A stretch of DNA of 64,000 nucleotides from Enterococcaceae bacterium (GTDB taxonomy: Bacteria > Bacillota > Bacilli > Lactobacillales > Enterococcaceae). The stretch covers positions 186,001 through 250,000 of the forward strand of contig JALCOL010000002.1 in the NCBI GenBank assembly GCA_022649665.1. The letters run 5' to 3'. Within the stretch, counting starts at the first letter, position 1, and each line of letters starts with the position of its first letter. Shown in pieces: positions 1 to 64,000 of the stretch. The notes beneath the pieces are model-generated. The model was given only the letters and a program-made list of their open reading frames with translations, ran no database searches and was not told the DNA's origin. Position numbers and translations under genes: made by a program.

Positions 1-1
1 G

Positions 2-1612
2 CTTGAAAATTGGGATACCTCGAGTGTCACGAGCACTGCTTGGATGTTTCTCGATGACAAAGTGCTGACTTCGATCGGCAATATCGGCGGCTGGCAGATG
101 GGCAAAGTCACGAATACTGCCGGCATGTTTTGGGGGGCCAATAGCCTCACCGAGATGGGCGTTCTTGATAATTGGGACGTTTCCAAAGTGACGACGATGC
201 AGCAAATGTTCGGCTATTGTTACTCAATGAGTACATTCGGCAATTTGAGCCGCTGGAATGTTTCCAATGTGACGAATATGTCTTATATGTTTACTGGTGA
301 ATTTGGCGGGTTAAAGACGCTCGGCGACATCAGCAACTGGGACGTCTCCAAAGTGACGACGATGACACAAATGTTCAACGGGGTGCAAGTGCTGAATACC
401 GCTGAACTTGGCGACTTGGGGAACTGGAATGTGGCGAATGTGAAGAACTTCAATGAAATGTTTCGCATTACTGAAAATCTATCCACCCTTAATTTTAAAA
501 CTTGGCAGATCGCTAGCGATGCAGATGTCGGCAACATGTTGGACGGTTCCGGGATCACTAAGATCATTTTGGGCGAGGGCATTCAAAAAACGATCACGCT
601 CCCCGGACAAAAACTGCGCATCGGCTCCAAAGAAAACGGCGACTGGACTGCTTGGGTCGGGGTCGGCACACAGTTTGGCGGTTCTGAAGCTGCTCCGGAA
701 GGCGAAGTCTTAACGGCGAAAACATATCTCAGTCAAACGAATAGCGCCGATACCTATATCATCGCCAAACCGAAAGTCCAAGCGATCGATCTTCAAGTCA
801 ATGATGCGTGGAAGCCCGCGGCCGGGGTTCCGAACATCAAATTCACGATCACCAACAATAATGCAAAAGTTCCAGATGCGGCGATCAATGAAGATGCGTT
901 CGGCGATGCGGCGACGTTCGTGACAGATGCGAACGGCAAGATCTTGACGCGCTATATGCCGGCCACTGCCTTTTATGATTACCAGGCACAAGAAGATCTG
1001 GCGAATTCGAATCAAAATTACTGGCCGCTTGCCGAAGTGCCGGATGCCGCTTCGCCGGTCGCGACGGTTTATGAGATGCAGGAAAATGATACTTCAGGAA
1101 CGATCGCGCCGGTTACGCCGATTGAAAATCCGCTTTATGTCGTGCCAAAAGTCGTGATCCATATCAATGTACAAGACACGGACGGCAAGGCTGCCCCGCG
1201 CGTTTACTTTGAACTGCTGGATGAAAGCGGCACGCCAGTCACTCAGCTCGGCAGCAAGACTTTTGTTCAGCCGGTGACCGGCGCTGACGGCAGCTATACG
1301 ATCGAAAATTACTATATCGAAAAGCCTGGGAACTATACGCTGAAGATCGTGAAAGACCTTTCCGCCGGCTATGATCCGGCAAACGGCGATACGTTCACTG
1401 CCGATACAGAAGATTCGACAAAAACGCTGATCAATTTTGGCGGCACATACAATATCAATGTGAAAGTCGTCAAAAGCAAGATCATCTTGCCGCTGACCGG
1501 CGGCACAGGATTTATTCCGTGGATCACAATGATCGTGATCACGAGCGGGATCTTAGCAGTTGGTTTAGGCGCAAAACGAAAGAAAAAAATGAAAACAGTC
1601 AAGAAGTCGTGA
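2..1612 (+). CDS. BspA-like (DUF285) LPXTG surface protein, 5' truncated by window
   Basis: The frame is open to the left edge: bases 2-43 already encode a repeat unit (LENWDTSSVTS), so the gene starts upstream and 536 residues are visible. The first ~170 residues are DUF285 repeats of the form NWDVSKVTTM..MF, a leucine-rich-like module of cell-surface proteins in Lactobacillales and Listeria. A middle region follows, then a Cna-B/prealbumin-like stretch near residues 390-480. The C terminus is a sorting signal: LPLTG, a hydrophobic segment, and a Lys/Arg tail. The protein should be anchored to peptidoglycan by sortase A. Adhesion is inferred from the family; the ligand is unknown. Two strong hairpins follow the stop. 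Confidence 0.9.
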   Translation, partial: LENWDTSSVTSTAWMFLDDKVLTSIGNIGGWQMGKVTNTAGMFWGANSLTEMGVLDNWDVSKVTTMQQMFGYCYSMSTFGNLSRWNVSNVTNMSYMFTGEFGGLKTLGDISNWDVSKVTTMTQMFNGVQVLNTAELGDLGNWNVANVKNFNEMFRITENLSTLNFKTWQIASDADVGNMLDGSGITKIILGEGIQKTITLPGQKLRIGSKENGDWTAWVGVGTQFGGSEAAPEGEVLTAKTYLSQTNSADTYIIAKPKVQAIDLQVNDAWKPAAGVPNIKFTITNNNAKVPDAAINEDAFGDAATFVTDANGKILTRYMPATAFYDYQAQEDLANSNQNYWPLAEVPDAASPVATVYEMQENDTSGTIAPVTPIENPLYVVPKVVIHINVQDTDGKAAPRVYFELLDESGTPVTQLGSKTFVQPVTGADGSYTIENYYIEKPGNYTLKIVKDLSAGYDPANGDTFTADTEDSTKTLINFGGTYNINVKVVKSKIILPLTGGTGFIPWITMIVITSGILAVGLGAKRKKKMKTVKKS

Positions 1613-1621
1613 CAAAAGTGC

Positions 1622-1708
1622 GCAGCTTCGAGATAAGAAGCTGCTTTTGGAACACTGTTTATTCAGAGATCGGGAAGCGTGACGATTCATGTCACGCTTC
1701 CCTTTTTT
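1622..1708 (+). terminator. Double stem-loop after the surface protein gene
   Basis: Hairpin 1 pairs GCAGCTTC (1622-1629) with GAAGCTGC (1637-1644) and is followed by TTTT. Hairpin 2 is a perfect 12-bp stem, GGGAAGCGTGAC (1672-1683) with GTCACGCTTCCC (1691-1702), followed by six T. The second is a textbook intrinsic terminator. The segment between them contains the GTTTATTC motif that recurs at other terminators in the window. Confidence 0.85.
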
Positions 1709-1857
1709 CAATCAATTTGGTTGATCATTGGATTCATTTTTTTAATGAAAGCCGATTCTGCAAGCGTTCTGCACGGGGAAAGCAGCCGGTGGTGTTATAC
1801 TTTTAGATGGAAGCAATCGTAATCAAAGAAAACTCACATTCAAATGGAGGAATGACG

Positions 1858-2430
1858 ATGAAAACCATTGCTATTTTCGGAGACAGTGTTGCCGCTGGCC
1901 GCTTTCATGACGAGATCCAACACAAACTGGATGAATTTTTAAAAATCGAATTGGACGCGCGCGGCTATCGCGATTATCTGATCAAAAATTTTGGTGAGCT
2001 TGGCGCTTCGACCGAGACCGCTGTTAAAAAAGTTGATGAAACTGCGGCAGTGAAGCCGGCACTGACAGTTGTGAATATCGGGATCAACGACGCGATCAAT
2101 ATTCGCGACAATCAACAGACTTACGCTGCTAATTTGACGAAGATCATCGAAACGCTCAAAAATGCAGGATCTAAAATCATCGTGATGGGGCCGAGCTATG
2201 TGGACAGCGCCCGCAAGCCGCAAGCTGATCAAAAGATTTTGCAGGAATACGCCAAGATCTGCCGCGGGATCGCTGAAAAAGAGCACGTGCCATTTATCGA
2301 TGTGTACGATACGATGACGAGCTTCATCGATAAAAATAAATTTTTGCAGCCGGATGGTCTGCATCCGTCGCTTTTCGGCTACCATCTTTTAGCGGTATTG
2401 ATCGCGGATCAAATGGATCAAATGAAATAA
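1858..2430 (+). CDS. SGNH/GDSL-type hydrolase, paralog 1
   Basis: 190 residues. Block I GDS is in IFGDSVAAG (nucleophile Ser). The Gly/Asn blocks appear as NIGINDA, and the Asp-x-x-His pair as DGLHPSLFGYH near the C terminus, so the SGNH catalytic set is complete. No signal peptide, so probably a cytoplasmic esterase or lipase-like hydrolase; the substrate is unknown. The start at 1858 is chosen because GGAGG (1846-1850) sits 7 nt upstream. The ATG at 1852 is too close, and the one at 1807 has no ribosome binding site. A close paralog follows 120 bp downstream. Confidence 0.85.
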   Translation: MKTIAIFGDSVAAGRFHDEIQHKLDEFLKIELDARGYRDYLIKNFGELGASTETAVKKVDETAAVKPALTVVNIGINDAINIRDNQQTYAANLTKIIETLKNAGSKIIVMGPSYVDSARKPQADQKILQEYAKICRGIAEKEHVPFIDVYDTMTSFIDKNKFLQPDGLHPSLFGYHLLAVLIADQMDQMK

Positions 2431-2440
2431 AGCAAAACGC

Positions 2441-2490
2441 CGTTTATTCGGATATTGGAACCGTGATAAGAATTATCTCACGGTTTTTTT
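2441..2490 (+). terminator. Intrinsic terminator after SGNH paralog 1
   Basis: AACCGTGA (2459-2466) pairs with TCACGGTT (2478-2485) and runs into a T tract. It is preceded by the recurrent motif CGTTTATTCG (2441-2450). Confidence 0.8.
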
Positions 2491-2512
2491 GTCTTTCTGA
2501 AAGGATACCCTG

Positions 2513-2521
2513 TGTTATAAT
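2513..2521 (+). promoter_or_regulatory. Extended -10 promoter for SGNH paralog 2
   Basis: TGTTATAAT (2513-2521) is a perfect -10 hexamer with an extended TGn element. No good -35 is seen 17 bp upstream, as is common for extended -10 promoters. It lies just after the terminator, so the second SGNH gene probably has its own transcript. Confidence 0.55.
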
Positions 2522-2552
2522 CCATGAGAAGAGACAAGCAGGAGGGACAAAA

Positions 2553-3131
2553 ATGAAAACGATTGCGATATTCGGCGACAGTGTCGCGGCTGGAGTGTAT
2601 CACAAACAAGTCAAACACGAACTGGACCGCTTTCTTAAGATCGAACTGGATGCCCGCGGCTATGCGGAGTATGTGATTCAAAATTTTGGGATCCGCGGAG
2701 CAACGACGGCGGTCGGACTGATGTACGTTGAAGAAACCGCGATGGCGCGGCCTGACTTGACGATCGTGAATATCGGCGTGAATGATGCGGTCAAGGTGCG
2801 CGACAATCTTGCAGAATATATGGATAATTTGACGAAAATCGTGCAGACACTGAAAAAGTCCGGCACGCAATTGATTCTCTTAGGACCAAGCTACGTCGAT
2901 GGAAAAGTTCGCAAAACGGCGAACCAAGCCACGATCGAATCATATGATCACGGAGCTAAGCAAGTCGCGAAGCTTGAAGCGGTCCCATTCATCGATGTCT
3001 ATCAGGAAATGGGAATGCTGCAAGAAAAAGAGCGATTCCTGCAGGCGGATGGTCTCCATCCGTCACTTTTCGGCTATCATTTGTTAGCGATGCTGATCGC
3101 TGATATGATCGATAAAAAACAATTATTATGA
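2553..3131 (+). CDS. SGNH/GDSL-type hydrolase, paralog 2
   Basis: 192 residues, closely similar to the preceding gene along its whole length: same opening MKTIAIFGDSVAAG, same NIGVNDA block, same DGLHPSLFGYH. The catalytic Ser, Gly, Asn and Asp/His positions are all kept. The start at 2553 is set by GGAGGG 6 nt upstream; the open frame back to 2463 runs into the terminator and is not coding. The stop overlaps an ATG (ATGA at 3128) in front of malic enzyme, so the two may be co-transcribed. The pair looks like a tandem duplication; whether substrates differ cannot be seen. Confidence 0.85.
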   Translation: MKTIAIFGDSVAAGVYHKQVKHELDRFLKIELDARGYAEYVIQNFGIRGATTAVGLMYVEETAMARPDLTIVNIGVNDAVKVRDNLAEYMDNLTKIVQTLKKSGTQLILLGPSYVDGKVRKTANQATIESYDHGAKQVAKLEAVPFIDVYQEMGMLQEKERFLQADGLHPSLFGYHLLAMLIADMIDKKQLL

Positions 3132-3148
3132 GCGAGAGGAAGAAATTC

Positions 3149-4324
3149 ATGAAAGAGAAAGAACGATCCGCCGACGTCAAACAACTAGCGCTTGCACAAG
3201 CGAAAAAATATCACGGAAAATTGGAAGTCGTACCGAAAGTAAAAGTTGCCGATCGCCGGGATCTTAGTATTGCTTATACACCGGGTGTCGCCGCAGTGTC
3301 GCTTGCGATCGCGAAAGATCCGGAAAAAGCGTATGAGCTGACGACCAAGCACAATACCGTCGCCGTCGTCAGCGACGGCTCAGCGGTGCTCGGACTGGGA
3401 GACATCGGTCCGAAAGCTGCGATGCCGGTCATGGAGGGAAAAGCCGCGCTGTTCAAACATTTTGCGAATGTCGATGCGGTTCCGCTTGTTTTGGATACGC
3501 AAGATACAGAAGAGATCATCCGGATCGTCAAAGCGCTCGCGCCGACATTCGGCGGGATCAATTTGGAAGACATTTCCGCACCGCGCTGTTTGGAGATCGA
3601 GCAGCGTTTGATCGAAGAGTGCGACATCCCGGTTTTCCATGATGATCAGCATGGAACAGCGATCGTTGTTTTGGCGGCTGTCTTCAATAGTTTAAAGCTG
3701 ATCGGCAAAACGATCGATCAAGTCAAGATCGTCGTAAATGGCGGCGGGGCAGCCGGTCTTTCAGTGACCCGCAAAATGCTCGCGGCTGGAGCAAAACACG
3801 TGATCGTGGTCGATAAAGTCGGCATCTTGAACGAACGCGATGCAGATCAATTGCCGGCGCATCACGCCGCGATCGCAAAAGAAACGAATCAAGAACATCT
3901 CAGCGGAACACTCAAAGAAGCTTTGCGCGGCGCGGACATTTTTGTCGGTGTTTCTGCACCCGGAGTGCTCAAGGCGGAATGGATCAAAGAAATGGCAGAT
4001 AAACCAGTGATTTTCGCAATGGCCAATCCGACGCCCGAGATTTTTCCGGACGAAGCGCTTGCTGCCGGAGCCTATATCGTGGGGACCGGGCGGAGCGATT
4101 TTCCGAATCAGATCAATAATGTCTTGGCCTTCCCTGGGATCTTTCGCGGAGCGCTCGACGCGCGGGCGCGCAAGATCACGCTTGCGATGCAGATCGCCGC
4201 AGCAAAGGGGATCGCGAGTTTGATTCCTGCGAGCGAACTTACCACGACAAATATCATCCCCGACCCGTTTCAGGAAAATGTAGCGAAAGTCGTCGCGAAA
4301 AGCGTCAGCGACGCGGTGCGCTGA
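3149..4324 (+). CDS. NAD(P)-dependent malic enzyme
   Basis: 391 residues. Oxidatively decarboxylates malate to pyruvate and CO2. Family features: the SIAYTPGVA motif, a metal-binding stretch around HDDQHGTA, and a Rossmann loop VNGGGAAGLS. The length fits the short bacterial (MaeA/MaeE-type) enzymes without the phosphotransacetylase domain. The start at 3149 has the ribosome binding site GAGAGGA. An in-frame ATG at 3128 overlaps the previous stop but has no such site; coupled initiation there is possible. pcp follows 12 bp later, so the two are probably one transcript. No malate transporter or MaeKR-type two-component system is adjacent in this window. Confidence 0.92.
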   Translation: MKEKERSADVKQLALAQAKKYHGKLEVVPKVKVADRRDLSIAYTPGVAAVSLAIAKDPEKAYELTTKHNTVAVVSDGSAVLGLGDIGPKAAMPVMEGKAALFKHFANVDAVPLVLDTQDTEEIIRIVKALAPTFGGINLEDISAPRCLEIEQRLIEECDIPVFHDDQHGTAIVVLAAVFNSLKLIGKTIDQVKIVVNGGGAAGLSVTRKMLAAGAKHVIVVDKVGILNERDADQLPAHHAAIAKETNQEHLSGTLKEALRGADIFVGVSAPGVLKAEWIKEMADKPVIFAMANPTPEIFPDEALAAGAYIVGTGRSDFPNQINNVLAFPGIFRGALDARARKITLAMQIAAAKGIASLIPASELTTTNIIPDPFQENVAKVVAKSVSDAVR

Positions 4325-4336
4325 AAGGAGAATAGG

Positions 4337-4975
4337 ATGAAGATTTTAGTGACCGGCTTTGCGCCGTTTGGAAAAGAAAAAATCAATCCTTCGTATGAAG
4401 CAGTCAAACGTTTGCCGGATAAGATCCAGCAAGCGGAGATCGTGAAGGCAGAGATCCCGACGACCTATATCGAAGATGGCCATGTGCTGGAACGCCTGTT
4501 GGAAACTCATCAGCCTGATTTCGTCCTTTGCATTGGACAGGCGGGACGCCGAACGGCGATCACAGTCGAAAAAGTCGCGATCAATTTGATGGAAGCGCGC
4601 ATCCCGGACAATGGCGGGAACCAGCCGCTTGACAAAGCGATCGTTCCAGACGGTGAAACGGCATATTTTGCAACGCTGCCGGTCAAAGCGATCGTTCAAA
4701 AGATCCGCAGCCGCGGGATCCCGGCCGAAATGTCTTACAGTGCCGGGACATTTGTCTGCAACGACTTGATGTACCGCCTACTGTATCTGGCGGCAGTCAA
4801 ATTTCACGGCCTGCGCGGCGGCTTTATCCATGTGCCGTTTCTGCCGGAACAAGTGCTTGATAAACCGAATGCTCCCAGCATGAGTTTGGAAATGATGGTC
4901 GCGGGGCTCACTGCCACGATCGAAGCACTTCTCGCTCCCGAAGAGACGAATGAGCCGATGGGCGAATTAGATTAG
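4337..4975 (+). CDS. pcp: Pyroglutamyl-peptidase I (peptidase C15)
   Basis: 212 residues. Removes N-terminal pyroglutamate from peptides in the cytoplasm. The opening VTGFAPFG, the Gln/Ala/Gly stretch GQAGRR, the catalytic Cys in TFVCND and the catalytic His in GFIHVPFLPEQ are all present, and length matches the family. The ribosome binding site AAAGGAG precedes the ATG. It follows malic enzyme at 12 bp. Confidence 0.95.
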   Translation: MKILVTGFAPFGKEKINPSYEAVKRLPDKIQQAEIVKAEIPTTYIEDGHVLERLLETHQPDFVLCIGQAGRRTAITVEKVAINLMEARIPDNGGNQPLDKAIVPDGETAYFATLPVKAIVQKIRSRGIPAEMSYSAGTFVCNDLMYRLLYLAAVKFHGLRGGFIHVPFLPEQVLDKPNAPSMSLEMMVAGLTATIEALLAPEETNEPMGELD

Positions 4976-5101
4976 CGAGTCGTTTTTTATTCCAGCTTGA
5001 TCCGAAAAAATAAATAACCATATTTAAAATTGATTGATAGCGGCGAACTATTTGCTTCTATTATAAGAGTATCGTAAACTGAATAAAGTAAGGTAAAATT
5101 T

Positions 5102-5129
5102 GAGGAAGTTCATGCTTCCTCTATTTTTT
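5102..5129 (+). terminator. Stem-loop between pcp and the DUF1538 gene; terminator or attenuator
   Basis: GAGGAAG (5102-5108) pairs with CTTCCTC (5115-5121) and is followed by TATTTTTTT. It stands only 30 bp before the DUF1538 gene and after an AT-rich stretch with -10-like TATTAT/TATAAG (5059-5067). It could end the pcp transcript or act as an attenuator in the leader of the next operon. The sequence does not decide between these. Confidence 0.6.
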
Positions 5130-5158
5130 TGCTTTGAACAACTAATGATAGAAGGAGA

Positions 5159-6769
5159 GTGGATTTAATCAGTACGATCATTAAAATGACGAAAGAAACA
5201 TTCTTATCCTCTCTGCCGTTGGCTGCAATCATCACTTTAGTCTGTGTTTTTATTGCCCCCTTTGAAGATCCAAGCGGATATTTCAAATTATTGATAGGCT
5301 ATGGAAGTGTCGTTTTCGGTCAGGCATTATTTTTGGTAGGATTGGACGCAAGTATTTTGCCGATCGGAAAAATCGTCGGCAGTTCATTGATCAAATTGAA
5401 GAAAAGCTGGCTGATCATCGGCGTGAGTATCATTTTTGGTCTTTTGGTCACGATCGCCGAGCCGGCGCTTGAAGTGCTGGGCCGGCAGTCCCATTTGATC
5501 ATGCCGGCGATCAATGTCCGGACATTTGTTTGGCTCGCCAGTGCGGGCACTGGTTTCTCGGTCGGCTTCGCGCTGTTGCGGCTGATGAAAAATTGGAACA
5601 TCAAAAAGGTATTTGCGCTTCTTTATGCTGTTGTTTTCGCTTTGGTCGTCTTCGTACCGCAAGAATTCGTCGGCTTGGCGTTTGATGCAAGCGGGGCCAC
5701 CACCGGCGATATTTCAGTACCGTTTGTCCTCGCGCTCGGGATCGGTGTCGCGCGCACGATGTCCAAATCAAAATCGAGCGATGACACGTTTGGGATCATT
5801 GGGATCACTTCGGTCGGACCGATTTTGTCGATCTTTATTTACGGAACAGTTTTGTATTTTATGAATGGCGGCGTCTTGCCGGCAGAACAAGCGTATGATC
5901 CGCTGGCTGGCGACACTTTATGGGGACTTTTCGCGGGAAATTTGAGCGGGGTCGCGCTCGCGCTTTTTCCAGTCGTCTTGGCATTCATTCCCTGCTGCTT
6001 GTTTATTGTCAATATCCCGCGTTCGCGTCTGTTTCAAATTCTGCTGGGGGTCATTCCAGTCTATGTAGGACTGCTGATTTTTCTGACGGGGATCGATTAC
6101 GGATTTGCATTTGCCGGCAAGTATATCGGCGAAGTCTTTTTGGATCCGGCGCGTCCCGAGTACTTCGAATGGATCTTGCTCGTGATCTGTTTTCTCTTAG
6201 GAATGGCGATCACCTTATCAGAACCTGCCGTTACGGTTTTAGGCGATCAGCTGGAAGAGCTGACCAACGGCCACATCAAGAAATTTACGATCCGCGGAAC
6301 ATTAGCGATCGGGATCGGTTTTGCGGCCGTTCTTTCCGTCATCAAAATTTTGAGTAATCTCAATATTTTATGGTTTCTCGGACCGCTTTATCTCGTTGCG
6401 ATGCTTTTAATGAAGTTTACTTCGACGATGTTCGTCGCGCTGGCCTTTGACTCGGGCGGCGTGACGGGCGGCGCGCTGACTTCTGCATTTTTGACGCCGC
6501 TCACGCTTGGGATCGCCCAAATGGTCGCCGAACGAACCAGCGAAAATGTTTCGATCTTGAATAACGGTTTGGGGATCATCGCGTTTATTTCGGTCACACC
6601 GCTGATCGCCGTCCAAGTGCTGGGGATCATTTATCAACTGAAGGCCAATGTCATCCAAAAAGCAGCCGAAGAAGAAGAGCTGTCGCGTTTGGAACAATTT
6701 CTGGCGACGAATAACGGGATCGCATCTGCAATCGAAAAGAAAAAGGAGGCGGAAGAAAATGGTGTTTGA
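5159..6769 (+). CDS. DUF1538 family multi-pass membrane protein
   Basis: 536 residues, about 12 hydrophobic segments. The protein is an internal duplication offset by about 254 residues. TIAEPALEVLG (98-108) matches TLSEPAVTVLG (352-362), and LAFDASGATTG (173-183) matches LAFDSGGVTGG (428-438). Such inverted or tandem halves are typical of transporters, but no substrate is known to me for DUF1538. The GTG at 5159 is very close to the AAGGAG element; the ATG at 5186 is an alternative start. Two P-II-like genes follow, the first overlapping by 11 bp, so the channel or transporter is probably regulated by them. Confidence 0.75.
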   Translation: MDLISTIIKMTKETFLSSLPLAAIITLVCVFIAPFEDPSGYFKLLIGYGSVVFGQALFLVGLDASILPIGKIVGSSLIKLKKSWLIIGVSIIFGLLVTIAEPALEVLGRQSHLIMPAINVRTFVWLASAGTGFSVGFALLRLMKNWNIKKVFALLYAVVFALVVFVPQEFVGLAFDASGATTGDISVPFVLALGIGVARTMSKSKSSDDTFGIIGITSVGPILSIFIYGTVLYFMNGGVLPAEQAYDPLAGDTLWGLFAGNLSGVALALFPVVLAFIPCCLFIVNIPRSRLFQILLGVIPVYVGLLIFLTGIDYGFAFAGKYIGEVFLDPARPEYFEWILLVICFLLGMAITLSEPAVTVLGDQLEELTNGHIKKFTIRGTLAIGIGFAAVLSVIKILSNLNILWFLGPLYLVAMLLMKFTSTMFVALAFDSGGVTGGALTSAFLTPLTLGIAQMVAERTSENVSILNNGLGIIAFISVTPLIAVQVLGIIYQLKANVIQKAAEEEELSRLEQFLATNNGIASAIEKKKEAEENGV

Positions 6770-7073
6770 AGAAAATAATATTCTTTTTTTGCATATCATT
6801 ACCGGACGCCGAAAAAAGGACCGGCTTTTAGCCTATTTAGCTGACAATGGCTGCCAACTGATCAATACGACTTATGCATTCGGCACGATCACACCAAGTC
6901 ATTTGGAAAGTCTGATCGGAGTCGTGCCCGAAGTCGAAAAAGTAATGATCAGCTGTTTGATCCATAAAAAAGATAAAGAAATGCTTTTCCAAACGCTTTT
7001 AGAAGATTTTGCTTTCAAGAAGCCGAATACTGGGATCGCGTATACGGTACCGATCGAAGAAGTATCGTTTTAA
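6759..7073 (+). CDS. P-II-like regulatory protein, first of pair
   Basis: 104 residues, ferredoxin-like beta-alpha-beta pattern as in the P-II/GlnK superfamily. No classical T-loop Tyr motif is visible, so uridylylation is unlikely. The start at 6759 is chosen because AAAAGGAGGCGG stands just upstream. It overlaps the end of the DUF1538 gene by 11 bp, which indicates coupled translation. The probable job is to regulate the adjacent membrane protein, as GlnK does AmtB. This is inferred from context; the effector is unknown. Confidence 0.6.
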   Translation: MVFEENNILFLHIITGRRKKDRLLAYLADNGCQLINTTYAFGTITPSHLESLIGVVPEVEKVMISCLIHKKDKEMLFQTLLEDFAFKKPNTGIAYTVPIEEVSF

Positions 7074-7085
7074 TAGGGAGGAAAG

Positions 7086-7409
7086 ATGAACATGAAACAA
7101 GAACAGTGTGCGATCCATATTGTGACGCGCGCGGGCTATGCCGATGAAGTTTTCAAAGTGATCCGCGCGGCCGGCGCGCGCGGGGCGACGATCTTGAATG
7201 CACGCGGCGAGGGCAGCCGTCATGAAGTGTTTATGGGGATCACCGTCGATACCGCTAAAGAGATCATCATCTGTGTCGTCGATCGTCCGACTGGCGAAAA
7301 AGTGCTGAAGGCAGTCCAAGACAAAGTCGGGATCGGCACCAAAGCACATAGTATTGCTTTTTCAGTTCCTGTTCTCGACACAGTCGGAATCGATCAAGAA
7401 TCGCTGTAA
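7086..7409 (+). CDS. P-II family nitrogen-regulator-like protein, second of pair
   Basis: 107 residues. Better match to P-II than its neighbour: an early strand AIHIVTRAG, the region GEGSRHEVFMG in T-loop position, and a C-terminal strand near KIGIGTKAHSI-like residues. It follows the first P-II-like gene after 12 bp with AGGAGG upstream. The two are divergent paralogs and might form a hetero-oligomer on the DUF1538 protein. A terminator follows. Confidence 0.65.
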   Translation: MNMKQEQCAIHIVTRAGYADEVFKVIRAAGARGATILNARGEGSRHEVFMGITVDTAKEIIICVVDRPTGEKVLKAVQDKVGIGTKAHSIAFSVPVLDTVGIDQESL

Positions 7410-7432
7410 AAAACCGAAAATAAAATATGAGG

Positions 7433-7468
7433 AAAAAAAGTACTTTCTTGTGGGAAAGTGCTTTTTTT
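7433..7468 (+). terminator. Intrinsic terminator after the P-II pair
   Basis: AAAAAAAGTACTTTC (7433-7447) pairs with GAAAGTGCTTTTTTT (7454-7468). It closes the DUF1538/P-II operon. Confidence 0.8.
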
Positions 7469-7701
7469 GTGAATGTTTTTTAAAGAAATGTAATTAATAA
7501 AATTTGATATCGTTATATAATAAATATTAGCATTTTCTTATTAAAAAAAATGCGCTATAACTTGCGTTCTTATGGCATATTGCGATGAATTAAGATATAT
7601 TTAAGGTGTAATCAAATATTTAAATGTTTTATAGAAACATAGGTTATTTGTTATTTTTAAATAGGAGATTACTAGTCGAAAACTAAAGTGAGGTGTAGTG
7701 A
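7469..7701 (+). promoter_or_regulatory. AT-rich leader region of the pilus operon
   Basis: About 230 bp of strongly AT-rich DNA, unlike the genes on both sides. TATAAT at 7517-7522 is a perfect -10 hexamer with no convincing -35. A small GCATTTT/AAAATGC hairpin lies at 7532-7552. The ribosome binding site GAGGTG stands before the ATG at 7702. No ORF is visible. The promoter assignment is weak. Confidence 0.35.
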
Positions 7702-10700
7702 ATGTCAAAGCTAACCGCAAACGCCAAGTTGGTGTCAGTGTTGATGCTTTTGGCCCTGCTCATTCCATATGCGATCAATGTGATGATCGCGTTTCCGCGG
7801 AATGTCGAGGCTAAATCAACAAATCAAACGCTTGTTGCGAATGACGATTTGCGCGTTTCCGCTGGCTACGAAGAGAAAGAGGATGGGGTAGAGTGGACGC
7901 TTGAGTTTGAGAAGGCGCTTGCTGAGTCCCGCGGAGCAACCGGTCGCGTCAAGTTTCAAATCAGTGAAAATGCGACGATCTCAAGTGACGCAGGCATGAT
8001 GCAGGAAGAAAACTGGTGGAAAGAAAAAGATTTTTCCAGCACGAGCAATGGGAAAATGGTTTTTACAACACCGAAGTCCGATCCGAACCCTAAAGTCAGT
8101 GTCCAAATGGATGAACACAGCCGCTCGATGAAAACACGCGAGGCGATCAAGGAAAATGTCCTGACAAAAGAAGAGGAAGGCGCCCATGAACTAAAGGCCG
8201 AACTGACGCAAGAGGAAGACGAGGATGCTGACGCTGCGGAAACGACGGTTGCTGAGCAAACAGACACAGCTGAGGGACAAACCGCTGCTGCCTCTTCATC
8301 AACTAGAGCATCAGTCGAGGGATACAACTTGATCATTTCGCCGACAGAGATCGACGAAAGTTTATCAGTTACTTCCAGAGCTACTAAAGAAGCTATCTCG
8401 GATGAATGGAAGCCGAACATCGTCAATAAGGCAAATAAAGAAAAGAATTACTCGTATACTGGTGATTACGAATATGCAGGAGATGCACTGAAGGTATCAA
8501 ATAACCCTGATGATATACCCACTACCACTTATCGAAACTTTCTGAAAGGCGCTGCTGGAGTTGTAGTCGGCTATAACAAAGCAGTTAACAATCCATATAA
8601 ACAGATGATCGAACAAGAAAAAATGGCGGTACCATTTCAATTTAAAAACACAGACGGGGATATGGTCAATGAGGAACTGACCTTCACTTATCAAAAAGTC
8701 GGCAGTTATCAAAGAGAGAATGGATCATTTTATCCAGTTGGCGCGAAAGTGACATTTAGAAATATGTATATCGGTCCAGGGCCAGAATGGGGATCCAACT
8801 CAAAAGAGAAACACATGCCATGGTTCGAGCTTTCGCATAATATGTACTCTGGGATGATTTATGGTTTTTTCCATAAATTCGATATCGATATTGAGTTTAT
8901 CGATATCGAAGATAAGAAAACGATCAATTTTGTAAAAGGTTCTAGTCAGAAAGCGGTCTTTACTTTCGCTTCGCTGAATGGATATGAGAATAAGACAGAT
9001 ACAGTGGGAAATAGTTATAATCCGCAAGAATTTGCAGGAATCGTTGAGGCATCAAATTACCAATCAGGTACTTTGAGCGACAGCACACAATTGGCATTTG
9101 ATCCCTTCCAAGGTTCGGAAAAATATCCCGTACACTCATTAGATGCATATTACGCGAATGCATATTATGGTGGGAAAGATACGATTTTTGATGATTATCT
9201 TGGGTCGGCAACCTTTAAAAATGCTGCTGTTAGTTTTCCAATGACTGGAACGATTCAACACTATAAATTCGGTTCAACGTGGGGACGCGCGTGGAACACG
9301 TTTGCTGCAATGGATATCAATAAGCCGATTGATCAAGGGAAACCAACAAAAACGGTCATTCAAAGTGAACTATACCAAGAGGGAAACGATGTTGGCGATC
9401 CAACGGGCAAGGAACCAGGATTCGCTGAACGTTACTATAATGATTTGGATAGTTTTGGTTACGATGGGGTGAATTTGGGCTCATGGGAGCTAGATCCAAC
9501 GAAACGTGTCGATGGTCACGATGCGGATGATTCGAACACATTGCTTTCGTATTTGCCGAAAAAGGCGGAGCGGAATGTCGAAACAGATCAAACACATTAT
9601 TACTTTATCAATCAAGCCGCATTGGATCTTCACGGCGGATCAATGGTCACACCTGAAAAGGTCATTATTAATGATGATCTTCCGGATGGGATGGAATTTA
9701 CATCTGCGAATATTTCTGAAAACGTGATTCTCTATAATATTGATGGAAGTAAGATCGATAACCCATTTGATTCAAATTCCTCGATTTCGGTAGACAAGCG
9801 CTCGATCACGCTGAGTTTGACCAAAAAAGCGATCGATCAGATCCATAAATTAAAAGGAGAACAAGCTGAGCTTGATGATTATTCAATCCGTTTGAAAGTC
9901 AAAGTAACGAATCAAGTAAATGATAATATTAATGATTATATGGTCAATAAAGCCTCCGTTGAGTATAAGTACAATGTAGGTAAAGATTCCGAAACCTATT
10001 TCCTTCATGATACGAACCAAGTCCAAACATTTATCAAGGATGAAACAAATCGCTGGCCGCTGGAATTCGTGAAGCGTGATGCCACGAATTGGAATGTCAA
10101 ACTTTCAGGAGTCAAGTTCGAACTGTGGACTGATAAAGACAAAAAAGGAACGAAAATTGGCCAAGGAACTTCCGGTAATGACGGGAAAGTAACTATGAAA
10201 AACATGGACGGCGAGCAAGGCTTCGAAGAGGGGACCTACTGGCTCCACGAGACCGCTGGAAAAGCTGGCTGGATTCCTGGGGGCGCACTGGAAGTCGTGA
10301 TTGATAAAGACGGCAATATCACCGGTCTTGAAAAAGATGAATTGGGACTCTCTGTGTTCAATCAGTCAGAACCGTTCAGGCTGGAACTAGCGAAATCGCT
10401 TTACGGCAAAGGTCTGGCGGATGTGACGTTTAAATTGGAACATCAAGGGAATTTTGCCGCTTATTCTGCGACAACAGAAAAAGACGGATCGCTGATTTTC
10501 GATAGTACACCGGACGGGCTGACCTCAGGCACGTATCGTTTAAGCGAAACGAAGTCTCCAACGGGGATCAGTCCAATCAGCAAAAATTGGCTGATCAAAC
10601 TCGGGATCGATGATAACGGAAAACATTTTGCGACGATCGAAGAAGAAGCGACCGGAGCTTCTGTAGAGAAGTTAACAGTTCAATATGATGCTTCCATGCA

Positions 10701-11298
10701 CCGCTGGATCGCGAAAAAGACGGATGAAGCCGGCACGATCGTTAATGAATTGAAACCGTTTGCGCTCAATGTCGTGAAAAAAGATCAAACAAACGACAAA
10801 GCGCTAGCAGGCGCCGAATTTGGACTTTATGAAGCGAAGCAGCAGGAAAGCGGTCAATTGCAAACAGGAACGTTGATCAGTAAAGCTACTTCTAAATCAG
10901 ACGGAAAAATCCAGTTCTTCGCTTATGGCAAAGAATATCGACTTGCGCCGAATACATTTTATGCGGTGAAAGAAGAAAGCGCGCCAAGCGGTTATATCAC
11001 AAATCGCGAAACATATTTCTTCAAAACACCAAGTGATCTGACGGCGGGTGAACTGAAATTTTTTGGTGCTGACGGCAAAGAGATCAAAAACGATCCTTTG
11101 GCAAGCGGCACGATCGGTTTCAAACCAGCTGATGCGCTCAATGAGATCGATATGACGTTCGCGAATAAGCGCAAAGCTCGGCTGCCGCTCACCGGATCGA
11201 ATGAAAAAATGATTCTCTTCGCAGCGTCTGGGGCGAGTTTGCTGGCTGGTTTGGCCGTCTTATATCTCCACGGGAAACGCAAAAGGGAGGTCGAATAA
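7702..11298 (+). CDS. Large pilus tip/adhesin subunit, LPXTG
   Basis: 1198 residues. An N-terminal signal peptide (hydrophobic ~12-35) is followed by a large non-repetitive N-terminal region. From about residue 785 there are at least three Cna-B/SpaA-like domains carrying E-box-type motifs (YWLHETAGKAG, YRLSETKSPTG, YAVKEESAPSG). The C terminus has LPLTG, a hydrophobic helix and the tail GKRKREVE. Position as the first and largest gene before two pilins and a class C sortase fits a tip or ancillary adhesin. There is no obvious von Willebrand A MIDAS motif, so the binding target is unknown. Confidence 0.8.
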   Translation: MSKLTANAKLVSVLMLLALLIPYAINVMIAFPRNVEAKSTNQTLVANDDLRVSAGYEEKEDGVEWTLEFEKALAESRGATGRVKFQISENATISSDAGMMQEENWWKEKDFSSTSNGKMVFTTPKSDPNPKVSVQMDEHSRSMKTREAIKENVLTKEEEGAHELKAELTQEEDEDADAAETTVAEQTDTAEGQTAAASSSTRASVEGYNLIISPTEIDESLSVTSRATKEAISDEWKPNIVNKANKEKNYSYTGDYEYAGDALKVSNNPDDIPTTTYRNFLKGAAGVVVGYNKAVNNPYKQMIEQEKMAVPFQFKNTDGDMVNEELTFTYQKVGSYQRENGSFYPVGAKVTFRNMYIGPGPEWGSNSKEKHMPWFELSHNMYSGMIYGFFHKFDIDIEFIDIEDKKTINFVKGSSQKAVFTFASLNGYENKTDTVGNSYNPQEFAGIVEASNYQSGTLSDSTQLAFDPFQGSEKYPVHSLDAYYANAYYGGKDTIFDDYLGSATFKNAAVSFPMTGTIQHYKFGSTWGRAWNTFAAMDINKPIDQGKPTKTVIQSELYQEGNDVGDPTGKEPGFAERYYNDLDSFGYDGVNLGSWELDPTKRVDGHDADDSNTLLSYLPKKAERNVETDQTHYYFINQAALDLHGGSMVTPEKVIINDDLPDGMEFTSANISENVILYNIDGSKIDNPFDSNSSISVDKRSITLSLTKKAIDQIHKLKGEQAELDDYSIRLKVKVTNQVNDNINDYMVNKASVEYKYNVGKDSETYFLHDTNQVQTFIKDETNRWPLEFVKRDATNWNVKLSGVKFELWTDKDKKGTKIGQGTSGNDGKVTMKNMDGEQGFEEGTYWLHETAGKAGWIPGGALEVVIDKDGNITGLEKDELGLSVFNQSEPFRLELAKSLYGKGLADVTFKLEHQGNFAAYSATTEKDGSLIFDSTPDGLTSGTYRLSETKSPTGISPISKNWLIKLGIDDNGKHFATIEEEATGASVEKLTVQYDASMHRWIAKKTDEAGTIVNELKPFALNVVKKDQTNDKALAGAEFGLYEAKQQESGQLQTGTLISKATSKSDGKIQFFAYGKEYRLAPNTFYAVKEESAPSGYITNRETYFFKTPSDLTAGELKFFGADGKEIKNDPLASGTIGFKPADALNEIDMTFANKRKARLPLTGSNEKMILFAASGASLLAGLAVLYLHGKRKREVE

Positions 11299-11299
11299 A

Positions 11300-12661
11300 A
11301 TGAAAAAATTATTCATTGGGCTGGCAGCCATCCTGACGATGATCGCCACCTTGATCCCTTTAGCTGGCAACAAAGTCGTCGCAGAAGAGCCGGCAGCGAA
11401 CCCGGAGATCGAGATCATTTTGCACAAGCGGATCGCCCGTGATGTCAATGTTGCTCGCGATAAAGACGGGACCTATCAAACTTTCTATCAAAATGACGGA
11501 TTGCTTTATGATGATCCGGGGGCAGTCGACGGGTTTGATGCGAAGTGGGCACCGATCAACTACGCGAATTTCGCGATTTATGATGTGTCTCGCCTCTATC
11601 AAGCATGGCAGAAGTTAGAAAGTAAAGATAAAGAATTTGATGGTGAAAAAATTAAGTCGCTTAGCGAGCTAACGGAACATTTTATGAACATGCATAGAAG
11701 TGACTTCCTCAATTTCGTAAAAAGACACGGATTGCAGAAGACAGGCATGAGTTACGATGCTAATGGCAATCCAGCGTATGGAACTGTCAAAACGCGAAAA
11801 GATCAAATCAATGGGGTAGAGAGCGAAGGAATCGGCCGCATCTTTGTCGACCGCTATTACGGCGGTGGGGATGCCGCGTATGTGCTGTTTGAAACCAGTC
11901 TTGACGACAATCGCGAGATCAACGTCAACATCTCGGAAGCCAGCTCGCCGATGCTGGTGGCAATGCCACAGCACCACCCAGTAACGGAGGATGAGCTGAG
12001 TGAAGTTCATCTATATGCAAAAAATGTCGGTTATGTGCGAGATCCGTATTTCTTCAAATTCGGCCGCGATTCTGATGGCAAAAATGAAGCTCCATTGGAA
12101 GGCGCAGTCTTTGCTCTTTTCCAGTATGATGACGACGGCAAAAAATTATATTTGGATATGAATGAAGACTACCGAAATGATTTGAAGAACAAGTGGATCA
12201 ATGAAACAGACATCCAAGATCCGCTGACCGATCAGCGAGTCAACAAATTCACTTCTGATAAAGATGGGCTCGTCAATACCGGCGAACGGTTTTTACCAGC
12301 AGGAACCTATTATTTTGAAGAATTAAAATCAGCAGAAGGCTATGTGATCGATGAACGGTCGAAAAAGATCGAAGTCTTCGTGCCGAAAACATGGGATGAT
12401 CCAGTACTGGTCAACGGGCAACCAATGGACGAGTTGGTTTCAGGGGAAGTGCCGGAGACGGCTTATCAAAAACAAACACCTAGAGTTTACAACACGAGCA
12501 CTACGAAAAAGCCGCCTGTTGAAGAAGGCAGCGACAGCGGCAGCAAAAAAATGCTGCCGAAAACTGGTGACTACAAGACATCGATGCTTCTCTTTGGAGG
12601 ACTGATGATCTTGATCGCGATATTCATGATTTTCAAAAAGAAAGAAGGACGATCTGTTTGA
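11300..12661 (+). CDS. SpaA-type pilin subunit, LPXTG (minor or basal)
   Basis: 453 residues. Signal peptide MKKLFIGLAAILTMIATL, then a pilin N-terminal domain ending in LYAKNVGY at the place of the usual YPKN pilin motif. A Cna-B domain follows with E-box YYFEELKSAEGYV. The sorting signal is LPKTG, a hydrophobic helix and KKKEGR. It starts 1 bp after the tip gene stop with AAAGGGAGG upstream. Sortase C would join it through isopeptide bonds. Whether it is the basal or a minor shaft subunit is not clear. Confidence 0.82.
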   Translation: MKKLFIGLAAILTMIATLIPLAGNKVVAEEPAANPEIEIILHKRIARDVNVARDKDGTYQTFYQNDGLLYDDPGAVDGFDAKWAPINYANFAIYDVSRLYQAWQKLESKDKEFDGEKIKSLSELTEHFMNMHRSDFLNFVKRHGLQKTGMSYDANGNPAYGTVKTRKDQINGVESEGIGRIFVDRYYGGGDAAYVLFETSLDDNREINVNISEASSPMLVAMPQHHPVTEDELSEVHLYAKNVGYVRDPYFFKFGRDSDGKNEAPLEGAVFALFQYDDDGKKLYLDMNEDYRNDLKNKWINETDIQDPLTDQRVNKFTSDKDGLVNTGERFLPAGTYYFEELKSAEGYVIDERSKKIEVFVPKTWDDPVLVNGQPMDELVSGEVPETAYQKQTPRVYNTSTTKKPPVEEGSDSGSKKMLPKTGDYKTSMLLFGGLMILIAIFMIFKKKEGRSV

Positions 12662-12665
12662 CAGA

Positions 12666-12693
12666 GGCCGCCCGCGAAAAGCGGGCGGACCTT
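12666..12693 (+). other. GC-rich stem-loop between two pilin genes
   Basis: CCGCCCGC and GCGGGCGG flank a short GAAAA-type loop in the ~55-bp gap between the pilin genes. No T tract follows, so it is not a terminator. It could stabilise the downstream message or set the pilin ratio; this is inference. Confidence 0.5.
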
Positions 12694-12717
12694 GCCAAAA
12701 ACGAGGAGGAACAATCG

Positions 12718-14352
12718 ATGAAAAAATTATTGACCGGATTAAGCGCCATGATGATGCTCTTGCCGATCTTTGGGGCGGCAGCTTCCCCCGTGCATGCGGA
12801 AGTGAACCCGGAACCCACTGAATCAAGTGTGACGATCCACAAACAAGTGTGGGAAAAAGGAAAATCACCGGAAAATGTCCAAAATACTGGGCAGGTCATG
12901 CCGAATTTCGGTGGAACGCCGTTTAAAGGTGTTGGTTTCACGATTTTCGACATTTCTGAGGCTTTTTATAAGTTCATAGCTGATCATAAAGGCGACACGA
13001 CTATTCCAGATCTTGGTGCAGCAGCACTTGAGAAGATCCAAAAAGAGGCAGCTGATAAGACACTTGCACAGTTAGAAACGGATTATGACAAAGTTAGAGA
13101 CGAAGCAATAACAACAGAAGATGGAACAGTTACATTTTCCAATTTGCCGCATTATGCCAATGGAAAAGCAATCGCCTATATGGCAGTCGAGACCTCAACT
13201 CCGGCTGAGACCACGTTCGTCAAAAAAGCCGCTCCGATCACCTTTGCAATGCCGGTGTACAAAATCGACATTGATACAAATGGAAACATAACTTACAAAG
13301 ATGAGATCAATACCAACATCCATTTTTACGCAAAAAATGAAAAAGGAACTTCAAGCAAAGAAATCACTACACCTAATTTACAAGAAGCTAAATTCTACCA
13401 TAATGAACAACTTGTTCAAGGATTCAATATTGAATCTAATCAAGTATTAGATTATAAAATAAGCTTCGATCTTCCAGAAGATATCGGATTACAAACTTTC
13501 TTCTCGATTACTGATAAAACATTACCAGTACCGGGACTAATGTTAGTTAGTTTAGACACAGTTGACATTAAAATTGCTGGTGAACAGGGATCAATCAAAT
13601 CTTTATTCACAATTGATCCTCCGGTTTATAGTGGTAAGGATCCTGCAGAACTGGGAATACTGACTGCAACTGCGAAGGATATGAAAGAATTAAAAGAATA
13701 TGGCGGCAAAACAATTGAAATGACTTATCAAATGAAATTGGACACTGAAAATATTCATAATATCGTCGAAGTCTATAAGAATGATGCGGTTGTGAAAGTC
13801 AGCAATGACTCAACATTTCTCCCTGGGCCGCCAGTTTACACAGCCGGCCATAAAGTAGTGAAAAAAGACGCCTTGTCAGGTAACCCACTTGCTGGTGCGG
13901 AATTCATTCTTTCTCGTAAAAATGGCGAAACCACTGAATATGGAAAATTCATCAAATCGACAAACCCAAGTCTAGAAGGTTCAAAACGATACAGTTTTGA
14001 TGGATGGACAACAGTCAAAACTGATGCAACACGTCTTGTATCAGACGATGATGGAGAGATTAATATTTACGGGCTTTTGGATAATGCTAGCTATGAATTG
14101 ACCGAAGTGAAAGCACCATCCAATGATTATGTCATCTTAAAAGAAAATGTAAAGTTTGATATCAATATTTTTGATAAAGAAACCAGTAATCTAACTAAGC
14201 TTGGAACTACTGACGTTGAAAACACACCGAAAAGCCGTCTGCCGATGACTGGTAAAAACACGATGTATATCGTGCTTGGAATCGGTGCTGCGATCGTTAC
14301 TGGTGCGGCAGCATTGCACTTTGTCAATCGCAAAAAACGTAACGAAGTTTAA
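12718..14352 (+). CDS. Major pilin (SpaA-type, fimbrial backbone), LPXTG
   Basis: 544 residues. Signal peptide MKKLLTGLSAMMMLLPIFGAAASPVHA. The first domain ends in HFYAKNEK, equivalent to the pilin YPKN motif but with Ala for Pro; the Lys would be the polymerising residue. A middle isopeptide domain and a Cna-B domain follow, with E-box YELTEVKAPSNDY. The sorting signal is LPMTG, a hydrophobic segment and NRKKRNEV. The start at 12718 has AGGAGG at ideal spacing; the longer frame from 12658 contains the hairpin and is not coding. Position directly before sortase C suggests the backbone pilin. Confidence 0.82.
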   Translation: MKKLLTGLSAMMMLLPIFGAAASPVHAEVNPEPTESSVTIHKQVWEKGKSPENVQNTGQVMPNFGGTPFKGVGFTIFDISEAFYKFIADHKGDTTIPDLGAAALEKIQKEAADKTLAQLETDYDKVRDEAITTEDGTVTFSNLPHYANGKAIAYMAVETSTPAETTFVKKAAPITFAMPVYKIDIDTNGNITYKDEINTNIHFYAKNEKGTSSKEITTPNLQEAKFYHNEQLVQGFNIESNQVLDYKISFDLPEDIGLQTFFSITDKTLPVPGLMLVSLDTVDIKIAGEQGSIKSLFTIDPPVYSGKDPAELGILTATAKDMKELKEYGGKTIEMTYQMKLDTENIHNIVEVYKNDAVVKVSNDSTFLPGPPVYTAGHKVVKKDALSGNPLAGAEFILSRKNGETTEYGKFIKSTNPSLEGSKRYSFDGWTTVKTDATRLVSDDDGEINIYGLLDNASYELTEVKAPSNDYVILKENVKFDINIFDKETSNLTKLGTTDVENTPKSRLPMTGKNTMYIVLGIGAAIVTGAAALHFVNRKKRNEV

Positions 14353-14375
14353 AAATTGCGCATAGATTTCCACGG

Positions 14376-14407
14376 ATCAAGGAATGCGGTTCGCCGTGTT
14401 CCTTGAT
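14376..14407 (+). other. Stem-loop between major pilin and sortase genes
   Basis: ATCAAGGAA (14376-14384) pairs with TTCCTTGAT (14399-14407) around an inner CGG-TTCG-CCG tetraloop hairpin. The T tract behind it is poor, so it is probably a partial terminator or RNA-stability element that lowers sortase expression relative to pilin. Confidence 0.55.
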
Positions 14408-14441
14408 TTACATAGTTTCAAACTAAAAAGGAGGAGACGAC

Positions 14442-15596
14442 GTGAAAAAATCGACTTTGTTCATTCGCCTGACGACGATCTTGTTGCTGATGATCGGCGT
14501 GCTGGTTTTTATGTATCCGTTTGTCGTCGATCACCTCAATTCATTCATCGACTCGCAGATCATCGCTTATCATCAAAAAGAACAGAAAGCCAAGAAAAAA
14601 GATAAAAACGGCAAAAACGAGCGGTTGGATTATTACGAAGCGGCGAACCGCCAGCTGCGCGATACCGGGATCTCGCTGGATGACGATCCTTTTGAATCCT
14701 CAAGCGTCAAGCCGGACAATGAACGCGAATATTTGTGGCAACACGTCGTTGGCTACGTTGAGATCCCTTCGCTGAAAGTCAAAGCGGCTTTATACGATAC
14801 GACGAATGATTTTCTGCTCGACAAAGGGGCGACGATCCTTCAAGGCACGTCATACCCGATCGGCGGCGACAACACGCATTCTGTGATCACTGCTCATTCG
14901 GGGCTGGTCGAGCGCGAGCTTTTTACAAATTTGGAGCGCTTGAAAGACGGCGAAACATTTTTGGTCCATGTGTCGGCGACCGATGAAGTACTGGCATATC
15001 AAGTATTTGAGCGCCATGTCGTTGAGCCGGAGGACGCTTCTTTGATCGGGATCCAGCCGGGGAAAGATCTAGTGACACTTTTGACCTGTACCCCGCGGGT
15101 CGCTCATACACATCGCTTGATGGTGACGGGCTTTCGCGTACCATACACGCCAGAACTGAAGGCAGCCCGCAAACAAGCGGCAAGAGAAAGCCAGTGGATC
15201 GGGCTTGCGATTCTGATTGGCACGCTGCTTTTTCTGATCGGCGGGATCTATTTGATCGTTCGCCAGATCCTAAACTACCGCTATCAGCAAAAGCGGATCG
15301 ATTTTCTGTTTGAAGTTCCGAAAGAGATTACTTCGATGACGCTTTTTGATCGGCGCGGAAAGCAGCCGATCTACCGGGCAGGAGAGCCGCTGGCGGCGCT
15401 GCGTAATGCTGCAGGGGTAATCGAATTTTCAAATCTGCCGCGGCAGGAATATACTTTCCGGACGAATACCGGGGACATCACCGGCGGCTATCAGCGGACG
15501 CGCGAGAAGAAAAAAGAAAACCCGCTGTACCGCTCAGAGCGCTTCTCGTGGAGCAAAAAGGGCGACATGATCGAATTGCGGTCAAAAGAAAATTAA
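14442..15596 (+). CDS. Class C (pilus-polymerising) sortase with long C-terminal tail
   Basis: 384 residues, GTG start with AAGGAGGAG upstream. N-terminal membrane helix (~8-28), lid motif DPF at 82-84, catalytic His152 (TAHSG), Cys216 (TLLTC) and Arg225, then a second membrane helix (~252-274). This order defines class C sortases, which link pilin Lys to LPXTG Thr. Unusually, a ~107-residue tail follows the second helix, where most family members have only a few residues. It contains a Cna-B-like strand pattern (IEFSNLPRQEYTF). The tail would be cytoplasmic by topology. It is the last gene of the pilus operon. Confidence 0.92.
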   Translation: MKKSTLFIRLTTILLLMIGVLVFMYPFVVDHLNSFIDSQIIAYHQKEQKAKKKDKNGKNERLDYYEAANRQLRDTGISLDDDPFESSSVKPDNEREYLWQHVVGYVEIPSLKVKAALYDTTNDFLLDKGATILQGTSYPIGGDNTHSVITAHSGLVERELFTNLERLKDGETFLVHVSATDEVLAYQVFERHVVEPEDASLIGIQPGKDLVTLLTCTPRVAHTHRLMVTGFRVPYTPELKAARKQAARESQWIGLAILIGTLLFLIGGIYLIVRQILNYRYQQKRIDFLFEVPKEITSMTLFDRRGKQPIYRAGEPLAALRNAAGVIEFSNLPRQEYTFRTNTGDITGGYQRTREKKKENPLYRSERFSWSKKGDMIELRSKEN

Positions 15597-15640
15597 AAAT
15601 CAGGAATGAAAATCGCGATGATTTTCATTCCTGATTTTTT
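15595..15640. terminator. Bidirectional terminator between sortase and rsiV genes
   Basis: A perfect 20-bp stem (15595-15614 with 15620-15639) of core ATCAGGAATGAAAATC around the loop GCGAT, with A and T tracts on either side. It can stop the pilus operon and the convergent sigma/anti-sigma operon. Confidence 0.9.
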
Positions 15641-16536
15641 TAGTTCAAGTAGTCGGGATCAACTAAAAGCGATCGGATCGTTTTGGTGGGGATCACAAAT
15701 TCAGGGGAGCCCATTGATCCCGGAGCGATCTCAAATTCGGGGAAGACGATCACTAACTGATGCTTTTGATTGATGTAAAAAGCACGGTCAGGCTTCATCC
15801 ACTGGATCGGGTCGACCATTCCGCTGTCGATGTCGGCTTGTGTCCAGTAAGCAGCGCTGTCGGAGGCTTTCATTTGTTCAGCGATCTGCCGCTGGATCTC
15901 GGTCGTGATCACTTTTTGATACTGATCGTTTTTGAACAACAGCGGCAGTGACAAGACGACATCTTCCTTTTTGTCGATCGTATCATAACTAAGGGTCGTC
16001 GCGCTGTCTGCGGCGGTTTCAGTCGTTTCGCGTTTGACAACTAAAAAGCGCGAGTCGTCGACGACTTTTTGCCAGCCGGCAGTCAGTTGGAAGTTTTGAT
16101 CGTTGAAATCACCGAGTTCAGCGACGGCTTTTTGATAAGCGGCTTGCCCATCTGCTAAATATTTTTCATTGAGCGTTTTGGCGGCCGGAGTATCAGCATC
16201 GATCTTCGGAACACTGACTTCAACAGAACTGTTGCCTTTTTTCGTTACATATTTTTCACCCGTCAAAAGCCGCACGATCGGTCCTAGGACCGGCAGATCC
16301 GCTGCATAGGAGCGGACTTGTGTATTCAAAAAGATCAAACCGACCAAAAAAAGCGGTATGGCGGCGCTGATGGCGGTGATCGTCCAGTGTTTTCGCTTTT
16401 TCTTTTTGGCTAAGCGGGTTTCTTCAAGATTCAAGCGCGCGCGCAGCTCTTCCTTTAAAGAATCCGGCGTCTCCTGCTGCTGGTACTTTTGCGCCAACAA
16501 ACTGATGATTTTTTTGGAGGAGTTCATGCTTTTCAT
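15640..16536 (-). CDS. rsiV: RsiV-type anti-sigma factor
   Basis: 298 residues. A cytoplasmic N-terminal segment that would hold the sigma factor, one membrane helix (~50-68), then an extracellular domain with the DUF3298 signature (YINQKHQLVIVFPEFEIAPGSMG). In Bacillus and Enterococcus RsiV is a lysozyme receptor that is cleaved stepwise to free SigV. Ribosome binding site GAAGGGA before the ATG. It lies 24 bp downstream of the sigma gene and is transcribed with it. Lysozyme sensing is inferred from the family. Confidence 0.85.
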   Translation of the reverse strand: MKSMNSSKKIISLLAQKYQQQETPDSLKEELRARLNLEETRLAKKKKRKHWTITAISAAIPLFLVGLIFLNTQVRSYAADLPVLGPIVRLLTGEKYVTKKGNSSVEVSVPKIDADTPAAKTLNEKYLADGQAAYQKAVAELGDFNDQNFQLTAGWQKVVDDSRFLVVKRETTETAADSATTLSYDTIDKKEDVVLSLPLLFKNDQYQKVITTEIQRQIAEQMKASDSAAYWTQADIDSGMVDPIQWMKPDRAFYINQKHQLVIVFPEFEIAPGSMGSPEFVIPTKTIRSLLVDPDYLN

Positions 16537-16560
16537 TCCCTTCGATGATTCAAATTCGTC

Positions 16561-17091
16561 TTACTTTTCTAAAATTTTGCGCAATTGATTCAGTGAGCGG
16601 TACATTTTGGTTTTTACCGTGTTCTCATTCAGTTCCAAGATCTCAGCAATTTCTTTCAAGCGAAAGCCTTCGAAGAATTTTAAGATCAAGATTTCCTTTT
16701 CAGGACTTTCGATCAGCTCCAAGATCGATTGCAGCTCGACTTGGCTGATCTCGGGCAGATGCGCCATCCATTCGCGGTTTTCCGGCAGCTGCAGTTCTGC
16801 CGGGGACCTTTTTTTCTTGCGCCACTGGTCAGTCGCCGTATTGATCAAGATCCGGTAAAACCAAGCGTGGAAATCATCGATCGATTTCGCTTTATTGATT
16901 TGGACGAGTGCTTTTTGAAAACTGTCTTGGACGACGTCGAGTGCATCTTCTTTTTGATGCGTATAGCTGAACGCGATGCGGTACAAAGATGCTGATTCTT
17001 CCTCGACGATCTTTTCCAATTGCGCTTTTTGCTGCTCGATCGCTCTTCTTCGTTTATACGTTGTAAAAATCGGAAGCACCCCCTTTTGCAT
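16561..17091 (-). CDS. sigV: ECF RNA polymerase sigma factor (SigV-like)
   Basis: Region 2 (LYRIAFSYTHQKEDALDVVQDSF.. and ..AWFYRILINTATDQW) and region 4 (LKEIAEILELNENTVKTKMYRSLNQLRKIL) are both present, the normal ECF layout of about 170 residues. The start is uncertain. The longest frame begins at GTG 17097 and an ATG is at 17091, but neither has a ribosome binding site. A strong AAAAGGGGGTG lies inside the frame (17087-17077), pointing to initiation near 17070 at an ATT codon. An ECF-type promoter 6-34 bp upstream suggests autoregulation. Partner anti-sigma: the rsiV gene downstream. Confidence 0.88.
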   Translation of the reverse strand: MQKGVLPIFTTYKRRRAIEQQKAQLEKIVEEESASLYRIAFSYTHQKEDALDVVQDSFQKALVQINKAKSIDDFHAWFYRILINTATDQWRKKKRSPAELQLPENREWMAHLPEISQVELQSILELIESPEKEILILKFFEGFRLKEIAEILELNENTVKTKMYRSLNQLRKILEK

Positions 17092-17102
17092 GCTCACTAA
17101 AT

Positions 17103-17131
17103 AAGACGAATCTTTGAAGGGAAAAGTTTCA
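17103..17131 (-). promoter_or_regulatory. ECF-type autoregulatory promoter of sigV-rsiV
   Basis: On the minus strand TGAAAC (17131-17126) and CGTCTT (17108-17103) are separated by 17 nt. This matches the TGAAAC / CGTC pattern known for SigV-class ECF promoters. The expected transcription start is around 17096, which overlaps the GTG codon of the longest sigma ORF. Confidence 0.7.
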
Positions 17132-17143
17132 AAACTTTACTAT

Positions 17144-17956
17144 TTATTTTTCAGAAGCGATCCGCAAAAGATATTTGCCGGCTTTTTGCAAAAGCGGTGA
17201 GGTGAGGTGCTTGCGCTCCAGCATGTAAAAATTCCGCTGATAGCCGGTATACGCGCTTTTGATCCCGGCCGGGACTGCTAATTCTGAGAGGACAGAGCGC
17301 CCAAAGCCGCTTTTGAGCAGCGCGACGATCATTTGATTGCTGCGGACTTCGATCAATTGTTCTGGATGAAGATCGTGCTCTTCGAAGTAGCGCTTCGTAT
17401 AGTGATAAACGCCTGACGTGGCTTCGCGGATCAGCCACGGACCGTTTGGATCGCCCGCGATCACCAGTTCATCTTCGCTCAAAGCGTGGCGAACGGCTTG
17501 CGAGCTGGTGAGCGGTTTTTCGATAAAGCCGAAGTCGATGTGGTGGCGGCGGATCTTTTCTAAGACATGTTCGGAATTGGCGATCTCGATCGAAAGCCGC
17601 AGCTCAGGGAACTGGATCGATAATTCTTTGACGAGCGGCGGCAGAAGATAGGCGCCGAATGTGTGTGAAGCGGCGATGCGACACGCGGCACCGGCGTTGT
17701 TTTCTGAGGCGATCGCGCTGACCGTCGCTTGCCAATCTTCTAAAAGTTCCAAACTTCGCTGATACAAAAGATCGGCTTGTTTGGTCGTTTCCATTTCTTT
17801 GCGGCCGTTGCGCAGGAAAAGTGTCGTATCGAGTTCATGCTCTAATTGTTTGATCTGGTTCGAGACCGCGGGCTGAGACATGAAAAGCATCCGGGCAGTT
17901 TGCGAGAAGCTGCGGGTCTCATAGACGACTTGAAAGGTTCTTAATAATTTAAACAT
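17144..17956 (-). CDS. LysR-family transcriptional regulator
   Basis: 270 residues. N-terminal winged helix (TFQVVYETRSFSQTARMLFMSQPAVSNQIKQLE) and a C-terminal effector domain of the usual length. The start at 17956 is set by GGAAGTG upstream; the open frame back to 17986 has no ribosome binding site. It is divergent from a YeiH-family transporter, the classic LysR arrangement, and probably controls it. The effector is unknown; sulfur compounds or redox stress are guesses from related gene pairs. Confidence 0.88.
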   Translation of the reverse strand: MFKLLRTFQVVYETRSFSQTARMLFMSQPAVSNQIKQLEHELDTTLFLRNGRKEMETTKQADLLYQRSLELLEDWQATVSAIASENNAGAACRIAASHTFGAYLLPPLVKELSIQFPELRLSIEIANSEHVLEKIRRHHIDFGFIEKPLTSSQAVRHALSEDELVIAGDPNGPWLIREATSGVYHYTKRYFEEHDLHPEQLIEVRSNQMIVALLKSGFGRSVLSELAVPAGIKSAYTGYQRNFYMLERKHLTSPLLQKAGKYLLRIASEK

Positions 17957-18066
17957 GTGATCACTTCCATAAGTTTTATTTATCATAACTATAATAACTA
18001 TTTAAAATGAAAATGGAAAGAGAGACTTATAATGGAGGAGTAAATTTTTTTAAGGGGGAAATTATT
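17957..18066. promoter_or_regulatory. Divergent control region, LysR gene / YeiH-family gene
   Basis: About 110 bp, AT-rich. The stretch around 17975-18003 has an imperfect palindrome of ATAAGTT/AACTAT type compatible with a LysR T-N11-A site. The ribosome binding site AAGGGGGAA precedes the TTG at 18067. An exact operator is not defined. Confidence 0.4.
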
Positions 18067-19107
18067 TTGGCAGAAGCTTCAATGACTAAAAGCAAACAAA
18101 TCGTTCAAACGATGGTCCCGATCCTGCCCGGCCTAGCGTTGTCGACCGGCGTCGCGATTTTAGGGAAAGGGCTCGCGATCTTCTTGCCGCAGCTGGGCGG
18201 TGCAACGCTTGCGATCCTGCTCGGGATCGTTTTCGGCAATACATTTTTCAAACAACCTGCGCTGACGGTCGGGACGAAATTTTCAGAAAGCCGGCTGTTA
18301 GAGTATTCGGTCGTGCTGTTGGGTGCGACGGTGACCTTTCAAACGATCACCGAAATGGGTCTGAAAGGGGTCGCCTTCATCGCGCTGCAAATGACCGTCA
18401 CGATTTTATTCGCCTACAATATGGGACGCAAATTGAAATTGTCCCGCAATGCCTCGCTCATGATGGCAGGCGGCAACGCTGTTTGCGGTTCTTCGGCGAT
18501 CGCCTCGATCGCCCCGACGATCCATGCGGACGATCAGGAAAAAGGGCAGATCATTACACTCGTGAATCTGCTGGGAACGATCATGATGCTGACATTACCA
18601 TTTTTGGGCTTGAGTTTATTCGGCTCCAACCTTTTAGCCAAAAGCGCGCTGCTCGGCGGCACCTTGCAGTCGGTCGGCCAAGTCGTGGCCGGAGCGTCGC
18701 TTTTAGATAAAGACGTCGTTCAATATGCGATGCTGTTCAAGATCATGCGGATCATGGGACTGGTATTCGTTGTCCTGCTTTTTGAAAAATTCGTACAGCG
18801 CAAAGACAATGCTACGCTCGAAGCAGTCAGCGCTCCGAAAAAGAAACGCCTGCCGCTGCCGTGGTATGTTCTCGGCTTTTTGATCTTGTGCATCCTCAAC
18901 TCTTCCTTGACGGTCCCGGAACCGTTGGCAAATTCCGCGCATGCGATCAGCGGCTGGTTTGAAACGATCGCACTCGCCGCGATCGGACTGCGGCTCGACT
19001 TTTCAAAATTCTTAAAAGAAGGGCCAAAATTCTTGCTGTATGCCTTGGCAGTCGGGGCTGTCCAAACGATCTGCGCAGTCACGCTGATCAGCTTGTTTCA
19101 TATTTAA
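18067..19107 (+). CDS. YeiH/YadS-type putative sulfate exporter family membrane protein
   Basis: 346 residues, about 10 membrane segments, UPF0324 (YeiH, Cons_hypoth698) family. Conserved stretches: [22 protein letters not shown] and [20 protein letters not shown]. The family name says sulfate exporter, but the substrate is not firmly established. The TTG at 18067 is chosen because AAGGGGGAA stands 7 nt upstream; an ATG at 18007 would extend through the ribosome binding site. Divergent LysR gene likely regulates it. Confidence 0.8.
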
Positions 19108-19123
19108 ATAGTCGATTCATCTC

Positions 19124-19220
19124 AACAGGGTCTGTGACATCAATGATGTCACGGGCCCTGTTTTCGAATAAACGGCGTTTCAAAAGCAGCTTCTTCTTAT
19201 TTCTCGAAGCTCGGCACTTT
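19124..19220. terminator. Bidirectional double hairpin, shared intergenic module
   Basis: AACAGGG (19124-19130) pairs with CCCTGTT (19156-19162), with an inner GTGACATC/GATGTCAC stem. It is followed by CGAATAAACGGCG and a second hairpin, AGCTTC (19188-19193) with GAAGCT (19206-19211). Read on the minus strand this block matches the double hairpin at 1617-1702 over about 45 bases. It terminates the YeiH-family gene. Confidence 0.75.
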
Positions 19221-19327
19221 TTTCGTAACCGTTTTGATTCGCTTTGTTTTCATTTTTACGCATTCTCCGCTACCATATTAATTGAAGACAGTAATTTTTG
19301 ACCGCTAAAGAAAAGGAGTGCGAATGA

Positions 19328-19702
19328 ATGATGAATCAAATCAAATTGGAACGGATCTATACGAAGCCGGCCGATCTTTCCGGCTACCGGATGCTCGTCG
19401 ATCGTTTGTGGCCGCGCGGTGTCTCCAAAGTGAATGCGCATTTGGACGAATGGGACAAAGAGATGGGGCCGACCAATGAGCTGCGCCACTGGTTCAATCA
19501 TGTCGCCGAAAGATATCCCGAATTCAAAGCACGCTATATCCAGGAATTAGAAGCAAATCCGAAGCTGCCCGCTTTTTTAGCGGATATCAAAGAGCACTTG
19601 AAGACGGGCGATGTGATCTTTTTGTTCGGCGCGAAAGATACCGAGCATAATCAAGCTGTTGTCTTGAAAGAGTTCGTAGAGAAGCAGCTTCATGAAGCGT
19701 GA
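19328..19702 (+). CDS. DUF488 family protein
   Basis: 124 residues. The family pattern is clear: IYTKPADLSGYRMLVDRLWPRGVSK near the start and FLFGAKDTEHNQAVVL near the end. Small cytoplasmic protein of unknown biochemical role. Ribosome binding site AAGGAG upstream. It sits 75 bp before clpL, with a possible TATAGAAT -10 for clpL in the gap, so it may be a separate unit. Confidence 0.8.
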   Translation: MMNQIKLERIYTKPADLSGYRMLVDRLWPRGVSKVNAHLDEWDKEMGPTNELRHWFNHVAERYPEFKARYIQELEANPKLPAFLADIKEHLKTGDVIFLFGAKDTEHNQAVVLKEFVEKQLHEA

Positions 19703-19777
19703 AGGGTTCTGAATACTTATTTTCAGCGGTTCGTTATAGAATGAAAAGTGTAAAGAAAAATAAGGAGGAGAAAATAG

Positions 19778-21898
19778 ATGGCTAATAATAGAAATGACTT
19801 TGATGATTTCGATGACTTGTTCAACAGCTTTTTCGGAGGTTCGCAAGGAGGCGGAAATTCAGGCAGACAAGGCCGTTATTTTGTGAATGGCCATGAAGTG
19901 ACGCCGGACGACTTAAACCGCGCGCAGCAGCCGAACCAAGAAACACCAGCACAAAAGCAGAAACAAGGCGATACGCTGGATAAACTTGGACGCAACTTGA
20001 CGCAAGAAGCCCGCGACGGCATGCTTGATGCGGTGATCGGCCGCGATAAAGAGATCCAGGAAACTGCCGAAGTGTTGAGCCGCCGTACCAAAAACAATCC
20101 GATCTTAGTCGGGGATGCCGGCGTCGGCAAGACGGCGATCGTTGAAGGGTTAGCACAAGCGATCATCAAAGGGAATGTGCCGGCGGCGATCAAAGATAAA
20201 GAAATCATTTCGATCGATATTTCGAGTTTGGAAGCCGGCACGCAATACCGCGGCTCTTTCGAAGAGAATATCCAAAATTTGATCAAAGATGTCAAAAAAC
20301 GCGGCAATGTGATCTTGTTTTTCGATGAGATCCATCAAATCTTGGGCGCAGGATCGACCGGCGGCGAATCCGGCAGCAAAGGAATGGCCGATATTTTGAA
20401 ACCGGCCCTCAGCCGCGGCGAAGTTTCTGTGATCGGTGCGACGACACAAGACGAATACCGCAATACGATCATGAAAAATGCTGCGCTCGCCCGCCGCTTC
20501 AATGAAGTCCAAGTACTTGAACCGACCCCTGAACAATGTTTGGACATCTTAAAGGGGATCGCGGGACTTTACGAGAAGCATCACAACGTCAAATTGCCGG
20601 AAAAAGTTTTGAAAGCAGCGATTGATTATTCGATGCAATATATTCCGCAACGCACCTTGCCGGATAAAGCGATCGACCTTGTCGACATGACTTCAGCGCA
20701 TTTGGCAGCGAAGAACCCGATCATCGACCGCGTGACTCTCGAACACGAACTGGAAAAAACGACGCAGGAAAAAGATGAAGCAGCGAAAAAGGAAGATTTC
20801 AAAAAAGCGGCGAAACTGCGCGATAAGATCGATCAGCTCAATAAAGACTTGGAGAACTTCGAAGAGAAGCAAAAGACCGTCACAGTCACGGTCAATGATA
20901 TCGCCGACTCTGTCGAACGCTTGACCGGGATCCCGGTCTCACAAATGAATACGAATGATATCGAACGCTTGAAAAATTTGAATAAGCGCTTGAAAGAAAA
21001 GGTCATCGGCCAAGATGAAGCGGTCGATATGGTCGCTAGAGCGATCCGCCGCAACCGCGCTGGTTTCGATGAAGGCAACCGGCCGATCGGCTCCTTCTTG
21101 TTCGTGGGCCCGACCGGGGTCGGGAAAACCGAGCTAGCTAAGCAATTAGCGCTTGAGATGTTCGGCTCGACCGAAGCGATTATTCGCCTGGATATGAGCG
21201 AATACAGCGATTTGACCGCGGTGTCAAAATTGATCGGGACGACCGCCGGCTACGTCGGATACGAAGATACTTCAAATACTTTGACCGAAAAAGTTCGGCG
21301 GAATCCGTATTCGATCGTATTGCTCGATGAAATCGAAAAAGCGAACCCGCAAGTTTTGACGCTGCTCCTCCAAGTGATGGATGACGGACGTTTGACAGAT
21401 GGACAAGGGAATGTCGTCAACTTTAAGAACACGGTGATCATCGCGACTTCAAACGCTGGCTTCGGCGATGACGAAGTGACCGGCAGCGAACAAAAAGACG
21501 AAAAGATCGAAAAACGGATGGCTCCTTATTTCCGTCCGGAATTTTTGAACCGGTTCAACGGGATCGTTGAATTCACGCACTTGACCAAAGAAGATCTTTC
21601 ACAGATCGTCGATCTGATGATCAATGATGTCAATTTGACCCTTGCCAAAAAAGAGATCACGCTTGAGGTGACACAAGAAGCGAAAAATTGGTTGATCTTG
21701 CAAGGCTATGACGAAGCGATGGGTGCACGCCCATTGCGTCGGGTGATCGAGCAGCAGCTGCGCGACAAGATCACTGACTTTTATCTTGAAAAACAAGATG
21801 TCCATCATTTGGAAGCCGTTTTGGAACAGGATACGATCGTGATCCGTGAACTAAAAGGTGCACCAAAGTCCAAGAAAGAAACAAAAGCGAAGAAATAA
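19778..21898 (+). CDS. clpL: Clp ATPase, ClpL type (AAA+ chaperone)
   Basis: 706 residues. A short Gly/Asn-rich N terminus replaces the Clp N domain. First AAA+ module with Walker A GDAGVGKT; a short coiled middle with a UVR-like element ([22 protein letters not shown]); second AAA+ module with Walker A GPTGVGKT and DEIEKA. Domain order and length fit ClpL, a heat/acid-stress chaperone common in lactobacilli and streptococci. No CtsR operator was recognised upstream. ClpE is the alternative, but the N-terminal zinc motif of ClpE is absent. Confidence 0.85.
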
Positions 21899-21908
21899 CT
21901 TTTATTGA

Positions 21909-21958
21909 ATAAACCCAAAGGAGCCGGATACGCAAGTATCCGGCTCCTTTGGGTTTAT
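21909..21958. terminator. Long perfect hairpin after clpL
   Basis: A 23-bp perfect stem (21909-21931 with 21936-21958), core CCCAAAGGAGCCGGATAC, tetraloop GCAA. It ends the clpL transcript and isolates it from the transposon that begins about 15 bp further on. Confidence 0.88.
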
Positions 21959-21972
21959 ATAAATAACTAATA

Positions 21973-22253
21973 ATTTTTTTATCAAAAAGGTCAGAAAAAA
22001 GCGAATTTTATAATAAAAATAGCATAAAAATCTAGTTATCCGCATAAAAACTGGACTTATCACACTTTATCAAGGTCAAAACCACTCAATTTACTACTAA
22101 TTTACTACTTATGAATGAGCTTTGATACGACGATTTATCCTTGAAAAGTGAAGATATAAAGATACTTCCAATAAAATTTGAATATTTAATAGGTAGACAC
22201 TTCAAAAAATGAGGTGTCTATTTTTTTACCCGATTTTGAAAGGAAGTGAACTT
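21973..22253 (+). other. Left end of Tn916: terminal repeat and Int arm sites
   Basis: About 280 bp without a gene. It holds the terminal inverted repeat (TTTTTTTATCAAAAAG) and two TTTACTACT-type repeats (22090-22111), the binding motif of the Int N-terminal domain. The hairpin AGACACTTC..GAGGTGTCT lies near 22195-22220, followed by a T tract. The region is read through in the circular form to express the transfer genes. Confidence 0.7.
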
Positions 22254-22328
22254 ATGAAAACAAAAAATCAAGAATCAAAAGGTCGTTCCCCACTCTTTAA
22301 GACCATCAAACATTCATTCAGCCAATAA
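22254..22328 (+). CDS. Small Tn916 ORF at the orf24 position
   Basis: A 24-codon frame, MKTKNQESKGRSPLFK.., with ribosome binding site AAAGGAAG 7 nt upstream and a stop 22 bp before orf23. Highly basic. It occupies the place of Tn916 orf24. No function is known to me. Confidence 0.55.
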   Translation: MKTKNQESKGRSPLFKTIKHSFSQ

Positions 22329-22350
22329 AAAAGAAAGGATAGGTAAAAAT

Positions 22351-22665
22351 ATGGAACTTAAATTTGTGATTCCCAACATGGAAAAAACATTCGGCAATTT
22401 AGAATTTGCTGGCGAGGATAAAGTCGTTCAGCGAAGAATCAACGGACGGCTAACTGTCTTATCAAGAAGCTATAATCTCTATTCTGATGTTCAAAGAGCA
22501 GATGATATTGTGGTGGTGCTTCCTGCTGAAGCTGGCGAAAAACATTTCGGCTTTGAGGAACGTGTGAAGTTAGTCAATCCACGTATTACCGCAGAGGGCT
22601 ACAAAATCGGCACTCGTGGTTTTACAAATTACCTTTTACATGCTGACGACATGATAAAAGAATAA
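22351..22665 (+). CDS. orf23: Tn916 Orf23, conjugation-module protein (DUF961)
   Basis: 104 residues, YdcP-like DUF961 family, related to the next gene. First substantial gene of the transfer operon and conserved in Tn916/ICEBs1-type elements. The role in transfer is not defined by the sequence. Ribosome binding site AAAGGAT. Confidence 0.85.
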   Translation: MELKFVIPNMEKTFGNLEFAGEDKVVQRRINGRLTVLSRSYNLYSDVQRADDIVVVLPAEAGEKHFGFEERVKLVNPRITAEGYKIGTRGFTNYLLHADDMIKE

Positions 22666-22680
22666 AGAAAGAGAGGAAAA

Positions 22681-23067
22681 ATGATGAGATTAGCAAATGG
22701 CATTGTATTAGATAAAGACACGACTTTTGGAGAATTGAAATTCTCTGCTCTACGTCGTGAAGTGAGAATCCAAAATGAAGACGGGTCGGTTTCAGATGAA
22801 ATCAAGGAACGTACCTATGACTTAAAATCCAAAGGACAAGGACGCATGATTCAAGTAAGTATTCCTGCCAGCGTGCCTTTGAAAGAGTTTGATTATAACG
22901 CACGGGTGGAACTTATCAATCCCATTGCGGACACCGTTGCTACTGCCACCTATCAAGGAGCAGATGTTGACTGGTATATCAAGGCAGACGATATTGTGCT
23001 GACAAAGGATTCTAGTTCATTCAAAGCTCAACCACAAGCAAAGAAAGAACCGACACAAGACAAATAG
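22681..23067 (+). CDS. orf22: Tn916 Orf22, conjugation-module protein (DUF961)
   Basis: 128 residues, DUF961 family, a paralog of Orf23: both begin with a short strand followed by FGELKF/FGNLEF. It starts 15 bp after orf23 with AGAGGAAA upstream. The C-terminal tail is Lys/Gln-rich. Confidence 0.85.
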   Translation: MMRLANGIVLDKDTTFGELKFSALRREVRIQNEDGSVSDEIKERTYDLKSKGQGRMIQVSIPASVPLKEFDYNARVELINPIADTVATATYQGADVDWYIKADDIVLTKDSSSFKAQPQAKKEPTQDK

Positions 23068-23095
23068 TCGCTAGGTAGAAAGGAGACTTTTTCGC

Positions 23096-24481
23096 ATGAA
23101 ACAGCGTGGTAAAAGGATTCGCCCATCTGGTAAAGATTTAGTCTTTCATTTTACGATAGCGTCACTCCTGCCTGTTTTCCTGCTGGTTGTCGGACTGTTT
23201 CATGTGAAGACAATCCAGCAGATCAACTGGCAGGATTTTAACCTATCACAAGCAGATAAGATTGACATTCCCTATTTAATTATCAGTTTCAGTGTCGCAA
23301 TTCTTATCTGCTTGCTGGTAGCGTTTGTATTCAAACGGGTTCGCTATGATACGGTTAAACAACTTTACCACCGTCAAAAACTGGCAAAGATGATACTTGA
23401 AAACAAGTGGTATGAATCTGAACAGGTCAAAACAGAGGGTTTCTTTAAAGATAGTGCTGGTCGTACAAAGGAAAAGATAACCTACTTCCCTAAAATGTAT
23501 TATCGACTTAAAAATGGCTTGATACAGATACGGGTGGAAATCACGCTGGGAAAATATCAAGACCAACTCTTACACTTGGAAAAGAAATTAGAGAGTGGCT
23601 TGTACTGTGAGCTGACGGATAAAGAGTTAAAGGATTCCTATGTGGAATATACTTTGCTCTATGACACCATAGCCAGTCGTATTTCTATTGATGAAGTAGA
23701 AGCTAAAGATGGTAAACTTCGCTTAATGAAAAACGTATGGTGGGAATATGATAAGCTCCCTCATATGTTGATTGCTGGTGGTACAGGTGGCGGTAAAACT
23801 TACTTTATACTGACACTGATTGAAGCCTTGCTTCATACAGATTCAAAACTGTATATTCTTGACCCGAAAAATGCTGACCTTGCGGACTTAGGTTCTGTGA
23901 TGGCAAATGTCTACTATAGAAAAGAAGACTTGCTTTCTTGCATTGAAACATTCTATGAAGAAATGATGAAACGTAGTGAGGAAATGAAGCAGATGAAGAA
24001 CTATAAGACTGGCAAAAATTATGCTTACTTAGGTCTCCCGGCACACTTCTTAATCTTTGATGAATACGTCGCTTTCATGGAAATGCTGGGAACAAAAGAA
24101 AACACCGCAGTTATGAATAAGCTGAAACAGATTGTCATGTTAGGTCGTCAAGCTGGCTTCTTTCTAATACTGGCTTGTCAACGTCCAGACGCAAAATATT
24201 TAGGCGACGGAATCCGTGATCAGTTTAATTTCAGAGTGGCTTTAGGTCGTATGTCTGAAATGGGCTATGGCATGATGTTTGGCAGTGACGTACAAAAGGA
24301 TTTCTTCTTAAAGCGAATCAAAGGTCGTGGCTATGTTGATGTAGGAACAAGTGTCATATCAGAGTTTTATACTCCCCTTGTACCAAAAGGATATGATTTC
24401 TTGGAGGAAATTAAAAAGTTATCCAACAGCAGACAGTCCACGCAGGCGACGTGCGAAGCGGAAGTCGCAGGTGTGGACTGA
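23096..24481 (+). CDS. orf21: Tn916 Orf21, FtsK/SpoIIIE-type coupling protein (TcpA/VirD4-like)
   Basis: 461 residues. Two N-terminal membrane helices, then a motor domain with Walker A GGTGGGKT and Walker B LIFDEY. It delivers the relaxase-bound single strand to the mating channel. Family equivalent: ConQ of ICEBs1. oriT lies directly after the stop. Confidence 0.95.
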   Translation: MKQRGKRIRPSGKDLVFHFTIASLLPVFLLVVGLFHVKTIQQINWQDFNLSQADKIDIPYLIISFSVAILICLLVAFVFKRVRYDTVKQLYHRQKLAKMILENKWYESEQVKTEGFFKDSAGRTKEKITYFPKMYYRLKNGLIQIRVEITLGKYQDQLLHLEKKLESGLYCELTDKELKDSYVEYTLLYDTIASRISIDEVEAKDGKLRLMKNVWWEYDKLPHMLIAGGTGGGKTYFILTLIEALLHTDSKLYILDPKNADLADLGSVMANVYYRKEDLLSCIETFYEEMMKRSEEMKQMKNYKTGKNYAYLGLPAHFLIFDEYVAFMEMLGTKENTAVMNKLKQIVMLGRQAGFFLILACQRPDAKYLGDGIRDQFNFRVALGRMSEMGYGMMFGSDVQKDFFLKRIKGRGYVDVGTSVISEFYTPLVPKGYDFLEEIKKLSNSRQSTQATCEAEVAGVD

Positions 24482-24658
24482 TCTTGCTGGCTGGTGTGGC
24501 AATAGCCACGCCAGCACTTAACCCCCCGTATCTAACAGGGGGGTACAAATCGACAGGAAACAGTCAAAAAAACATTAGAAAATCCTTTGGTTACAAGGGA
24601 TTTACAAAATTTCAGCGTATGTCAAATGGGCTTTAAAAGTTGACATACGCCTTTTTGA
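24482..24658 (+). other. oriT: Origin of transfer (oriT) of Tn916
   Basis: The gap between orf21 and orf20, where the Tn916 oriT is established. Two inverted repeats are visible. GCTGGTGTGGC (24490-24500) pairs with GCCACGCCAGC (24505-24515). CCCCCC (24522-24527) and GGGGGG (24538-24543) flank GTATCTAACA. A further repeat, GTATGTCAA (24617-24625) with TTGACATAC (24643-24651), precedes orf20 and can form a terminator-like loop. Confidence 0.8.
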
Positions 24659-25864
24659 TTGGAGGGATTTTTACTGAATGAACAAACTTGGTTACAGCAT
24701 TTAAAAGAAAAACGCTTGGCTTATGGACTATCTCAAAACCGTTTAGCTGTTGCGACTGGTATTACAAGGCAGTATCTAAGCGATATTGAAACAGGAAAAG
24801 TCAAGCCATCAGAGGATTTACAGCAGTCCCTTTGGGAAGCTCTGGAACGCTTCAATCCCGACGCTCCCCTTGAAATGCTGTTTGATTATGTAAGGATTCG
24901 CTTTCCGACAACAGACGTACAGCAGGTGGTCGAAAACATCTTACAACTGAAACTGTCCTATTTTCTTCATGAGGACTATGGTTTCTATTCTTATTCAGAG
25001 CATTATGCTTTAGGCGACATATTCGTCCTTTGCTCCCATGAACTGGACAAAGGAGTTCTGGTGGAATTGAAAGGTCGTGGGTGCAGACAATTTGAAAGCT
25101 ATCTTCTGGCACAACAAAGAAGCTGGTATGAGTTCTTTATGGACGTTTTGGTGGCTGGCGGTGTGATGAAACGCCTTGACCTTGCCATTAACGATAAGAC
25201 AGGGATTTTGAATATCCCTGTACTCACTGAAAAGTGCCAACAGGAAGAATGTATCTCCGTCTTCCGCAGTTTTAAAAGCTATCGCAGTGGCGAACTGGTA
25301 CGCAAAGAGGAAAAGGAATGTATGGGAAACACCCTCTATATCGGTTCATTACAAAGTGAAGTTTATTTCTGTATCTATGAAAAGGACTACGAGCAGTACA
25401 AGAAAAATGATATTCCCATTGAAGACGCAGAAGTAAAAAACCGTTTTGAGATTCGATTGAAAAATGAGCGTGCCTATTATGCAGTCCGTGATTTACTCGT
25501 CTATGACAATCCAGAGCATACCGCCTTTAAAATTATCAATCGGTATATCCGTTTTGTAGATAAAGACGATTCCAAACCTCGTTCTGATTGGAAACTGAAT
25601 GAAGAATGGGCTTGGTTTATTGGGAACAATCGTGAACGATTAAAACTAACCACAAAACCAGAGCCTTACTCCTTCCAAAGGACGCTGAACTGGCTATCTC
25701 ATCAAGTTGCCCCGACCTTAAAGGTTGCGATTAAACTTGATGAAATCAACCAGACGCAGGTTGTAAAAGACATTCTCGACCATGCGAAACTGACAGACCG
25801 ACACAAGCAGATTTTGAAGCAACAGTCAGTAAAAGAACAGGACGTGATAACAACAAAAAAATAA
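24659..25864 (+). CDS. orf20: Tn916 Orf20, MobT-type relaxase (Rep_trans family)
   Basis: 401 residues. N-terminal XRE-type helix-turn-helix (LKEKRLAYGLSQNRLAVATGITRQYLSDIETGK), then a replication-initiation-factor domain of the HUH-unrelated Rep_trans type. It nicks oriT to start conjugative transfer and rolling-circle replication of the circular element. The ribosome binding site GGAGGG overlaps the first codons at 24659, so the true start may be slightly downstream. Confidence 0.92.
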   Translation: MEGFLLNEQTWLQHLKEKRLAYGLSQNRLAVATGITRQYLSDIETGKVKPSEDLQQSLWEALERFNPDAPLEMLFDYVRIRFPTTDVQQVVENILQLKLSYFLHEDYGFYSYSEHYALGDIFVLCSHELDKGVLVELKGRGCRQFESYLLAQQRSWYEFFMDVLVAGGVMKRLDLAINDKTGILNIPVLTEKCQQEECISVFRSFKSYRSGELVRKEEKECMGNTLYIGSLQSEVYFCIYEKDYEQYKKNDIPIEDAEVKNRFEIRLKNERAYYAVRDLLVYDNPEHTAFKIINRYIRFVDKDDSKPRSDWKLNEEWAWFIGNNRERLKLTTKPEPYSFQRTLNWLSHQVAPTLKVAIKLDEINQTQVVKDILDHAKLTDRHKQILKQQSVKEQDVITTKK

Positions 25865-25906
25865 CTCAAATACAAATTCATTGAATATAGAGAGGAGAAC
25901 ATTTTT

Positions 25907-26128
25907 ATGAATTTTGGACAAAACCTTTATAACTGGTTTCTATCAAACGCTCAATCACTGGTGCTTTTAGCAATCGTTGTGATTGGCTTGTATCTTGGCT
26001 TCAAGCGTGAGTTTAGCAAACTGATTGGCTTTTTAATTATTGCGATTATTGCGGTTGGCTTAGTCTTCAACGCTGCTGGAGTAAAAGACATTTTACTAGA
26101 GCTATTCAATCGCATTATTGGTGCTTAA
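25907..26128 (+). CDS. orf19: Tn916 Orf19, small membrane protein
   Basis: 73 residues with two hydrophobic helices (~13-32 and ~40-60). Ribosome binding site AGAGGAG. Conserved in Tn916; likely a small component of the mating channel. Function not established from the sequence. Confidence 0.85.
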   Translation: MNFGQNLYNWFLSNAQSLVLLAIVVIGLYLGFKREFSKLIGFLIIAIIAVGLVFNAAGVKDILLELFNRIIGA

Positions 26129-26244
26129 ATAAAACCGTTCTTTTGTGGAATATAAGTGGTTTTCTTATGTTCCGCAAAGGAATGGTACACCAAACGAAGT
26201 GCGGTAGGGATTTTTGAATCTCTACAAAGAAAGGACGTGAATAT

Positions 26245-26742
26245 ATGGACGATATGCAAGTCTATATTGCGAATTTAGGCAAATACAATGAGGGCGAATT
26301 GGTCGGTGCGTGGTTTACCTTTCCCATTGACTTTGAGGAAGTCAAAGAGAAAATCGGCTTGAATGATGAATATGAGGAATACGCCATTCATGACTACGAG
26401 TTACCCTTTACGGTTGACGAATACACTTCCATTGGCGAACTCAATCGACTATGGGAAATGGTATCGGAATTACCCGAAGAATTACAATCGGAGCTATCTG
26501 CTCTGCTCACTCATTTTTCAAGCATTGAAGAACTAAGCGAACATCAAGAGGATATTATCATTCATTCCGATTGTGATGATATGTATGACGTGGCACGCTA
26601 CTACATTGAAGAAACGGGTGCTTTAGGCGAAGTACCAGCTAGTCTTCAAAACTATATTGATTATCAAGCCTATGGTCGGGATTTAGACCTTTCAGGAACG
26701 TTTATCTCAACCAATCATGGGATTTTTGAAATCGTCTATTAA
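26245..26742 (+). CDS. ardA: Antirestriction protein ArdA (Tn916 Orf18)
   Basis: 165 residues, very acidic (many Asp/Glu), the DNA-mimic fold that blocks type I restriction enzymes. It protects incoming single-stranded-then-double-stranded element DNA in a new host. Ribosome binding site AAAGGACG. The C terminus overlaps the orf17 frame by 26 bp. Confidence 0.93.
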   Translation: MDDMQVYIANLGKYNEGELVGAWFTFPIDFEEVKEKIGLNDEYEEYAIHDYELPFTVDEYTSIGELNRLWEMVSELPEELQSELSALLTHFSSIEELSEHQEDIIIHSDCDDMYDVARYYIEETGALGEVPASLQNYIDYQAYGRDLDLSGTFISTNHGIFEIVY

Positions 26743-27223
26743 ATCTGTCGGTACATTACTACTGGCAGATTTTCTATTTTACGGGGTGGCTCAATCAGCT
26801 ACCCCTATTTTTTATGAAAGGATTGATTACATGAAGAAAATACGAAGCTATACCAGTATCTGGTCTGTGGAAAAGGTACTGTATTCTATCAATGATTTTA
26901 GACTTCCGTTTCCCATAACCTTTACGCAAATGACATGGTTTGTCGTGTCACTCTTTGCAGTGATGATACTTGGCAACTTGCCCCCTCTTTCCATGATAGA
27001 GGGAGCATTTCTCAAATACTTTGGGATTCCTGTGGCTTTCACATGGTTTATGTCTACAAAAACTTTTGATGGTAAAAAGCCTTATGGATTTTTGAAGTCT
27101 GTCATTGCTTATGCACTGCGACCAAAGCTGACCTATGCAGGAAAAAAAGTAACGCTTGGCAGAAACCAGCCACAAGAAGCCATTACAGCAGTTAGGAGTG
27201 AATTTTATGGCATATCCAATTAA
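26717..27223 (+). CDS. orf17: Tn916 Orf17, TcpE-family conjugation membrane protein
   Basis: 168 residues in the long form; two adjacent hydrophobic segments at ~76-118, then a Lys-rich tail. TcpE proteins are channel components. The ATG at 26717 lies within ardA. A second ATG at 26831, with GAAAGG 9 nt upstream, gives a 130-residue protein closer to the core domain and may be the real start. The C terminus overlaps orf16 by 17 bp. Confidence 0.85.
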   Translation: MGFLKSSIKSVGTLLLADFLFYGVAQSATPIFYERIDYMKKIRSYTSIWSVEKVLYSINDFRLPFPITFTQMTWFVVSLFAVMILGNLPPLSMIEGAFLKYFGIPVAFTWFMSTKTFDGKKPYGFLKSVIAYALRPKLTYAGKKVTLGRNQPQEAITAVRSEFYGISN

Positions 27224-29654
27224 ATACATTGAAAACAATCTCGTCTGGAATAAAGACGGGGAATGTTATGCTTACTATGAGCTTGTTCCTTACAATTACT
27301 CATTTCTAAGTCCAGAACAGAAAATACAAGTGCATGATTCTTTCAGACAGCTTATCGCACAAAATCGTGATGGCAAAATTCATGCTTTACAAATCAGTAC
27401 AGAATCCAGCATACGTTCTGCACAAGAGCGTTCCAAAAATGAAGTCACTGGCAAGCTCAAAGCGGTTGCCTATGACAAAATCGACCAACAGACAGACGCT
27501 TTAATATCCATGATTGGCGAAAATCAAGTGAACTACCGTTTCTTTATCGGCTTTAAGTTGCTTCTCAACGATCAGGAGTTTTCTATGAAAAGTCTTACCG
27601 TTGAAGCAAAAAATGCTTTGTCTGATTTTGTCTATGATGTGAACCATAAGCTGATGGGCGATTTTGTTAGTATGAGTAATGATGAAATCCTGCGTTTTCA
27701 GAAGATGGAAAAGCTCTTAGAAAATAAAATCTCTCGTCGTTTCAAAATCCGCAGGTTAGATAAGGACGACTTCGGCTATCTGATTGAACACCTTTACGGA
27801 CAGACAGGCACTGCCTATGAAGAGTATGAGTACCATCTATCAAAGAAAAAGCTGGATAATGAAACGCTGATTAAATACTATGACTTGATTAAGCCTACTC
27901 GCTGTTTGGTGGAAGAAAAACAGCGATATTTGAAAATCCAGCAGGAAGATGAAACCGTCTATGTAGCTTACTTTACCATTAACAGCATTGTCGGAGAACT
28001 GGACTTCCCGTCCTCTGAAATCTTCTACTACCAGCAACAGCAATTTACATTCCCGATTGATACGTCAATGAATGTGGAAATTGTAGCGAATCGTAAAGCC
28101 CTATCTACTGTCCGCAATAAAAAGAAAGAACTGAAAGACTTGGATAACCACGCTTGGCAAAGTGATAATGAAACCAGCTCCAATGTGGCGGAAGCTCTGG
28201 AAAGTGTGAATGAGCTGGAAACCAATTTAGACCAAAGCAAGGAATCTATGTACAAGCTGTCTTATGTGGTAAGGGTATCAGCAAATGATCTTGACGAACT
28301 CAAACGTCGTTGTAATGAAGTGAAAGATTTTTATGACGATTTAAGCGTAAAACTGGTACGACCATTTGGGGATATGCTCGGCTTACATGAAGAATTTTTA
28401 CCTGCCAGCAAGCGTTATATGAATGATTATATTCAATACGTGACCTCTGATTTCCTCGCTGGTTTAGGTTTTGGTGCTACTCAAATGCTGGGGGAAAATG
28501 AGGGGATTTATGTTGGCTACAGCTTAGATACTGGACGCAATGTCTATCTGAAACCTGCTCTTGCCAGTCAAGGGGTTAAGGGTTCAGTAACCAATGCGTT
28601 AGCGTCGGCTTTTGTTGGTTCGCTGGGTGGTGGTAAATCCTTTGCGAATAACCTTATCGTCTATTATGCGGTGCTTTATGGGGCACAAGCAGTGATTGTA
28701 GACCCAAAAGCAGAACGTGGCAGATGGAAAGAAACCTTGCCAGAGATTTCCCATGAAATCAATATCGTCACTCTGACTTCTGATGAGAAAAACAAAGGCT
28801 TACTTGACCCTTATGTGATTATGAAAAATCCCAAAGATTCTGAATCACTGGCTATTGATATTCTGACATTCCTTACGGGGATTTCCTCTCGTGATGGGGA
28901 ACGCTTCCCAATCCTTAGAAAAGCCATTCGTGCAGTAACCAATAGTGAAGTACGAGGGTTGATGAAAGTGATTGAGGAATTACGGGTTGAGAATACGCCA
29001 CTAAGTACCAGTATAGCCGACCATATCGAAAGTTTTACAGACTATGACTTTGCACATTTATTATTCAGTAATGGTTATGTGGAGCAGTCTATCAGCTTAG
29101 AAAAACAACTGAACATTATACAGGTTGCGGACTTGGTACTTCCCGACAAGGAAACTTCCTTTGAGGAATATACCACTATGGAGCTTTTATCCGTTGCTAT
29201 GCTGATTGTCATTAGTACCTTTGCTTTAGACTTTATCCATACAGACCGAAGCATTTTCAAGATTGTAGATTTAGACGAAGCATGGAGCTTTTTACAGGTA
29301 GCACAAGGAAAAACACTATCTATGAAGCTGGTTCGGGCTGGTCGTGCTATGAACGCTGGGGTATATTTCGTGACCCAAAATACAGACGACCTCTTAGATG
29401 AAAAACTGAAAAATAACCTCGGCTTAAAATTTGCATTTCGTTCCACTGACCTTAACGAGATTAAAAAGACCTTAGCCTTTTTTGGTGTAGACCCAGAGGA
29501 CGAAAACAATCAGAAGCGATTGCGTGATTTGGAAAACGGGCAATGCCTTATCAGTGATTTATATGGTCGTGTCGGTGTGATACAGTTCCACCCTGTATTT
29601 GAAGAACTGCTCCATGCCTTTGATACCAGACCACCTGTGCGAAAAGAGGTGTAA
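27207..29654 (+). CDS. orf16: Tn916 Orf16, VirB4-like conjugation ATPase
   Basis: 815 residues from ATG 27207 (AGGAGTG upstream; the longer frame from 27156 lies inside orf17). Walker A GSLGGGKS near residue 473 and Walker B in KIVDLDEAW near 690. Energises the type IV-like mating channel; equivalent to ConE of ICEBs1. Confidence 0.93.
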   Translation: MAYPIKYIENNLVWNKDGECYAYYELVPYNYSFLSPEQKIQVHDSFRQLIAQNRDGKIHALQISTESSIRSAQERSKNEVTGKLKAVAYDKIDQQTDALISMIGENQVNYRFFIGFKLLLNDQEFSMKSLTVEAKNALSDFVYDVNHKLMGDFVSMSNDEILRFQKMEKLLENKISRRFKIRRLDKDDFGYLIEHLYGQTGTAYEEYEYHLSKKKLDNETLIKYYDLIKPTRCLVEEKQRYLKIQQEDETVYVAYFTINSIVGELDFPSSEIFYYQQQQFTFPIDTSMNVEIVANRKALSTVRNKKKELKDLDNHAWQSDNETSSNVAEALESVNELETNLDQSKESMYKLSYVVRVSANDLDELKRRCNEVKDFYDDLSVKLVRPFGDMLGLHEEFLPASKRYMNDYIQYVTSDFLAGLGFGATQMLGENEGIYVGYSLDTGRNVYLKPALASQGVKGSVTNALASAFVGSLGGGKSFANNLIVYYAVLYGAQAVIVDPKAERGRWKETLPEISHEINIVTLTSDEKNKGLLDPYVIMKNPKDSESLAIDILTFLTGISSRDGERFPILRKAIRAVTNSEVRGLMKVIEELRVENTPLSTSIADHIESFTDYDFAHLLFSNGYVEQSISLEKQLNIIQVADLVLPDKETSFEEYTTMELLSVAMLIVISTFALDFIHTDRSIFKIVDLDEAWSFLQVAQGKTLSMKLVRAGRAMNAGVYFVTQNTDDLLDEKLKNNLGLKFAFRSTDLNEIKKTLAFFGVDPEDENNQKRLRDLENGQCLISDLYGRVGVIQFHPVFEELLHAFDTRPPVRKEV

Positions 29655-29656
29655 AT

Positions 29657-31834
29657 GTGAAACCATCAATAGTAAACAGAATAAAATCAAACTGGACGCT
29701 GAAACGTCTAGGTAAAGTGGCAATGACAGTGGCTTTCACACTTGTGATTGCCATTTTTCTTTTAGCCATGCTGGGAACGGTGGTTCAAGCTGCGGGCTTG
29801 GTAGATGATACGGTCAATGTGGCAAATGAATACAGCCGATACCCACTTGAAAACTATCAACTGGATTTTTATGTGGATAATAGCTGGGGCTGGCTTCCGT
29901 GGAACTGGTCGGACGGGATTGGAAAACAGGTCATGTATGGACTATATGCCATTACCAATTTTATTTGGACAATCAGTTTGTATGTTTCCAATGCGACAGG
30001 TTACTTAGTACAGGAAGCCTATTCCTTAGACTTCATTTCCGCTACAGCAGATTCCATTGGTAAGAATATGCAGACCTTAGCTGGTGTGAGTGCAAACGGA
30101 TTTTCAACAGAGGGTTTCTATGTTGGATTCCTCTTACTCTTGATTTTGGTTCTTGGGGTTTATGTTGCCTATACGGGACTGATAAAGAGAGAAACCACAA
30201 AGGCAATTCATGCCATTATGAATTTTGTGCTGGTGTTTATCCTATCGGCTTCCTTTATTGCCTACGCTCCCGACTACATTAAAAAAATCAATGACTTTTC
30301 ATCAGACATCAGTAATGCCAGTTTATCACTTGGCACGAAGATTGTCATGCCCCATTCCGATAGTCAAGGCAAGGACAGCGTGGACTTAATCAGAGATAGC
30401 CTGTTTTCCATACAGGTTCAGCAACCGTGGCTACTGCTTCAATACAACAGTTCAGACATTGAAAGTATCGGTATTGACCGTGTGGAAAGCCTGCTCTCCA
30501 CCAGCCCAGATTCCAACAATGGCGAAGACAGAGAAAAAATTGTTGCGGAAGAAATTGAAGACAGAAGCAATACCAATCTAACCATTACAAAGACCATTAA
30601 CCGTTTAGGTACAGTCTTCTTCCTATTTGTCTTCAATATTGGGATTTCCATATTTGTATTCCTATTAACAGGAATCATGATTTTCTCGCAGGTACTTTTT
30701 ATCATCTATGCTATGTTTCTGCCTGTGAGCTTTATTTTAAGCATGATTCCATCATTTGATGGTATGTCAAAACGAGCCATAACAAAGCTCTTTAATACCA
30801 TTTTGACACGAGCTGGAATCACATTGATTATTACGACAGCATTTAGTATTTCAACCATGCTCTATACCTTATCGGCTGGTTATCCGTTCTTTTTGATTGC
30901 TTTTCTACAGATTGTGACCTTTGCAGGAATCTACTTCAAGCTGGGCGATTTAATGAGTATGTTTTCTCTACAGAGTAACGATTCTCAAAGTGTGGGAAGT
31001 CGTGTGATGAGAAAACCTCGTATGCTTATGCACGCTCACATGCACCGTCTACAGCGGAAACTTGGACGTTCCATGACTACTCTAGGGGCTGGGTCTGCCA
31101 TTGTTACAGGTAAAAAAGGACAGTCGGGTTCGGGGAGTTCTGCAAGGACACAAGCAGATCACTCCCGACCAGACGGAAAGGAAAAATCAACACTTGGAAA
31201 ACGTATCGGTCAAACCATCGGTACAGTAGCTGATACCAAAGACAGAATGGTAGACACTGCTAGTGGTTTGAAAGAACAGGTTAAAGATTTGCCGACCAAT
31301 GCAAGATATGCAGTATATCAAGGAAAATCCAAAGTAAAAGAGAATGTCCGTGATTTAACCAGTAGTATTTCTCAAACCAAAGCGGACAGAGCCAGTGGAC
31401 GCAAGGAACAGCAGGAACAAAGGCGAAAAACCATTGCGAAGCGTCGCTCTGAAATGGAACAGGTCAAACAGAAAAAACAGCCTGCTTCTTCTGTTCATGA
31501 AAGACCGACTACAAGACAAGAACAATATCATGATGAACAGACCTCAAAACAGTCTAATATTCAGACTTCATATAAGGAATCTCAACAAGCCAAACAAGAG
31601 CGTCCAGCAGTTAAGTCCGATTTTTCAAGTCCAAAAGTGGAACGCCAAGGCAATACCGTTCAAGAAAAAACCGTTCAAAAGCCAGCAACTTCAACCACTA
31701 CAGCAGATAGAACTTCACAACGTCCAATCACAAAAGAACGTCCGTCTACTGTTCAAAGAGTACCACTACAAAATACAAGAAGTAGACCACCAATCAAAAC
31801 CGCCACCATTAAGAAAGTCGGTAAGAAACCATGA
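29657..31834 (+). CDS. orf15: Tn916 Orf15, large conjugation membrane protein (VirB6-like)
   Basis: 725 residues, GTG start 2 bp after orf16. Signal-like N terminus and several membrane helices up to ~residue 435, then a long polar, Gln/Lys/Ser-rich tail (about 270 residues) of low complexity. Equivalent to ConG of ICEBs1; forms the membrane pore. The stop overlaps the orf14 start. Confidence 0.92.
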   Translation: MKPSIVNRIKSNWTLKRLGKVAMTVAFTLVIAIFLLAMLGTVVQAAGLVDDTVNVANEYSRYPLENYQLDFYVDNSWGWLPWNWSDGIGKQVMYGLYAITNFIWTISLYVSNATGYLVQEAYSLDFISATADSIGKNMQTLAGVSANGFSTEGFYVGFLLLLILVLGVYVAYTGLIKRETTKAIHAIMNFVLVFILSASFIAYAPDYIKKINDFSSDISNASLSLGTKIVMPHSDSQGKDSVDLIRDSLFSIQVQQPWLLLQYNSSDIESIGIDRVESLLSTSPDSNNGEDREKIVAEEIEDRSNTNLTITKTINRLGTVFFLFVFNIGISIFVFLLTGIMIFSQVLFIIYAMFLPVSFILSMIPSFDGMSKRAITKLFNTILTRAGITLIITTAFSISTMLYTLSAGYPFFLIAFLQIVTFAGIYFKLGDLMSMFSLQSNDSQSVGSRVMRKPRMLMHAHMHRLQRKLGRSMTTLGAGSAIVTGKKGQSGSGSSARTQADHSRPDGKEKSTLGKRIGQTIGTVADTKDRMVDTASGLKEQVKDLPTNARYAVYQGKSKVKENVRDLTSSISQTKADRASGRKEQQEQRRKTIAKRRSEMEQVKQKKQPASSVHERPTTRQEQYHDEQTSKQSNIQTSYKESQQAKQERPAVKSDFSSPKVERQGNTVQEKTVQKPATSTTTADRTSQRPITKERPSTVQRVPLQNTRSRPPIKTATIKKVGKKP

Positions 31835-32832
31835 AGTTGAAAACTTTAGTGATTGGTGGTTCTGGATTATTCTTGATGGTCTTCTCACTGCTTCTGTTTG
31901 TTGCCATTTTATTTTCAGATGAACAGGACAGCGGAATTTCCAATATTCATTATGGAGGTGTGAATGTTTCCGCAGAAGTGCTGGCTCATAAGCCTATGGT
32001 AGAAAAATATGCCAAAGAATATGGCGTTGAAGAATATGTCAACATACTTCTTGCGATTATACAGGTGGAATCGGGCGGTACTGCGGAAGATGTTATGCAG
32101 TCCTCGGAATCCCTCGGTCTTCCACCTAATTCATTGAGTATAGAAGAATCCATTAAGCAAGGTGTGAAGTATTTCAGTGAATTATTAGCCAGTAGCGAAA
32201 GGCTCAGTGTAGATTTAGAATCGGTTATCCAGTCCTACAATTATGGTGGTGGTTTCTTAGGGTATGTGGCTAATCGTGGAAATAAATATACCTTTGAACT
32301 GGCTCAAAGTTTCTCAAAAGAGTATTCAGGTGGCGAAAAAGTGTCTTACCCCAATCCCATAGCCATACCTATCAATGGGGGCTGGCGATACAACTATGGC
32401 AATATGTTTTATGTGCAACTGGTAACGCAGTATCTTGTCACAACAGAGTTTGATGATGATACGGTACAAGCCATCATGGACGAAGCACTGAAATATGAGG
32501 GCTGGCGATACGTTTACGGTGGAGCTTCCCCGACTACTTCTTTTGATTGTAGCGGACTGACACAATGGACGTATGGAAAAGCTGGAATTAACTTACCACG
32601 AACCGCACAACAGCAATATGATGTGACCCAGCATATCCCACTATCGGAAGCACAAGCTGGCGATTTGGTTTTCTTTCATTCTACCTATAACGCTGGCTCT
32701 TATATTACTCATGTTGGGATATACCTTGGCAATAACCGTATGTTTCATGCAGGCGACCCAATCGGTTATGCCGACTTAACAAGCCCCTACTGGCAACAGC
32801 ATTTAGTGGGAGCAGGACGAATCAAACAATGA
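31831..32832 (+). CDS. orf14: Tn916 Orf14, bifunctional cell-wall hydrolase (CwlT-like)
   Basis: 333 residues. N-terminal membrane anchor, a muramidase/transglycosylase-type domain (~50-180), then an NlpC/P60 endopeptidase domain with Cys in FDCSGLTQW and His in THVGIYLG. Opens peptidoglycan for the mating channel. Overlaps orf15 by 4 bp (ATGA) and orf13 at its end. Confidence 0.94.
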   Translation: MKLKTLVIGGSGLFLMVFSLLLFVAILFSDEQDSGISNIHYGGVNVSAEVLAHKPMVEKYAKEYGVEEYVNILLAIIQVESGGTAEDVMQSSESLGLPPNSLSIEESIKQGVKYFSELLASSERLSVDLESVIQSYNYGGGFLGYVANRGNKYTFELAQSFSKEYSGGEKVSYPNPIAIPINGGWRYNYGNMFYVQLVTQYLVTTEFDDDTVQAIMDEALKYEGWRYVYGGASPTTSFDCSGLTQWTYGKAGINLPRTAQQQYDVTQHIPLSEAQAGDLVFFHSTYNAGSYITHVGIYLGNNRMFHAGDPIGYADLTSPYWQQHLVGAGRIKQ

Positions 32833-32846
32833 GAAAGGAAGATTTA

Positions 32847-33764
32847 ATGATGAAATTTAGAAAAAATCAGAATAAAGAAAAACAGATACCAAAGGAAAAG
32901 AAACCTCGTGTCTACTATAAGGTCAATCCTCATAAAAAGGTTGTGATTGCCTTGTGGGTACTTTTAGGGCTTAGTTTCAGCTTTGCGATATTCAAGCACT
33001 TTACAGCTATAGATACTCATACTATTCACGAAACAACTATCATAGAAAAGGAATACGTTGATACTCATCATGTAGAAAATTTTGTAGAGAACTTTGCGAA
33101 AGTCTACTATTCATGGGAGCAATCCGATAAGTCCATTGATAATCGAATGGAAAGTCTAAAAGGCTATCTGACAGATGAACTTCAAGCTCTCAATGTTGAT
33201 ACAGTACGCAAAGATATTCCTGTATCGTCTTCTGTAAGAGGATTTCAGATATGGACGGTAGAGCCAACTGGCGACAATGAGTTTAATGTAACCTACAGTG
33301 TAGACCAGCTCATTACAGAGGGAGAAAATACAAAGACCGTCCACTCTGCTTATATAGTGAGTGTCTATGTAGATGGTTCTGGAAATATGGTACTGGTTAA
33401 GAATCCGACCATTACCAACATACCTAAGAAATCAAGTTATAAACCAAAAGCCATTGAAAGTGAGGGGACGGTTGATTCCATTACAACCAATGAAATCAAT
33501 GAGTTTTTAACGACGTTCTTCAAGCTCTATCCTACAGCGACAGCCAGTGAACTTTCCTACTATGTGAATGACGGGATATTAAAACCAATCGGAAAAGAGT
33601 ACATCTTTCAAGAACTGGTAAATCCTATTCACAATCGTAAGGATAATCAAGTCACGGTATCGCTGACAGTGGAGTATATCGACCAGCAGACCAAAGCAAC
33701 GCAGGTATCTCAATTTGATTTGGTACTTGAAAAGAACGGGAGTAATTGGAAGATTATAGAATAA
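32847..33764 (+). CDS. orf13: Tn916 Orf13, VirB8-like conjugation protein (TcpC)
   Basis: 305 residues from ATG 32847; GAAAGGAAG upstream sets this start rather than the ATG at 32829. One membrane helix (~31-55) and two NTF2-like domains outside, the layout of TcpC/ConC. Last gene of the transfer module. Confidence 0.9.
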   Translation: MMKFRKNQNKEKQIPKEKKPRVYYKVNPHKKVVIALWVLLGLSFSFAIFKHFTAIDTHTIHETTIIEKEYVDTHHVENFVENFAKVYYSWEQSDKSIDNRMESLKGYLTDELQALNVDTVRKDIPVSSSVRGFQIWTVEPTGDNEFNVTYSVDQLITEGENTKTVHSAYIVSVYVDGSGNMVLVKNPTITNIPKKSSYKPKAIESEGTVDSITTNEINEFLTTFFKLYPTATASELSYYVNDGILKPIGKEYIFQELVNPIHNRKDNQVTVSLTVEYIDQQTKATQVSQFDLVLEKNGSNWKIIE

Positions 33765-33833
33765 CAAATATTGGTACATTATTACAGCTATTTTGTAATC
33801 ACGTACTCTCTTTGATAAAAAATTGGAGATTCC

Positions 33834-33862
33834 TTTACAAATATGCTCTTACGTGCTATTAT
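33834..33862 (+). promoter_or_regulatory. tet(M) promoter
   Basis: TTTACA (33834-33839), 17-nt spacer, TATTAT (33857-33862). It drives the attenuated tet(M) leader; read-through beyond tet(M) also feeds the downstream regulatory genes and, in the circular form, the transfer genes. Confidence 0.75.
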
Positions 33863-33893
33863 TTAAGTGACTATTTAAAAGGAGTTAATAAAT

Positions 33894-34125
33894 ATGCGGC
33901 AAGGTATTCTTAAATAAACTGTCAATTTGATAGCGGGAACAAATAATTAGATGTCCTTTTTTAGGAGGGCTTAGTTTTTTGTACCCAGTTTAAGAATACC
34001 TTTATCATGTGATTCTAAAGTATCCAGAGAATATCTGTATGCTTTGTATACCTATGGTTATGCATAAAAATCCCAGTGATAAAAGTATTTATCACTGGGA
34101 TTTTTATGCCCTTTTGGGTTTTTGA
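33894..34125 (+). promoter_or_regulatory. tet(M) leader with two short ORFs and attenuator
   Basis: A 7-codon ORF (33894-33917, MRQGILK) follows the ribosome binding site AAAGGAG. GGTATTCTTAAA near 33903 can pair with TTTAAGAATACC near 33988. Leader orf12 occupies 34039-34125. A 21-bp hairpin (34063-34083 with 34088-34108) with a T-rich arm lies inside orf12 and is the attenuator. In the known Tn916 model, ribosome behaviour on orf12 under tetracycline lets polymerase pass this hairpin. Confidence 0.85.
34039..34125 (+). CDS. orf12: tet(M) leader peptide (Tn916 Orf12)
   Basis: 28 codons, MLCIPMVMHKNPSDK.., differing from the usual Tn916 peptide as I recall it by Ile for Met at codon 4. Its stop (34123-34125) directly precedes the tet(M) ribosome binding site. 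Its codons overlap the terminator hairpin, so translation controls read-through. Confidence 0.8.
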   Translation: MLCIPMVMHKNPSDKSIYHWDFYALLGF

Positions 34126-34140
34126 ATGGAGGAAAATCAC

Positions 34141-36060
34141 ATGAAAATTATTAATATTGGAGTTTTAGCTCATGTTGATGCAGGAAAAACTACCTTAACA
34201 GAAAGCTTATTATATAACAGTGGAGCGATTACAGAATTAGGAAGCGTGGACAAAGGTACAACGAGGACGGATAATACGCTTTTAGAACGTCAGAGAGGAA
34301 TTACAATTCAGACAGGAATAACCTCTTTTCAGTGGGAAAATACGAAGGTGAACATCATAGACACGCCAGGACATATGGATTTCTTAGCAGAAGTATATCG
34401 TTCATTATCAGTTTTAGATGGGGCAATTCTACTGATTTCTGCAAAAGATGGCGTACAAGCACAAACTCGTATATTATTTCATGCACTTAGGAAAATGGGG
34501 ATTCCCACAATCTTTTTTATCAATAAGATTGACCAAAATGGAATTGATTTATCAACGGTTTATCAGGATATTAAAGAGAAACTTTCTGCCGAAATTGTAA
34601 TCAAACAGAAGGTAGAACTGTATCCTAATATGTGTGTGACGAACTTTACCGAATCTGAACAATGGGATACGGTAATAGAGGGAAACGATGACCTTTTAGA
34701 GAAATATATGTCCGGTAAATCATTAGAAGCATTGGAACTCGAACAAGAGGAAAGCATAAGATTTCAGAATTGTTCTCTGTTCCCTCTTTATCATGGAAGT
34801 GCAAAAAGTAATATAGGGATTGATAACCTTATAGAAGTTATTACTAATAAATTTTATTCATCAACACATCGAGGTCCGTCTGAACTTTGCGGAAATGTTT
34901 TCAAAATTGAATATACAAAAAAAAGACAACGTCTTGCATATATACGCCTTTATAGTGGAGTACTACATTTACGAGATTCGGTTAGAGTATCAGAAAAAGA
35001 AAAAATAAAAGTTACAGAAATGTATACTTCAATAAATGGTGAATTATGTAAGATTGATAGAGCTTATTCTGGAGAAATTGTTATTTTGCAAAATGAGTTT
35101 TTGAAGTTAAATAGTGTTCTTGGAGATACAAAACTATTGCCACAGAGAAAAAAGATTGAAAATCCGCACCCTCTACTACAAACAACTGTTGAACCGAGTA
35201 AACCTGAACAGAGAGAAATGTTGCTTGATGCCCTTTTGGAAATCTCAGATAGTGATCCGCTTCTACGATATTACGTGGATTCTACGACACATGAAATTAT
35301 ACTTTCTTTCTTAGGGAAAGTACAAATGGAAGTGATTAGTGCACTGTTGCAAGAAAAGTATCATGTGGAGATAGAACTAAAAGAGCCTACAGTCATTTAT
35401 ATGGAGAGACCGTTAAAAAATGCAGAATATACCATTCACATCGAAGTGCCGCCAAATCCTTTCTGGGCTTCCATTGGTTTATCTGTATCACCGCTTCCGT
35501 TGGGAAGTGGAATGCAGTATGAGAGCTCGGTTTCTCTTGGATACTTAAATCAATCATTTCAAAATGCAGTTATGGAAGGGATACGCTATGGTTGCGAACA
35601 AGGATTATATGGTTGGAATGTGACGGATTGTAAAATCTGTTTTAAGTACGGTTTATACTATAGCCCTGTTAGTACTCCAGCAGATTTTCGGATGCTTGCT
35701 CCTATTGTATTGGAACAAGTCTTAAAAAAAGCTGGAACAGAATTGTTAGAGCCATATCTTAGTTTTAAAATTTATGCGCCACAGGAATATCTTTCACGAG
35801 CATACAACGATGCTCCTAAATATTGTGCGAACATCGTAGACACTCAATTGAAAAATAATGAGGTCATTCTTAGTGGAGAAATCCCTGCTCGGTGTATTCA
35901 AGAATATCGTAGTGATTTAACTTTCTTTACAAATGGACGTAGTGTTTGTTTAACAGAGTTAAAAGGGTACCATGTTACTACCGGTGAACCTGTTTGCCAG
36001 CCCCGTCGTCCAAATAGTCGGATAGATAAAGTACGATATATGTTCAATAAAATAACTTAG
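34141..36060 (+). CDS. tet(M): Tetracycline resistance ribosomal protection protein Tet(M)
   Basis: 639 residues, the exact family length. EF-G-like GTPase: G1 AHVDAGKTT, switch [11 protein letters not shown]4 NKID. It binds the ribosome and releases tetracycline. The ATG at 34141 has GGAGG at proper spacing; the ATG at 34126 contains that site and is not the start. Protein sequence is the classical Tn916 Tet(M) as far as I can recognise. Confidence 0.98.
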
Positions 36061-36160
36061 TGTATTTTATGTTGTTATATAAATATGGTTTCTTGTTAAA
36101 TAAGATGAAATATTTTTTAATAAAGATTTGAATTAAAGTGTAAAGGAGGAGATAGTTATT

Positions 36161-36346
36161 ATAAACTACAAGTGGATATTGTGTCCTGTATGTGGAAATA
36201 AAACACGATTAAAGATAAGGGAAGATACTGAATTAAAAAAATTCCCCCTCTATTGTCCGAAATGCAGACAAGAAAATTTAATTGAAATAAAGCAGTTCAA
36301 AGTAACTGTGATTACAGAGCCAGACGCAAAGACGCAGAGCCGATAA
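36161..36346 (+). CDS. orf6: Cysteine-rich KTR protein (Tn916 Orf6), non-ATG start
   Basis: 61 codons, NYKWILCPVCGNKTRL.., with two CxxC pairs (CPVC, CPKC), a zinc-ribbon-like pattern, ending in DAKTQSR. The frame has no ATG, GTG or TTG at its front: the ribosome binding site AAAGGAGGA is followed by ATT (36158) and ATA (36161). Initiation at one of these weak codons, or silence, must be assumed. Function unknown. Confidence 0.65.
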   Translation: MNYKWILCPVCGNKTRLKIREDTELKKFPLYCPKCRQENLIEIKQFKVTVITEPDAKTQSR

Positions 36347-36380
36347 AATGAGATTAATACAATCTCATTTTATCGGCTCT
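36336..36380. terminator. Bidirectional terminator between orf6 and orf9
   Basis: A perfect 20-bp stem (36336-36355 with 36361-36380), core GCCGATAAAATGAGATT, loop AATAC. It limits read-through from tet(M) and ends the convergent orf9. Confidence 0.88.
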
Positions 36381-36405
36381 TTCCGTTATGTATGGATTCT
36401 TTTAA

Positions 36406-36759
36406 TTAGTCTTCGATGTTTCTTGCTTCGTTGATACCGCTGGCTAAAGATTCCATTAAGGATAGTTCTTTGTCTGTAAAGCTATCCATGTATTTCTCTA
36501 TCTGTAATCGTCGGGTGCTTTTTACCAAGTTATTAGCAGGTAAGAAAAATTCATCAACGGAAACATGAAGTAACGATACAAGGTCATAAAGAACTTGTAT
36601 GCTGGGGTGTTGCCCTTTATTTTCAATATTAGTTAAGTACCGTGGGTCAATTTCAATCAATGCTCCCACTTGTTCACGAGTTAAACCTCGTTTCAATCGA
36701 GCTTCTTTAATGGCTAAACCAAAGGCTCTAAAATCATATTTATCTTCTTTTTTACGCAT
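36406..36759 (-). CDS. orf9: Tn916 Orf9, XRE-family regulator
   Basis: 117 residues with an N-terminal helix-turn-helix ([33 protein letters not shown]). In the published Tn916 model it opposes expression of orf7/orf8. Transcribed against tet(M) read-through, so antisense regulation is expected. Its promoter lies in the AT-rich gap before it. Confidence 0.9.
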
Positions 36760-37263
36760 AGTAGACCACCTCTATACATTTTATTGTTCCTACTGAATTA
36801 AAAACAGGTATAGAAAAACGTGTTATATGGTTTATAGGTTTATATTTAATAAAAAGCACTACTAAACGCCAATAAAAAAAACCGTTATATGGTAGTGCTA
36901 TTTACGCTGTTAAAATATTGTATATTACTTCCAAATGGCGGTTTGTTGGAGGTCAACGTCGCCATGAAGTACATCATATACAATAAATTTCCTTACATTG
37001 GGTTCTTGTCAAAAAAAGTCGTCTATCTGCAATAGATAAGTACGTCCACCAATGTGGTTTTATAAATCATATAGATAGAATAACAGAAGCATGTAAACAG
37101 AGAAATAAATCTGTTTATATGCTTTTTTGGCTATTCAGAACTTTTTTACAAAGTTTATTTATCAGTAATGCAACAAATCCCCCTTTCACATTGGGACTAA
37201 GAGTGAAAGGAGATAAACGAGCAAGGCTCACTTCCTTTCCTAGACAGAAAGGGGGTGAGAAAC
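36760..37263. promoter_or_regulatory. Divergent control region orf9 / orf7
   Basis: About 500 bp. It holds a terminator-type hairpin, AAGCATGTAAACAGA (37087-37101) with TCTGTTTATATGCTTT (37110-37125), followed by T residues. An open frame at 37119-37307 (62 codons) begins inside that hairpin and is doubtful. The ribosome binding site GGGGTGAG precedes orf7. This is where the Tn916 promoters of orf9 and orf7 lie; I do not assign exact boxes. Confidence 0.5.
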
Positions 37264-37686
37264 ATGAAACCATCTTCTTTTCAGACCACAATAGAAAATC
37301 AGTTTGACTATATCTGTAAACGTGCTATGGAAGACGAGCGAAAGAATTATATGCTTTATCTTTCAAGGATTGCAAAGCGTGAGGTGTCCTTTTCGGATGT
37401 TGGCGATTATCTTGTTAGCCAGTTTGCGACAACAGATAACTATTCAACTGACTTTCAGATTTTTACACTCAATGGGTTATCAGTAGGCGTTGAAAATGAT
37501 TTGTTGAGTGAAGCATTACGTGAGTTGCCAGACAAGAAACGTGAAATTCTACTGCTGTTTTACTTTATGGACATGAGCGATTCAGAAATTGCAGACCTGT
37601 TGAAATTGAACCGTTCTACTGTCTATCGGCATAGAACCAGTGGACTAGCCTTAATTAAAAAGTTTATGGAGGAATTTGAAGAATGA
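37264..37686 (+). CDS. orf7: Tn916 Orf7, sigma-factor-like activator
   Basis: 140 residues from ATG 37264 (GGGGTGAG upstream). C-terminal sigma-70 region 4-like helix-turn-helix (ELPDKKREILLLFYFMDMSDSEIADLLKLNRSTVYRHR). Activates excision and transfer gene transcription in the known model. Stop overlaps orf8 start by 4 bp. Confidence 0.92.
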   Translation: MKPSSFQTTIENQFDYICKRAMEDERKNYMLYLSRIAKREVSFSDVGDYLVSQFATTDNYSTDFQIFTLNGLSVGVENDLLSEALRELPDKKREILLLFYFMDMSDSEIADLLKLNRSTVYRHRTSGLALIKKFMEEFEE

Positions 37687-37913
37687 AAACACAATATCCT
37701 ATGATTCCCTTTCCTCTCATTGTAAAGGCAACAGATGGCGATACCGAAGCGATTAACCAGATTCTACATCATTACAGAGGGTACATAACGAAGCGTTCCC
37801 TACGACTTATGAAAGATGAATATGGCAATCAAAGTATGGTCGTTGATGAAGTCTTACGTGGAAGAATGGAAACCAGACTGATTACAAAGATTTTGTCATT
37901 TGAAATTAAGTAA
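37683..37913 (+). CDS. orf8: Tn916 Orf8, helix-turn-helix co-regulator
   Basis: 76 residues of the HTH_16 type that accompanies Orf7. The gene overlaps orf7 (ATGA), so the two products are coupled. Role: positive control of transfer genes together with Orf7. Confidence 0.88.
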   Translation: MKTQYPMIPFPLIVKATDGDTEAINQILHHYRGYITKRSLRLMKDEYGNQSMVVDEVLRGRMETRLITKILSFEIK

Positions 37914-38373
37914 TATCCTCTCTCCTTTCGTGGAAGCGTGCTAAACCATTCCACGCTTCCCGAACAGGGAGGTTTGTTATTCCACCAAAGCATATTGAGC
38001 TTTCAATGTGTTTTGATAGGCTAACGAGCCATTGTTCTTTGAAAACTGAATAAAAGTAATCGAATACGTTTCGATAAGAAAAGAGCCAACGGAACTAACC
38101 GCCATGACCTATCTTATAAAGATAGCGAGCGATTCATGTTAGTGATCCGAGAAGCAATCTTTAGCAGGATTGCCTGCAACGACATTCTTATCGTGATAAT
38201 GATACTCCCATACAGTCAATAGTCCGAGCGTGATAAAACCGTCGCAGGCAATGAGTATGGCTACATGAGAACCATGCAGGGGTGGAACTCCCGTGAGCTT
38301 TGCTAAAGCTGTTCGATTGCTGGTAAAACAACTTTTATGAAATCCAAATAAGTGATTTGGAAAGGAGGATTTT
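37914..38373 (+). promoter_or_regulatory. Structured leader between orf8 and xis
   Basis: About 460 bp with no credible ORF. Several repeats can fold: GGAAGCGTG..CACGCTTCC near 37930-37960, CTATCTTATAAAGATAG near 38109-38125, GCAATC..GATTGC near 38153-38170. The TTCTTTGAAAACTGAATA stretch (38037-38054) resembles rRNA-spacer-type sequence. The xis ribosome binding site AAAGGAGG ends the region. A long regulated 5' RNA for xis-int is likely. Confidence 0.5.
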
Positions 38374-38577
38374 ATGAAGCAGACTGACATTCCTATTTGG
38401 GAACGTTATACCCTAACCATTGAAGAAGCGTCAAAATATTTTCGTATTGGCGAAAACAAGCTACGACGCTTGGCAGAGGAAAATAAAAATGCAAATTGGC
38501 TGATTATGAATGGCAATCGTATTCAGATTAAACGAAAACAATTTGAAAAAATTATAGATACATTGGACGCAATCTAG
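38374..38577 (+). CDS. xis: Excisionase Xis of Tn916
   Basis: 67 residues, winged-helix excisionase fold ([25 protein letters not shown]). Bends the ends for Int-mediated excision. Ribosome binding site AAAGGAGG. int follows after 81 bp. Confidence 0.95.
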
Positions 38578-38658
38578 CGTCGCCAAAGGGTCTTGTATAT
38601 GATAAAATAGTATTAAGTCGTATCAAGGCTCTTTCCATAAAGGAAAGGAGCAAATGCC

Positions 38659-39876
38659 ATGTCAGAAAAAAGACGTGACAATAAAGGTCGAATCTTAAAG
38701 ACTGGAGAGAGCCAACGAAAAGACGGAAGATACTTATACAAATATATAGATTCATTTGGAGAACCGCAATTTGTTTACTCGTGGAAACTTGTGGCTACAG
38801 ACCGAGTACCAGCAGGAAAGCGTGATTGTATCTCACTTAGAGAGAAAATCGCAGAGTTACAGAAAGACATTCATGATGGTATTGATGTTGTAGGAAAGAA
38901 AATGACACTCTGCCAGCTTTACGCAAAACAGAACGCTCAAAGACCAAAGGTTAGAAAAAACACTGAAACTGGACGCAAATATCTTATGGATATTTTGAAG
39001 AAAGACAAGTTAGGTGTAAGAAGTATTGACAGTATTAAGCCATCAGACGCTAAAGAATGGGCTATTAGAATGAGTGAAAATGGTTATGCTTATCAAACCA
39101 TCAATAACTACAAACGTTCTTTAAAGGCTTCATTCTATATTGCTATACAAGATGATTGTGTTCGGAAGAATCCATTTGACTTTCAACTGAAAGCAGTTCT
39201 TGATGATGATACTGTCCCTAAGACCGTACTAACAGAAGAACAGGAAGAAAAACTGTTAGCCTTTGCAAAAGCTGATAAAACCTACAGCAAAAATTATGAT
39301 GAAATTCTGATACTCTTAAAAACAGGTCTTCGTATTTCAGAGTTTGGTGGTTTGACACTTCCAGATTTAGATTTTGAGAATCGTCTTGTCAATATAGACC
39401 ATCAGCTATTGAGAGATACTGAAATTGGGTACTACATTGAAACACCAAAGACCAAAAGTGGCGAACGTCAAGTTCCTATGGTTGAAGAAGCCTATCAAGC
39501 ATTTAAGCGAGTGTTAGCGAATCGAAAGAATGATAAGCGTGTTGAGATTGATGGATATAGTGATTTCCTCTTTCTTAATAGAAAGAACTATCCAAAAGTG
39601 GCAAGTGATTACAACGGCATGATGAAAGGTCTTGTTAAGAAATACAATAAGTATAACGAGGATAAATTGCCACACATCACTCCACATAGTTTGCGACATA
39701 CATTCTGTACCAACTATGCAAATGCAGGAATGAATCCAAAGGCATTACAGTACATTATGGGACATGCTAATATAGCCATGACGCTGAACTATTACGCACA
39801 TGCAACATTCGATTCTGCAATGGCAGAAATGAAACGCTTGAATAAAGAGAAGCAACAGGAGCGTCTTGTTGCTTAG
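38659..39876 (+). CDS. int: Tn916 integrase, tyrosine recombinase
   Basis: 405 residues. An N-terminal arm-binding domain, a core-binding domain, and a catalytic domain with Arg (GLRISEFGG), HSLRHTFCT, GHANIAMTLNYY and nucleophile Tyr379. It cuts with 6-bp overlaps at the two ends and does not need homology at the target. The arm sites it would bind are seen at both ends of the element. Confidence 0.97.
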   Translation: MSEKRRDNKGRILKTGESQRKDGRYLYKYIDSFGEPQFVYSWKLVATDRVPAGKRDCISLREKIAELQKDIHDGIDVVGKKMTLCQLYAKQNAQRPKVRKNTETGRKYLMDILKKDKLGVRSIDSIKPSDAKEWAIRMSENGYAYQTINNYKRSLKASFYIAIQDDCVRKNPFDFQLKAVLDDDTVPKTVLTEEQEEKLLAFAKADKTYSKNYDEILILLKTGLRISEFGGLTLPDLDFENRLVNIDHQLLRDTEIGYYIETPKTKSGERQVPMVEEAYQAFKRVLANRKNDKRVEIDGYSDFLFLNRKNYPKVASDYNGMMKGLVKKYNKYNEDKLPHITPHSLRHTFCTNYANAGMNPKALQYIMGHANIAMTLNYYAHATFDSAMAEMKRLNKEKQQERLVA

Positions 39877-40187
39877 TAGTACAAATGAATTTACTACTTA
39901 TTTACCACTTCTGACAGCTAAGACATGAGGAAATATGCAAAGAAACGTGAAGTATCTTCCTACAGTAAAAATACTCGAAAGCACATAGAATAAGGCTTTA
40001 CGAGCATTTAAGAAAATATAAAAAGATAATTAGAAATTTATACTTTGTTTATGATAAAAAAAAGAGTGATTAAAAGCTTATACTGGTATTAGTGATAGAA
40101 GACTGTATCAAAATTTCATCCCTTGCCATTTTCGGCTGCGTTCCTTACACTTGGAATAGCAACGGCATTTAAAAGGGAGGAACTGAA
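39877..40187 (+). other. Right end of Tn916 and chromosomal junction
   Basis: The Int arm repeats TTTACTACT / TTTACCACT lie at 39890-39910. The terminal repeat TGATAAAAAAAA ends near 40064. Chromosomal DNA from there carries the ribosome binding site AGGGAGG of the Mga-like gene. No gene is seen in these 310 bp. Confidence 0.75.
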
Positions 40188-41711
40188 ATGAATTGGCTGT
40201 CGCTCTTAGATAAACAAGAAAAAATCGAATTGGAGATCTTTCAATTTTATTATTTGCAGGAGAAGCCGGTGCCGCTGAGTGTCTTCGTTGAGCAGAAGGG
40301 CTATTCCAAAAAGATTTCTGAGCACAGCTTCAGACGGGTCATGGGGGCGACCGGCAAGTCGTTCGATGTAGTGTGGAAGATCCATCCCGAGGGGATCCTG
40401 CTTACGATCGGCAGCAATTTCGATTTAAAAACTTTGGAATACCAGTTCCTCGCTGACTCCATCAATTATAAGATCCTCGAGATTTTGTACAATCAAGGGA
40501 AGATCGATTTTACGGATATTGCGGAAACTTTATATCTCAGCCAAGCTTCTTATTACCGGCGCATCAAGCAGATCAACATGATTTTACAGGAATTTCTGAT
40601 CAAGATCGACGGCGGGCTCATGACTGGTGAAGAACACCAGATCCGCCAGTTTTATTTTCAGCTTTTTTGGAATGGCCGGCCGCTCGAGCAGACGATCCAA
40701 AGCAATAATGATCCAGAAATCTCTTTTTTGATGAATCTGATTCAAAAACAGATCGAAGTTGAATTTACCCCTTTTGAATATCACAAGTTTTTTCTGTGGC
40801 TGCGGATCACAAAGCGCCGGATTCGTTCGGTCAATCGCGGGACTTCCAAAGTGATCGAGAAATTCCTGCCGGAGATCATGACGCACCCGCTTTACCGCAA
40901 GCTTCGGCTGCTGTTTTTGCGCTATTTGAGCCGCTATACAATCAAATGGAACGAATATGAAGCCGCTTTTATTTTTTTGTTTATTCAAGCCGCGAACGTG
41001 ATCCCTTATCAATCACCGATCTTTGAACAATATTATCAAAAATTTCCGTCCAGCAGTGTGGACAGCGGGCCAATGGAAAAACAGCTGCAGCAGATGAACC
41101 AGCACGCTTTTGATCGTTTTTGCCAAGTGACGCAGCAAGAGGAGTATGCAGCCGATGACCGCAAATTGATCATCTATACGATCAACCAAATCAATTGGTA
41201 TATTTTCTTCTTTCAAGGAGCGTTTATTTATTTTGCCGAAGAAAACTTGCTGGCGCTTGAAACGACCATTCCGCAAATGAACGTGAATGTGAAAAGCTAT
41301 CAGCTGATCGTTGATAATTTTCAGTACCTCGAACGGAATTTTTCCGACAATAGTCTGCCGACGCTTTTGGCATTGCGTTTCGCTGCACTGCTGGCCTACT
41401 TTATTAAGGACGCTGCTCAGCCGATCAAAGTCAAAGTCGATTTTTATTGCGACCGCTTGATCGAAAAGGCGATCGTCTACTATTTAAGAGATTTTTTGTC
41501 GCTGTCGCAAGCTGACCTGTATACAGACGGTGAAACCGCAGAATTCGATTTGATCATTACCAATCTTGGGATCAAATATCGCAATCTTCCAAAAGAAAAA
41601 ATATTTATTTTGAATGAATTTCTTTCTTTTAAAGATCTGGAAGAAATCCGCCAGCAAGTAAGGCGTTTATATCGAGAAAAGAATGCTATGAAAGTTGTCA
41701 AGGAGGAATAG
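40188..41711 (+). CDS. Mga-like helix-turn-helix transcriptional regulator
   Basis: 507 residues, the length of Mga/AtxA-type regulators. An N-terminal HTH pair (ISEHSFRRVMGATGKSFDVVW; IDFTDIAETLYLSQASYYRRIKQINMIL), then long helical PRD-like and EIIB-like parts. It lies 2 bp before the flavoprotein gene, so the two are co-transcribed. The right end of Tn916 is ~124 bp upstream, where native promoter sequence may have been separated. Confidence 0.8.
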   Translation: MNWLSLLDKQEKIELEIFQFYYLQEKPVPLSVFVEQKGYSKKISEHSFRRVMGATGKSFDVVWKIHPEGILLTIGSNFDLKTLEYQFLADSINYKILEILYNQGKIDFTDIAETLYLSQASYYRRIKQINMILQEFLIKIDGGLMTGEEHQIRQFYFQLFWNGRPLEQTIQSNNDPEISFLMNLIQKQIEVEFTPFEYHKFFLWLRITKRRIRSVNRGTSKVIEKFLPEIMTHPLYRKLRLLFLRYLSRYTIKWNEYEAAFIFLFIQAANVIPYQSPIFEQYYQKFPSSSVDSGPMEKQLQQMNQHAFDRFCQVTQQEEYAADDRKLIIYTINQINWYIFFFQGAFIYFAEENLLALETTIPQMNVNVKSYQLIVDNFQYLERNFSDNSLPTLLALRFAALLAYFIKDAAQPIKVKVDFYCDRLIEKAIVYYLRDFLSLSQADLYTDGETAEFDLIITNLGIKYRNLPKEKIFILNEFLSFKDLEEIRQQVRRLYREKNAMKVVKEE

Positions 41712-41713
41712 CT

Positions 41714-43063
41714 ATGAAAACGATCATTGTTGGAGGTTCGCACGGCGGGGTCGCAGCAGCGAAAACGTTAAAAGTGCTTGCGCCGGACATGGAAGTATTG
41801 CTGATCGAAAAAAGCCGAATGATCAGCTATGTATCGAGCAGCATCAACCTTTACTTTGAAAAATATTTGTCCGATCTTTCACAGGGACATCTGAATGATC
41901 CTGAAACGCTGGAAGACATGGGTATTCGAGTATTGACGGAGCACTGCGCCAGTAAAATCGATTGCGAGAAACAGCAAGTTTTTTATTATAAAGTGCATCA
42001 AAAAGAGAATATCCTCGTGGAGTCCTATGACTATTTGATCCTTGCGATGGGCTCAAGCCCGTTCAACACTGACATGAATGATCAAGAGCTGGAAAATATC
42101 TTGACGTATAAGTCCTTTGAAGAGTCGCGGATCGCCCTGCAAAAAATCCAAGAGGCGCAAAAGATCACGATCGTCGGTGCGGGATATATCGGTTTAGAGC
42201 TTTCAAGTGCGCTGAAAAGTGAAAAAAAAGACCTGCAAGTCGTCGATATGCTGGATGCCCCGCTTTTCCGGTATCTGGATAGTGAGCTGACCAAGCATTT
42301 GCTGGATCATCAGCCGCCATATGTCCATCTGTACTTGAATAGTACGGTCACCGGCTTTAGCGGCAATGACGGCAAGGTCACAAAGACCATCCTGATGGAC
42401 CGCGAGCTGGAAAATGATCTTGTGATCTTTGCGATCAATGGCCGGCCGAACAGTGAATTATTGCAAGATGAGATCAAACTGAATTATGACGGGACAGTTG
42501 CCGTGAATGCTTTTTTGCAGACAAGCGATCCAAAAGTCTATGCGATCGGCGACATGATCAGTACCGCGATCGGTGACGACAATTATACGTATATCACGCT
42601 GGTTTCCAATGCACTGATGACAGGGCGCATCGCGGCGGAAAATATTTGCTTTGACAACCGGATCCCATTCGAGCAGGCGAATCAGACAACGATTTCTAAG
42701 ATCTGGGGTATCTATATCGGAACGAGCGGATTGACCGAAGAGCTGGCACCTTTTTATAATTATGATCCGGTCGGGTTCACCAGGAAATTTTACGACCACG
42801 CCTTTGAAAAAGATTATAAAGAGATCGAAGTCAAACTGGTGTTTGATCGCACGAGCACGCGTCTGATCGGCGGCCAATTTTTAGCATCTTTTCAGAATTT
42901 TGATTTGATCAATTTGATCTCGCTGATGATCTCGCAAAAGATGACGCCGACCGATATTTTGACAAGTGATTTTTTCTACAATGCTCACGTTTCTTCTTAT
43001 GAAAATTATATTGCCGATATCGCAACGAACGCTTTGCAATATTTTTTTAAAGAAAAAGTCTAA
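41714..43063 (+). CDS. NADH oxidase/peroxidase-like flavoprotein lacking the redox cysteine
   Basis: 449 residues, class III pyridine nucleotide-disulfide family (Nox/Npr/CoADR). FAD motif VGGSHGG with conserved His10, NAD motif VGAGYIGLELSSAL, second FAD stretch VYAIGD. In Nox and Npr the redox Cys42 sits in SFLSCG; here it reads SYVSSS, with Ser at 42. Without it the enzyme cannot form the Cys-sulfenic state, so classical peroxidase or water-forming oxidase activity is not expected. H2O2-forming oxidase, another reductase activity, or a sensory role are possible. Paired with the Mga-like gene. Confidence 0.85.
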   Translation: MKTIIVGGSHGGVAAAKTLKVLAPDMEVLLIEKSRMISYVSSSINLYFEKYLSDLSQGHLNDPETLEDMGIRVLTEHCASKIDCEKQQVFYYKVHQKENILVESYDYLILAMGSSPFNTDMNDQELENILTYKSFEESRIALQKIQEAQKITIVGAGYIGLELSSALKSEKKDLQVVDMLDAPLFRYLDSELTKHLLDHQPPYVHLYLNSTVTGFSGNDGKVTKTILMDRELENDLVIFAINGRPNSELLQDEIKLNYDGTVAVNAFLQTSDPKVYAIGDMISTAIGDDNYTYITLVSNALMTGRIAAENICFDNRIPFEQANQTTISKIWGIYIGTSGLTEELAPFYNYDPVGFTRKFYDHAFEKDYKEIEVKLVFDRTSTRLIGGQFLASFQNFDLINLISLMISQKMTPTDILTSDFFYNAHVSSYENYIADIATNALQYFFKEKV

Positions 43064-43088
43064 AAAGCGAATGTTTTTTGAAAAGCAT

Positions 43089-43116
43089 TTGCCGGCTTCT
43101 TGATTGCTGATATAAT
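43089..43116 (+). promoter_or_regulatory. Promoter of the CGCAxxG-TDT operon
   Basis: TTGCCG (43089-43094), 16-nt spacer, perfect TATAAT (43111-43116), 42 bp before the start codon. Confidence 0.6.
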
Positions 43117-43157
43117 GAGCGTTGTAATACTAAAATATAACGCAAGGGGAATCATTG

Positions 43158-43640
43158 ATGAGTAATAAAAAGGTCGATATCGCTAAAATCAAGCATACTG
43201 CTGAAGAACTGTATGACACTGGCGGCTTTTATTGTTCCGAGGCGATCGTGGCAGCTTTCAAAGAGCACCTGTATCCTGAAATGCCGCAAGAGCTGATCCA
43301 GGCGGCTTCCGGTTTTCCAGTTGGGGTCGGCCGTTCGAAGTGTATGTGCGGCGCGGTTTCGGGCGGCGTGATGACTTGCGGCTATGTGTTCGGGCGCACA
43401 GAAGGCAGCGACCGCGAGCGCAGCGAAAAAACACTGGCTGTCAGCAAGGAAGTCCAAGAGCGTTTCCGGACGCGCAATAAAGTCACCTGCTGCAGCGCAT
43501 TGACGCGCGGGATGGAAATGGGCTCGCCGGTCCACAAAGCGCAATGCGTCCGTTTTACTGGGGAAGTCGCGGCCGATGTAGCGGAGATCATCGCGCGCGA
43601 ATGTGCGCTTGATCTCGTAGAGGATCCAGCAAATGAGTAA
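43158..43640 (+). CDS. C_GCAxxG_C_C family protein
   Basis: 160 residues with the family Cys pattern: FYCSEAI, CMCGAVSGG, TCGYVFG, TCCSAL, AQCVRF. Probably a redox or metal/iron-sulfur binding protein; the activity is unknown. It overlaps the next gene by 8 bp, suggesting joint function with a TDT transporter. Confidence 0.82.
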   Translation: MSNKKVDIAKIKHTAEELYDTGGFYCSEAIVAAFKEHLYPEMPQELIQAASGFPVGVGRSKCMCGAVSGGVMTCGYVFGRTEGSDRERSEKTLAVSKEVQERFRTRNKVTCCSALTRGMEMGSPVHKAQCVRFTGEVAADVAEIIARECALDLVEDPANE

Positions 43641-44565
43641 ACAGTGGCTCCAAGCAGTCCCGCTGCCGTTTGCGGGAGTCGCACTGGCATTTGGGACACT
43701 CGGCAATCTGTTTGCCGCGACCCTGCCGCTGCGGATCTTTTTCGGCGTGATCAGCAGTGCGATCTTTCTTTTGATTTTGGCAAAAATCATTTTCGCATTT
43801 TCAAAAACGCGCCAAGAACTTGGAAATCCAGTCGTCGCGGCGAGTTTTGCGACATTTCCGATGGCGCTGATGGTTCTTGCGACCTATATGCCGAATAGTG
43901 TTGGCAAATTCTTGTGGTTTCTGGGGATCGGCGTGCATTTTGCGCTGCTCGGCTATCTGCTGGTTAGGTTCGGCCGCAAACTGCGTGCCAACCTGCTAGC
44001 GGTCTATTTTATCCCGGCGGTAGGATTTGTCGTTGCAAGCGTGACCGCACCATTCTTTCAAGCGGAACTTTTCGGTCAAATCATTTTTTGGCTGGGGCTG
44101 GTCTTTTATCTGCTGCTTTTGGTACCGATCATCAGCAATCATTTATTGAAAGAATCGCCCAATCCGCTGAACCCGCTGAAGATGATCATCGCGGCACCGG
44201 CAAGCCTCTGTTTGACCGGCTATTTGAGCTCTTTTTCGAAAATCAATGACGGGTTTTTGTTGATTTTGACACTTGCCGCTTTTCTCAGTACTGTTTGGGG
44301 ATATGTTTTATTTTTCAAATTGGAACGAAAAACATTTTTCCCAACATTTGCTGCCGGAACTTTTCCTTTCGTGATCTCGGCAATGGCGATGAAAAAACTA
44401 GCTGGCTATGCAGCGCTGCAAGGCTGGGCGGTGGCCGGGCTTATCAACGGGATCTCGCTCGTCGAGACCGCGATCGCCCTTATTTGCTGTACGGAAATGC
44501 TCATGCGCTATCTCCATTTTTTATACAGCCATTCAAAAATGCTAGCAGCTGAACAAACAGAATAA
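43633..44565 (+). CDS. TDT-family membrane transporter (TehA-like)
   Basis: 310 residues, about 10 membrane helices, with family-like stretches PLPFAGVALAFGTLGN and ATYMPNSVGK. Members include tellurite-resistance/C4-dicarboxylate and sulfite exporters. The substrate here is unknown. The ATG overlaps the CGCAxxG gene. Confidence 0.75.
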   Translation: MSKQWLQAVPLPFAGVALAFGTLGNLFAATLPLRIFFGVISSAIFLLILAKIIFAFSKTRQELGNPVVAASFATFPMALMVLATYMPNSVGKFLWFLGIGVHFALLGYLLVRFGRKLRANLLAVYFIPAVGFVVASVTAPFFQAELFGQIIFWLGLVFYLLLLVPIISNHLLKESPNPLNPLKMIIAAPASLCLTGYLSSFSKINDGFLLILTLAAFLSTVWGYVLFFKLERKTFFPTFAAGTFPFVISAMAMKKLAGYAALQGWAVAGLINGISLVETAIALICCTEMLMRYLHFLYSHSKMLAAEQTE

Positions 44566-44577
44566 ATTGCAAGAAGC

Positions 44578-44624
44578 GCAAAACAGGAACTGCGACAAGG
44601 CTTTTGTCGCGGTTCCTGTTTTGC
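44578..44624. terminator. Bidirectional terminator after the TDT gene
   Basis: GCAAAACAGGAAC (44578-44590) pairs with GTTCCTGTTTTGC (44612-44624), extended by an inner GCGACAA/TTGTCGC stem with one mismatch. Confidence 0.85.
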
Positions 44625-44676
44625 TTTGTGGTAAGATAAAATCAATGGAATCATTTAGAGAAAAGAGAGTGGTTGG

Positions 44677-45573
44677 ATGCATGAACATACGCATACGGTC
44701 GAACCGGGAAAAATCGGTCGGGCATTTAAAATCGGGATTTTGATCAATTTGTTATTTGTCATTATTGAAGGCAGCTTCGGCTTTGCGGCGAATGCCTTAT
44801 CGCTTTTGGCGGATGCCGGGCATAATTTAAGCGACGTTTTGGGTCTGTTGATCTCGTGGATCGCGCTGATCCTGACACAAAAAAAGCGCAGCCGCGGGCG
44901 GACATATGGTTTTAAACGTTCATCGATCTTGGCGGCACTTTTCAATGCGGTCTTTCTTTTGGTCGCGATCGGCGGGATCCTCGTTGAAGCGGTCAACCGG
45001 CTGCACAACCCGCAGCCGGTCGCTGAAAATGACGTGATGATCGTTGCGGCGATCGGGATCTTGATCAACGGCTTTACGGCATTTTTGTTTATGAAAGACC
45101 AGCAGCACGATTTGAATGTCAAAGGGGCATTTCTCCATATGGCAGCGGATGCACTGGTTTCAGTCGGGGTCGTCGTTTCAGCCCTGATCATCAAACTGAC
45201 GCAGTGGTATTGGCTGGATCCGGTCGTCAGTATTATGATCGCCATAGTCATTTTCATCGGCGCTTGGGGACTTTTGAAAGATTCTGTCAATCTTTCACTG
45301 GATGCCGTTCCAAAAGATATCGCCCTAGATGAAGTCGAAAAATTTCTCTTGGCGCAGCCGACAGTCACCGGGATCCATGATTTGCATATTTGGGCACTCA
45401 GTACAACGGAAAACGCGCTGACGGTCCACGTCGAGCGCGATACACTGAAAGACAATAATCAATTTTTGCAGCAGCTCGATCATGAGCTGACGCATCATTT
45501 TCATTTGAGCCATGTCACGATCCAGATCGAAGAAGGCCGGATCGCAGATGAATCGGTCGATCACAGTATTTAG
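44677..45573 (+). CDS. Cation diffusion facilitator (CzcD-type) metal exporter
   Basis: 298 residues, six membrane helices. The transport-site residues are HNLSD in TM2 (DAGHNLSDV) and HMAAD in TM5 (HMAADAL). A short N-terminal His stretch (HEHTHTV) and a cytoplasmic C-terminal domain follow. Exports Zn or a similar divalent metal by proton exchange; the metal is inferred from the family. It stands alone between terminators. Confidence 0.9.
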   Translation: MHEHTHTVEPGKIGRAFKIGILINLLFVIIEGSFGFAANALSLLADAGHNLSDVLGLLISWIALILTQKKRSRGRTYGFKRSSILAALFNAVFLLVAIGGILVEAVNRLHNPQPVAENDVMIVAAIGILINGFTAFLFMKDQQHDLNVKGAFLHMAADALVSVGVVVSALIIKLTQWYWLDPVVSIMIAIVIFIGAWGLLKDSVNLSLDAVPKDIALDEVEKFLLAQPTVTGIHDLHIWALSTTENALTVHVERDTLKDNNQFLQQLDHELTHHFHLSHVTIQIEEGRIADESVDHSI

Positions 45574-45601
45574 AGTCTATTGCGGAAAGGAAGACGACTA
45601 A

Positions 45602-47893
45602 ATGAAGAAAAAAATCCAGCGGCTATTTGAAATCGATCCGTGGAAGATCATCAGCCACCGCTTCAATCCGGAAACGATGCGCCTCCAAGAATCACTGACG
45701 AGTTTGGGCAACGGTCATATGGGGATGCGCGGCAATTTTGAAGAAGGCTACAGCGGCGACCATTTGAAAGGCACTTATCTGGCGGGAATCTGGTATCCGG
45801 ACAAGACGCGCGTCGGCTGGTGGAAAAACGGCTATCCTGATTATTTTGGAAAAGTCGTCAATGCGGTCGACTTTTTAAAGATCGCGATTTTGATCAATGG
45901 TGTCAAAGTCGATCTTGCCGAGCAGACCCCGACCGAGTTCCTGTTGGAATTGGACATGAAGCACGGCATCCTGCGGCGGCGCTTCACAGTTGAAGCAGCA
46001 GGAGCATTGGTCCAATTTACGTTTGAGCGTTTTGTCAGTTTGCCGGTCAAAGAGTTAGCGGTGATCCGCCTGAAAGCAAAAGTTTTATCGGGCACCGCCG
46101 ATATAGCTCTAATTTCGGCACTGGATCTGGATGTCGTCAATGAAGAAAGCAATTATGATCAAAAGTTTTGGGAAGCGCGCGATACCTCGTTTATCGGCGA
46201 ACAAGGCTTTTTAGCTGGCCAGCTGGTTGAAAATCGCTACGGCGTCGAACAATTTTTTGTGACGGCGGCAATGGAAAACACCAGCTCATTAAAAAAGCTT
46301 GCTGAAGCGACCGACCAAATGGCGATCGCCCAGCGCTTTGGCGGCCAGCTGAAAGCCGGGGAAGAATGTATTTTGGAAAAGCGCGTTGCGGTAGTGACGA
46401 GCCGCGATGTGGCGCCTGAAAAACAAAAAGAAAAAGCCGGTGAGGTCTTGAGCGCGCTTTACGGCATGCCGTATCAAGAATTGCGGAAAGCTCATCAAGA
46501 AGCATGGGAAAAGCGCTGGCACTTAGCGGATGTCAAGATCGAAGGCGACCCCGCTTCGCAGCAAGGGATCCGCTATAATCTGTTTCAGCTTTTCAGCACC
46601 TATTACGGCGAAGATGAGCGGCTGAATATCGGTCCGAAAGGTTTTACCGGAGAAAAATACGGCGGGGCGACGTATTGGGATACGGAAGCATTTGCGCTGC
46701 CGCTTTATTTGGCGCTTGCTTCACCCGATGTCGGGCGCAATCTCTTGCTGTATCGATACCGGCAATTGCCGCAAGCGCAGCTGAATGCACACGTTTTAGG
46801 ATTGGACGGGGCATTGTTTCCAATGGTCACTTTCAATGGTTTTGAGTCGCACAATGAGTGGGAGATCGCTTTTGAAGAGATCCACCGGAATGGGGCGATC
46901 GCCTATGCGATCTATAATTATACGAACTATACCGGCGATGACAGCTATTTGAAAGCTGAGGGCGCAGAAGTTTTAGTCGAGATCGCGCGCTTTTGGGCTG
47001 CCCGAGTCCATTTTTCCGAGCGTGCCCAAAAATATATGATCCACGGCGTCACGGGACCCAATGAATATGAGAACAATGTCAATAATAATTGGTATACGAA
47101 TAAGCTGGCGCAATGGGTCTTGCAATATACGGCCGGCGTATGCCGCAAATATCAAAAAGAACTCGCGGTTTCAGTCACAGAGTCCGAGCTTTTGAAGTGG
47201 GAGGAGATCGCAGAGAAAATGTATTTTCCGTATGACGAAAAACTGGGGATCTTTGTTCAGCAAGATACTTTTTTGGATAAAAAAATCGAAGATGTCGATC
47301 AGATCCCGCTGCAAGACCGGCCGCTCAACCAGCACTGGTCATGGGACCGCATCTTGCGTTCCTGCTACATCAAACAAGCAGATGTCCTGCAAGGGATCTA
47401 CTTTTTCAACTCGCAGTATTCATTAGCAGAAAAACGGCGGAACTTTGAATTTTACGAACCGCTCACCGTCCATGAATCTTCGCTGTCACCGTGTGTCCAT
47501 GCGATTCTAGCGGCAGAACTTGGCAAAAAAGCGCTCGCCCTCGAACTTTATCAGCGGACGGTCCGCCTCGATTTAGATAATTATAATAATGACACGGACG
47601 ACGGGCTCCACATTACGTCGATGCCGGGGGGATGGCTTGCGATCGTGCACGGCTTTGCCCAGATGAAAACATTCGACGACGCTCTGCGCTTTGCGCCGAC
47701 GATCCCCGATGAATGGGATTCGTATCGTTTCCATGTCAATTATCGCGGCCGGCTGATCGCGGTCAAAGTTGAAAAAACGGGAACGCTTTTTGATTTGATT
47801 TCGGGCGAACCGCTGGCGATGGAAGTTTACGGAAAGAAAGTCGCGCTAAGCGACAAGCTTAGAGTTGCAATGGAGGACGATCAGCATGTTTAA
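45602..47893 (+). CDS. Glycoside hydrolase family 65 phosphorylase, probably maltose phosphorylase
   Basis: 763 residues. Phosphorolyses maltose to beta-glucose 1-phosphate and glucose. The GH65 core includes [19 protein letters not shown], with the catalytic Glu of NEYEN near residue 486, and the phosphate loop region around HESSLSPC. pgmB follows with overlap, the usual maltose-phosphorylase pair. Trehalose or kojibiose phosphorylase are alternatives that sequence inspection cannot fully exclude. Confidence 0.88.
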
Positions 47894-48557
47894 AGGAGTT
47901 TTATTCGATTTGGACGGCGTGATCACGGACACCGCTGCTTTTCATTTTAAAGCTTGGAAACGTCTGGCCGATCAGCTTGGGATCCCGCTTGATCCCGCAT
48001 TCAATGAAAAGCTCAAAGGATTGAGCCGCGAAGATTCGCTGCGCCTGATCTTAGAAAAAGGCGGTCTAGATAAAAAAATCAGCGCTGCCGAGTTTCAGCG
48101 GTTGGCGCATGAAAAAAATGAGTACTATTTGAAGCTGATCGCGGAAATGACGCCGCAAGATGTCTTTCCCGGGATTTTGCCGCTTTTAAAGGCGCTGAAG
48201 ATGCAAAAAATCAAGTGTGCACTCGCCTCGGCAAGCAAGAATGCACCGCTTTTGCTGGATAAACTGCAGCTTACCTCCTATTTTGCCGCCATCGCTGATC
48301 CGCAAAAAGTCGAACGCGGCAAACCGGCTCCCGATCTTTTTATCGCAGCGGCGCGCGGGATCTCGCTTGCGCCGGATGAGTGTATCGGGATCGAAGACGC
48401 GACCGCTGGCATCCAGGCGCTTTTAGCGAGCGGTGCGCTGCCGGTCGCAGTCGGCGATCCGGCAAACTTTCCGGCAGGGATCACCTGCGTTTCTTCCACA
48501 AAAGAATTGACGACGACCTGTTTAACTGAAGCTTGGAAAAAAGCCGGCAGAAAATAA
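47886..48557 (+). CDS. pgmB: beta-phosphoglucomutase
   Basis: 223 residues, HAD superfamily. Nucleophile and acid/base in [17 protein letters not shown], the substrate-specificity cap, SASKN, and the metal motif GIEDATAGI. Converts beta-glucose 1-phosphate from the preceding phosphorylase to glucose 6-phosphate. The start at 47886 (GGAGGACG upstream) overlaps the phosphorylase gene by 8 bp. Confidence 0.94.
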
Positions 48558-48562
48558 GAAAG

Positions 48563-48619
48563 AGTGCCGTTTATTCGTCAAAAGGCTCCGCGACACAATC
48601 TTGTCGCGGAGCCTTTTGA
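48563..48619. terminator. Bidirectional terminator, pgmB / small membrane protein
   Basis: A perfect 18-bp stem (48578-48595 with 48602-48619), core AAAGGCTCCGCGACA. It is preceded by the recurrent motif GCCGTTTATTCG (48566-48577). Confidence 0.88.
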
Positions 48620-48631
48620 CGAAGCCGCCGC

Positions 48632-48922
48632 TTAAAACATCAGCAGGCGGGCCAGGATCAATAAATACAGATAGAGCAGAAATAAGAGAATATCGACATA
48701 GCGTTTCCGGGATTTTCCCGAGGAGTGAGCATATTTTTGCTGGAGCGCCCGCACAAGAAAAGCGGTAAGACAAAATGCTCCAGCTACAAAGAGCGTGTGC
48801 AGCCAATCAATTCGCTGGACTTGAATCAAAGAGTATAGTGAATAGATAAGAAAAGCGGTGAAAAAGGCCAGCCCGGCAAATAGGCAAGGGCGATGGTAAA
48901 GATTGGTTATGTATTTGCTCAT
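48632..48922 (-). CDS. Small membrane protein of unknown function
   Basis: 96 residues, three hydrophobic segments (about 14-33, 41-60, 77-95) and a basic middle (GKSRKRY). Ribosome binding site AAGGAAG in front of the ATG. Convergent with pgmB across a terminator. I do not recognise a family. Confidence 0.6.
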   Translation of the reverse strand: MSKYITNLYHRPCLFAGLAFFTAFLIYSLYSLIQVQRIDWLHTLFVAGAFCLTAFLVRALQQKYAHSSGKSRKRYVDILLFLLYLYLLILARLLMF

Positions 48923-49618
48923 ATCGATTCACTTCCTTGAGAAAATGAGCGGATCACTGGGGAACGATTGCTTGATGATATTATTATAACAACTCATTTC
49001 GCAAAATCACGAAAAACGCGAGAAAGTAACGATAACGTAATCGCAATGCAGAATTTTGTAATCATTCTGTTTTCTTTCGCATCTTTCAGTAAAACAATGC
49101 AAATCAAAAGCGGTTGATCAGCGGGTAATTGGAAAAGCGCTTTGACAATAATTTTCGAAAAACAGCTGAAAGACGAACGATCTTGCTTTTTAGTTAGCGG
49201 ATGTTCCATTTGTAAAAAACAAACTGAAAATACGTTTTCAAAAAGTTGTAATTGATCCCTGCCAGAAATCATTTTGCCGGTTTAGAAGCTGTTGGGGCAG
49301 AATGAGTCGTGCAAATCATTAAATACATCAAAAGAAAGCGGAGAATCTGGAATTTATTTAACAGAAAACACTTTTCTGGACAAATATTTGAAAAAACTTT
49401 AAAAAATTTTTATTTAGGCAGGATGATTTTTCATTTGTAATCATATTTTGAAGGTTTTACCTTTTTATCAGTGGGCAAATCGGCATAAATTGGCGTTTAA
49501 ATGCTAAAATGCAAAAACGGATGTTATCTGAAAAATATCGAATGTTTTGTAATTAAATAAAATGCTTGACAAATCGTTTTATTAAGGGTGGTTAATTGTA
49601 CATTTTGTCCAAAAGCGA
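48923..49618. other. AT-rich 700-bp intergenic region without a gene
   Basis: No supported ORF. The frame at 48994-49272 (minus) has no ribosome binding site and no domain. Short repeats TTTTGTAATCATT (~49054), ATTTGTAATCAT (~49433) and TTTTGTAATTA (~49545) recur. TTGACA at 49566-49571 might be a further promoter. A small RNA cannot be excluded. Confidence 0.4.
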
Positions 49619-49648
49619 TTGACGTTGAACCCTTGCGTGGTTTATGCT
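49619..49648 (+). promoter_or_regulatory. Promoter of the purine permease operon
   Basis: TTGACG (49619-49624), 18-nt spacer, TATGCT (49643-49648). Transcription would begin near 49655, about 30 bp before the riboswitch aptamer. Confidence 0.55.
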
Positions 49649-49685
49649 TTAGTCACGAAAGCGATTACACAATTAAATAGGTTGA

Positions 49686-49754
49686 ATCACTCATATATGT
49701 CTATAAAATGGATAGACGTTTCTACCAACTGCCAAACGAGTTGACTATGAGCTG
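49686..49754 (+). promoter_or_regulatory. Purine riboswitch, guanine type
   Basis: P1: ACTCATA (49689-49695) with TATGAG (49746-49751). P2: GTCTA (49699-49703) with TAGAC (49713-49717). The conserved GTTTCTACC core follows at 49718-49726. P3: CAACT with AGTTG (49726-49743). The J3/1 stretch reads GACTATGAG, with C at the ligand-reading position that gives guanine (T gives adenine). A GGCTC-T7 end at ~49786-49797 suggests a terminator expression platform. Permease and guanine deaminase downstream agree. Confidence 0.88.
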
Positions 49755-49961
49755 CTGTGGATTACTGTGGCTCAGTGTGCTTGTTGGCTCTTTTTTTGCA
49801 CTCATCTTTACCGGTGTGAGCGATTTTTGGCGTTCCCTTCTTTCACTCTTTCTAAGGGAAGCACAACAGGGGTCACGGAAAGGAGGCGTTTTGAAAAGTT
49901 TGATCGATTGGATACCCAGGTTTTTCACAAACATGAAGTTCCAAATTGAGGAGGAGACACA
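49755..49961 (+). other. Untranslated leader between riboswitch and permease
   Basis: About 200 bp. It contains the T-run at ~49791-49797, a second hairpin TTCCCTT (49835-49841) with AAGGGAA (49855-49861), and the ribosome binding site GAGGAGGAG. The open frame at 49708-49965 runs through the aptamer and is not considered a gene. Confidence 0.5.
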
Positions 49962-51278
49962 ATGATAGCACGGTTAGAAAAGTATTTTATGTTCGATGAA
50001 TTGCACACGAACTGGCGCAAAGAGCTTTTGGCAGGGCTGACGACATTCGTTAGTATGTGTTATGTTTTGTTCGTTATCCCTAGTATGCTGGCACAAGCCG
50101 GGATGGATAAAGGAGCGGTCTTTACGGCGACCGCACTTGCCAGTGCACTTGGCTGTATCGTCATGGGAGCGTATGCTCGCTATCCGGCAGGACTCGCACC
50201 ATCTTTGGGCGCAAATGCTTTCTTCGTTTTCACCGTTTGTATCAGTATGAAGATTCCATGGCAGACCGCCCTTGCCGGATCATTCGTTGCATCCGTCATC
50301 TTCTTATTGATCACGATTTTCAAACTGCGTGAAATGATCATCAACGCGATCCCCGCAGATTTGAAGTCCGCGATCTCAGCCGGGATCGGGATGTTCATCG
50401 CATTCATTGGTTTGAAAAATGGCGGCTTGATCGTTGCCAGCAAATCGACCGCAGTTGCTTTGGGGAACTTGACTGATCCAGCAACGATGCTGACGTGCTT
50501 AGGCTTGATCGTCACTGTCATTTTGATGATCAAAAAAGTGCCCGGCGGAATCTTTGTCGGCATGGTCATCACAACAGCCGTTGGGATGGCAACTAAATTG
50601 ATCGCTTTGCCAACTGCAATCATGTCTGGCGCACCGAGCATGGCACCGACTTTCGGTGAAGCAATTAAAAATCTGCACAACATCAATACCGTTCAAATGT
50701 GGGTAGTTGTTATTATTTTCTTATTGGTTACTTTCTTTGATACCGCTGGAACACTGGTAGCTTTGGCTTATCAAGCCGGCTTCATGAAAGACAATGAACT
50801 TCCGCGTGCCGGACAAGCCCTCATGTCTGATTCCTCCGCGATGCTGGTCGGATCTATTTTGGGGACTTCGCCAGTCGGAACTTATGTTGAATCATCGGCC
50901 GGGATCGCTGTCGGCGGCCGTTCAGGGATGACAGGCGTCTTTACTGGGATCTTCTTTATCATCGGGATGTTCTTCTCGCCGCTGCTTGCCGTGATCACCA
51001 ACTCCGTTACTGCACCAGCTTTGATCATTGTCGGCGTTTTGATGGCCAGCAACATGGCAAAAGTACATTGGGACGATTTCGAAATCGCAGTTCCGTCATT
51101 TTTGGTTATTATCGGAATGCCGCTTACTTACTCGATCGCAAATGGGATGGCACTTGGAATGATCGCTTACCCGATCACGATGCTTGCTGCTAAACGCGGT
51201 AAAGAAGTATCGCCGATCATGTATGTATTAGCGGTAATCTTCATCTGCTTCCTGTGGATCATTTCACGCGAAGCATAA
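49962..51278 (+). CDS. NCS2-family purine permease (guanine/hypoxanthine type)
   Basis: 438 residues, about 12-14 membrane helices. Family features: AGLTTFVSMCYVLFVIPSML, ALGCIVMGAYARYPAGLAPSLGANAFF, and FFDTAGTLVALA. This is the AzgA/PbuG-like branch. Guanine-type riboswitch upstream and guanine deaminase downstream support guanine/hypoxanthine uptake. Confidence 0.9.
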   Translation: MIARLEKYFMFDELHTNWRKELLAGLTTFVSMCYVLFVIPSMLAQAGMDKGAVFTATALASALGCIVMGAYARYPAGLAPSLGANAFFVFTVCISMKIPWQTALAGSFVASVIFLLITIFKLREMIINAIPADLKSAISAGIGMFIAFIGLKNGGLIVASKSTAVALGNLTDPATMLTCLGLIVTVILMIKKVPGGIFVGMVITTAVGMATKLIALPTAIMSGAPSMAPTFGEAIKNLHNINTVQMWVVVIIFLLVTFFDTAGTLVALAYQAGFMKDNELPRAGQALMSDSSAMLVGSILGTSPVGTYVESSAGIAVGGRSGMTGVFTGIFFIIGMFFSPLLAVITNSVTAPALIIVGVLMASNMAKVHWDDFEIAVPSFLVIIGMPLTYSIANGMALGMIAYPITMLAAKRGKEVSPIMYVLAVIFICFLWIISREA

Positions 51279-51335
51279 AGCGAGCAGCAGAAACGTTCAG
51301 AAAAGGCGCAGCCTAACAAGCAGAGGGGAATAACA

Positions 51336-52607
51336 ATGACAAAAAAAGTGTTCAAAGGGATCTTTATTCATACACCTACAAAAGATGAATTTGTCCGGAT
51401 GCCGCAATATTTGATCGTGAACGACGGCGTGATCGAAGCCAGCAAAGATGAGCTGACGGATGAAGAAAAGAAACTTCCGATCGAAGACTTTGGAAACAAA
51501 ATCGTGATTCCGAGTTTCGTCGATCTGCACGTGCACGCTCCGCAATTTCCAAATGACGGTGTCGGCTATGATGAAGAACTGCTGCCATGGCTGAATAAGT
51601 ATACGTTCCCGACGGAAGCGAAGATCAAAGATCCGGCGACCGCGAAAAAAGTCTATATGGCCTTTTTGGATGACTTGTGGCGGGTCGGTACGCTTCACTT
51701 CTCCGCATTTGCAACACTGCACAAAGACGCAACATACAATTTGATGAAGTGGGCTGATGAAGCTGGACTGCAAGCCTTTATCGGCAAAGTGAATATGGAC
51801 CGCAATTCGGATGAAGCTTTGAGCGAAACGACACAGGAATCGATCGAAGACACTGAAGCACTCGTTAAAGCAACGCGTTCATTTAAAAATGTCCACTATA
51901 TTTTGACACCGCGTTTCGTACCTTCGACGACGCCGGAGCTGATGACCGCGCTTGCTGATCTGGCAGAAAAATATGATCTGCCGATCCAATCGCACTTGTC
52001 AGAAAACCGTTCAGAATTGGACTGGGTCGCAAGCCTTCATCCAGAATGCGAAAGCTATACGGATGTCTATGAGCATTACGGGCTTTTGCGCAAAGACAAA
52101 ACGATCATGGCTCACTGTATTTATGTCGATGAAAAAGAACGGCAGACGCTGAAGAAATACGGCGTTTATATCGCTCATTCACCAGCTTCAAACGCCAACT
52201 TGGCAAGCGGCATCATGCCGGCACGTGTTTGGCTGAATGAAGGATTGCGGGTCACGATCGCTTCTGATATCGCGGGCGGGAATGTGCCTGATCAAAACCG
52301 CAATATCGTGACCGCGATCCAATTGTCGAAACTGCGCTGGGTCGAACATCCCGAAGAAAAACCTTTATCTTCTTCAGAAGCTTTCTACATGGCGACTAAA
52401 GCCGGCGGAGAATTCTTCGGAAAAGTCGGTTCGTTTGAAAACGGGTCCTCTTTCAACGCGCTCGCGCTTGAAGAAGACAGCTTGCTGTATGCGGACGATC
52501 CGCTGATCCGGCTGGAAGAATTCTTGTATACGGGAGACGACCGCAATATCAAAGAACGCTTCATTAACGGTGAAGCAGTCAAACGCCCGTCTGAGATCGT
52601 CAAGTAA
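51336..52607 (+). CDS. guaD: Guanine deaminase (amidohydrolase)
   Basis: 423 residues. Zinc ligands in DLHVHAPQF and later QSHLSE, MAHCIY and the Asp in SDIAGG. Converts guanine to xanthine for purine salvage. The PQFPNDG stretch and length match bacterial guanine deaminase of the ATZ/TRZ group. It lies 58 bp after the permease and shares its riboswitch leader. Confidence 0.93.
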   Translation: MTKKVFKGIFIHTPTKDEFVRMPQYLIVNDGVIEASKDELTDEEKKLPIEDFGNKIVIPSFVDLHVHAPQFPNDGVGYDEELLPWLNKYTFPTEAKIKDPATAKKVYMAFLDDLWRVGTLHFSAFATLHKDATYNLMKWADEAGLQAFIGKVNMDRNSDEALSETTQESIEDTEALVKATRSFKNVHYILTPRFVPSTTPELMTALADLAEKYDLPIQSHLSENRSELDWVASLHPECESYTDVYEHYGLLRKDKTIMAHCIYVDEKERQTLKKYGVYIAHSPASNANLASGIMPARVWLNEGLRVTIASDIAGGNVPDQNRNIVTAIQLSKLRWVEHPEEKPLSSSEAFYMATKAGGEFFGKVGSFENGSSFNALALEEDSLLYADDPLIRLEEFLYTGDDRNIKERFINGEAVKRPSEIVK

Positions 52608-52633
52608 AAGGAACAGGTTGAATAACAGGTCTT

Positions 52634-52667
52634 AGAGCAGGAAGCTGAGTGCTTTCTGCTCTTTTTT
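52634..52667 (+). terminator. Terminator of the purine salvage operon
   Basis: AGAGCAGGAAGC (52634-52645) pairs with GCTTTCTGCTCT (52651-52662), followed by TTTTT. Confidence 0.85.
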
Positions 52668-52790
52668 GCGTGCAGCAAAAAAGAGGTTGCTTTCCGCGAG
52701 GGGACAGCTTAAAATATATCGGTGCGCAATATTTCGAATGAAAATTCTGATAATTTGCATAATTCAATAAATTTTGAAAGAAGGATCATT

Positions 52791-54191
52791 TTGCCGAATA
52801 TATTCAAAAAAGAAACAGTTGAAAACTACAAACGTGCGGATGCCGTCTTAAGGCGGACGCTTCGGGCACGCGATTTGGTGGCGCTGGGGATCGGGGCCGT
52901 GATCGGGACCGGGATTTTTATCCTGCCGGGTCACGAAGCTGCCGAACATGCCGGACCAGCAGTGGCGATCGCCTTTTTGCTGGCCGCGATCGTCTCCGGG
53001 ATGGTCGGGATGGCTTATGCCGAATTCTCTTCAGCGATGCCGGTCGCCGGTTCCGCATATTCTTTCGGTGCGGTCATATACGGCGAGGTGGTCGGCTGGA
53101 TCTTGGGCTGGGCGCTGATCCTGGAGTATTTTTTGGCAGTTTCTGCAGAAGCAACGGGTTTTGCCGCATACTTCAACAACAATATTTTAGCCGCACTGGG
53201 GATCGAGCTGCCGCAATTTCTGAAAGCGGGGCCGCTGGAGGGCGGAGTCGTGAATCTGACCGCGGTCTTGATCGTGCTGGTCGTTTCGTTTATCATCAGC
53301 AAAGGGACACAGATGTCGAAAGTTATCGAGAATATGGCTGTGCTTGTCAAAGTCGCGATCATCGTCTTGTTCATCATCGTTGGGATCTTTTATATCAATA
53401 AAGCGAACTATGTGCCGTTTTATCCTGAACAATTCCACAGCGAGCCGTTTGGCTTGGGCGGGATCTCGACAGCTGCTGCAACGGTTTTCTTCGCTTTTAT
53501 CGGCTTTGATGCTTTGGCCGCCAATTCAGCTGAAACGATCGATCCGGAAAAAAATGTGATCCGCGGTATTTTAGGAACAGTCGTTGTTTCGGTCGTTTTA
53601 TATGTTGCTTTTTCGCTCGTTTTGACGGGGATCGTGAATTACAAAGAGCTTGGGGTCGATGATCCGGCAGCTTATGCGCTTCAAGTGATCCACTTGGACG
53701 CATGGAACAAGCTGATCACGCTCGGCGCGCTCGTCGGGATCTTTACGGCGATGATCACGATGTCGTTCGGCGGCTCGCGCCTCGTGTATGCGCTGGGACG
53801 CGATGGACTTTTGCCGAAAAAATTAGGGACCGTAAAAGGCAAAGGCGTCGTGCCGATGAATGCCTTATTGATCGCGACTGTGATCCAGGCTTTCTTCGCC
53901 GGAATGGTGCCGCTGACCGATTTGGCGTCTTTGATCAATGCCGGGACCCTTTTGGCATTCATCTTTATTTCTTTCGGGATCATCCCGCTTCGAAAACGCA
54001 AAGATATCGTCAATAACGGCTTTAAAGTCCCGCTTTATCCCGTCTTTCCGGTCGTTGCCGGATTGTTCAGTCTTTACTTTTTAGTGATGCTGCCGCGCTT
54101 TACGCAATTCAGCGTCGGCGCGTGGATCTTATTGGGATTGGTCGTTTATTTTGCATATGGCCTCCATCACTCAAAGCTGCAAAAGCGCTAG
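52791..54191 (+). CDS. APC-family amino acid permease
   Basis: 466 residues, 12 membrane helices, CAT-type APC transporter (YfnA-like). The TM1 motif GIGAVIGTGIFILPG is clear, and FFAFIGFDALAANSAET in TM6. The TTG at 52791 is chosen for its AAAGAAGGA ribosome binding site; an in-frame ATG at 52722 would add 23 polar residues and lacks one. The substrate (a cationic or branched amino acid) is uncertain. Convergent with nhaC. Confidence 0.85.
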   Translation: MPNIFKKETVENYKRADAVLRRTLRARDLVALGIGAVIGTGIFILPGHEAAEHAGPAVAIAFLLAAIVSGMVGMAYAEFSSAMPVAGSAYSFGAVIYGEVVGWILGWALILEYFLAVSAEATGFAAYFNNNILAALGIELPQFLKAGPLEGGVVNLTAVLIVLVVSFIISKGTQMSKVIENMAVLVKVAIIVLFIIVGIFYINKANYVPFYPEQFHSEPFGLGGISTAAATVFFAFIGFDALAANSAETIDPEKNVIRGILGTVVVSVVLYVAFSLVLTGIVNYKELGVDDPAAYALQVIHLDAWNKLITLGALVGIFTAMITMSFGGSRLVYALGRDGLLPKKLGTVKGKGVVPMNALLIATVIQAFFAGMVPLTDLASLINAGTLLAFIFISFGIIPLRKRKDIVNNGFKVPLYPVFPVVAGLFSLYFLVMLPRFTQFSVGAWILLGLVVYFAYGLHHSKLQKR

Positions 54192-54200
54192 GCGAAAATA

Positions 54201-54237
54201 AAAAGAACGCTGGGAATCAAATCCCCAGCGTTCTTTT
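54201..54237. terminator. Bidirectional terminator, APC permease / NhaC-family gene
   Basis: AAAAGAACGCTGGG (54201-54214) pairs with CCCAGCGTTCTTTT (54224-54237); the flanking A and T tracts serve both strands. Confidence 0.9.
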
Positions 54238-54245
54238 TGATTGGT

Positions 54246-55655
54246 TTAAATCGTTGCGGAAGCATCGGAATGCGCTTTGGGAGTGACCCGCGTGATCCCA
54301 AGGCCGGTAAAAGCGCTGACCATCGAGAAGACTGGCGAGAGCAGACTGAAGAAGACAAACGGCAGATACTCAAGCGTCGGGATGCCAAAAGTGCTGGCAA
54401 CAAAACTACCGGCGATCCCCCATGGAATCAAGTAGTTGATCACAGTCCCGCCGTCTTCAAGCGTGCGCCCCAAAACAGTCGGGTCATATCCTTCTTTCTC
54501 ATACGTTTCCTTAAACGCATTTCCCGGCAAAATCACGGAAAGAAACTGTTCGCCGATAAATAAGTTGACGCCGATCCCAGTGAGAAGCGTCGTGAAGATC
54601 AAGCGCGGCGTACTCGTCATTTTCTTGGAGACGACATTCATCACTTCAGAGATCAAGCCGAATTCCATCAGGAGACCGCCCAGCGAAAGCGTCAAGATGA
54701 TCAAAGATACCGTGGGCATCATGCTGTCGATCCCGCCGCGCGAAAGCAGGAGATCGATCTGTTTATTGCCCGTCGTTGAAACGAAACCGGATTGGATGAC
54801 GTTTGCAAGCTTTTGAAATGAAGTATGGGGATGCTGGATGTAAGTCATCAAGACTGCAACGAACACACTTAATAGAATCGTCATGATCGCCGGGATCTTT
54901 TTCCAGGCACAGATCAGCATCAAAGCGAGCGGGATCAGCGCGGTAAAGGAGATCGTAAAATTCTGTTCCAAAACGTTGGTGACAGTTTGGATCGATGCCA
55001 TGCTTGCGGTACGGGTGCTGTGCCCCAAAATGACATATAAAATGAGAGAAACGATGAATGCGGGGACTGTCGACCACATCAAATGTTTGATATGTTTGAA
55101 AAGATCAGTGTCGACGACTGCCGCGGTCAAGTTCGTCGATTCAGAAAGCGGCGAAGTCTTGTCGCCGAAAATCGAGCCGGAAACGATCGCGCCGACGACC
55201 AGTGCCGGATTGATGCCAAGCGTTGTGCCGATCCCGAAAAAAGCGATCCCGATCGTTGACATGACGGTGAAGGCACTGCCGACTGCACTGCCGACGATTG
55301 CACAAACGACGAAGACGGAGGGCGTGAACCATTGGGCGCTGATGAGTTTAAAACCAACGACCATCAAGGTGGGGATGATCCCTGCTTGGATCCAGACGGC
55401 GATCAAAGCCCCGACTAAAATAAAGATAAAGATCGGGATCACGCCCGGCTTGATGCCGTTTACGATTCCTTGGTGAAAGCGGTCGAATGAGTAGCGCTTA
55501 ACAACGCTGTAGACCGTCACGATCGCGATCGCGATCAAGATCGCGATGTTCGGACTGATCCCAAAGCCGATCACCCCGGCGGCGATACTGGCAACGATCA
55601 AAAAGAGCATGATGCTTGCTTCAGTAAAAGTTACACGGTTTTTTTGATGTTCCAT
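54246..55655 (-). CDS. NhaC-family antiporter-like transporter, probably amino acid (tyrosine) uptake
   Basis: 469 residues, about 11-12 membrane helices, NhaC/ArsB-like antiporter family. Stretches SIFGDKTSPLSEST and EDGGTVINYLIPWG are typical. The message is preceded by a T-box riboswitch with probable UAC (Tyr) specifier, so amino acid transport is more likely than simple Na+/H+ exchange. T-box-linked NhaC proteins have been proposed as tyrosine transporters. Its start codon lies inside the 3' end of a 37-codon ORF. Confidence 0.85.
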   Translation of the reverse strand: MEHQKNRVTFTEASIMLFLIVASIAAGVIGFGISPNIAILIAIAIVTVYSVVKRYSFDRFHQGIVNGIKPGVIPIFIFILVGALIAVWIQAGIIPTLMVVGFKLISAQWFTPSVFVVCAIVGSAVGSAFTVMSTIGIAFFGIGTTLGINPALVVGAIVSGSIFGDKTSPLSESTNLTAAVVDTDLFKHIKHLMWSTVPAFIVSLILYVILGHSTRTASMASIQTVTNVLEQNFTISFTALIPLALMLICAWKKIPAIMTILLSVFVAVLMTYIQHPHTSFQKLANVIQSGFVSTTGNKQIDLLLSRGGIDSMMPTVSLIILTLSLGGLLMEFGLISEVMNVVSKKMTSTPRLIFTTLLTGIGVNLFIGEQFLSVILPGNAFKETYEKEGYDPTVLGRTLEDGGTVINYLIPWGIAGSFVASTFGIPTLEYLPFVFFSLLSPVFSMVSAFTGLGITRVTPKAHSDASATI

Positions 55656-55744
55656 AATGGATTCTCCTTTGAATGTTTCATTAATATGTTTTTCAGCTGC
55701 CGAAGAGGCAAGTCGTGATAGCGAATGATCCCGCCGCAGTTCAT
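55631..55744 (-). CDS. 37-codon ORF overlapping the start of the NhaC-family gene
   Basis: ATG at 55744 stands 7 nt after AAAGGAGG, the best ribosome binding site of the region. The product begins MNCGGIIRYHDLPLRQ and stops at 55631, 25 bp into the transporter gene in another frame. The transporter's own ribosome binding site (GGAGAA) lies inside it. It could be a small protein or a leader that couples translation; no family is recognised. Confidence 0.5.
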   Translation of the reverse strand: MNCGGIIRYHDLPLRQLKNILMKHSKENPLWNIKKTV

Positions 55745-55763
55745 GTGTTTTCCTCCTTTACGC

Positions 55764-55955
55764 AAAAAGAGACCCATCCTGATAAAGGACGAATCTCTCC
55801 GCGGTACCACCTTAATTAAAAACGTCGCCGTTTTTCACTTTATTATAAAAAAATAATGGTCGTTCGCATCAATGTAATTCGCAAGCCAGACTTGATCGAT
55901 TCGCAGCGTCCATCGACTTTCTGAACAAAACATCTGCTTGCTACTGGTTGATGAT
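55764..55955 (-). promoter_or_regulatory. T-box riboswitch upstream of the NhaC-family gene (probable Tyr)
   Basis: The T-box motif AAGGTGGTACCGCGG is at 55813-55799. The terminator is a 12-bp stem, AGAGATTCGTCC with GGATGGGTCTCT, plus TTTT (55798-55764). The specifier loop is framed by lower stem CATCAA/TTGATG and upper stem GCAAG/CTTGC. Its 3' side reads GAATTACA, giving UAC (55876-55874) next to the stem-side purine, the same layout as in the glycine T-box of this window. Tyrosine is therefore the best reading; Leu (UUA) is the alternative. Confidence 0.85.
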
Positions 55956-55962
55956 TGAAATA

Positions 55963-55991
55963 AGAATATCCTGTGAATGATGAAATGTCAA
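55963..55991 (-). promoter_or_regulatory. Promoter of the T-box/NhaC transcript
   Basis: On the minus strand a perfect TTGACA (55991-55986), 17-nt spacer, TATTCT (55968-55963). Start expected near 55956. Confidence 0.75.
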
Positions 55992-56047
55992 CTGCAAATT
56001 GATGAGGGAAGCCAAAAAGATCCGCGATAATTTTGCGGCAGCTAAAA

Positions 56048-56076
56048 TGGAACAAATCGAGCGAAAAAGGTATAAT
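56048..56076 (+). promoter_or_regulatory. Promoter of the mgtC gene
   Basis: TGGAAC (56048-56053), 17-nt spacer, perfect TATAAT (56071-56076), 35 bp before the ATG. Divergent to the T-box promoter. Confidence 0.55.
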
Positions 56077-56110
56077 CAAGAGAAGGACAATTGAGGTGGA
56101 GGGGTGCGTC

Positions 56111-56821
56111 ATGCAAAATTATGTTTTGACAGCTGATCAGATCATCGTTCGGCTGATCGCCGCAGTCGTTTTAGGTGGCATTATCGGGTTTGAACGCGAA
56201 TATAAAAGCCATCCGGCTGGCCTGAAGACCCACATTCTTGTCTGTGTCGGCTCCGCGATGATCGCCTTGATCCAAGAGGAGATCACTTGGCAGGCGCTCC
56301 ATTTTGCGACAGAGTATCCTGATTTTGTCGGTGTGATCCGTTCAGATCAAGCACGTCTCGTTGCACAAGTGATCAGCGGGATCGGCTTTCTGGGGGCGGG
56401 GACGATCATTTTATCCAAAGGAGCGGTCAGAGGGTTAACGACAGCCGCCTCGGTCTGGGCAGTCGCCGCACTCGGGATCGCGATCGGGATGGGCTATTAC
56501 CGGATCGCAACGTTTTCATTTTTGGCGATCATGGTCGCTTTGACAGTGCTTTCCCGCTTGACGCCGCTCGGCAAGATCAAGCGGCTCGAGATCCAGTTCA
56601 CGGATCTGGAAGAGAGCAAACAGTTTGTCGAATCGTATTTCAAAACGCATGATGTGCGCGTCGATACCGTCGATTTTGAGATCCGCCGTTTGGAGAAAAC
56701 GAACCACCGGCTTTTTCATGTCATCTATCATATCAATCTGCCGCGGAATTTCGATGAATTCCAGCTGGTGCAGGATCTTTCGGAAAGCAGCGAGATCAAA
56801 ATGATCCGCATTCTCCAGTAA
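56111..56821 (+). CDS. MgtC/SapB family membrane protein
   Basis: 236 residues. MgtC core of about five helices with GGIIGFEREYKSHPAGLKTHILVCVGSA and GIGFLGAGTII, then a cytoplasmic ACT-like C-terminal domain (~155-236). MgtC proteins act in magnesium-limited growth and ATPase control; ion transport itself is doubtful. The start at 56111 has GGAGGGG upstream; the frame to 56033 crosses the promoter. Confidence 0.88.
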   Translation: MQNYVLTADQIIVRLIAAVVLGGIIGFEREYKSHPAGLKTHILVCVGSAMIALIQEEITWQALHFATEYPDFVGVIRSDQARLVAQVISGIGFLGAGTIILSKGAVRGLTTAASVWAVAALGIAIGMGYYRIATFSFLAIMVALTVLSRLTPLGKIKRLEIQFTDLEESKQFVESYFKTHDVRVDTVDFEIRRLEKTNHRLFHVIYHINLPRNFDEFQLVQDLSESSEIKMIRILQ

Positions 56822-56926
56822 TATCAAGCAGCCTTGGCGTGACGCGCGGCATGGGTTGCTTTCTTTTTTCCGCTGCTCGATTGTGATATGATAAGAACAT
56901 CTAAGGTGAGAGGAAGTTATTGATTT

Positions 56927-57886
56927 TTGGCAAATGAAGAGAAGAAAGAAATCCGTTTAGAAAATGATGAACAAGCGACCCAGCTTTTGGGAACGCATGA
57001 TAAAAATATCAAATTTTTAGAAGAAAATGCCGAGGCAACGATCACAAGCCGCGGTGAAACACTGAATATCGAAGGAGCGGAAAGCGCCCTGATTGAAAAG
57101 GTGCTCAAAGCGCTTCTTGAGCTGATCAAAGAAGGAATCAAAATCGCGATGCCGGACGTTGTGATGGCGCTGAAACTTGGACGCCGCGACAGTTTGCAGT
57201 ATTTCGTCGATATGTACCATGAAGTGATCTTAAAAGACCGCAAGGGGCAGTCGATCCGGCCGAAAAATCTTGGCCAGAAACTATACATCGACAGCGTGAA
57301 CACCCACGATATCGTTTTCGGCGTCGGCCCAGCCGGCACCGGCAAAACATATTTGGCGGTTGTGATGGCGATCCGCGCCTTGAAACGCGGCGAAGTCCAA
57401 AAGATCATTTTGACGCGTCCGGCGGTCGAAGCCGGCGAAAGTCTCGGTTTTTTGCCGGGCGATCTAAAAGAAAAAGTCGATCCGTATTTGCGGCCGGTCT
57501 ACGATGCGCTTTACTCGATCTTCGGGACGGATCATACGAATCGCTTGATGGACCGCGGAGTCATCGAGATCGCGCCGCTCGCCTATATGCGCGGCCGAAC
57601 ATTGGAAGATGCGTTCGTGATTTTAGATGAAGCGCAAAATACGACCGTCGCGCAGATGAAGATGTTTTTGACCCGTTTGGGATTCAATTCAAAAATGATC
57701 GTGAACGGCGATACGAGCCAGATCGATCTGCCGCGCGGCACGATCAGCGGACTGGTCCATGCCGAAAGGACCCTCAGCGGGATCAAAAAGATCGGCTTCG
57801 TGACGTTTGAGTCCGCGGACGTGGTACGCCATCCGGTCGTAGCGGAGATCATCGATGCATACGAACGGGACAGCTTGAAGCGTTAG
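56927..57886 (+). CDS. phoH: PhoH-like ATPase
   Basis: 319 residues, TTG start with AGGAAG upstream. Walker A GPAGTGKT and Walker B FVILDEAQN of the PhoH P-loop domain. An N-terminal KH-like region precedes it. Role in RNA metabolism is likely; the gene neighbours pgpH and ybeY as in most Firmicutes. Confidence 0.93.
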   Translation: MANEEKKEIRLENDEQATQLLGTHDKNIKFLEENAEATITSRGETLNIEGAESALIEKVLKALLELIKEGIKIAMPDVVMALKLGRRDSLQYFVDMYHEVILKDRKGQSIRPKNLGQKLYIDSVNTHDIVFGVGPAGTGKTYLAVVMAIRALKRGEVQKIILTRPAVEAGESLGFLPGDLKEKVDPYLRPVYDALYSIFGTDHTNRLMDRGVIEIAPLAYMRGRTLEDAFVILDEAQNTTVAQMKMFLTRLGFNSKMIVNGDTSQIDLPRGTISGLVHAERTLSGIKKIGFVTFESADVVRHPVVAEIIDAYERDSLKR

Positions 57887-57897
57887 GAGATTTCAAA

Positions 57898-60084
57898 TTG
57901 AAAAATATCTGGGCCCGTCTCAAACATAAATTGGGGAAAAAATATCCGTTTCTCTTAGTCGCAGTATTCAGCTTGATCTTGCTGGGGATCTTTTATACCA
58001 ATGTTCGCCAGAAGAAGCTGAATATCCATGAAGGTCAAGTCGCCGAAGAGACGATCCGTGCCAATCAAACGAAAGAAAATTCGGCAGAGACTGAGCGCCG
58101 GCGCCAACTAGCGCAAGAAGCGGTGCCGCCGGAATACATTTATAACGGCGAGCTGAAAGAGATCAACCTCAATTATATCGAGCAGCTTTTTCAGCTGATC
58201 AGTCAAGTCAACAAAGAATCAAAGGAATCCGGCAGCAAGACGACTTCTTCGAGCGACGCGAAAACAGCCGAAGAAAACCCGACCGAAAAGAGCGCACGTT
58301 TAAAAAATAAATTTGAAAATCTGGGGGAGGACGCAGTCGCCTTCTACCAGGCGCTCCCTGAAGACTTTTATACCAGTATTTTTGAGCGCAGCGATGCTGA
58401 GCTTTCGCTGATCGAAAGCCAAGCGACTCGGCTGGTCGAAAAGTACATGAATAAAAGGATCCGCGAGAGCAATCTGGATGAGATGCTGGGGAACGCTGAA
58501 GAGGAAGTCCAAACGCTTTCTGCCAGTGATGAAGTCAAACGAGATCTTGATGATCTGCTGAAAGAGGGCATCGCCGTCAATGATGTCTACAGTGAGAAAA
58601 AAACGAAAGAACTTCAGCAGACAGCGCGTGATGCGGTGCAGCCGGTCATGATCTATCAAGGAGAGATCATTGTCCGCCAAGATGTGCAGATCGATGCTAA
58701 AGCAATGGAAAAATTGAAGCTTTTGGGTCTGACGAATCGGCATTCTTCCAATCTGCCGATCTATTCTTTGATCGCGGCGTTAGCGGTGCAAGCGATTTTG
58801 ATTTTGACGCTTGCGAGTCACGGGACAAAAGACGGTCGGCGTGATTTGGAGCTTTATACGGCCGCCGTTTTGGTCAGCGCACTGTTGATGGAGCTTTTTC
58901 ACGTTTTCCATACTGACCGCTTCTCTTATATCGCGCAGCTGTTTCCAGCCGCTTTCGGACCACTCTTGCTGAACCGCTTTGCCAGCCGCAAGATGGCGGT
59001 CGTGAGCGCAATGTTTCAAAGTGTTTTCGTGTATTATGTCTACTACTCATCGATCGGCACGACGTTTGTCCAAGTGTTGGCGATCTTGTGCTTGTTCAAC
59101 GGTCTGATGGGAACGATGACGATCCACCATAAACGCTTGAACGAACAATTCGGCAAAACCTTCAAATGGGTCGTGCTTTTGCCGATCACGTTCAATTTGA
59201 CGATGATCCTTTATCAAGGACTCGATGTCGTGAATGAGCAGCTGATCATGATTTTTGCTTGCGGCTTTTTCGGGACGATGTTCGCGTTTATTTTATCGGT
59301 CGCCGCGCAGCCCTATGTTGAGCTGTTGATCGATGACGACTCGCAGATGGTCTTGAATGAACTGAGCAATCCGAACCACCCGCTTTTGAAAGAACTGCTG
59401 GAAAAAGCACCAGGTACGTATCACCACAGCATGATGGTCGCCAACTTGAGTGCGAACGCGGTCGCAGAGATCGGCGGCCGAAGTCTTTTAACGCGGGTCA
59501 GCTGCTACTACCATGACATCGGCAAAATCAAGCATCCGAATATGTTTGCCGAAAATCTGCCGCCCGGCGCAGAAAATCCGCATAACTATCTTTTGCCGGA
59601 AGACAGCAAAAAGATCATCTTTTCGCATGTGACCGAAGGCGTTAAAATCTTAAAAGAATACCGGATGCCGCAAATGGTGATCGATATTTGCCAGCAGCAT
59701 CACGGAACGACCTTGATGCAGTATTTTTACGTCAAAGCCAAAGAACAAGATCCAAATGTCAAAGAAAGCGATTTTCGCTATCCGGGACCGAAGCCGCAAA
59801 CGCGGGAGGCTGCGGTCGTCAGCATCGCCGACAGCTGTGAGGCCGCCGTGCGCTCGATGGAGCAGCCGAGTTATGACAAGATCAAAGAATTCGTTCATTC
59901 GCTGATCCAATCCCGCATCCAAGATGGCCAGTTCGCCGAATGCGATATTTCACTCAAAGAACTGGCGATCGTTGAAGATTCACTGGTCAGCGGGCTGGCT
60001 TCGACATTCCACTCGCGGATCAAATATCCAAAAATGATCACAACGGCTCCGGACGGTACCGTTCAATTGGAAGGAGAATCATGA
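57898..60084 (+). CDS. pgpH: 7TM-HD cyclic di-AMP phosphodiesterase PgpH
   Basis: 728 residues, TTG start after TAGGAGA. N-terminal helix (~17-37), extracellular 7TMR-HD domain (to ~285), seven membrane helices (~285-470), then a cytoplasmic HD domain with HHSMMVANL and YYHDIGKIKHP. Hydrolyses c-di-AMP. An acidic/Ser stretch at ~105-130 is low in complexity. It lies 11 bp after phoH and overlaps ybeY. Confidence 0.92.
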   Translation: MKNIWARLKHKLGKKYPFLLVAVFSLILLGIFYTNVRQKKLNIHEGQVAEETIRANQTKENSAETERRRQLAQEAVPPEYIYNGELKEINLNYIEQLFQLISQVNKESKESGSKTTSSSDAKTAEENPTEKSARLKNKFENLGEDAVAFYQALPEDFYTSIFERSDAELSLIESQATRLVEKYMNKRIRESNLDEMLGNAEEEVQTLSASDEVKRDLDDLLKEGIAVNDVYSEKKTKELQQTARDAVQPVMIYQGEIIVRQDVQIDAKAMEKLKLLGLTNRHSSNLPIYSLIAALAVQAILILTLASHGTKDGRRDLELYTAAVLVSALLMELFHVFHTDRFSYIAQLFPAAFGPLLLNRFASRKMAVVSAMFQSVFVYYVYYSSIGTTFVQVLAILCLFNGLMGTMTIHHKRLNEQFGKTFKWVVLLPITFNLTMILYQGLDVVNEQLIMIFACGFFGTMFAFILSVAAQPYVELLIDDDSQMVLNELSNPNHPLLKELLEKAPGTYHHSMMVANLSANAVAEIGGRSLLTRVSCYYHDIGKIKHPNMFAENLPPGAENPHNYLLPEDSKKIIFSHVTEGVKILKEYRMPQMVIDICQQHHGTTLMQYFYVKAKEQDPNVKESDFRYPGPKPQTREAAVVSIADSCEAAVRSMEQPSYDKIKEFVHSLIQSRIQDGQFAECDISLKELAIVEDSLVSGLASTFHSRIKYPKMITTAPDGTVQLEGES

Positions 60085-60563
60085 TGGAGATTTCAATGAT
60101 CGATGAAACTAATGCACTTCAGGCGCAAGATCGCCAAGCCGTGCATGAGCTGCTGGAGTTTGCGGCCGATTTTTTGAAGATCGCTCCGGATACCGAAATG
60201 TCGATCACTTTCGTCGATGATGCCGCGATCCACAAGATCAACCGCGAATACCGCGATATCGACCGCCCGACGGATGTGATCAGCTTTGCGATCGAAGATA
60301 TGTCGGCTGAAGAGCCGCCGATCATTTTCGCCGAAGAGGATGAGCCGGCGCTCCCGCGCGATTTGGGCGATATCTTTATTTCGCTCGATCACGCCCATCA
60401 GCAAGCGGAAGAATACGGTCACAGCTTTGAGCGCGAGCTTGGATTTTTAGCGCTGCATGGTTTTCTTCATTTAAACGGATATGATCATCTGCAGCCGGAA
60501 GAAGAAAAAGAAATGTTCGGCTTGCAAAAAAGGATACTGGATGCTTATGGCCTTAAGAGATAA
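60081..60563 (+). CDS. ybeY: Endoribonuclease YbeY (rRNA maturation)
   Basis: 160 residues. The zinc-binding HGFLHLNGYDH motif is intact. Acts in 16S rRNA 3' processing and ribosome quality control. The start overlaps the pgpH stop (ATGA) with GGAGAATC upstream. Confidence 0.95.
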   Translation: MMEISMIDETNALQAQDRQAVHELLEFAADFLKIAPDTEMSITFVDDAAIHKINREYRDIDRPTDVISFAIEDMSAEEPPIIFAEEDEPALPRDLGDIFISLDHAHQQAEEYGHSFERELGFLALHGFLHLNGYDHLQPEEEKEMFGLQKRILDAYGLKR

Positions 60564-60972
60564 GAAGTATAAATTCGGCGAACGACCGCAAGTTTATAAA
60601 AATAAATCTTTTTTCGCTTCTTTGGAATTCGCGATGATGGGGATCAAAACCGCTTATAAGGATGAACGAAATATGCGGACGCATACGACGCTGGCACTCA
60701 TAGCGATCGTCGCCGGTTTTCTTTTCCATTTAGCGCGGGCAGAGTGGTTGTGGATCGGCTTGGCGATCTTTTTGATGCACTTTGCCGAAATGCTGAATAC
60801 GAGTATCGAAAATGTCGTCGATCTGGCGGCAAACCGCCATTTTCATCCTTTGGCGAAAAAAGCGAAAGATATGGCAGCCGGCGCGGTGTTGTTTGCCGCT
60901 TTCTTCAGCTTATTCGTCGGCTGTGTAATTTTTTTACCGAAAATTTGGGAATTGCTAAAAAGTTTGAATTGA
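60541..60972 (+). CDS. dgkA: Diacylglycerol/undecaprenol kinase family protein
   Basis: 143 residues from ATG 60541 (AAAAGGAT upstream; overlaps ybeY by 23 bp). Three membrane helices, with [35 protein letters not shown], the signature of DgkA. In Gram-positives the enzyme mainly phosphorylates undecaprenol. Confidence 0.93.
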
Positions 60973-60985
60973 AAAGAGGAACGAT

Positions 60986-61885
60986 ATGGAAGAGTACCAT
61001 TCTGGCTTTATTGCGATGGTCGGCCGGCCGAATGTCGGCAAATCAACGCTTTTGAACCGGATCGTCGGCGATAAGATCGCGATCACCAGCGAAAAAGCGC
61101 AAACGACCCGCAATAAGATCCAAGGAATCTATACAACAAAAAACAGTCAAATGATTTTTATCGATACCCCGGGGATCCATAAACCGAAAAATGCTTTGGG
61201 CGACTTCATGGTAAAAACCGCGTTCAGCTCGCTCAATGAAGTCGATGCGATCTTGTTTCTCGTTGCTGCTGATCAAAAACGCGGGTCCGGAGATAATTTG
61301 ATCATCGAACGCTTGAAAACGGCGAATGTTCCGGTGTATCTCGTGATCAATAAAATCGATAAAGTCCATCCGGATGCGCTTTTGCCGATTATCGATGATT
61401 ACCGCAAGCAGATGGATTTTGCGGAAGTTTTCCCGATCTCGGCCACTCAGGGAAACAATGTCGACCGGCTGCTCACACAACTGACGGCACTCTTGCCGGA
61501 AGGCCCGCAGTATTATCCGGCGGACCAATTGAGCGATCACCCGGAATATTTCATCATTTCAGAGCTGATCCGCGAAAAGGTGCTGGAATTGACGCGTGAA
61601 GAAGTACCGCATTCTGTTGCCGTCGTCACTGAAAAGATCGAACGTGTCGAAAATGAAAAAGTCCAGATCCGCGCCACGATCATCGTTGAGCGCACCAGCC
61701 AAAAGGGGATCATCATCGGCAAAGGCGGCAAAATGCTCAAGCAGATCGGCACAAAAGCGCGGCTTGATATCGAGCGCCTTTTAGGCGATAAAGTCTATCT
61801 GGAGCTTTGGGTCAAAGTCCAAAAGGATTGGCGCGATAAAAAAGTTTATTTGCAGGATTTCGGCTACCGCTCTTCGGATTATTAA
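60986..61885 (+). CDS. era: GTPase Era
   Basis: 299 residues. G1 [10 protein letters not shown]3 [10 protein letters not shown]4 NKID, then a C-terminal KH domain with [11 protein letters not shown]. Binds 16S rRNA in 30S assembly, functionally linked with YbeY. 13 bp after dgkA. Confidence 0.97.
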
Positions 61886-61899
61886 GGAAGTGATCACGT

Positions 61900-62682
61900 A
61901 TGCGTACGGAAAGCAAAGGCATCGTGATGTTCCAAAAGGATTATCGCGAACGCGACAAACTGGTGAAGATCTTTACCGAAAGTGCCGGAAAATTAATGTT
62001 TTTAGTGCGGAACGTCACCCGCGCCAATTCACCGCTGAAAGCCTATATCACGCCTTTTACCGTTGGGACGTTTATCGGTGATTTTCGCGAGAACGGCCTC
62101 AGCTATCTGTATGACGTCAAAAGCGTTGCGCCGCTTTACAATTTGCAGCAGGATATTTTCAAAAATGCATACGGTACTTATATGGTGAATCTGCTTGATG
62201 CCGCATTGGAAGACCGCCAGTATGACCCAAAGCTTTTCGCGTTTCTATTAGCCGGTCTCAAGGCGCTTGATGAAGGGGTGGACAGCGAGATCGTCTCGAT
62301 GATCTTCGAGCTGCATCTCCTGCCGTATTTCGGGACACAGTTCAACTGGCGCGACTGCTGCGTCTGCCATACGACGCATGGGCCGTTTGACTTTTCTTCC
62401 GCGTACGGCGGTTTGTTGTGCCAAAAACATTGGCCGCTCGATCCGCATCGCTATCACGCTGATCCGAAAGCGGTCGAGTTGACGCGCCGCTTGGCCGCTG
62501 TCGATTATGCGCATTTAGGCAAGATCAGCGTCAAGCCGGCGACGAAGCGGCTGCTCCGGCATTTGCTGGATGAGATCGATGACGAGTTCATCGGGCTGCA
62601 TCTGAAAAGCAAAAAATTCATCGACCAGATGAGCCGCTGGGAAGATGTGTTGAAGAAGCCTTCAGACGAGAACCCAAGTTGA
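61900..62682 (+). CDS. recO: DNA repair protein RecO
   Basis: 260 residues. N-terminal OB fold (ESKGIVMFQKDYRERDKLVKIFT), then helices with the Cys-containing zinc site (CCVC.., LLCQKH). Loads RecA with RecR. Its stop codon overlaps the -35 box of the glyQS promoter. Confidence 0.94.
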   Translation: MRTESKGIVMFQKDYRERDKLVKIFTESAGKLMFLVRNVTRANSPLKAYITPFTVGTFIGDFRENGLSYLYDVKSVAPLYNLQQDIFKNAYGTYMVNLLDAALEDRQYDPKLFAFLLAGLKALDEGVDSEIVSMIFELHLLPYFGTQFNWRDCCVCHTTHGPFDFSSAYGGLLCQKHWPLDPHRYHADPKAVELTRRLAAVDYAHLGKISVKPATKRLLRHLLDEIDDEFIGLHLKSKKFIDQMSRWEDVLKKPSDENPS

Positions 62683-62709
62683 CAATTCGTGTCTTTTGTA
62701 GCATGATAA
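62679..62709 (+). promoter_or_regulatory. Promoter of the glyQS T-box transcript
   Basis: Perfect TTGACA (62679-62684) overlapping the recO stop. The -10 is less clear: TGATAAGAAT (about 62703-62712) or CATGAT with 17-nt spacing. Confidence 0.6.
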
Positions 62710-62724
62710 GAATATATTTTTTGC

Positions 62725-62914
62725 GATGAAAAAGAAGAGTACTTTGTTTGTTGTTTTCAGCGAATCCGGGACAGGTGCGAGCCGGTAAATGAGGAATAAA
62801 GGAAGGCGCTTTGGAGCAAAGACAATGAAGCTGTCAAACGAGATTTCGTTTGGAAGTAGGGTGGAACCGCGAATTTTCGTCCCTATGCCGCATGTGCGGC
62901 ATAGGGACTTTTTT
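62725..62914 (+). promoter_or_regulatory. Glycine T-box riboswitch of glyQS
   Basis: A GATGA K-turn motif near 62726, an AGAGTA loop-E strand near 62737, and specifier loop GAAGGCG with GGC (Gly) at 62805-62807. T-box AGGGTGGAACCGCG at 62858-62871. Terminator GTCCCTATGCCGCA (62879-62892) with TGCGGCATAGGGAC (62895-62908) and six T. Uncharged tRNA-Gly would favour the antiterminator. Confidence 0.93.
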
Positions 62915-62935
62915 ATGCAGAAAAGGAGAATGGAT

Positions 62936-63838
62936 ATGCAGGAAAAGAAATTGACTGTCCAAGACATCATCTTAACATTGCAAAAATTCTGGTCATCGCA
63001 AGGCTGCATGCTGATGCAGGCGTACGATACCGAGAAAGGGGCCGGCACGATGAGTCCGTATACTTTTTTGCGGGCGATCGGACCTGAGCCGTGGAACGCC
63101 GCGTATGTCGAGCCTTCCCGCCGGCCGGCTGACGGGCGATACGGCGAGAACCCGAACCGCTTGTATCAGCATCATCAGTTCCAAGTCGTCATGAAACCGT
63201 CGCCGGAAAACATCCAAGAATTATATTTGGAAAGTTTGCGGCTGTTGGGGATCGATCCGCTGGAACACGATATCCGCTTCGTTGAAGATAACTGGGAGAA
63301 TCCTTCGATGGGTTGTGCCGGGGTCGGCTGGGAAGTCTGGCTCGACGGGATGGAGATCACCCAGTTCACGTATTTCCAACAAGTCGGCGGCCTGCAGTGC
63401 AAACCGGTGACAAGCGAGATCACTTATGGCCTCGAACGCCTTTCTTCTTATATCCAAGATGTTGAAAGTGTTTATGAGCTGGAGTGGACAGAAGGAGTGT
63501 ATTACGGCGAGATCTTCAAACAGCCGGAATATGAACATTCGAAATACTCGTTTGAATTCAGCAATCAAGACCTGCTTTTGCACTTGTTCGATGAATATGA
63601 AAAAGAAGCAAAACGCTGTCTGGAAGCCGATCTTGTGCATCCAGCGTACGACTATATTTTAAAATGCAGCCATACCTTCAATCTTTTGGATGCACGCGGT
63701 GCCGTTTCGGTGACTGAACGCGCGGGATATCTTTCGCGCATTCGGCGGATGGCCCGCAGTGTTGCGAAGTGCTTCGTGGCGGAACGCGAAAAATTAGGGT
63801 ATCCGCTGTTAAAAGAAACTGAAAAGGAGGCGCGTTAA
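62936..63838 (+). CDS. glyQ: Glycyl-tRNA synthetase alpha subunit
   Basis: 300 residues. Family stretches: [55 protein letters not shown]. Start 62936 is fixed by AAGGAG 7 nt upstream; frames beginning earlier cross the T-box terminator. Pairs with GlyS encoded next. Confidence 0.96.
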
Positions 63839-63839
63839 G

Positions 63840-64000
63840 ATGGGGAAAACACTATTGCTTGAATTAGGTTTGGAAGAAATGCCGGCCCACGTTGTCAGTC
63901 CGGCTCGTGAACAGCTGAAAGAAAAAGCGGCGCGTTTCCTGAAAGAGCAGCGCTTGATGTTCGCCAAGATCGAAGCATTCTCGACGCCGCGCCGTTTGAC
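63840..64000 (+). CDS. glyS: Glycyl-tRNA synthetase beta subunit, 3' truncated by window
   Basis: ATG 63840, 1 bp after the glyQ stop with AAAGGAGG upstream. The visible 53 residues open with [21 protein letters not shown] and continue open to the edge, the usual GlyS N terminus. Confidence 0.93.

Follow-up and report, generated by a model that had tools for sequence, protein, structure and literature searches.

The window, by which we mean the whole 64,000-nucleotide stretch of DNA that was analysed, comes from a 2.37-Mb draft genome that is the only member of its genus in our comparison set. It carries a gene for an Mga-like transcription regulator that is followed almost immediately by a gene for a flavoprotein related to NADH peroxidase (Npr) and NADH oxidase (Nox). 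The coordinates of the two genes and of the features around them are collected in Table 1.

Table 1. Features of the flavoprotein-regulator locus, in window positions
Feature	Position	Strand	Basis or remark
Tn916-type element with tet(M)-like gene	22006..40051	+	Enterococcal plasmids carry copies with 99.9% identity; the match reaches 40066 in some alignments
Mga-like regulator (AcpB/EbpR/MafR subfamily), 507 aa	40188..41711	+	Profiles; whole-chain fold match to MgaSpn/MafR/AtxA
Gap of 2 bp between regulator stop and flavoprotein start	41712..41713	+	Sequence
Cys42-less NADH peroxidase/oxidase-like FAD/NAD(H) flavoprotein, 449 aa	41714..43063	+	ORF, profiles, AlphaFold2 model
Ser42 codon, AGC	41837..41839	+	Aligned to redox Cys42 of enterococcal NADH peroxidase
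C_GCAxxG_C_C putative redox protein	43155-43640		Directly after the pair
SLAC1-family transporter	43633-44565		After the C_GCAxxG_C_C gene

The flavoprotein, its regulator and their surroundings

The flavoprotein has the N-terminus MKTIIVGGSHGG and contains the motif SYVSSS. A sequence-only reading of this DNA had proposed that SYVSSS stands in place of SFLSCG, with Ser42 for the redox Cys42, and alignment to enterococcal NADH peroxidase confirms this. The same reading held that His10 and both dinucleotide folds are kept, which is borne out at the motif level: the 449-residue open reading frame has His10, the GD motif and both glycine motifs for dinucleotide binding. Pfam assigns a Pyr_redox_2 domain and a dimerisation domain. 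When the single sequence is searched against solved relatives, structures of enterococcal NADH peroxidase come out on top, with 1nhq (Ser42) narrowly first; when a family profile is used, 3oc4, an oxidoreductase of E. faecalis V583, ranks first. An AlphaFold2 model (pLDDT 82.5) matches LbNOX with a Z score of 43.8 (rmsd 2.2, 440 residues aligned), Npr with a Z score of about 42, 3oc4 with 40.3, and ferredoxin and rubredoxin reductase structures with about 34-36. By fold and sequence, the flavoprotein belongs to the group formed by NADH peroxidase, NADH oxidase and CoA-disulfide reductase (CoADR). It resembles Npr (PDB 1nhp-1nhs, 1npx; about 29% identity) in fold, length, FAD and NAD(H) motifs and His10, but differs from it in Ser42 and in having a regulator gene alongside. 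It shares its fold with water-forming Nox (PDB 5vn0, 2bc0) and CoA-disulfide reductase, but lacks Cys42 and falls far below the cut-offs of the NCBIfam equivalogs for H2O-forming NADH oxidase (243.9 vs 600) and CoA-disulfide reductase (218.8 vs 578.8).

The Mga-like regulator that had been placed 2 bp upstream is upheld by matches to both Pfam and NCBIfam: the product of ORF 40188-41711 scores 74 bits against the Pfam Mga HTH domain (cut-off 21.1) and 161.5 bits against the NCBIfam AcpB/EbpR/MafR subfamily (cut-off 130). An AAGGAGG-like ribosome-binding site can be read from the sequence within the regulator gene, at its 3' end. The AlphaFold2 model of the regulator (pLDDT 85.9) matches MgaSpn (5way), MafR and AtxA over the whole chain with Z scores of 24.4, 22.4 and 20.2, respectively, at 6-14 A rmsd; taken as separate domains, its matches to the PRD of 1tlv (Z 7.0, 10.8 A) and the EIIB domain of 1vkr (Z 7.8) are both weak. 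The predicted fold is that of an HTH, PRD and EIIB-like protein. The regulator is therefore like AcpB, EbpR, MafR, Mga and AtxA (the PCVRs) in passing the subfamily cut-off and in its whole-chain fold match, but it differs from them in having a flavoprotein partner and in grouping with the regulators of other such pairs.

The signals to which the Mga/AtxA/MafR family responds are described in passages of PMC8560693 as poorly understood, and direct phosphorylation by the PTS as debated. We examined the positions of the PTS histidines in 79 partner regulators. The equivalent of AtxA H199 is His in 5/79, the window regulator among them, and the equivalent of AtxA H379 is His in 0/79, with a His two columns off in 12/79. 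Mga-like proteins that have no flavoprotein partner mostly lack these histidines also (2/22 have them, and 5/22 have one two columns off), so we dropped the idea that the missing histidines prove that the flavoprotein has replaced the PTS. In the PRD2-like region, the column at residue 336 of the window regulator, where the window protein has Asn, is His in 65/79 partner regulators and is possibly a functional site.

The Tn916-type element ends 121-136 bp before the start codon of the regulator. It is context that lies outside the flavoprotein-regulator module, and by inserting there it may have cut the two genes off from their native promoter. We considered the C_GCAxxG_C_C and SLAC1-type genes as conserved members of the module and rejected them, since a similar ORF is absent from the pooled comparison loci. 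The same genome holds a second pair (L054, G000:C4:180119-197453), in which the gene of an Asn42 flavoprotein overlaps by 4 bp that of a separate Mga-like regulator, as well as three Cys42 homologues from whose examined flanks a regulator is absent. It also holds a solitary regulator of the partner subfamily (L228, G000:C1 near 21539-22987), which is followed by two genes for WxL-domain surface proteins.

Co-occurrence of Cys42 loss and an Mga-like neighbour

A scan of genome contigs with the single protein returned no relative, and a profile scan recovered them. A family-level search (E<=1e-85) gave matches in 25/105 genomes and 8/17 genera, the window genome counted. Ser42 is present in 24/24 of the family relatives found, and in 22/24 the regulator immediately precedes the flavoprotein on the same strand. 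At L053 it is divergent, and L041 sits at a contig end where the end of a regulator was recovered by a later profile. For a wider comparison, we pooled these 24 relatives with the 80 best named contigs, 71 further loci from an order-level search, five more from the window genome, and the window locus, giving 181 loci and 172 distinct flavoproteins. The 71 loci of the order-level search were drawn from part of the matches listed and include a single second g14 copy, L190, from a set scoring about 366-391 bits.

Cys42 is replaced by Ser, Asn, Gly or Asp in 85/172 homologues, and an Mga-like gene adjoins 85/85 of these. None of the 86 homologues with Cys42 has such a neighbour in the flanks examined, whose length varies between close to zero and 6 kb, and in a few of these rows a neighbour could go unseen; the remaining homologue of the 172 is cut at residue 42 and was left unclassed. 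The Mga-like gene is upstream on the same strand in 40 of the 85 pairs, divergent in 14 and downstream on the same strand in 31. Same-strand pairs overlap or mostly lie within 17 bp of each other, and divergent pairs are 91-167 bp apart. The 24 loci from a class-level search all have Cys42 and no regulator within 1.5 kb. Since the 85 Cys-less rows were collected by similarity to the window clade, distant Cys-less proteins are under-sampled. In five of the 85 pairs (L031, L039, L044, L182, L196), the regulator next to the flavoprotein is split into two ORF pieces, through a frameshift, sequencing error or decay. A tblastn search of plasmids for the pair gave best matches of about 30% identity or less. 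The pairing with an Mga-like gene that had been noticed in the window is kept in the relatives examined, at 85/85 Cys42-less against 0/86 Cys42 homologues, and the coincidence of Ser42 with an Mga-like neighbour is more than chance.

Two less biased checks were made. In the first, a census of homologues at E<=1e-20 in 10 genomes gave 47 places. None of the 31 Cys42 places has a regulator and, broken frames aside, 13 of 14 Cys-less places do; 11 of these 13 pairs were already among the 85. The other places without a regulator are three, L336, L355 and L358. L336 is a broken, Npr-like frame and L355 a broken, CoADR-like frame whose N-terminal piece has Cys42 (genomes G019 and G302). L358/L359 (G019:C45:10451-11653) encodes a 25%-identical homologue with no Cys at position 42, and an Mga-like gene is absent from the 17 kb examined around it, which makes it the sole Cys-less case without a regulator among the places examined. 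In a 53-row tree it is nearest to the Cys-less rows, on a long branch whose placement is unsure. We count it as a true exception, possibly a Cys-less member from which the regulator has been lost.

The second check started from the regulator in eight genomes, and 41 loci were read (11 of the 19 matches of one search and 30 loci of another). Fifteen of the 41 fall in the partner subfamily, and 10 of these adjoin a Cys-less flavoprotein, including two new pairs (L275, Asn42; L291, Ser42) whose flavoproteins group with the Cys-less rows. The other five have no flavoprotein in the flanks examined; therefore, the regulator can exist alone.

Phylogeny, conservation and neighbouring operons

In a 171-row flavoprotein tree (IQ-TREE, quick mode), a single branch with an SH-aLRT of 99 splits the Cys-less rows from the Cys42 rows. 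The window protein lies in the Cys-less clade and not among the Cys42 enzymes. Given this placement and Ser42 in all 24 family relatives, we reject a lone strain-specific mutation. The divergent and downstream gene orders each form one clade. Since the Cys-less set is one clade, it represents one inherited association and not 85 independent events; the history is one of a single ancestral pairing surviving rearrangement through three gene orders. In the regulator tree, the partners group with five solitary regulators (84 rows, SH-aLRT 93, not starred), and the downstream order is again one clade. The distance matrices of the partners correlate across 79 pairs (Pearson 0.948, a value reached in 0/1000 shuffles; Spearman 0.504), a correlation that is partly due to species descent.

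The flavoprotein is under purifying selection, with dN/dS values of 0.03-0.14 in 13 close pairs, in several of which dS exceeds 1. Residues G7, G12, G113, G155, G157, G160 and D280 are invariant in 85/85 Cys-less rows, and no internal stops were reported among the Cys-less rows listed. Position 242 is Asn in 75/85 Cys-less rows, which also sets this clade apart from Npr, and Gly in 86/86 Cys42 rows. His10 is kept in 54/85, the rows with the upstream or divergent gene order; in the downstream clade, Phe (28) or Tyr (3) takes its place in all 31 members. With its cofactor motifs kept and its thiol, and in one clade its histidine too, lost, the protein looks like a sensor or carrier and not a peroxidase.

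The downstream clade contains a protein of solved structure. PDB 3oc4 belongs to the same Cys-less group as the window protein and has Gly42; a near-identical gene, L207 (genome G001), has its Mga-like partner directly downstream. PDB 3oc4 differs from the window protein in having Phe10 for His10, and the pair in having the reversed gene order and in standing before glpK-glpO-glpF. We considered whether the partner of 3oc4 is MafR itself and rejected this, as the L207 regulator scores only 26 bits against 3sqn. The usual order in this clade is flavoprotein, regulator, glpK, glpO and, in most cases, glpF: glpK and glpO follow the pair in 12/12 loci with long flanks, and glpF does so in 10/12. 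A thirteenth glp locus, L316, was recovered via its regulator and has all three genes. Across the whole downstream clade, glpK is visible in 22/31 loci, the other nine spanning only about 1 kb past the regulator. At L300 and L319 a gene on the opposite strand lies between the regulator and glpK, and at L308-L312 the presence of the glp genes was scored while their order was read in part. In L301, the one locus checked by profile, the flavoprotein is near-identical to 3oc4 and the three genes encode a glycerol kinase, a type 1 glycerol-3-phosphate oxidase and an aquaporin-family channel.

Other neighbours accompany the upstream gene order. A common cluster is shared by six upstream-type loci and, in L314, encodes a WxL-interacting protein, and 11 upstream-type loci share genes that, in L032, are of the FecCD iron-transport type. 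Judging from position, the candidate target operons would be glpK-glpO(-glpF) in one clade and WxL surface or iron-uptake genes elsewhere. The glpK-glpO(-glpF) operon is that of the H2O2-forming glycerol-3-phosphate oxidase. The related MafR is reported to affect glp genes in E. faecalis (PMC4707282), in passages that deal with MafR and not with the partner regulator.

Possible functions of the pair

We propose, with about even confidence, that the Cys-less relative of NADH peroxidase senses redox state through FAD/NAD(H) for a partner regulator of the AcpB/EbpR/MafR type, and that the two form a redox-signalling module. The flavoprotein keeps its FAD and NAD(H) sites, at the motif level, and lacks the peroxidatic Cys42, without which the sulfenic-acid cycle should not run. 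The redox or occupancy state of the flavin/NAD(H) site would instead be passed to the co-encoded Mga-like (PRD-type) regulator, probably by direct contact, and the regulator would then gate transcription of a neighbouring operon. In the glp clade, the gated operon would be the one for the H2O2-forming oxidase, glpK-glpO(-glpF), and elsewhere it may be the WxL surface or iron-uptake genes. A known arrangement of this kind is NifL-NifA, in which a flavoprotein redox sensor is encoded with, and gates, a transcription activator, but NifL, a PAS/kinase-like protein, comes from a different family. We found no paper on the flavoprotein-regulator pair in the open-licence literature searched, and a term search of the main text of the PCVR review found no mention of NADH, flavo-, oxidoreductase or redox.

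The main rival of the redox-sensor reading is that the flavoprotein still works as an enzyme, perhaps as an NADH oxidase that forms H2O2 by direct reaction of its flavin with O2, and that the regulator only controls its expression together with that of other genes. Loss of Cys42 is known to turn a water-forming oxidase into an H2O2 former, and the intact FAD and NAD(H) motifs in 85/85 rows and the purifying selection count in favour of this rival. In PMC5293585, the C42A mutant of an archaeal Nox had less than 10% of the activity, so that loss of the cysteine may leave the enzyme partly active. To judge by their titles, there are also solved structures of Npr with C42S and of Nox with C44S. 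However, the glp clade has lost His10 as well (Phe 28, Tyr 3 of 31), the retention of a regulator through three gene orders would exceed what an ordinary enzyme needs, and a Cys-less flavoprotein without a regulator was seen only once among the places examined. We consider an active enzyme rather unlikely. Adjacency would also be expected of a flavoprotein that is no more than a regulatory target, and genomics alone cannot separate co-regulation from contact.

Ferredoxin and rubredoxin reductases also work without the active Cys, and their structures match the model at the Z scores of about 34-36 given above, which would suit a flavoprotein that passes electrons from NADH to some other protein, with the regulator matching supply to need. 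The closest relatives are nevertheless Nox, Npr and CoADR and not ferredoxin reductases, and we noticed no common electron-carrier neighbour among the neighbours scanned, which vary by clade. This role seems improbable to us. That the flavoprotein is a functionless, decaying paralogue hitchhiking with the regulator might be suspected from its lost catalytic residues, but the dN/dS of 0.03-0.14 in 13 pairs, the invariant cofactor motifs and the lack of an internal stop among the Cys-less rows listed leave this strongly disfavoured, with very little probability. Among the three functions that the sequence-only reading had offered, namely H2O2 formation, use of another electron acceptor or sensing for the regulator, that of a sensor appears to fit the genomic evidence best because of the dependence on the regulator gene, the glpKO context and the additional loss of His10 in one clade; the other two keep some probability.

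A bolder form of the redox-sensor reading, which we hold tentatively and as somewhat less probable than the general one, is that a peroxidase-like FAD/NAD(H) protein lacking its cysteine, a relative of an H2O2-removing enzyme, serves as the input subunit of a PRD-type regulator, in a Lactobacillales module that stands beside different operons, glpKOF among them, and would decide when the H2O2-producing glycerol pathway is on. If the redox-sensor reading is true, the flavoprotein partner is a concrete and testable input for part of the Mga/AtxA/MafR family, and the E. faecalis pair offers both a solved partner structure (3oc4, whose title gives it no name) and a plausible target operon, glpKOF. 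The pair would then be a clear case in which an enzyme family, by losing its catalytic residue, has produced a sensor.
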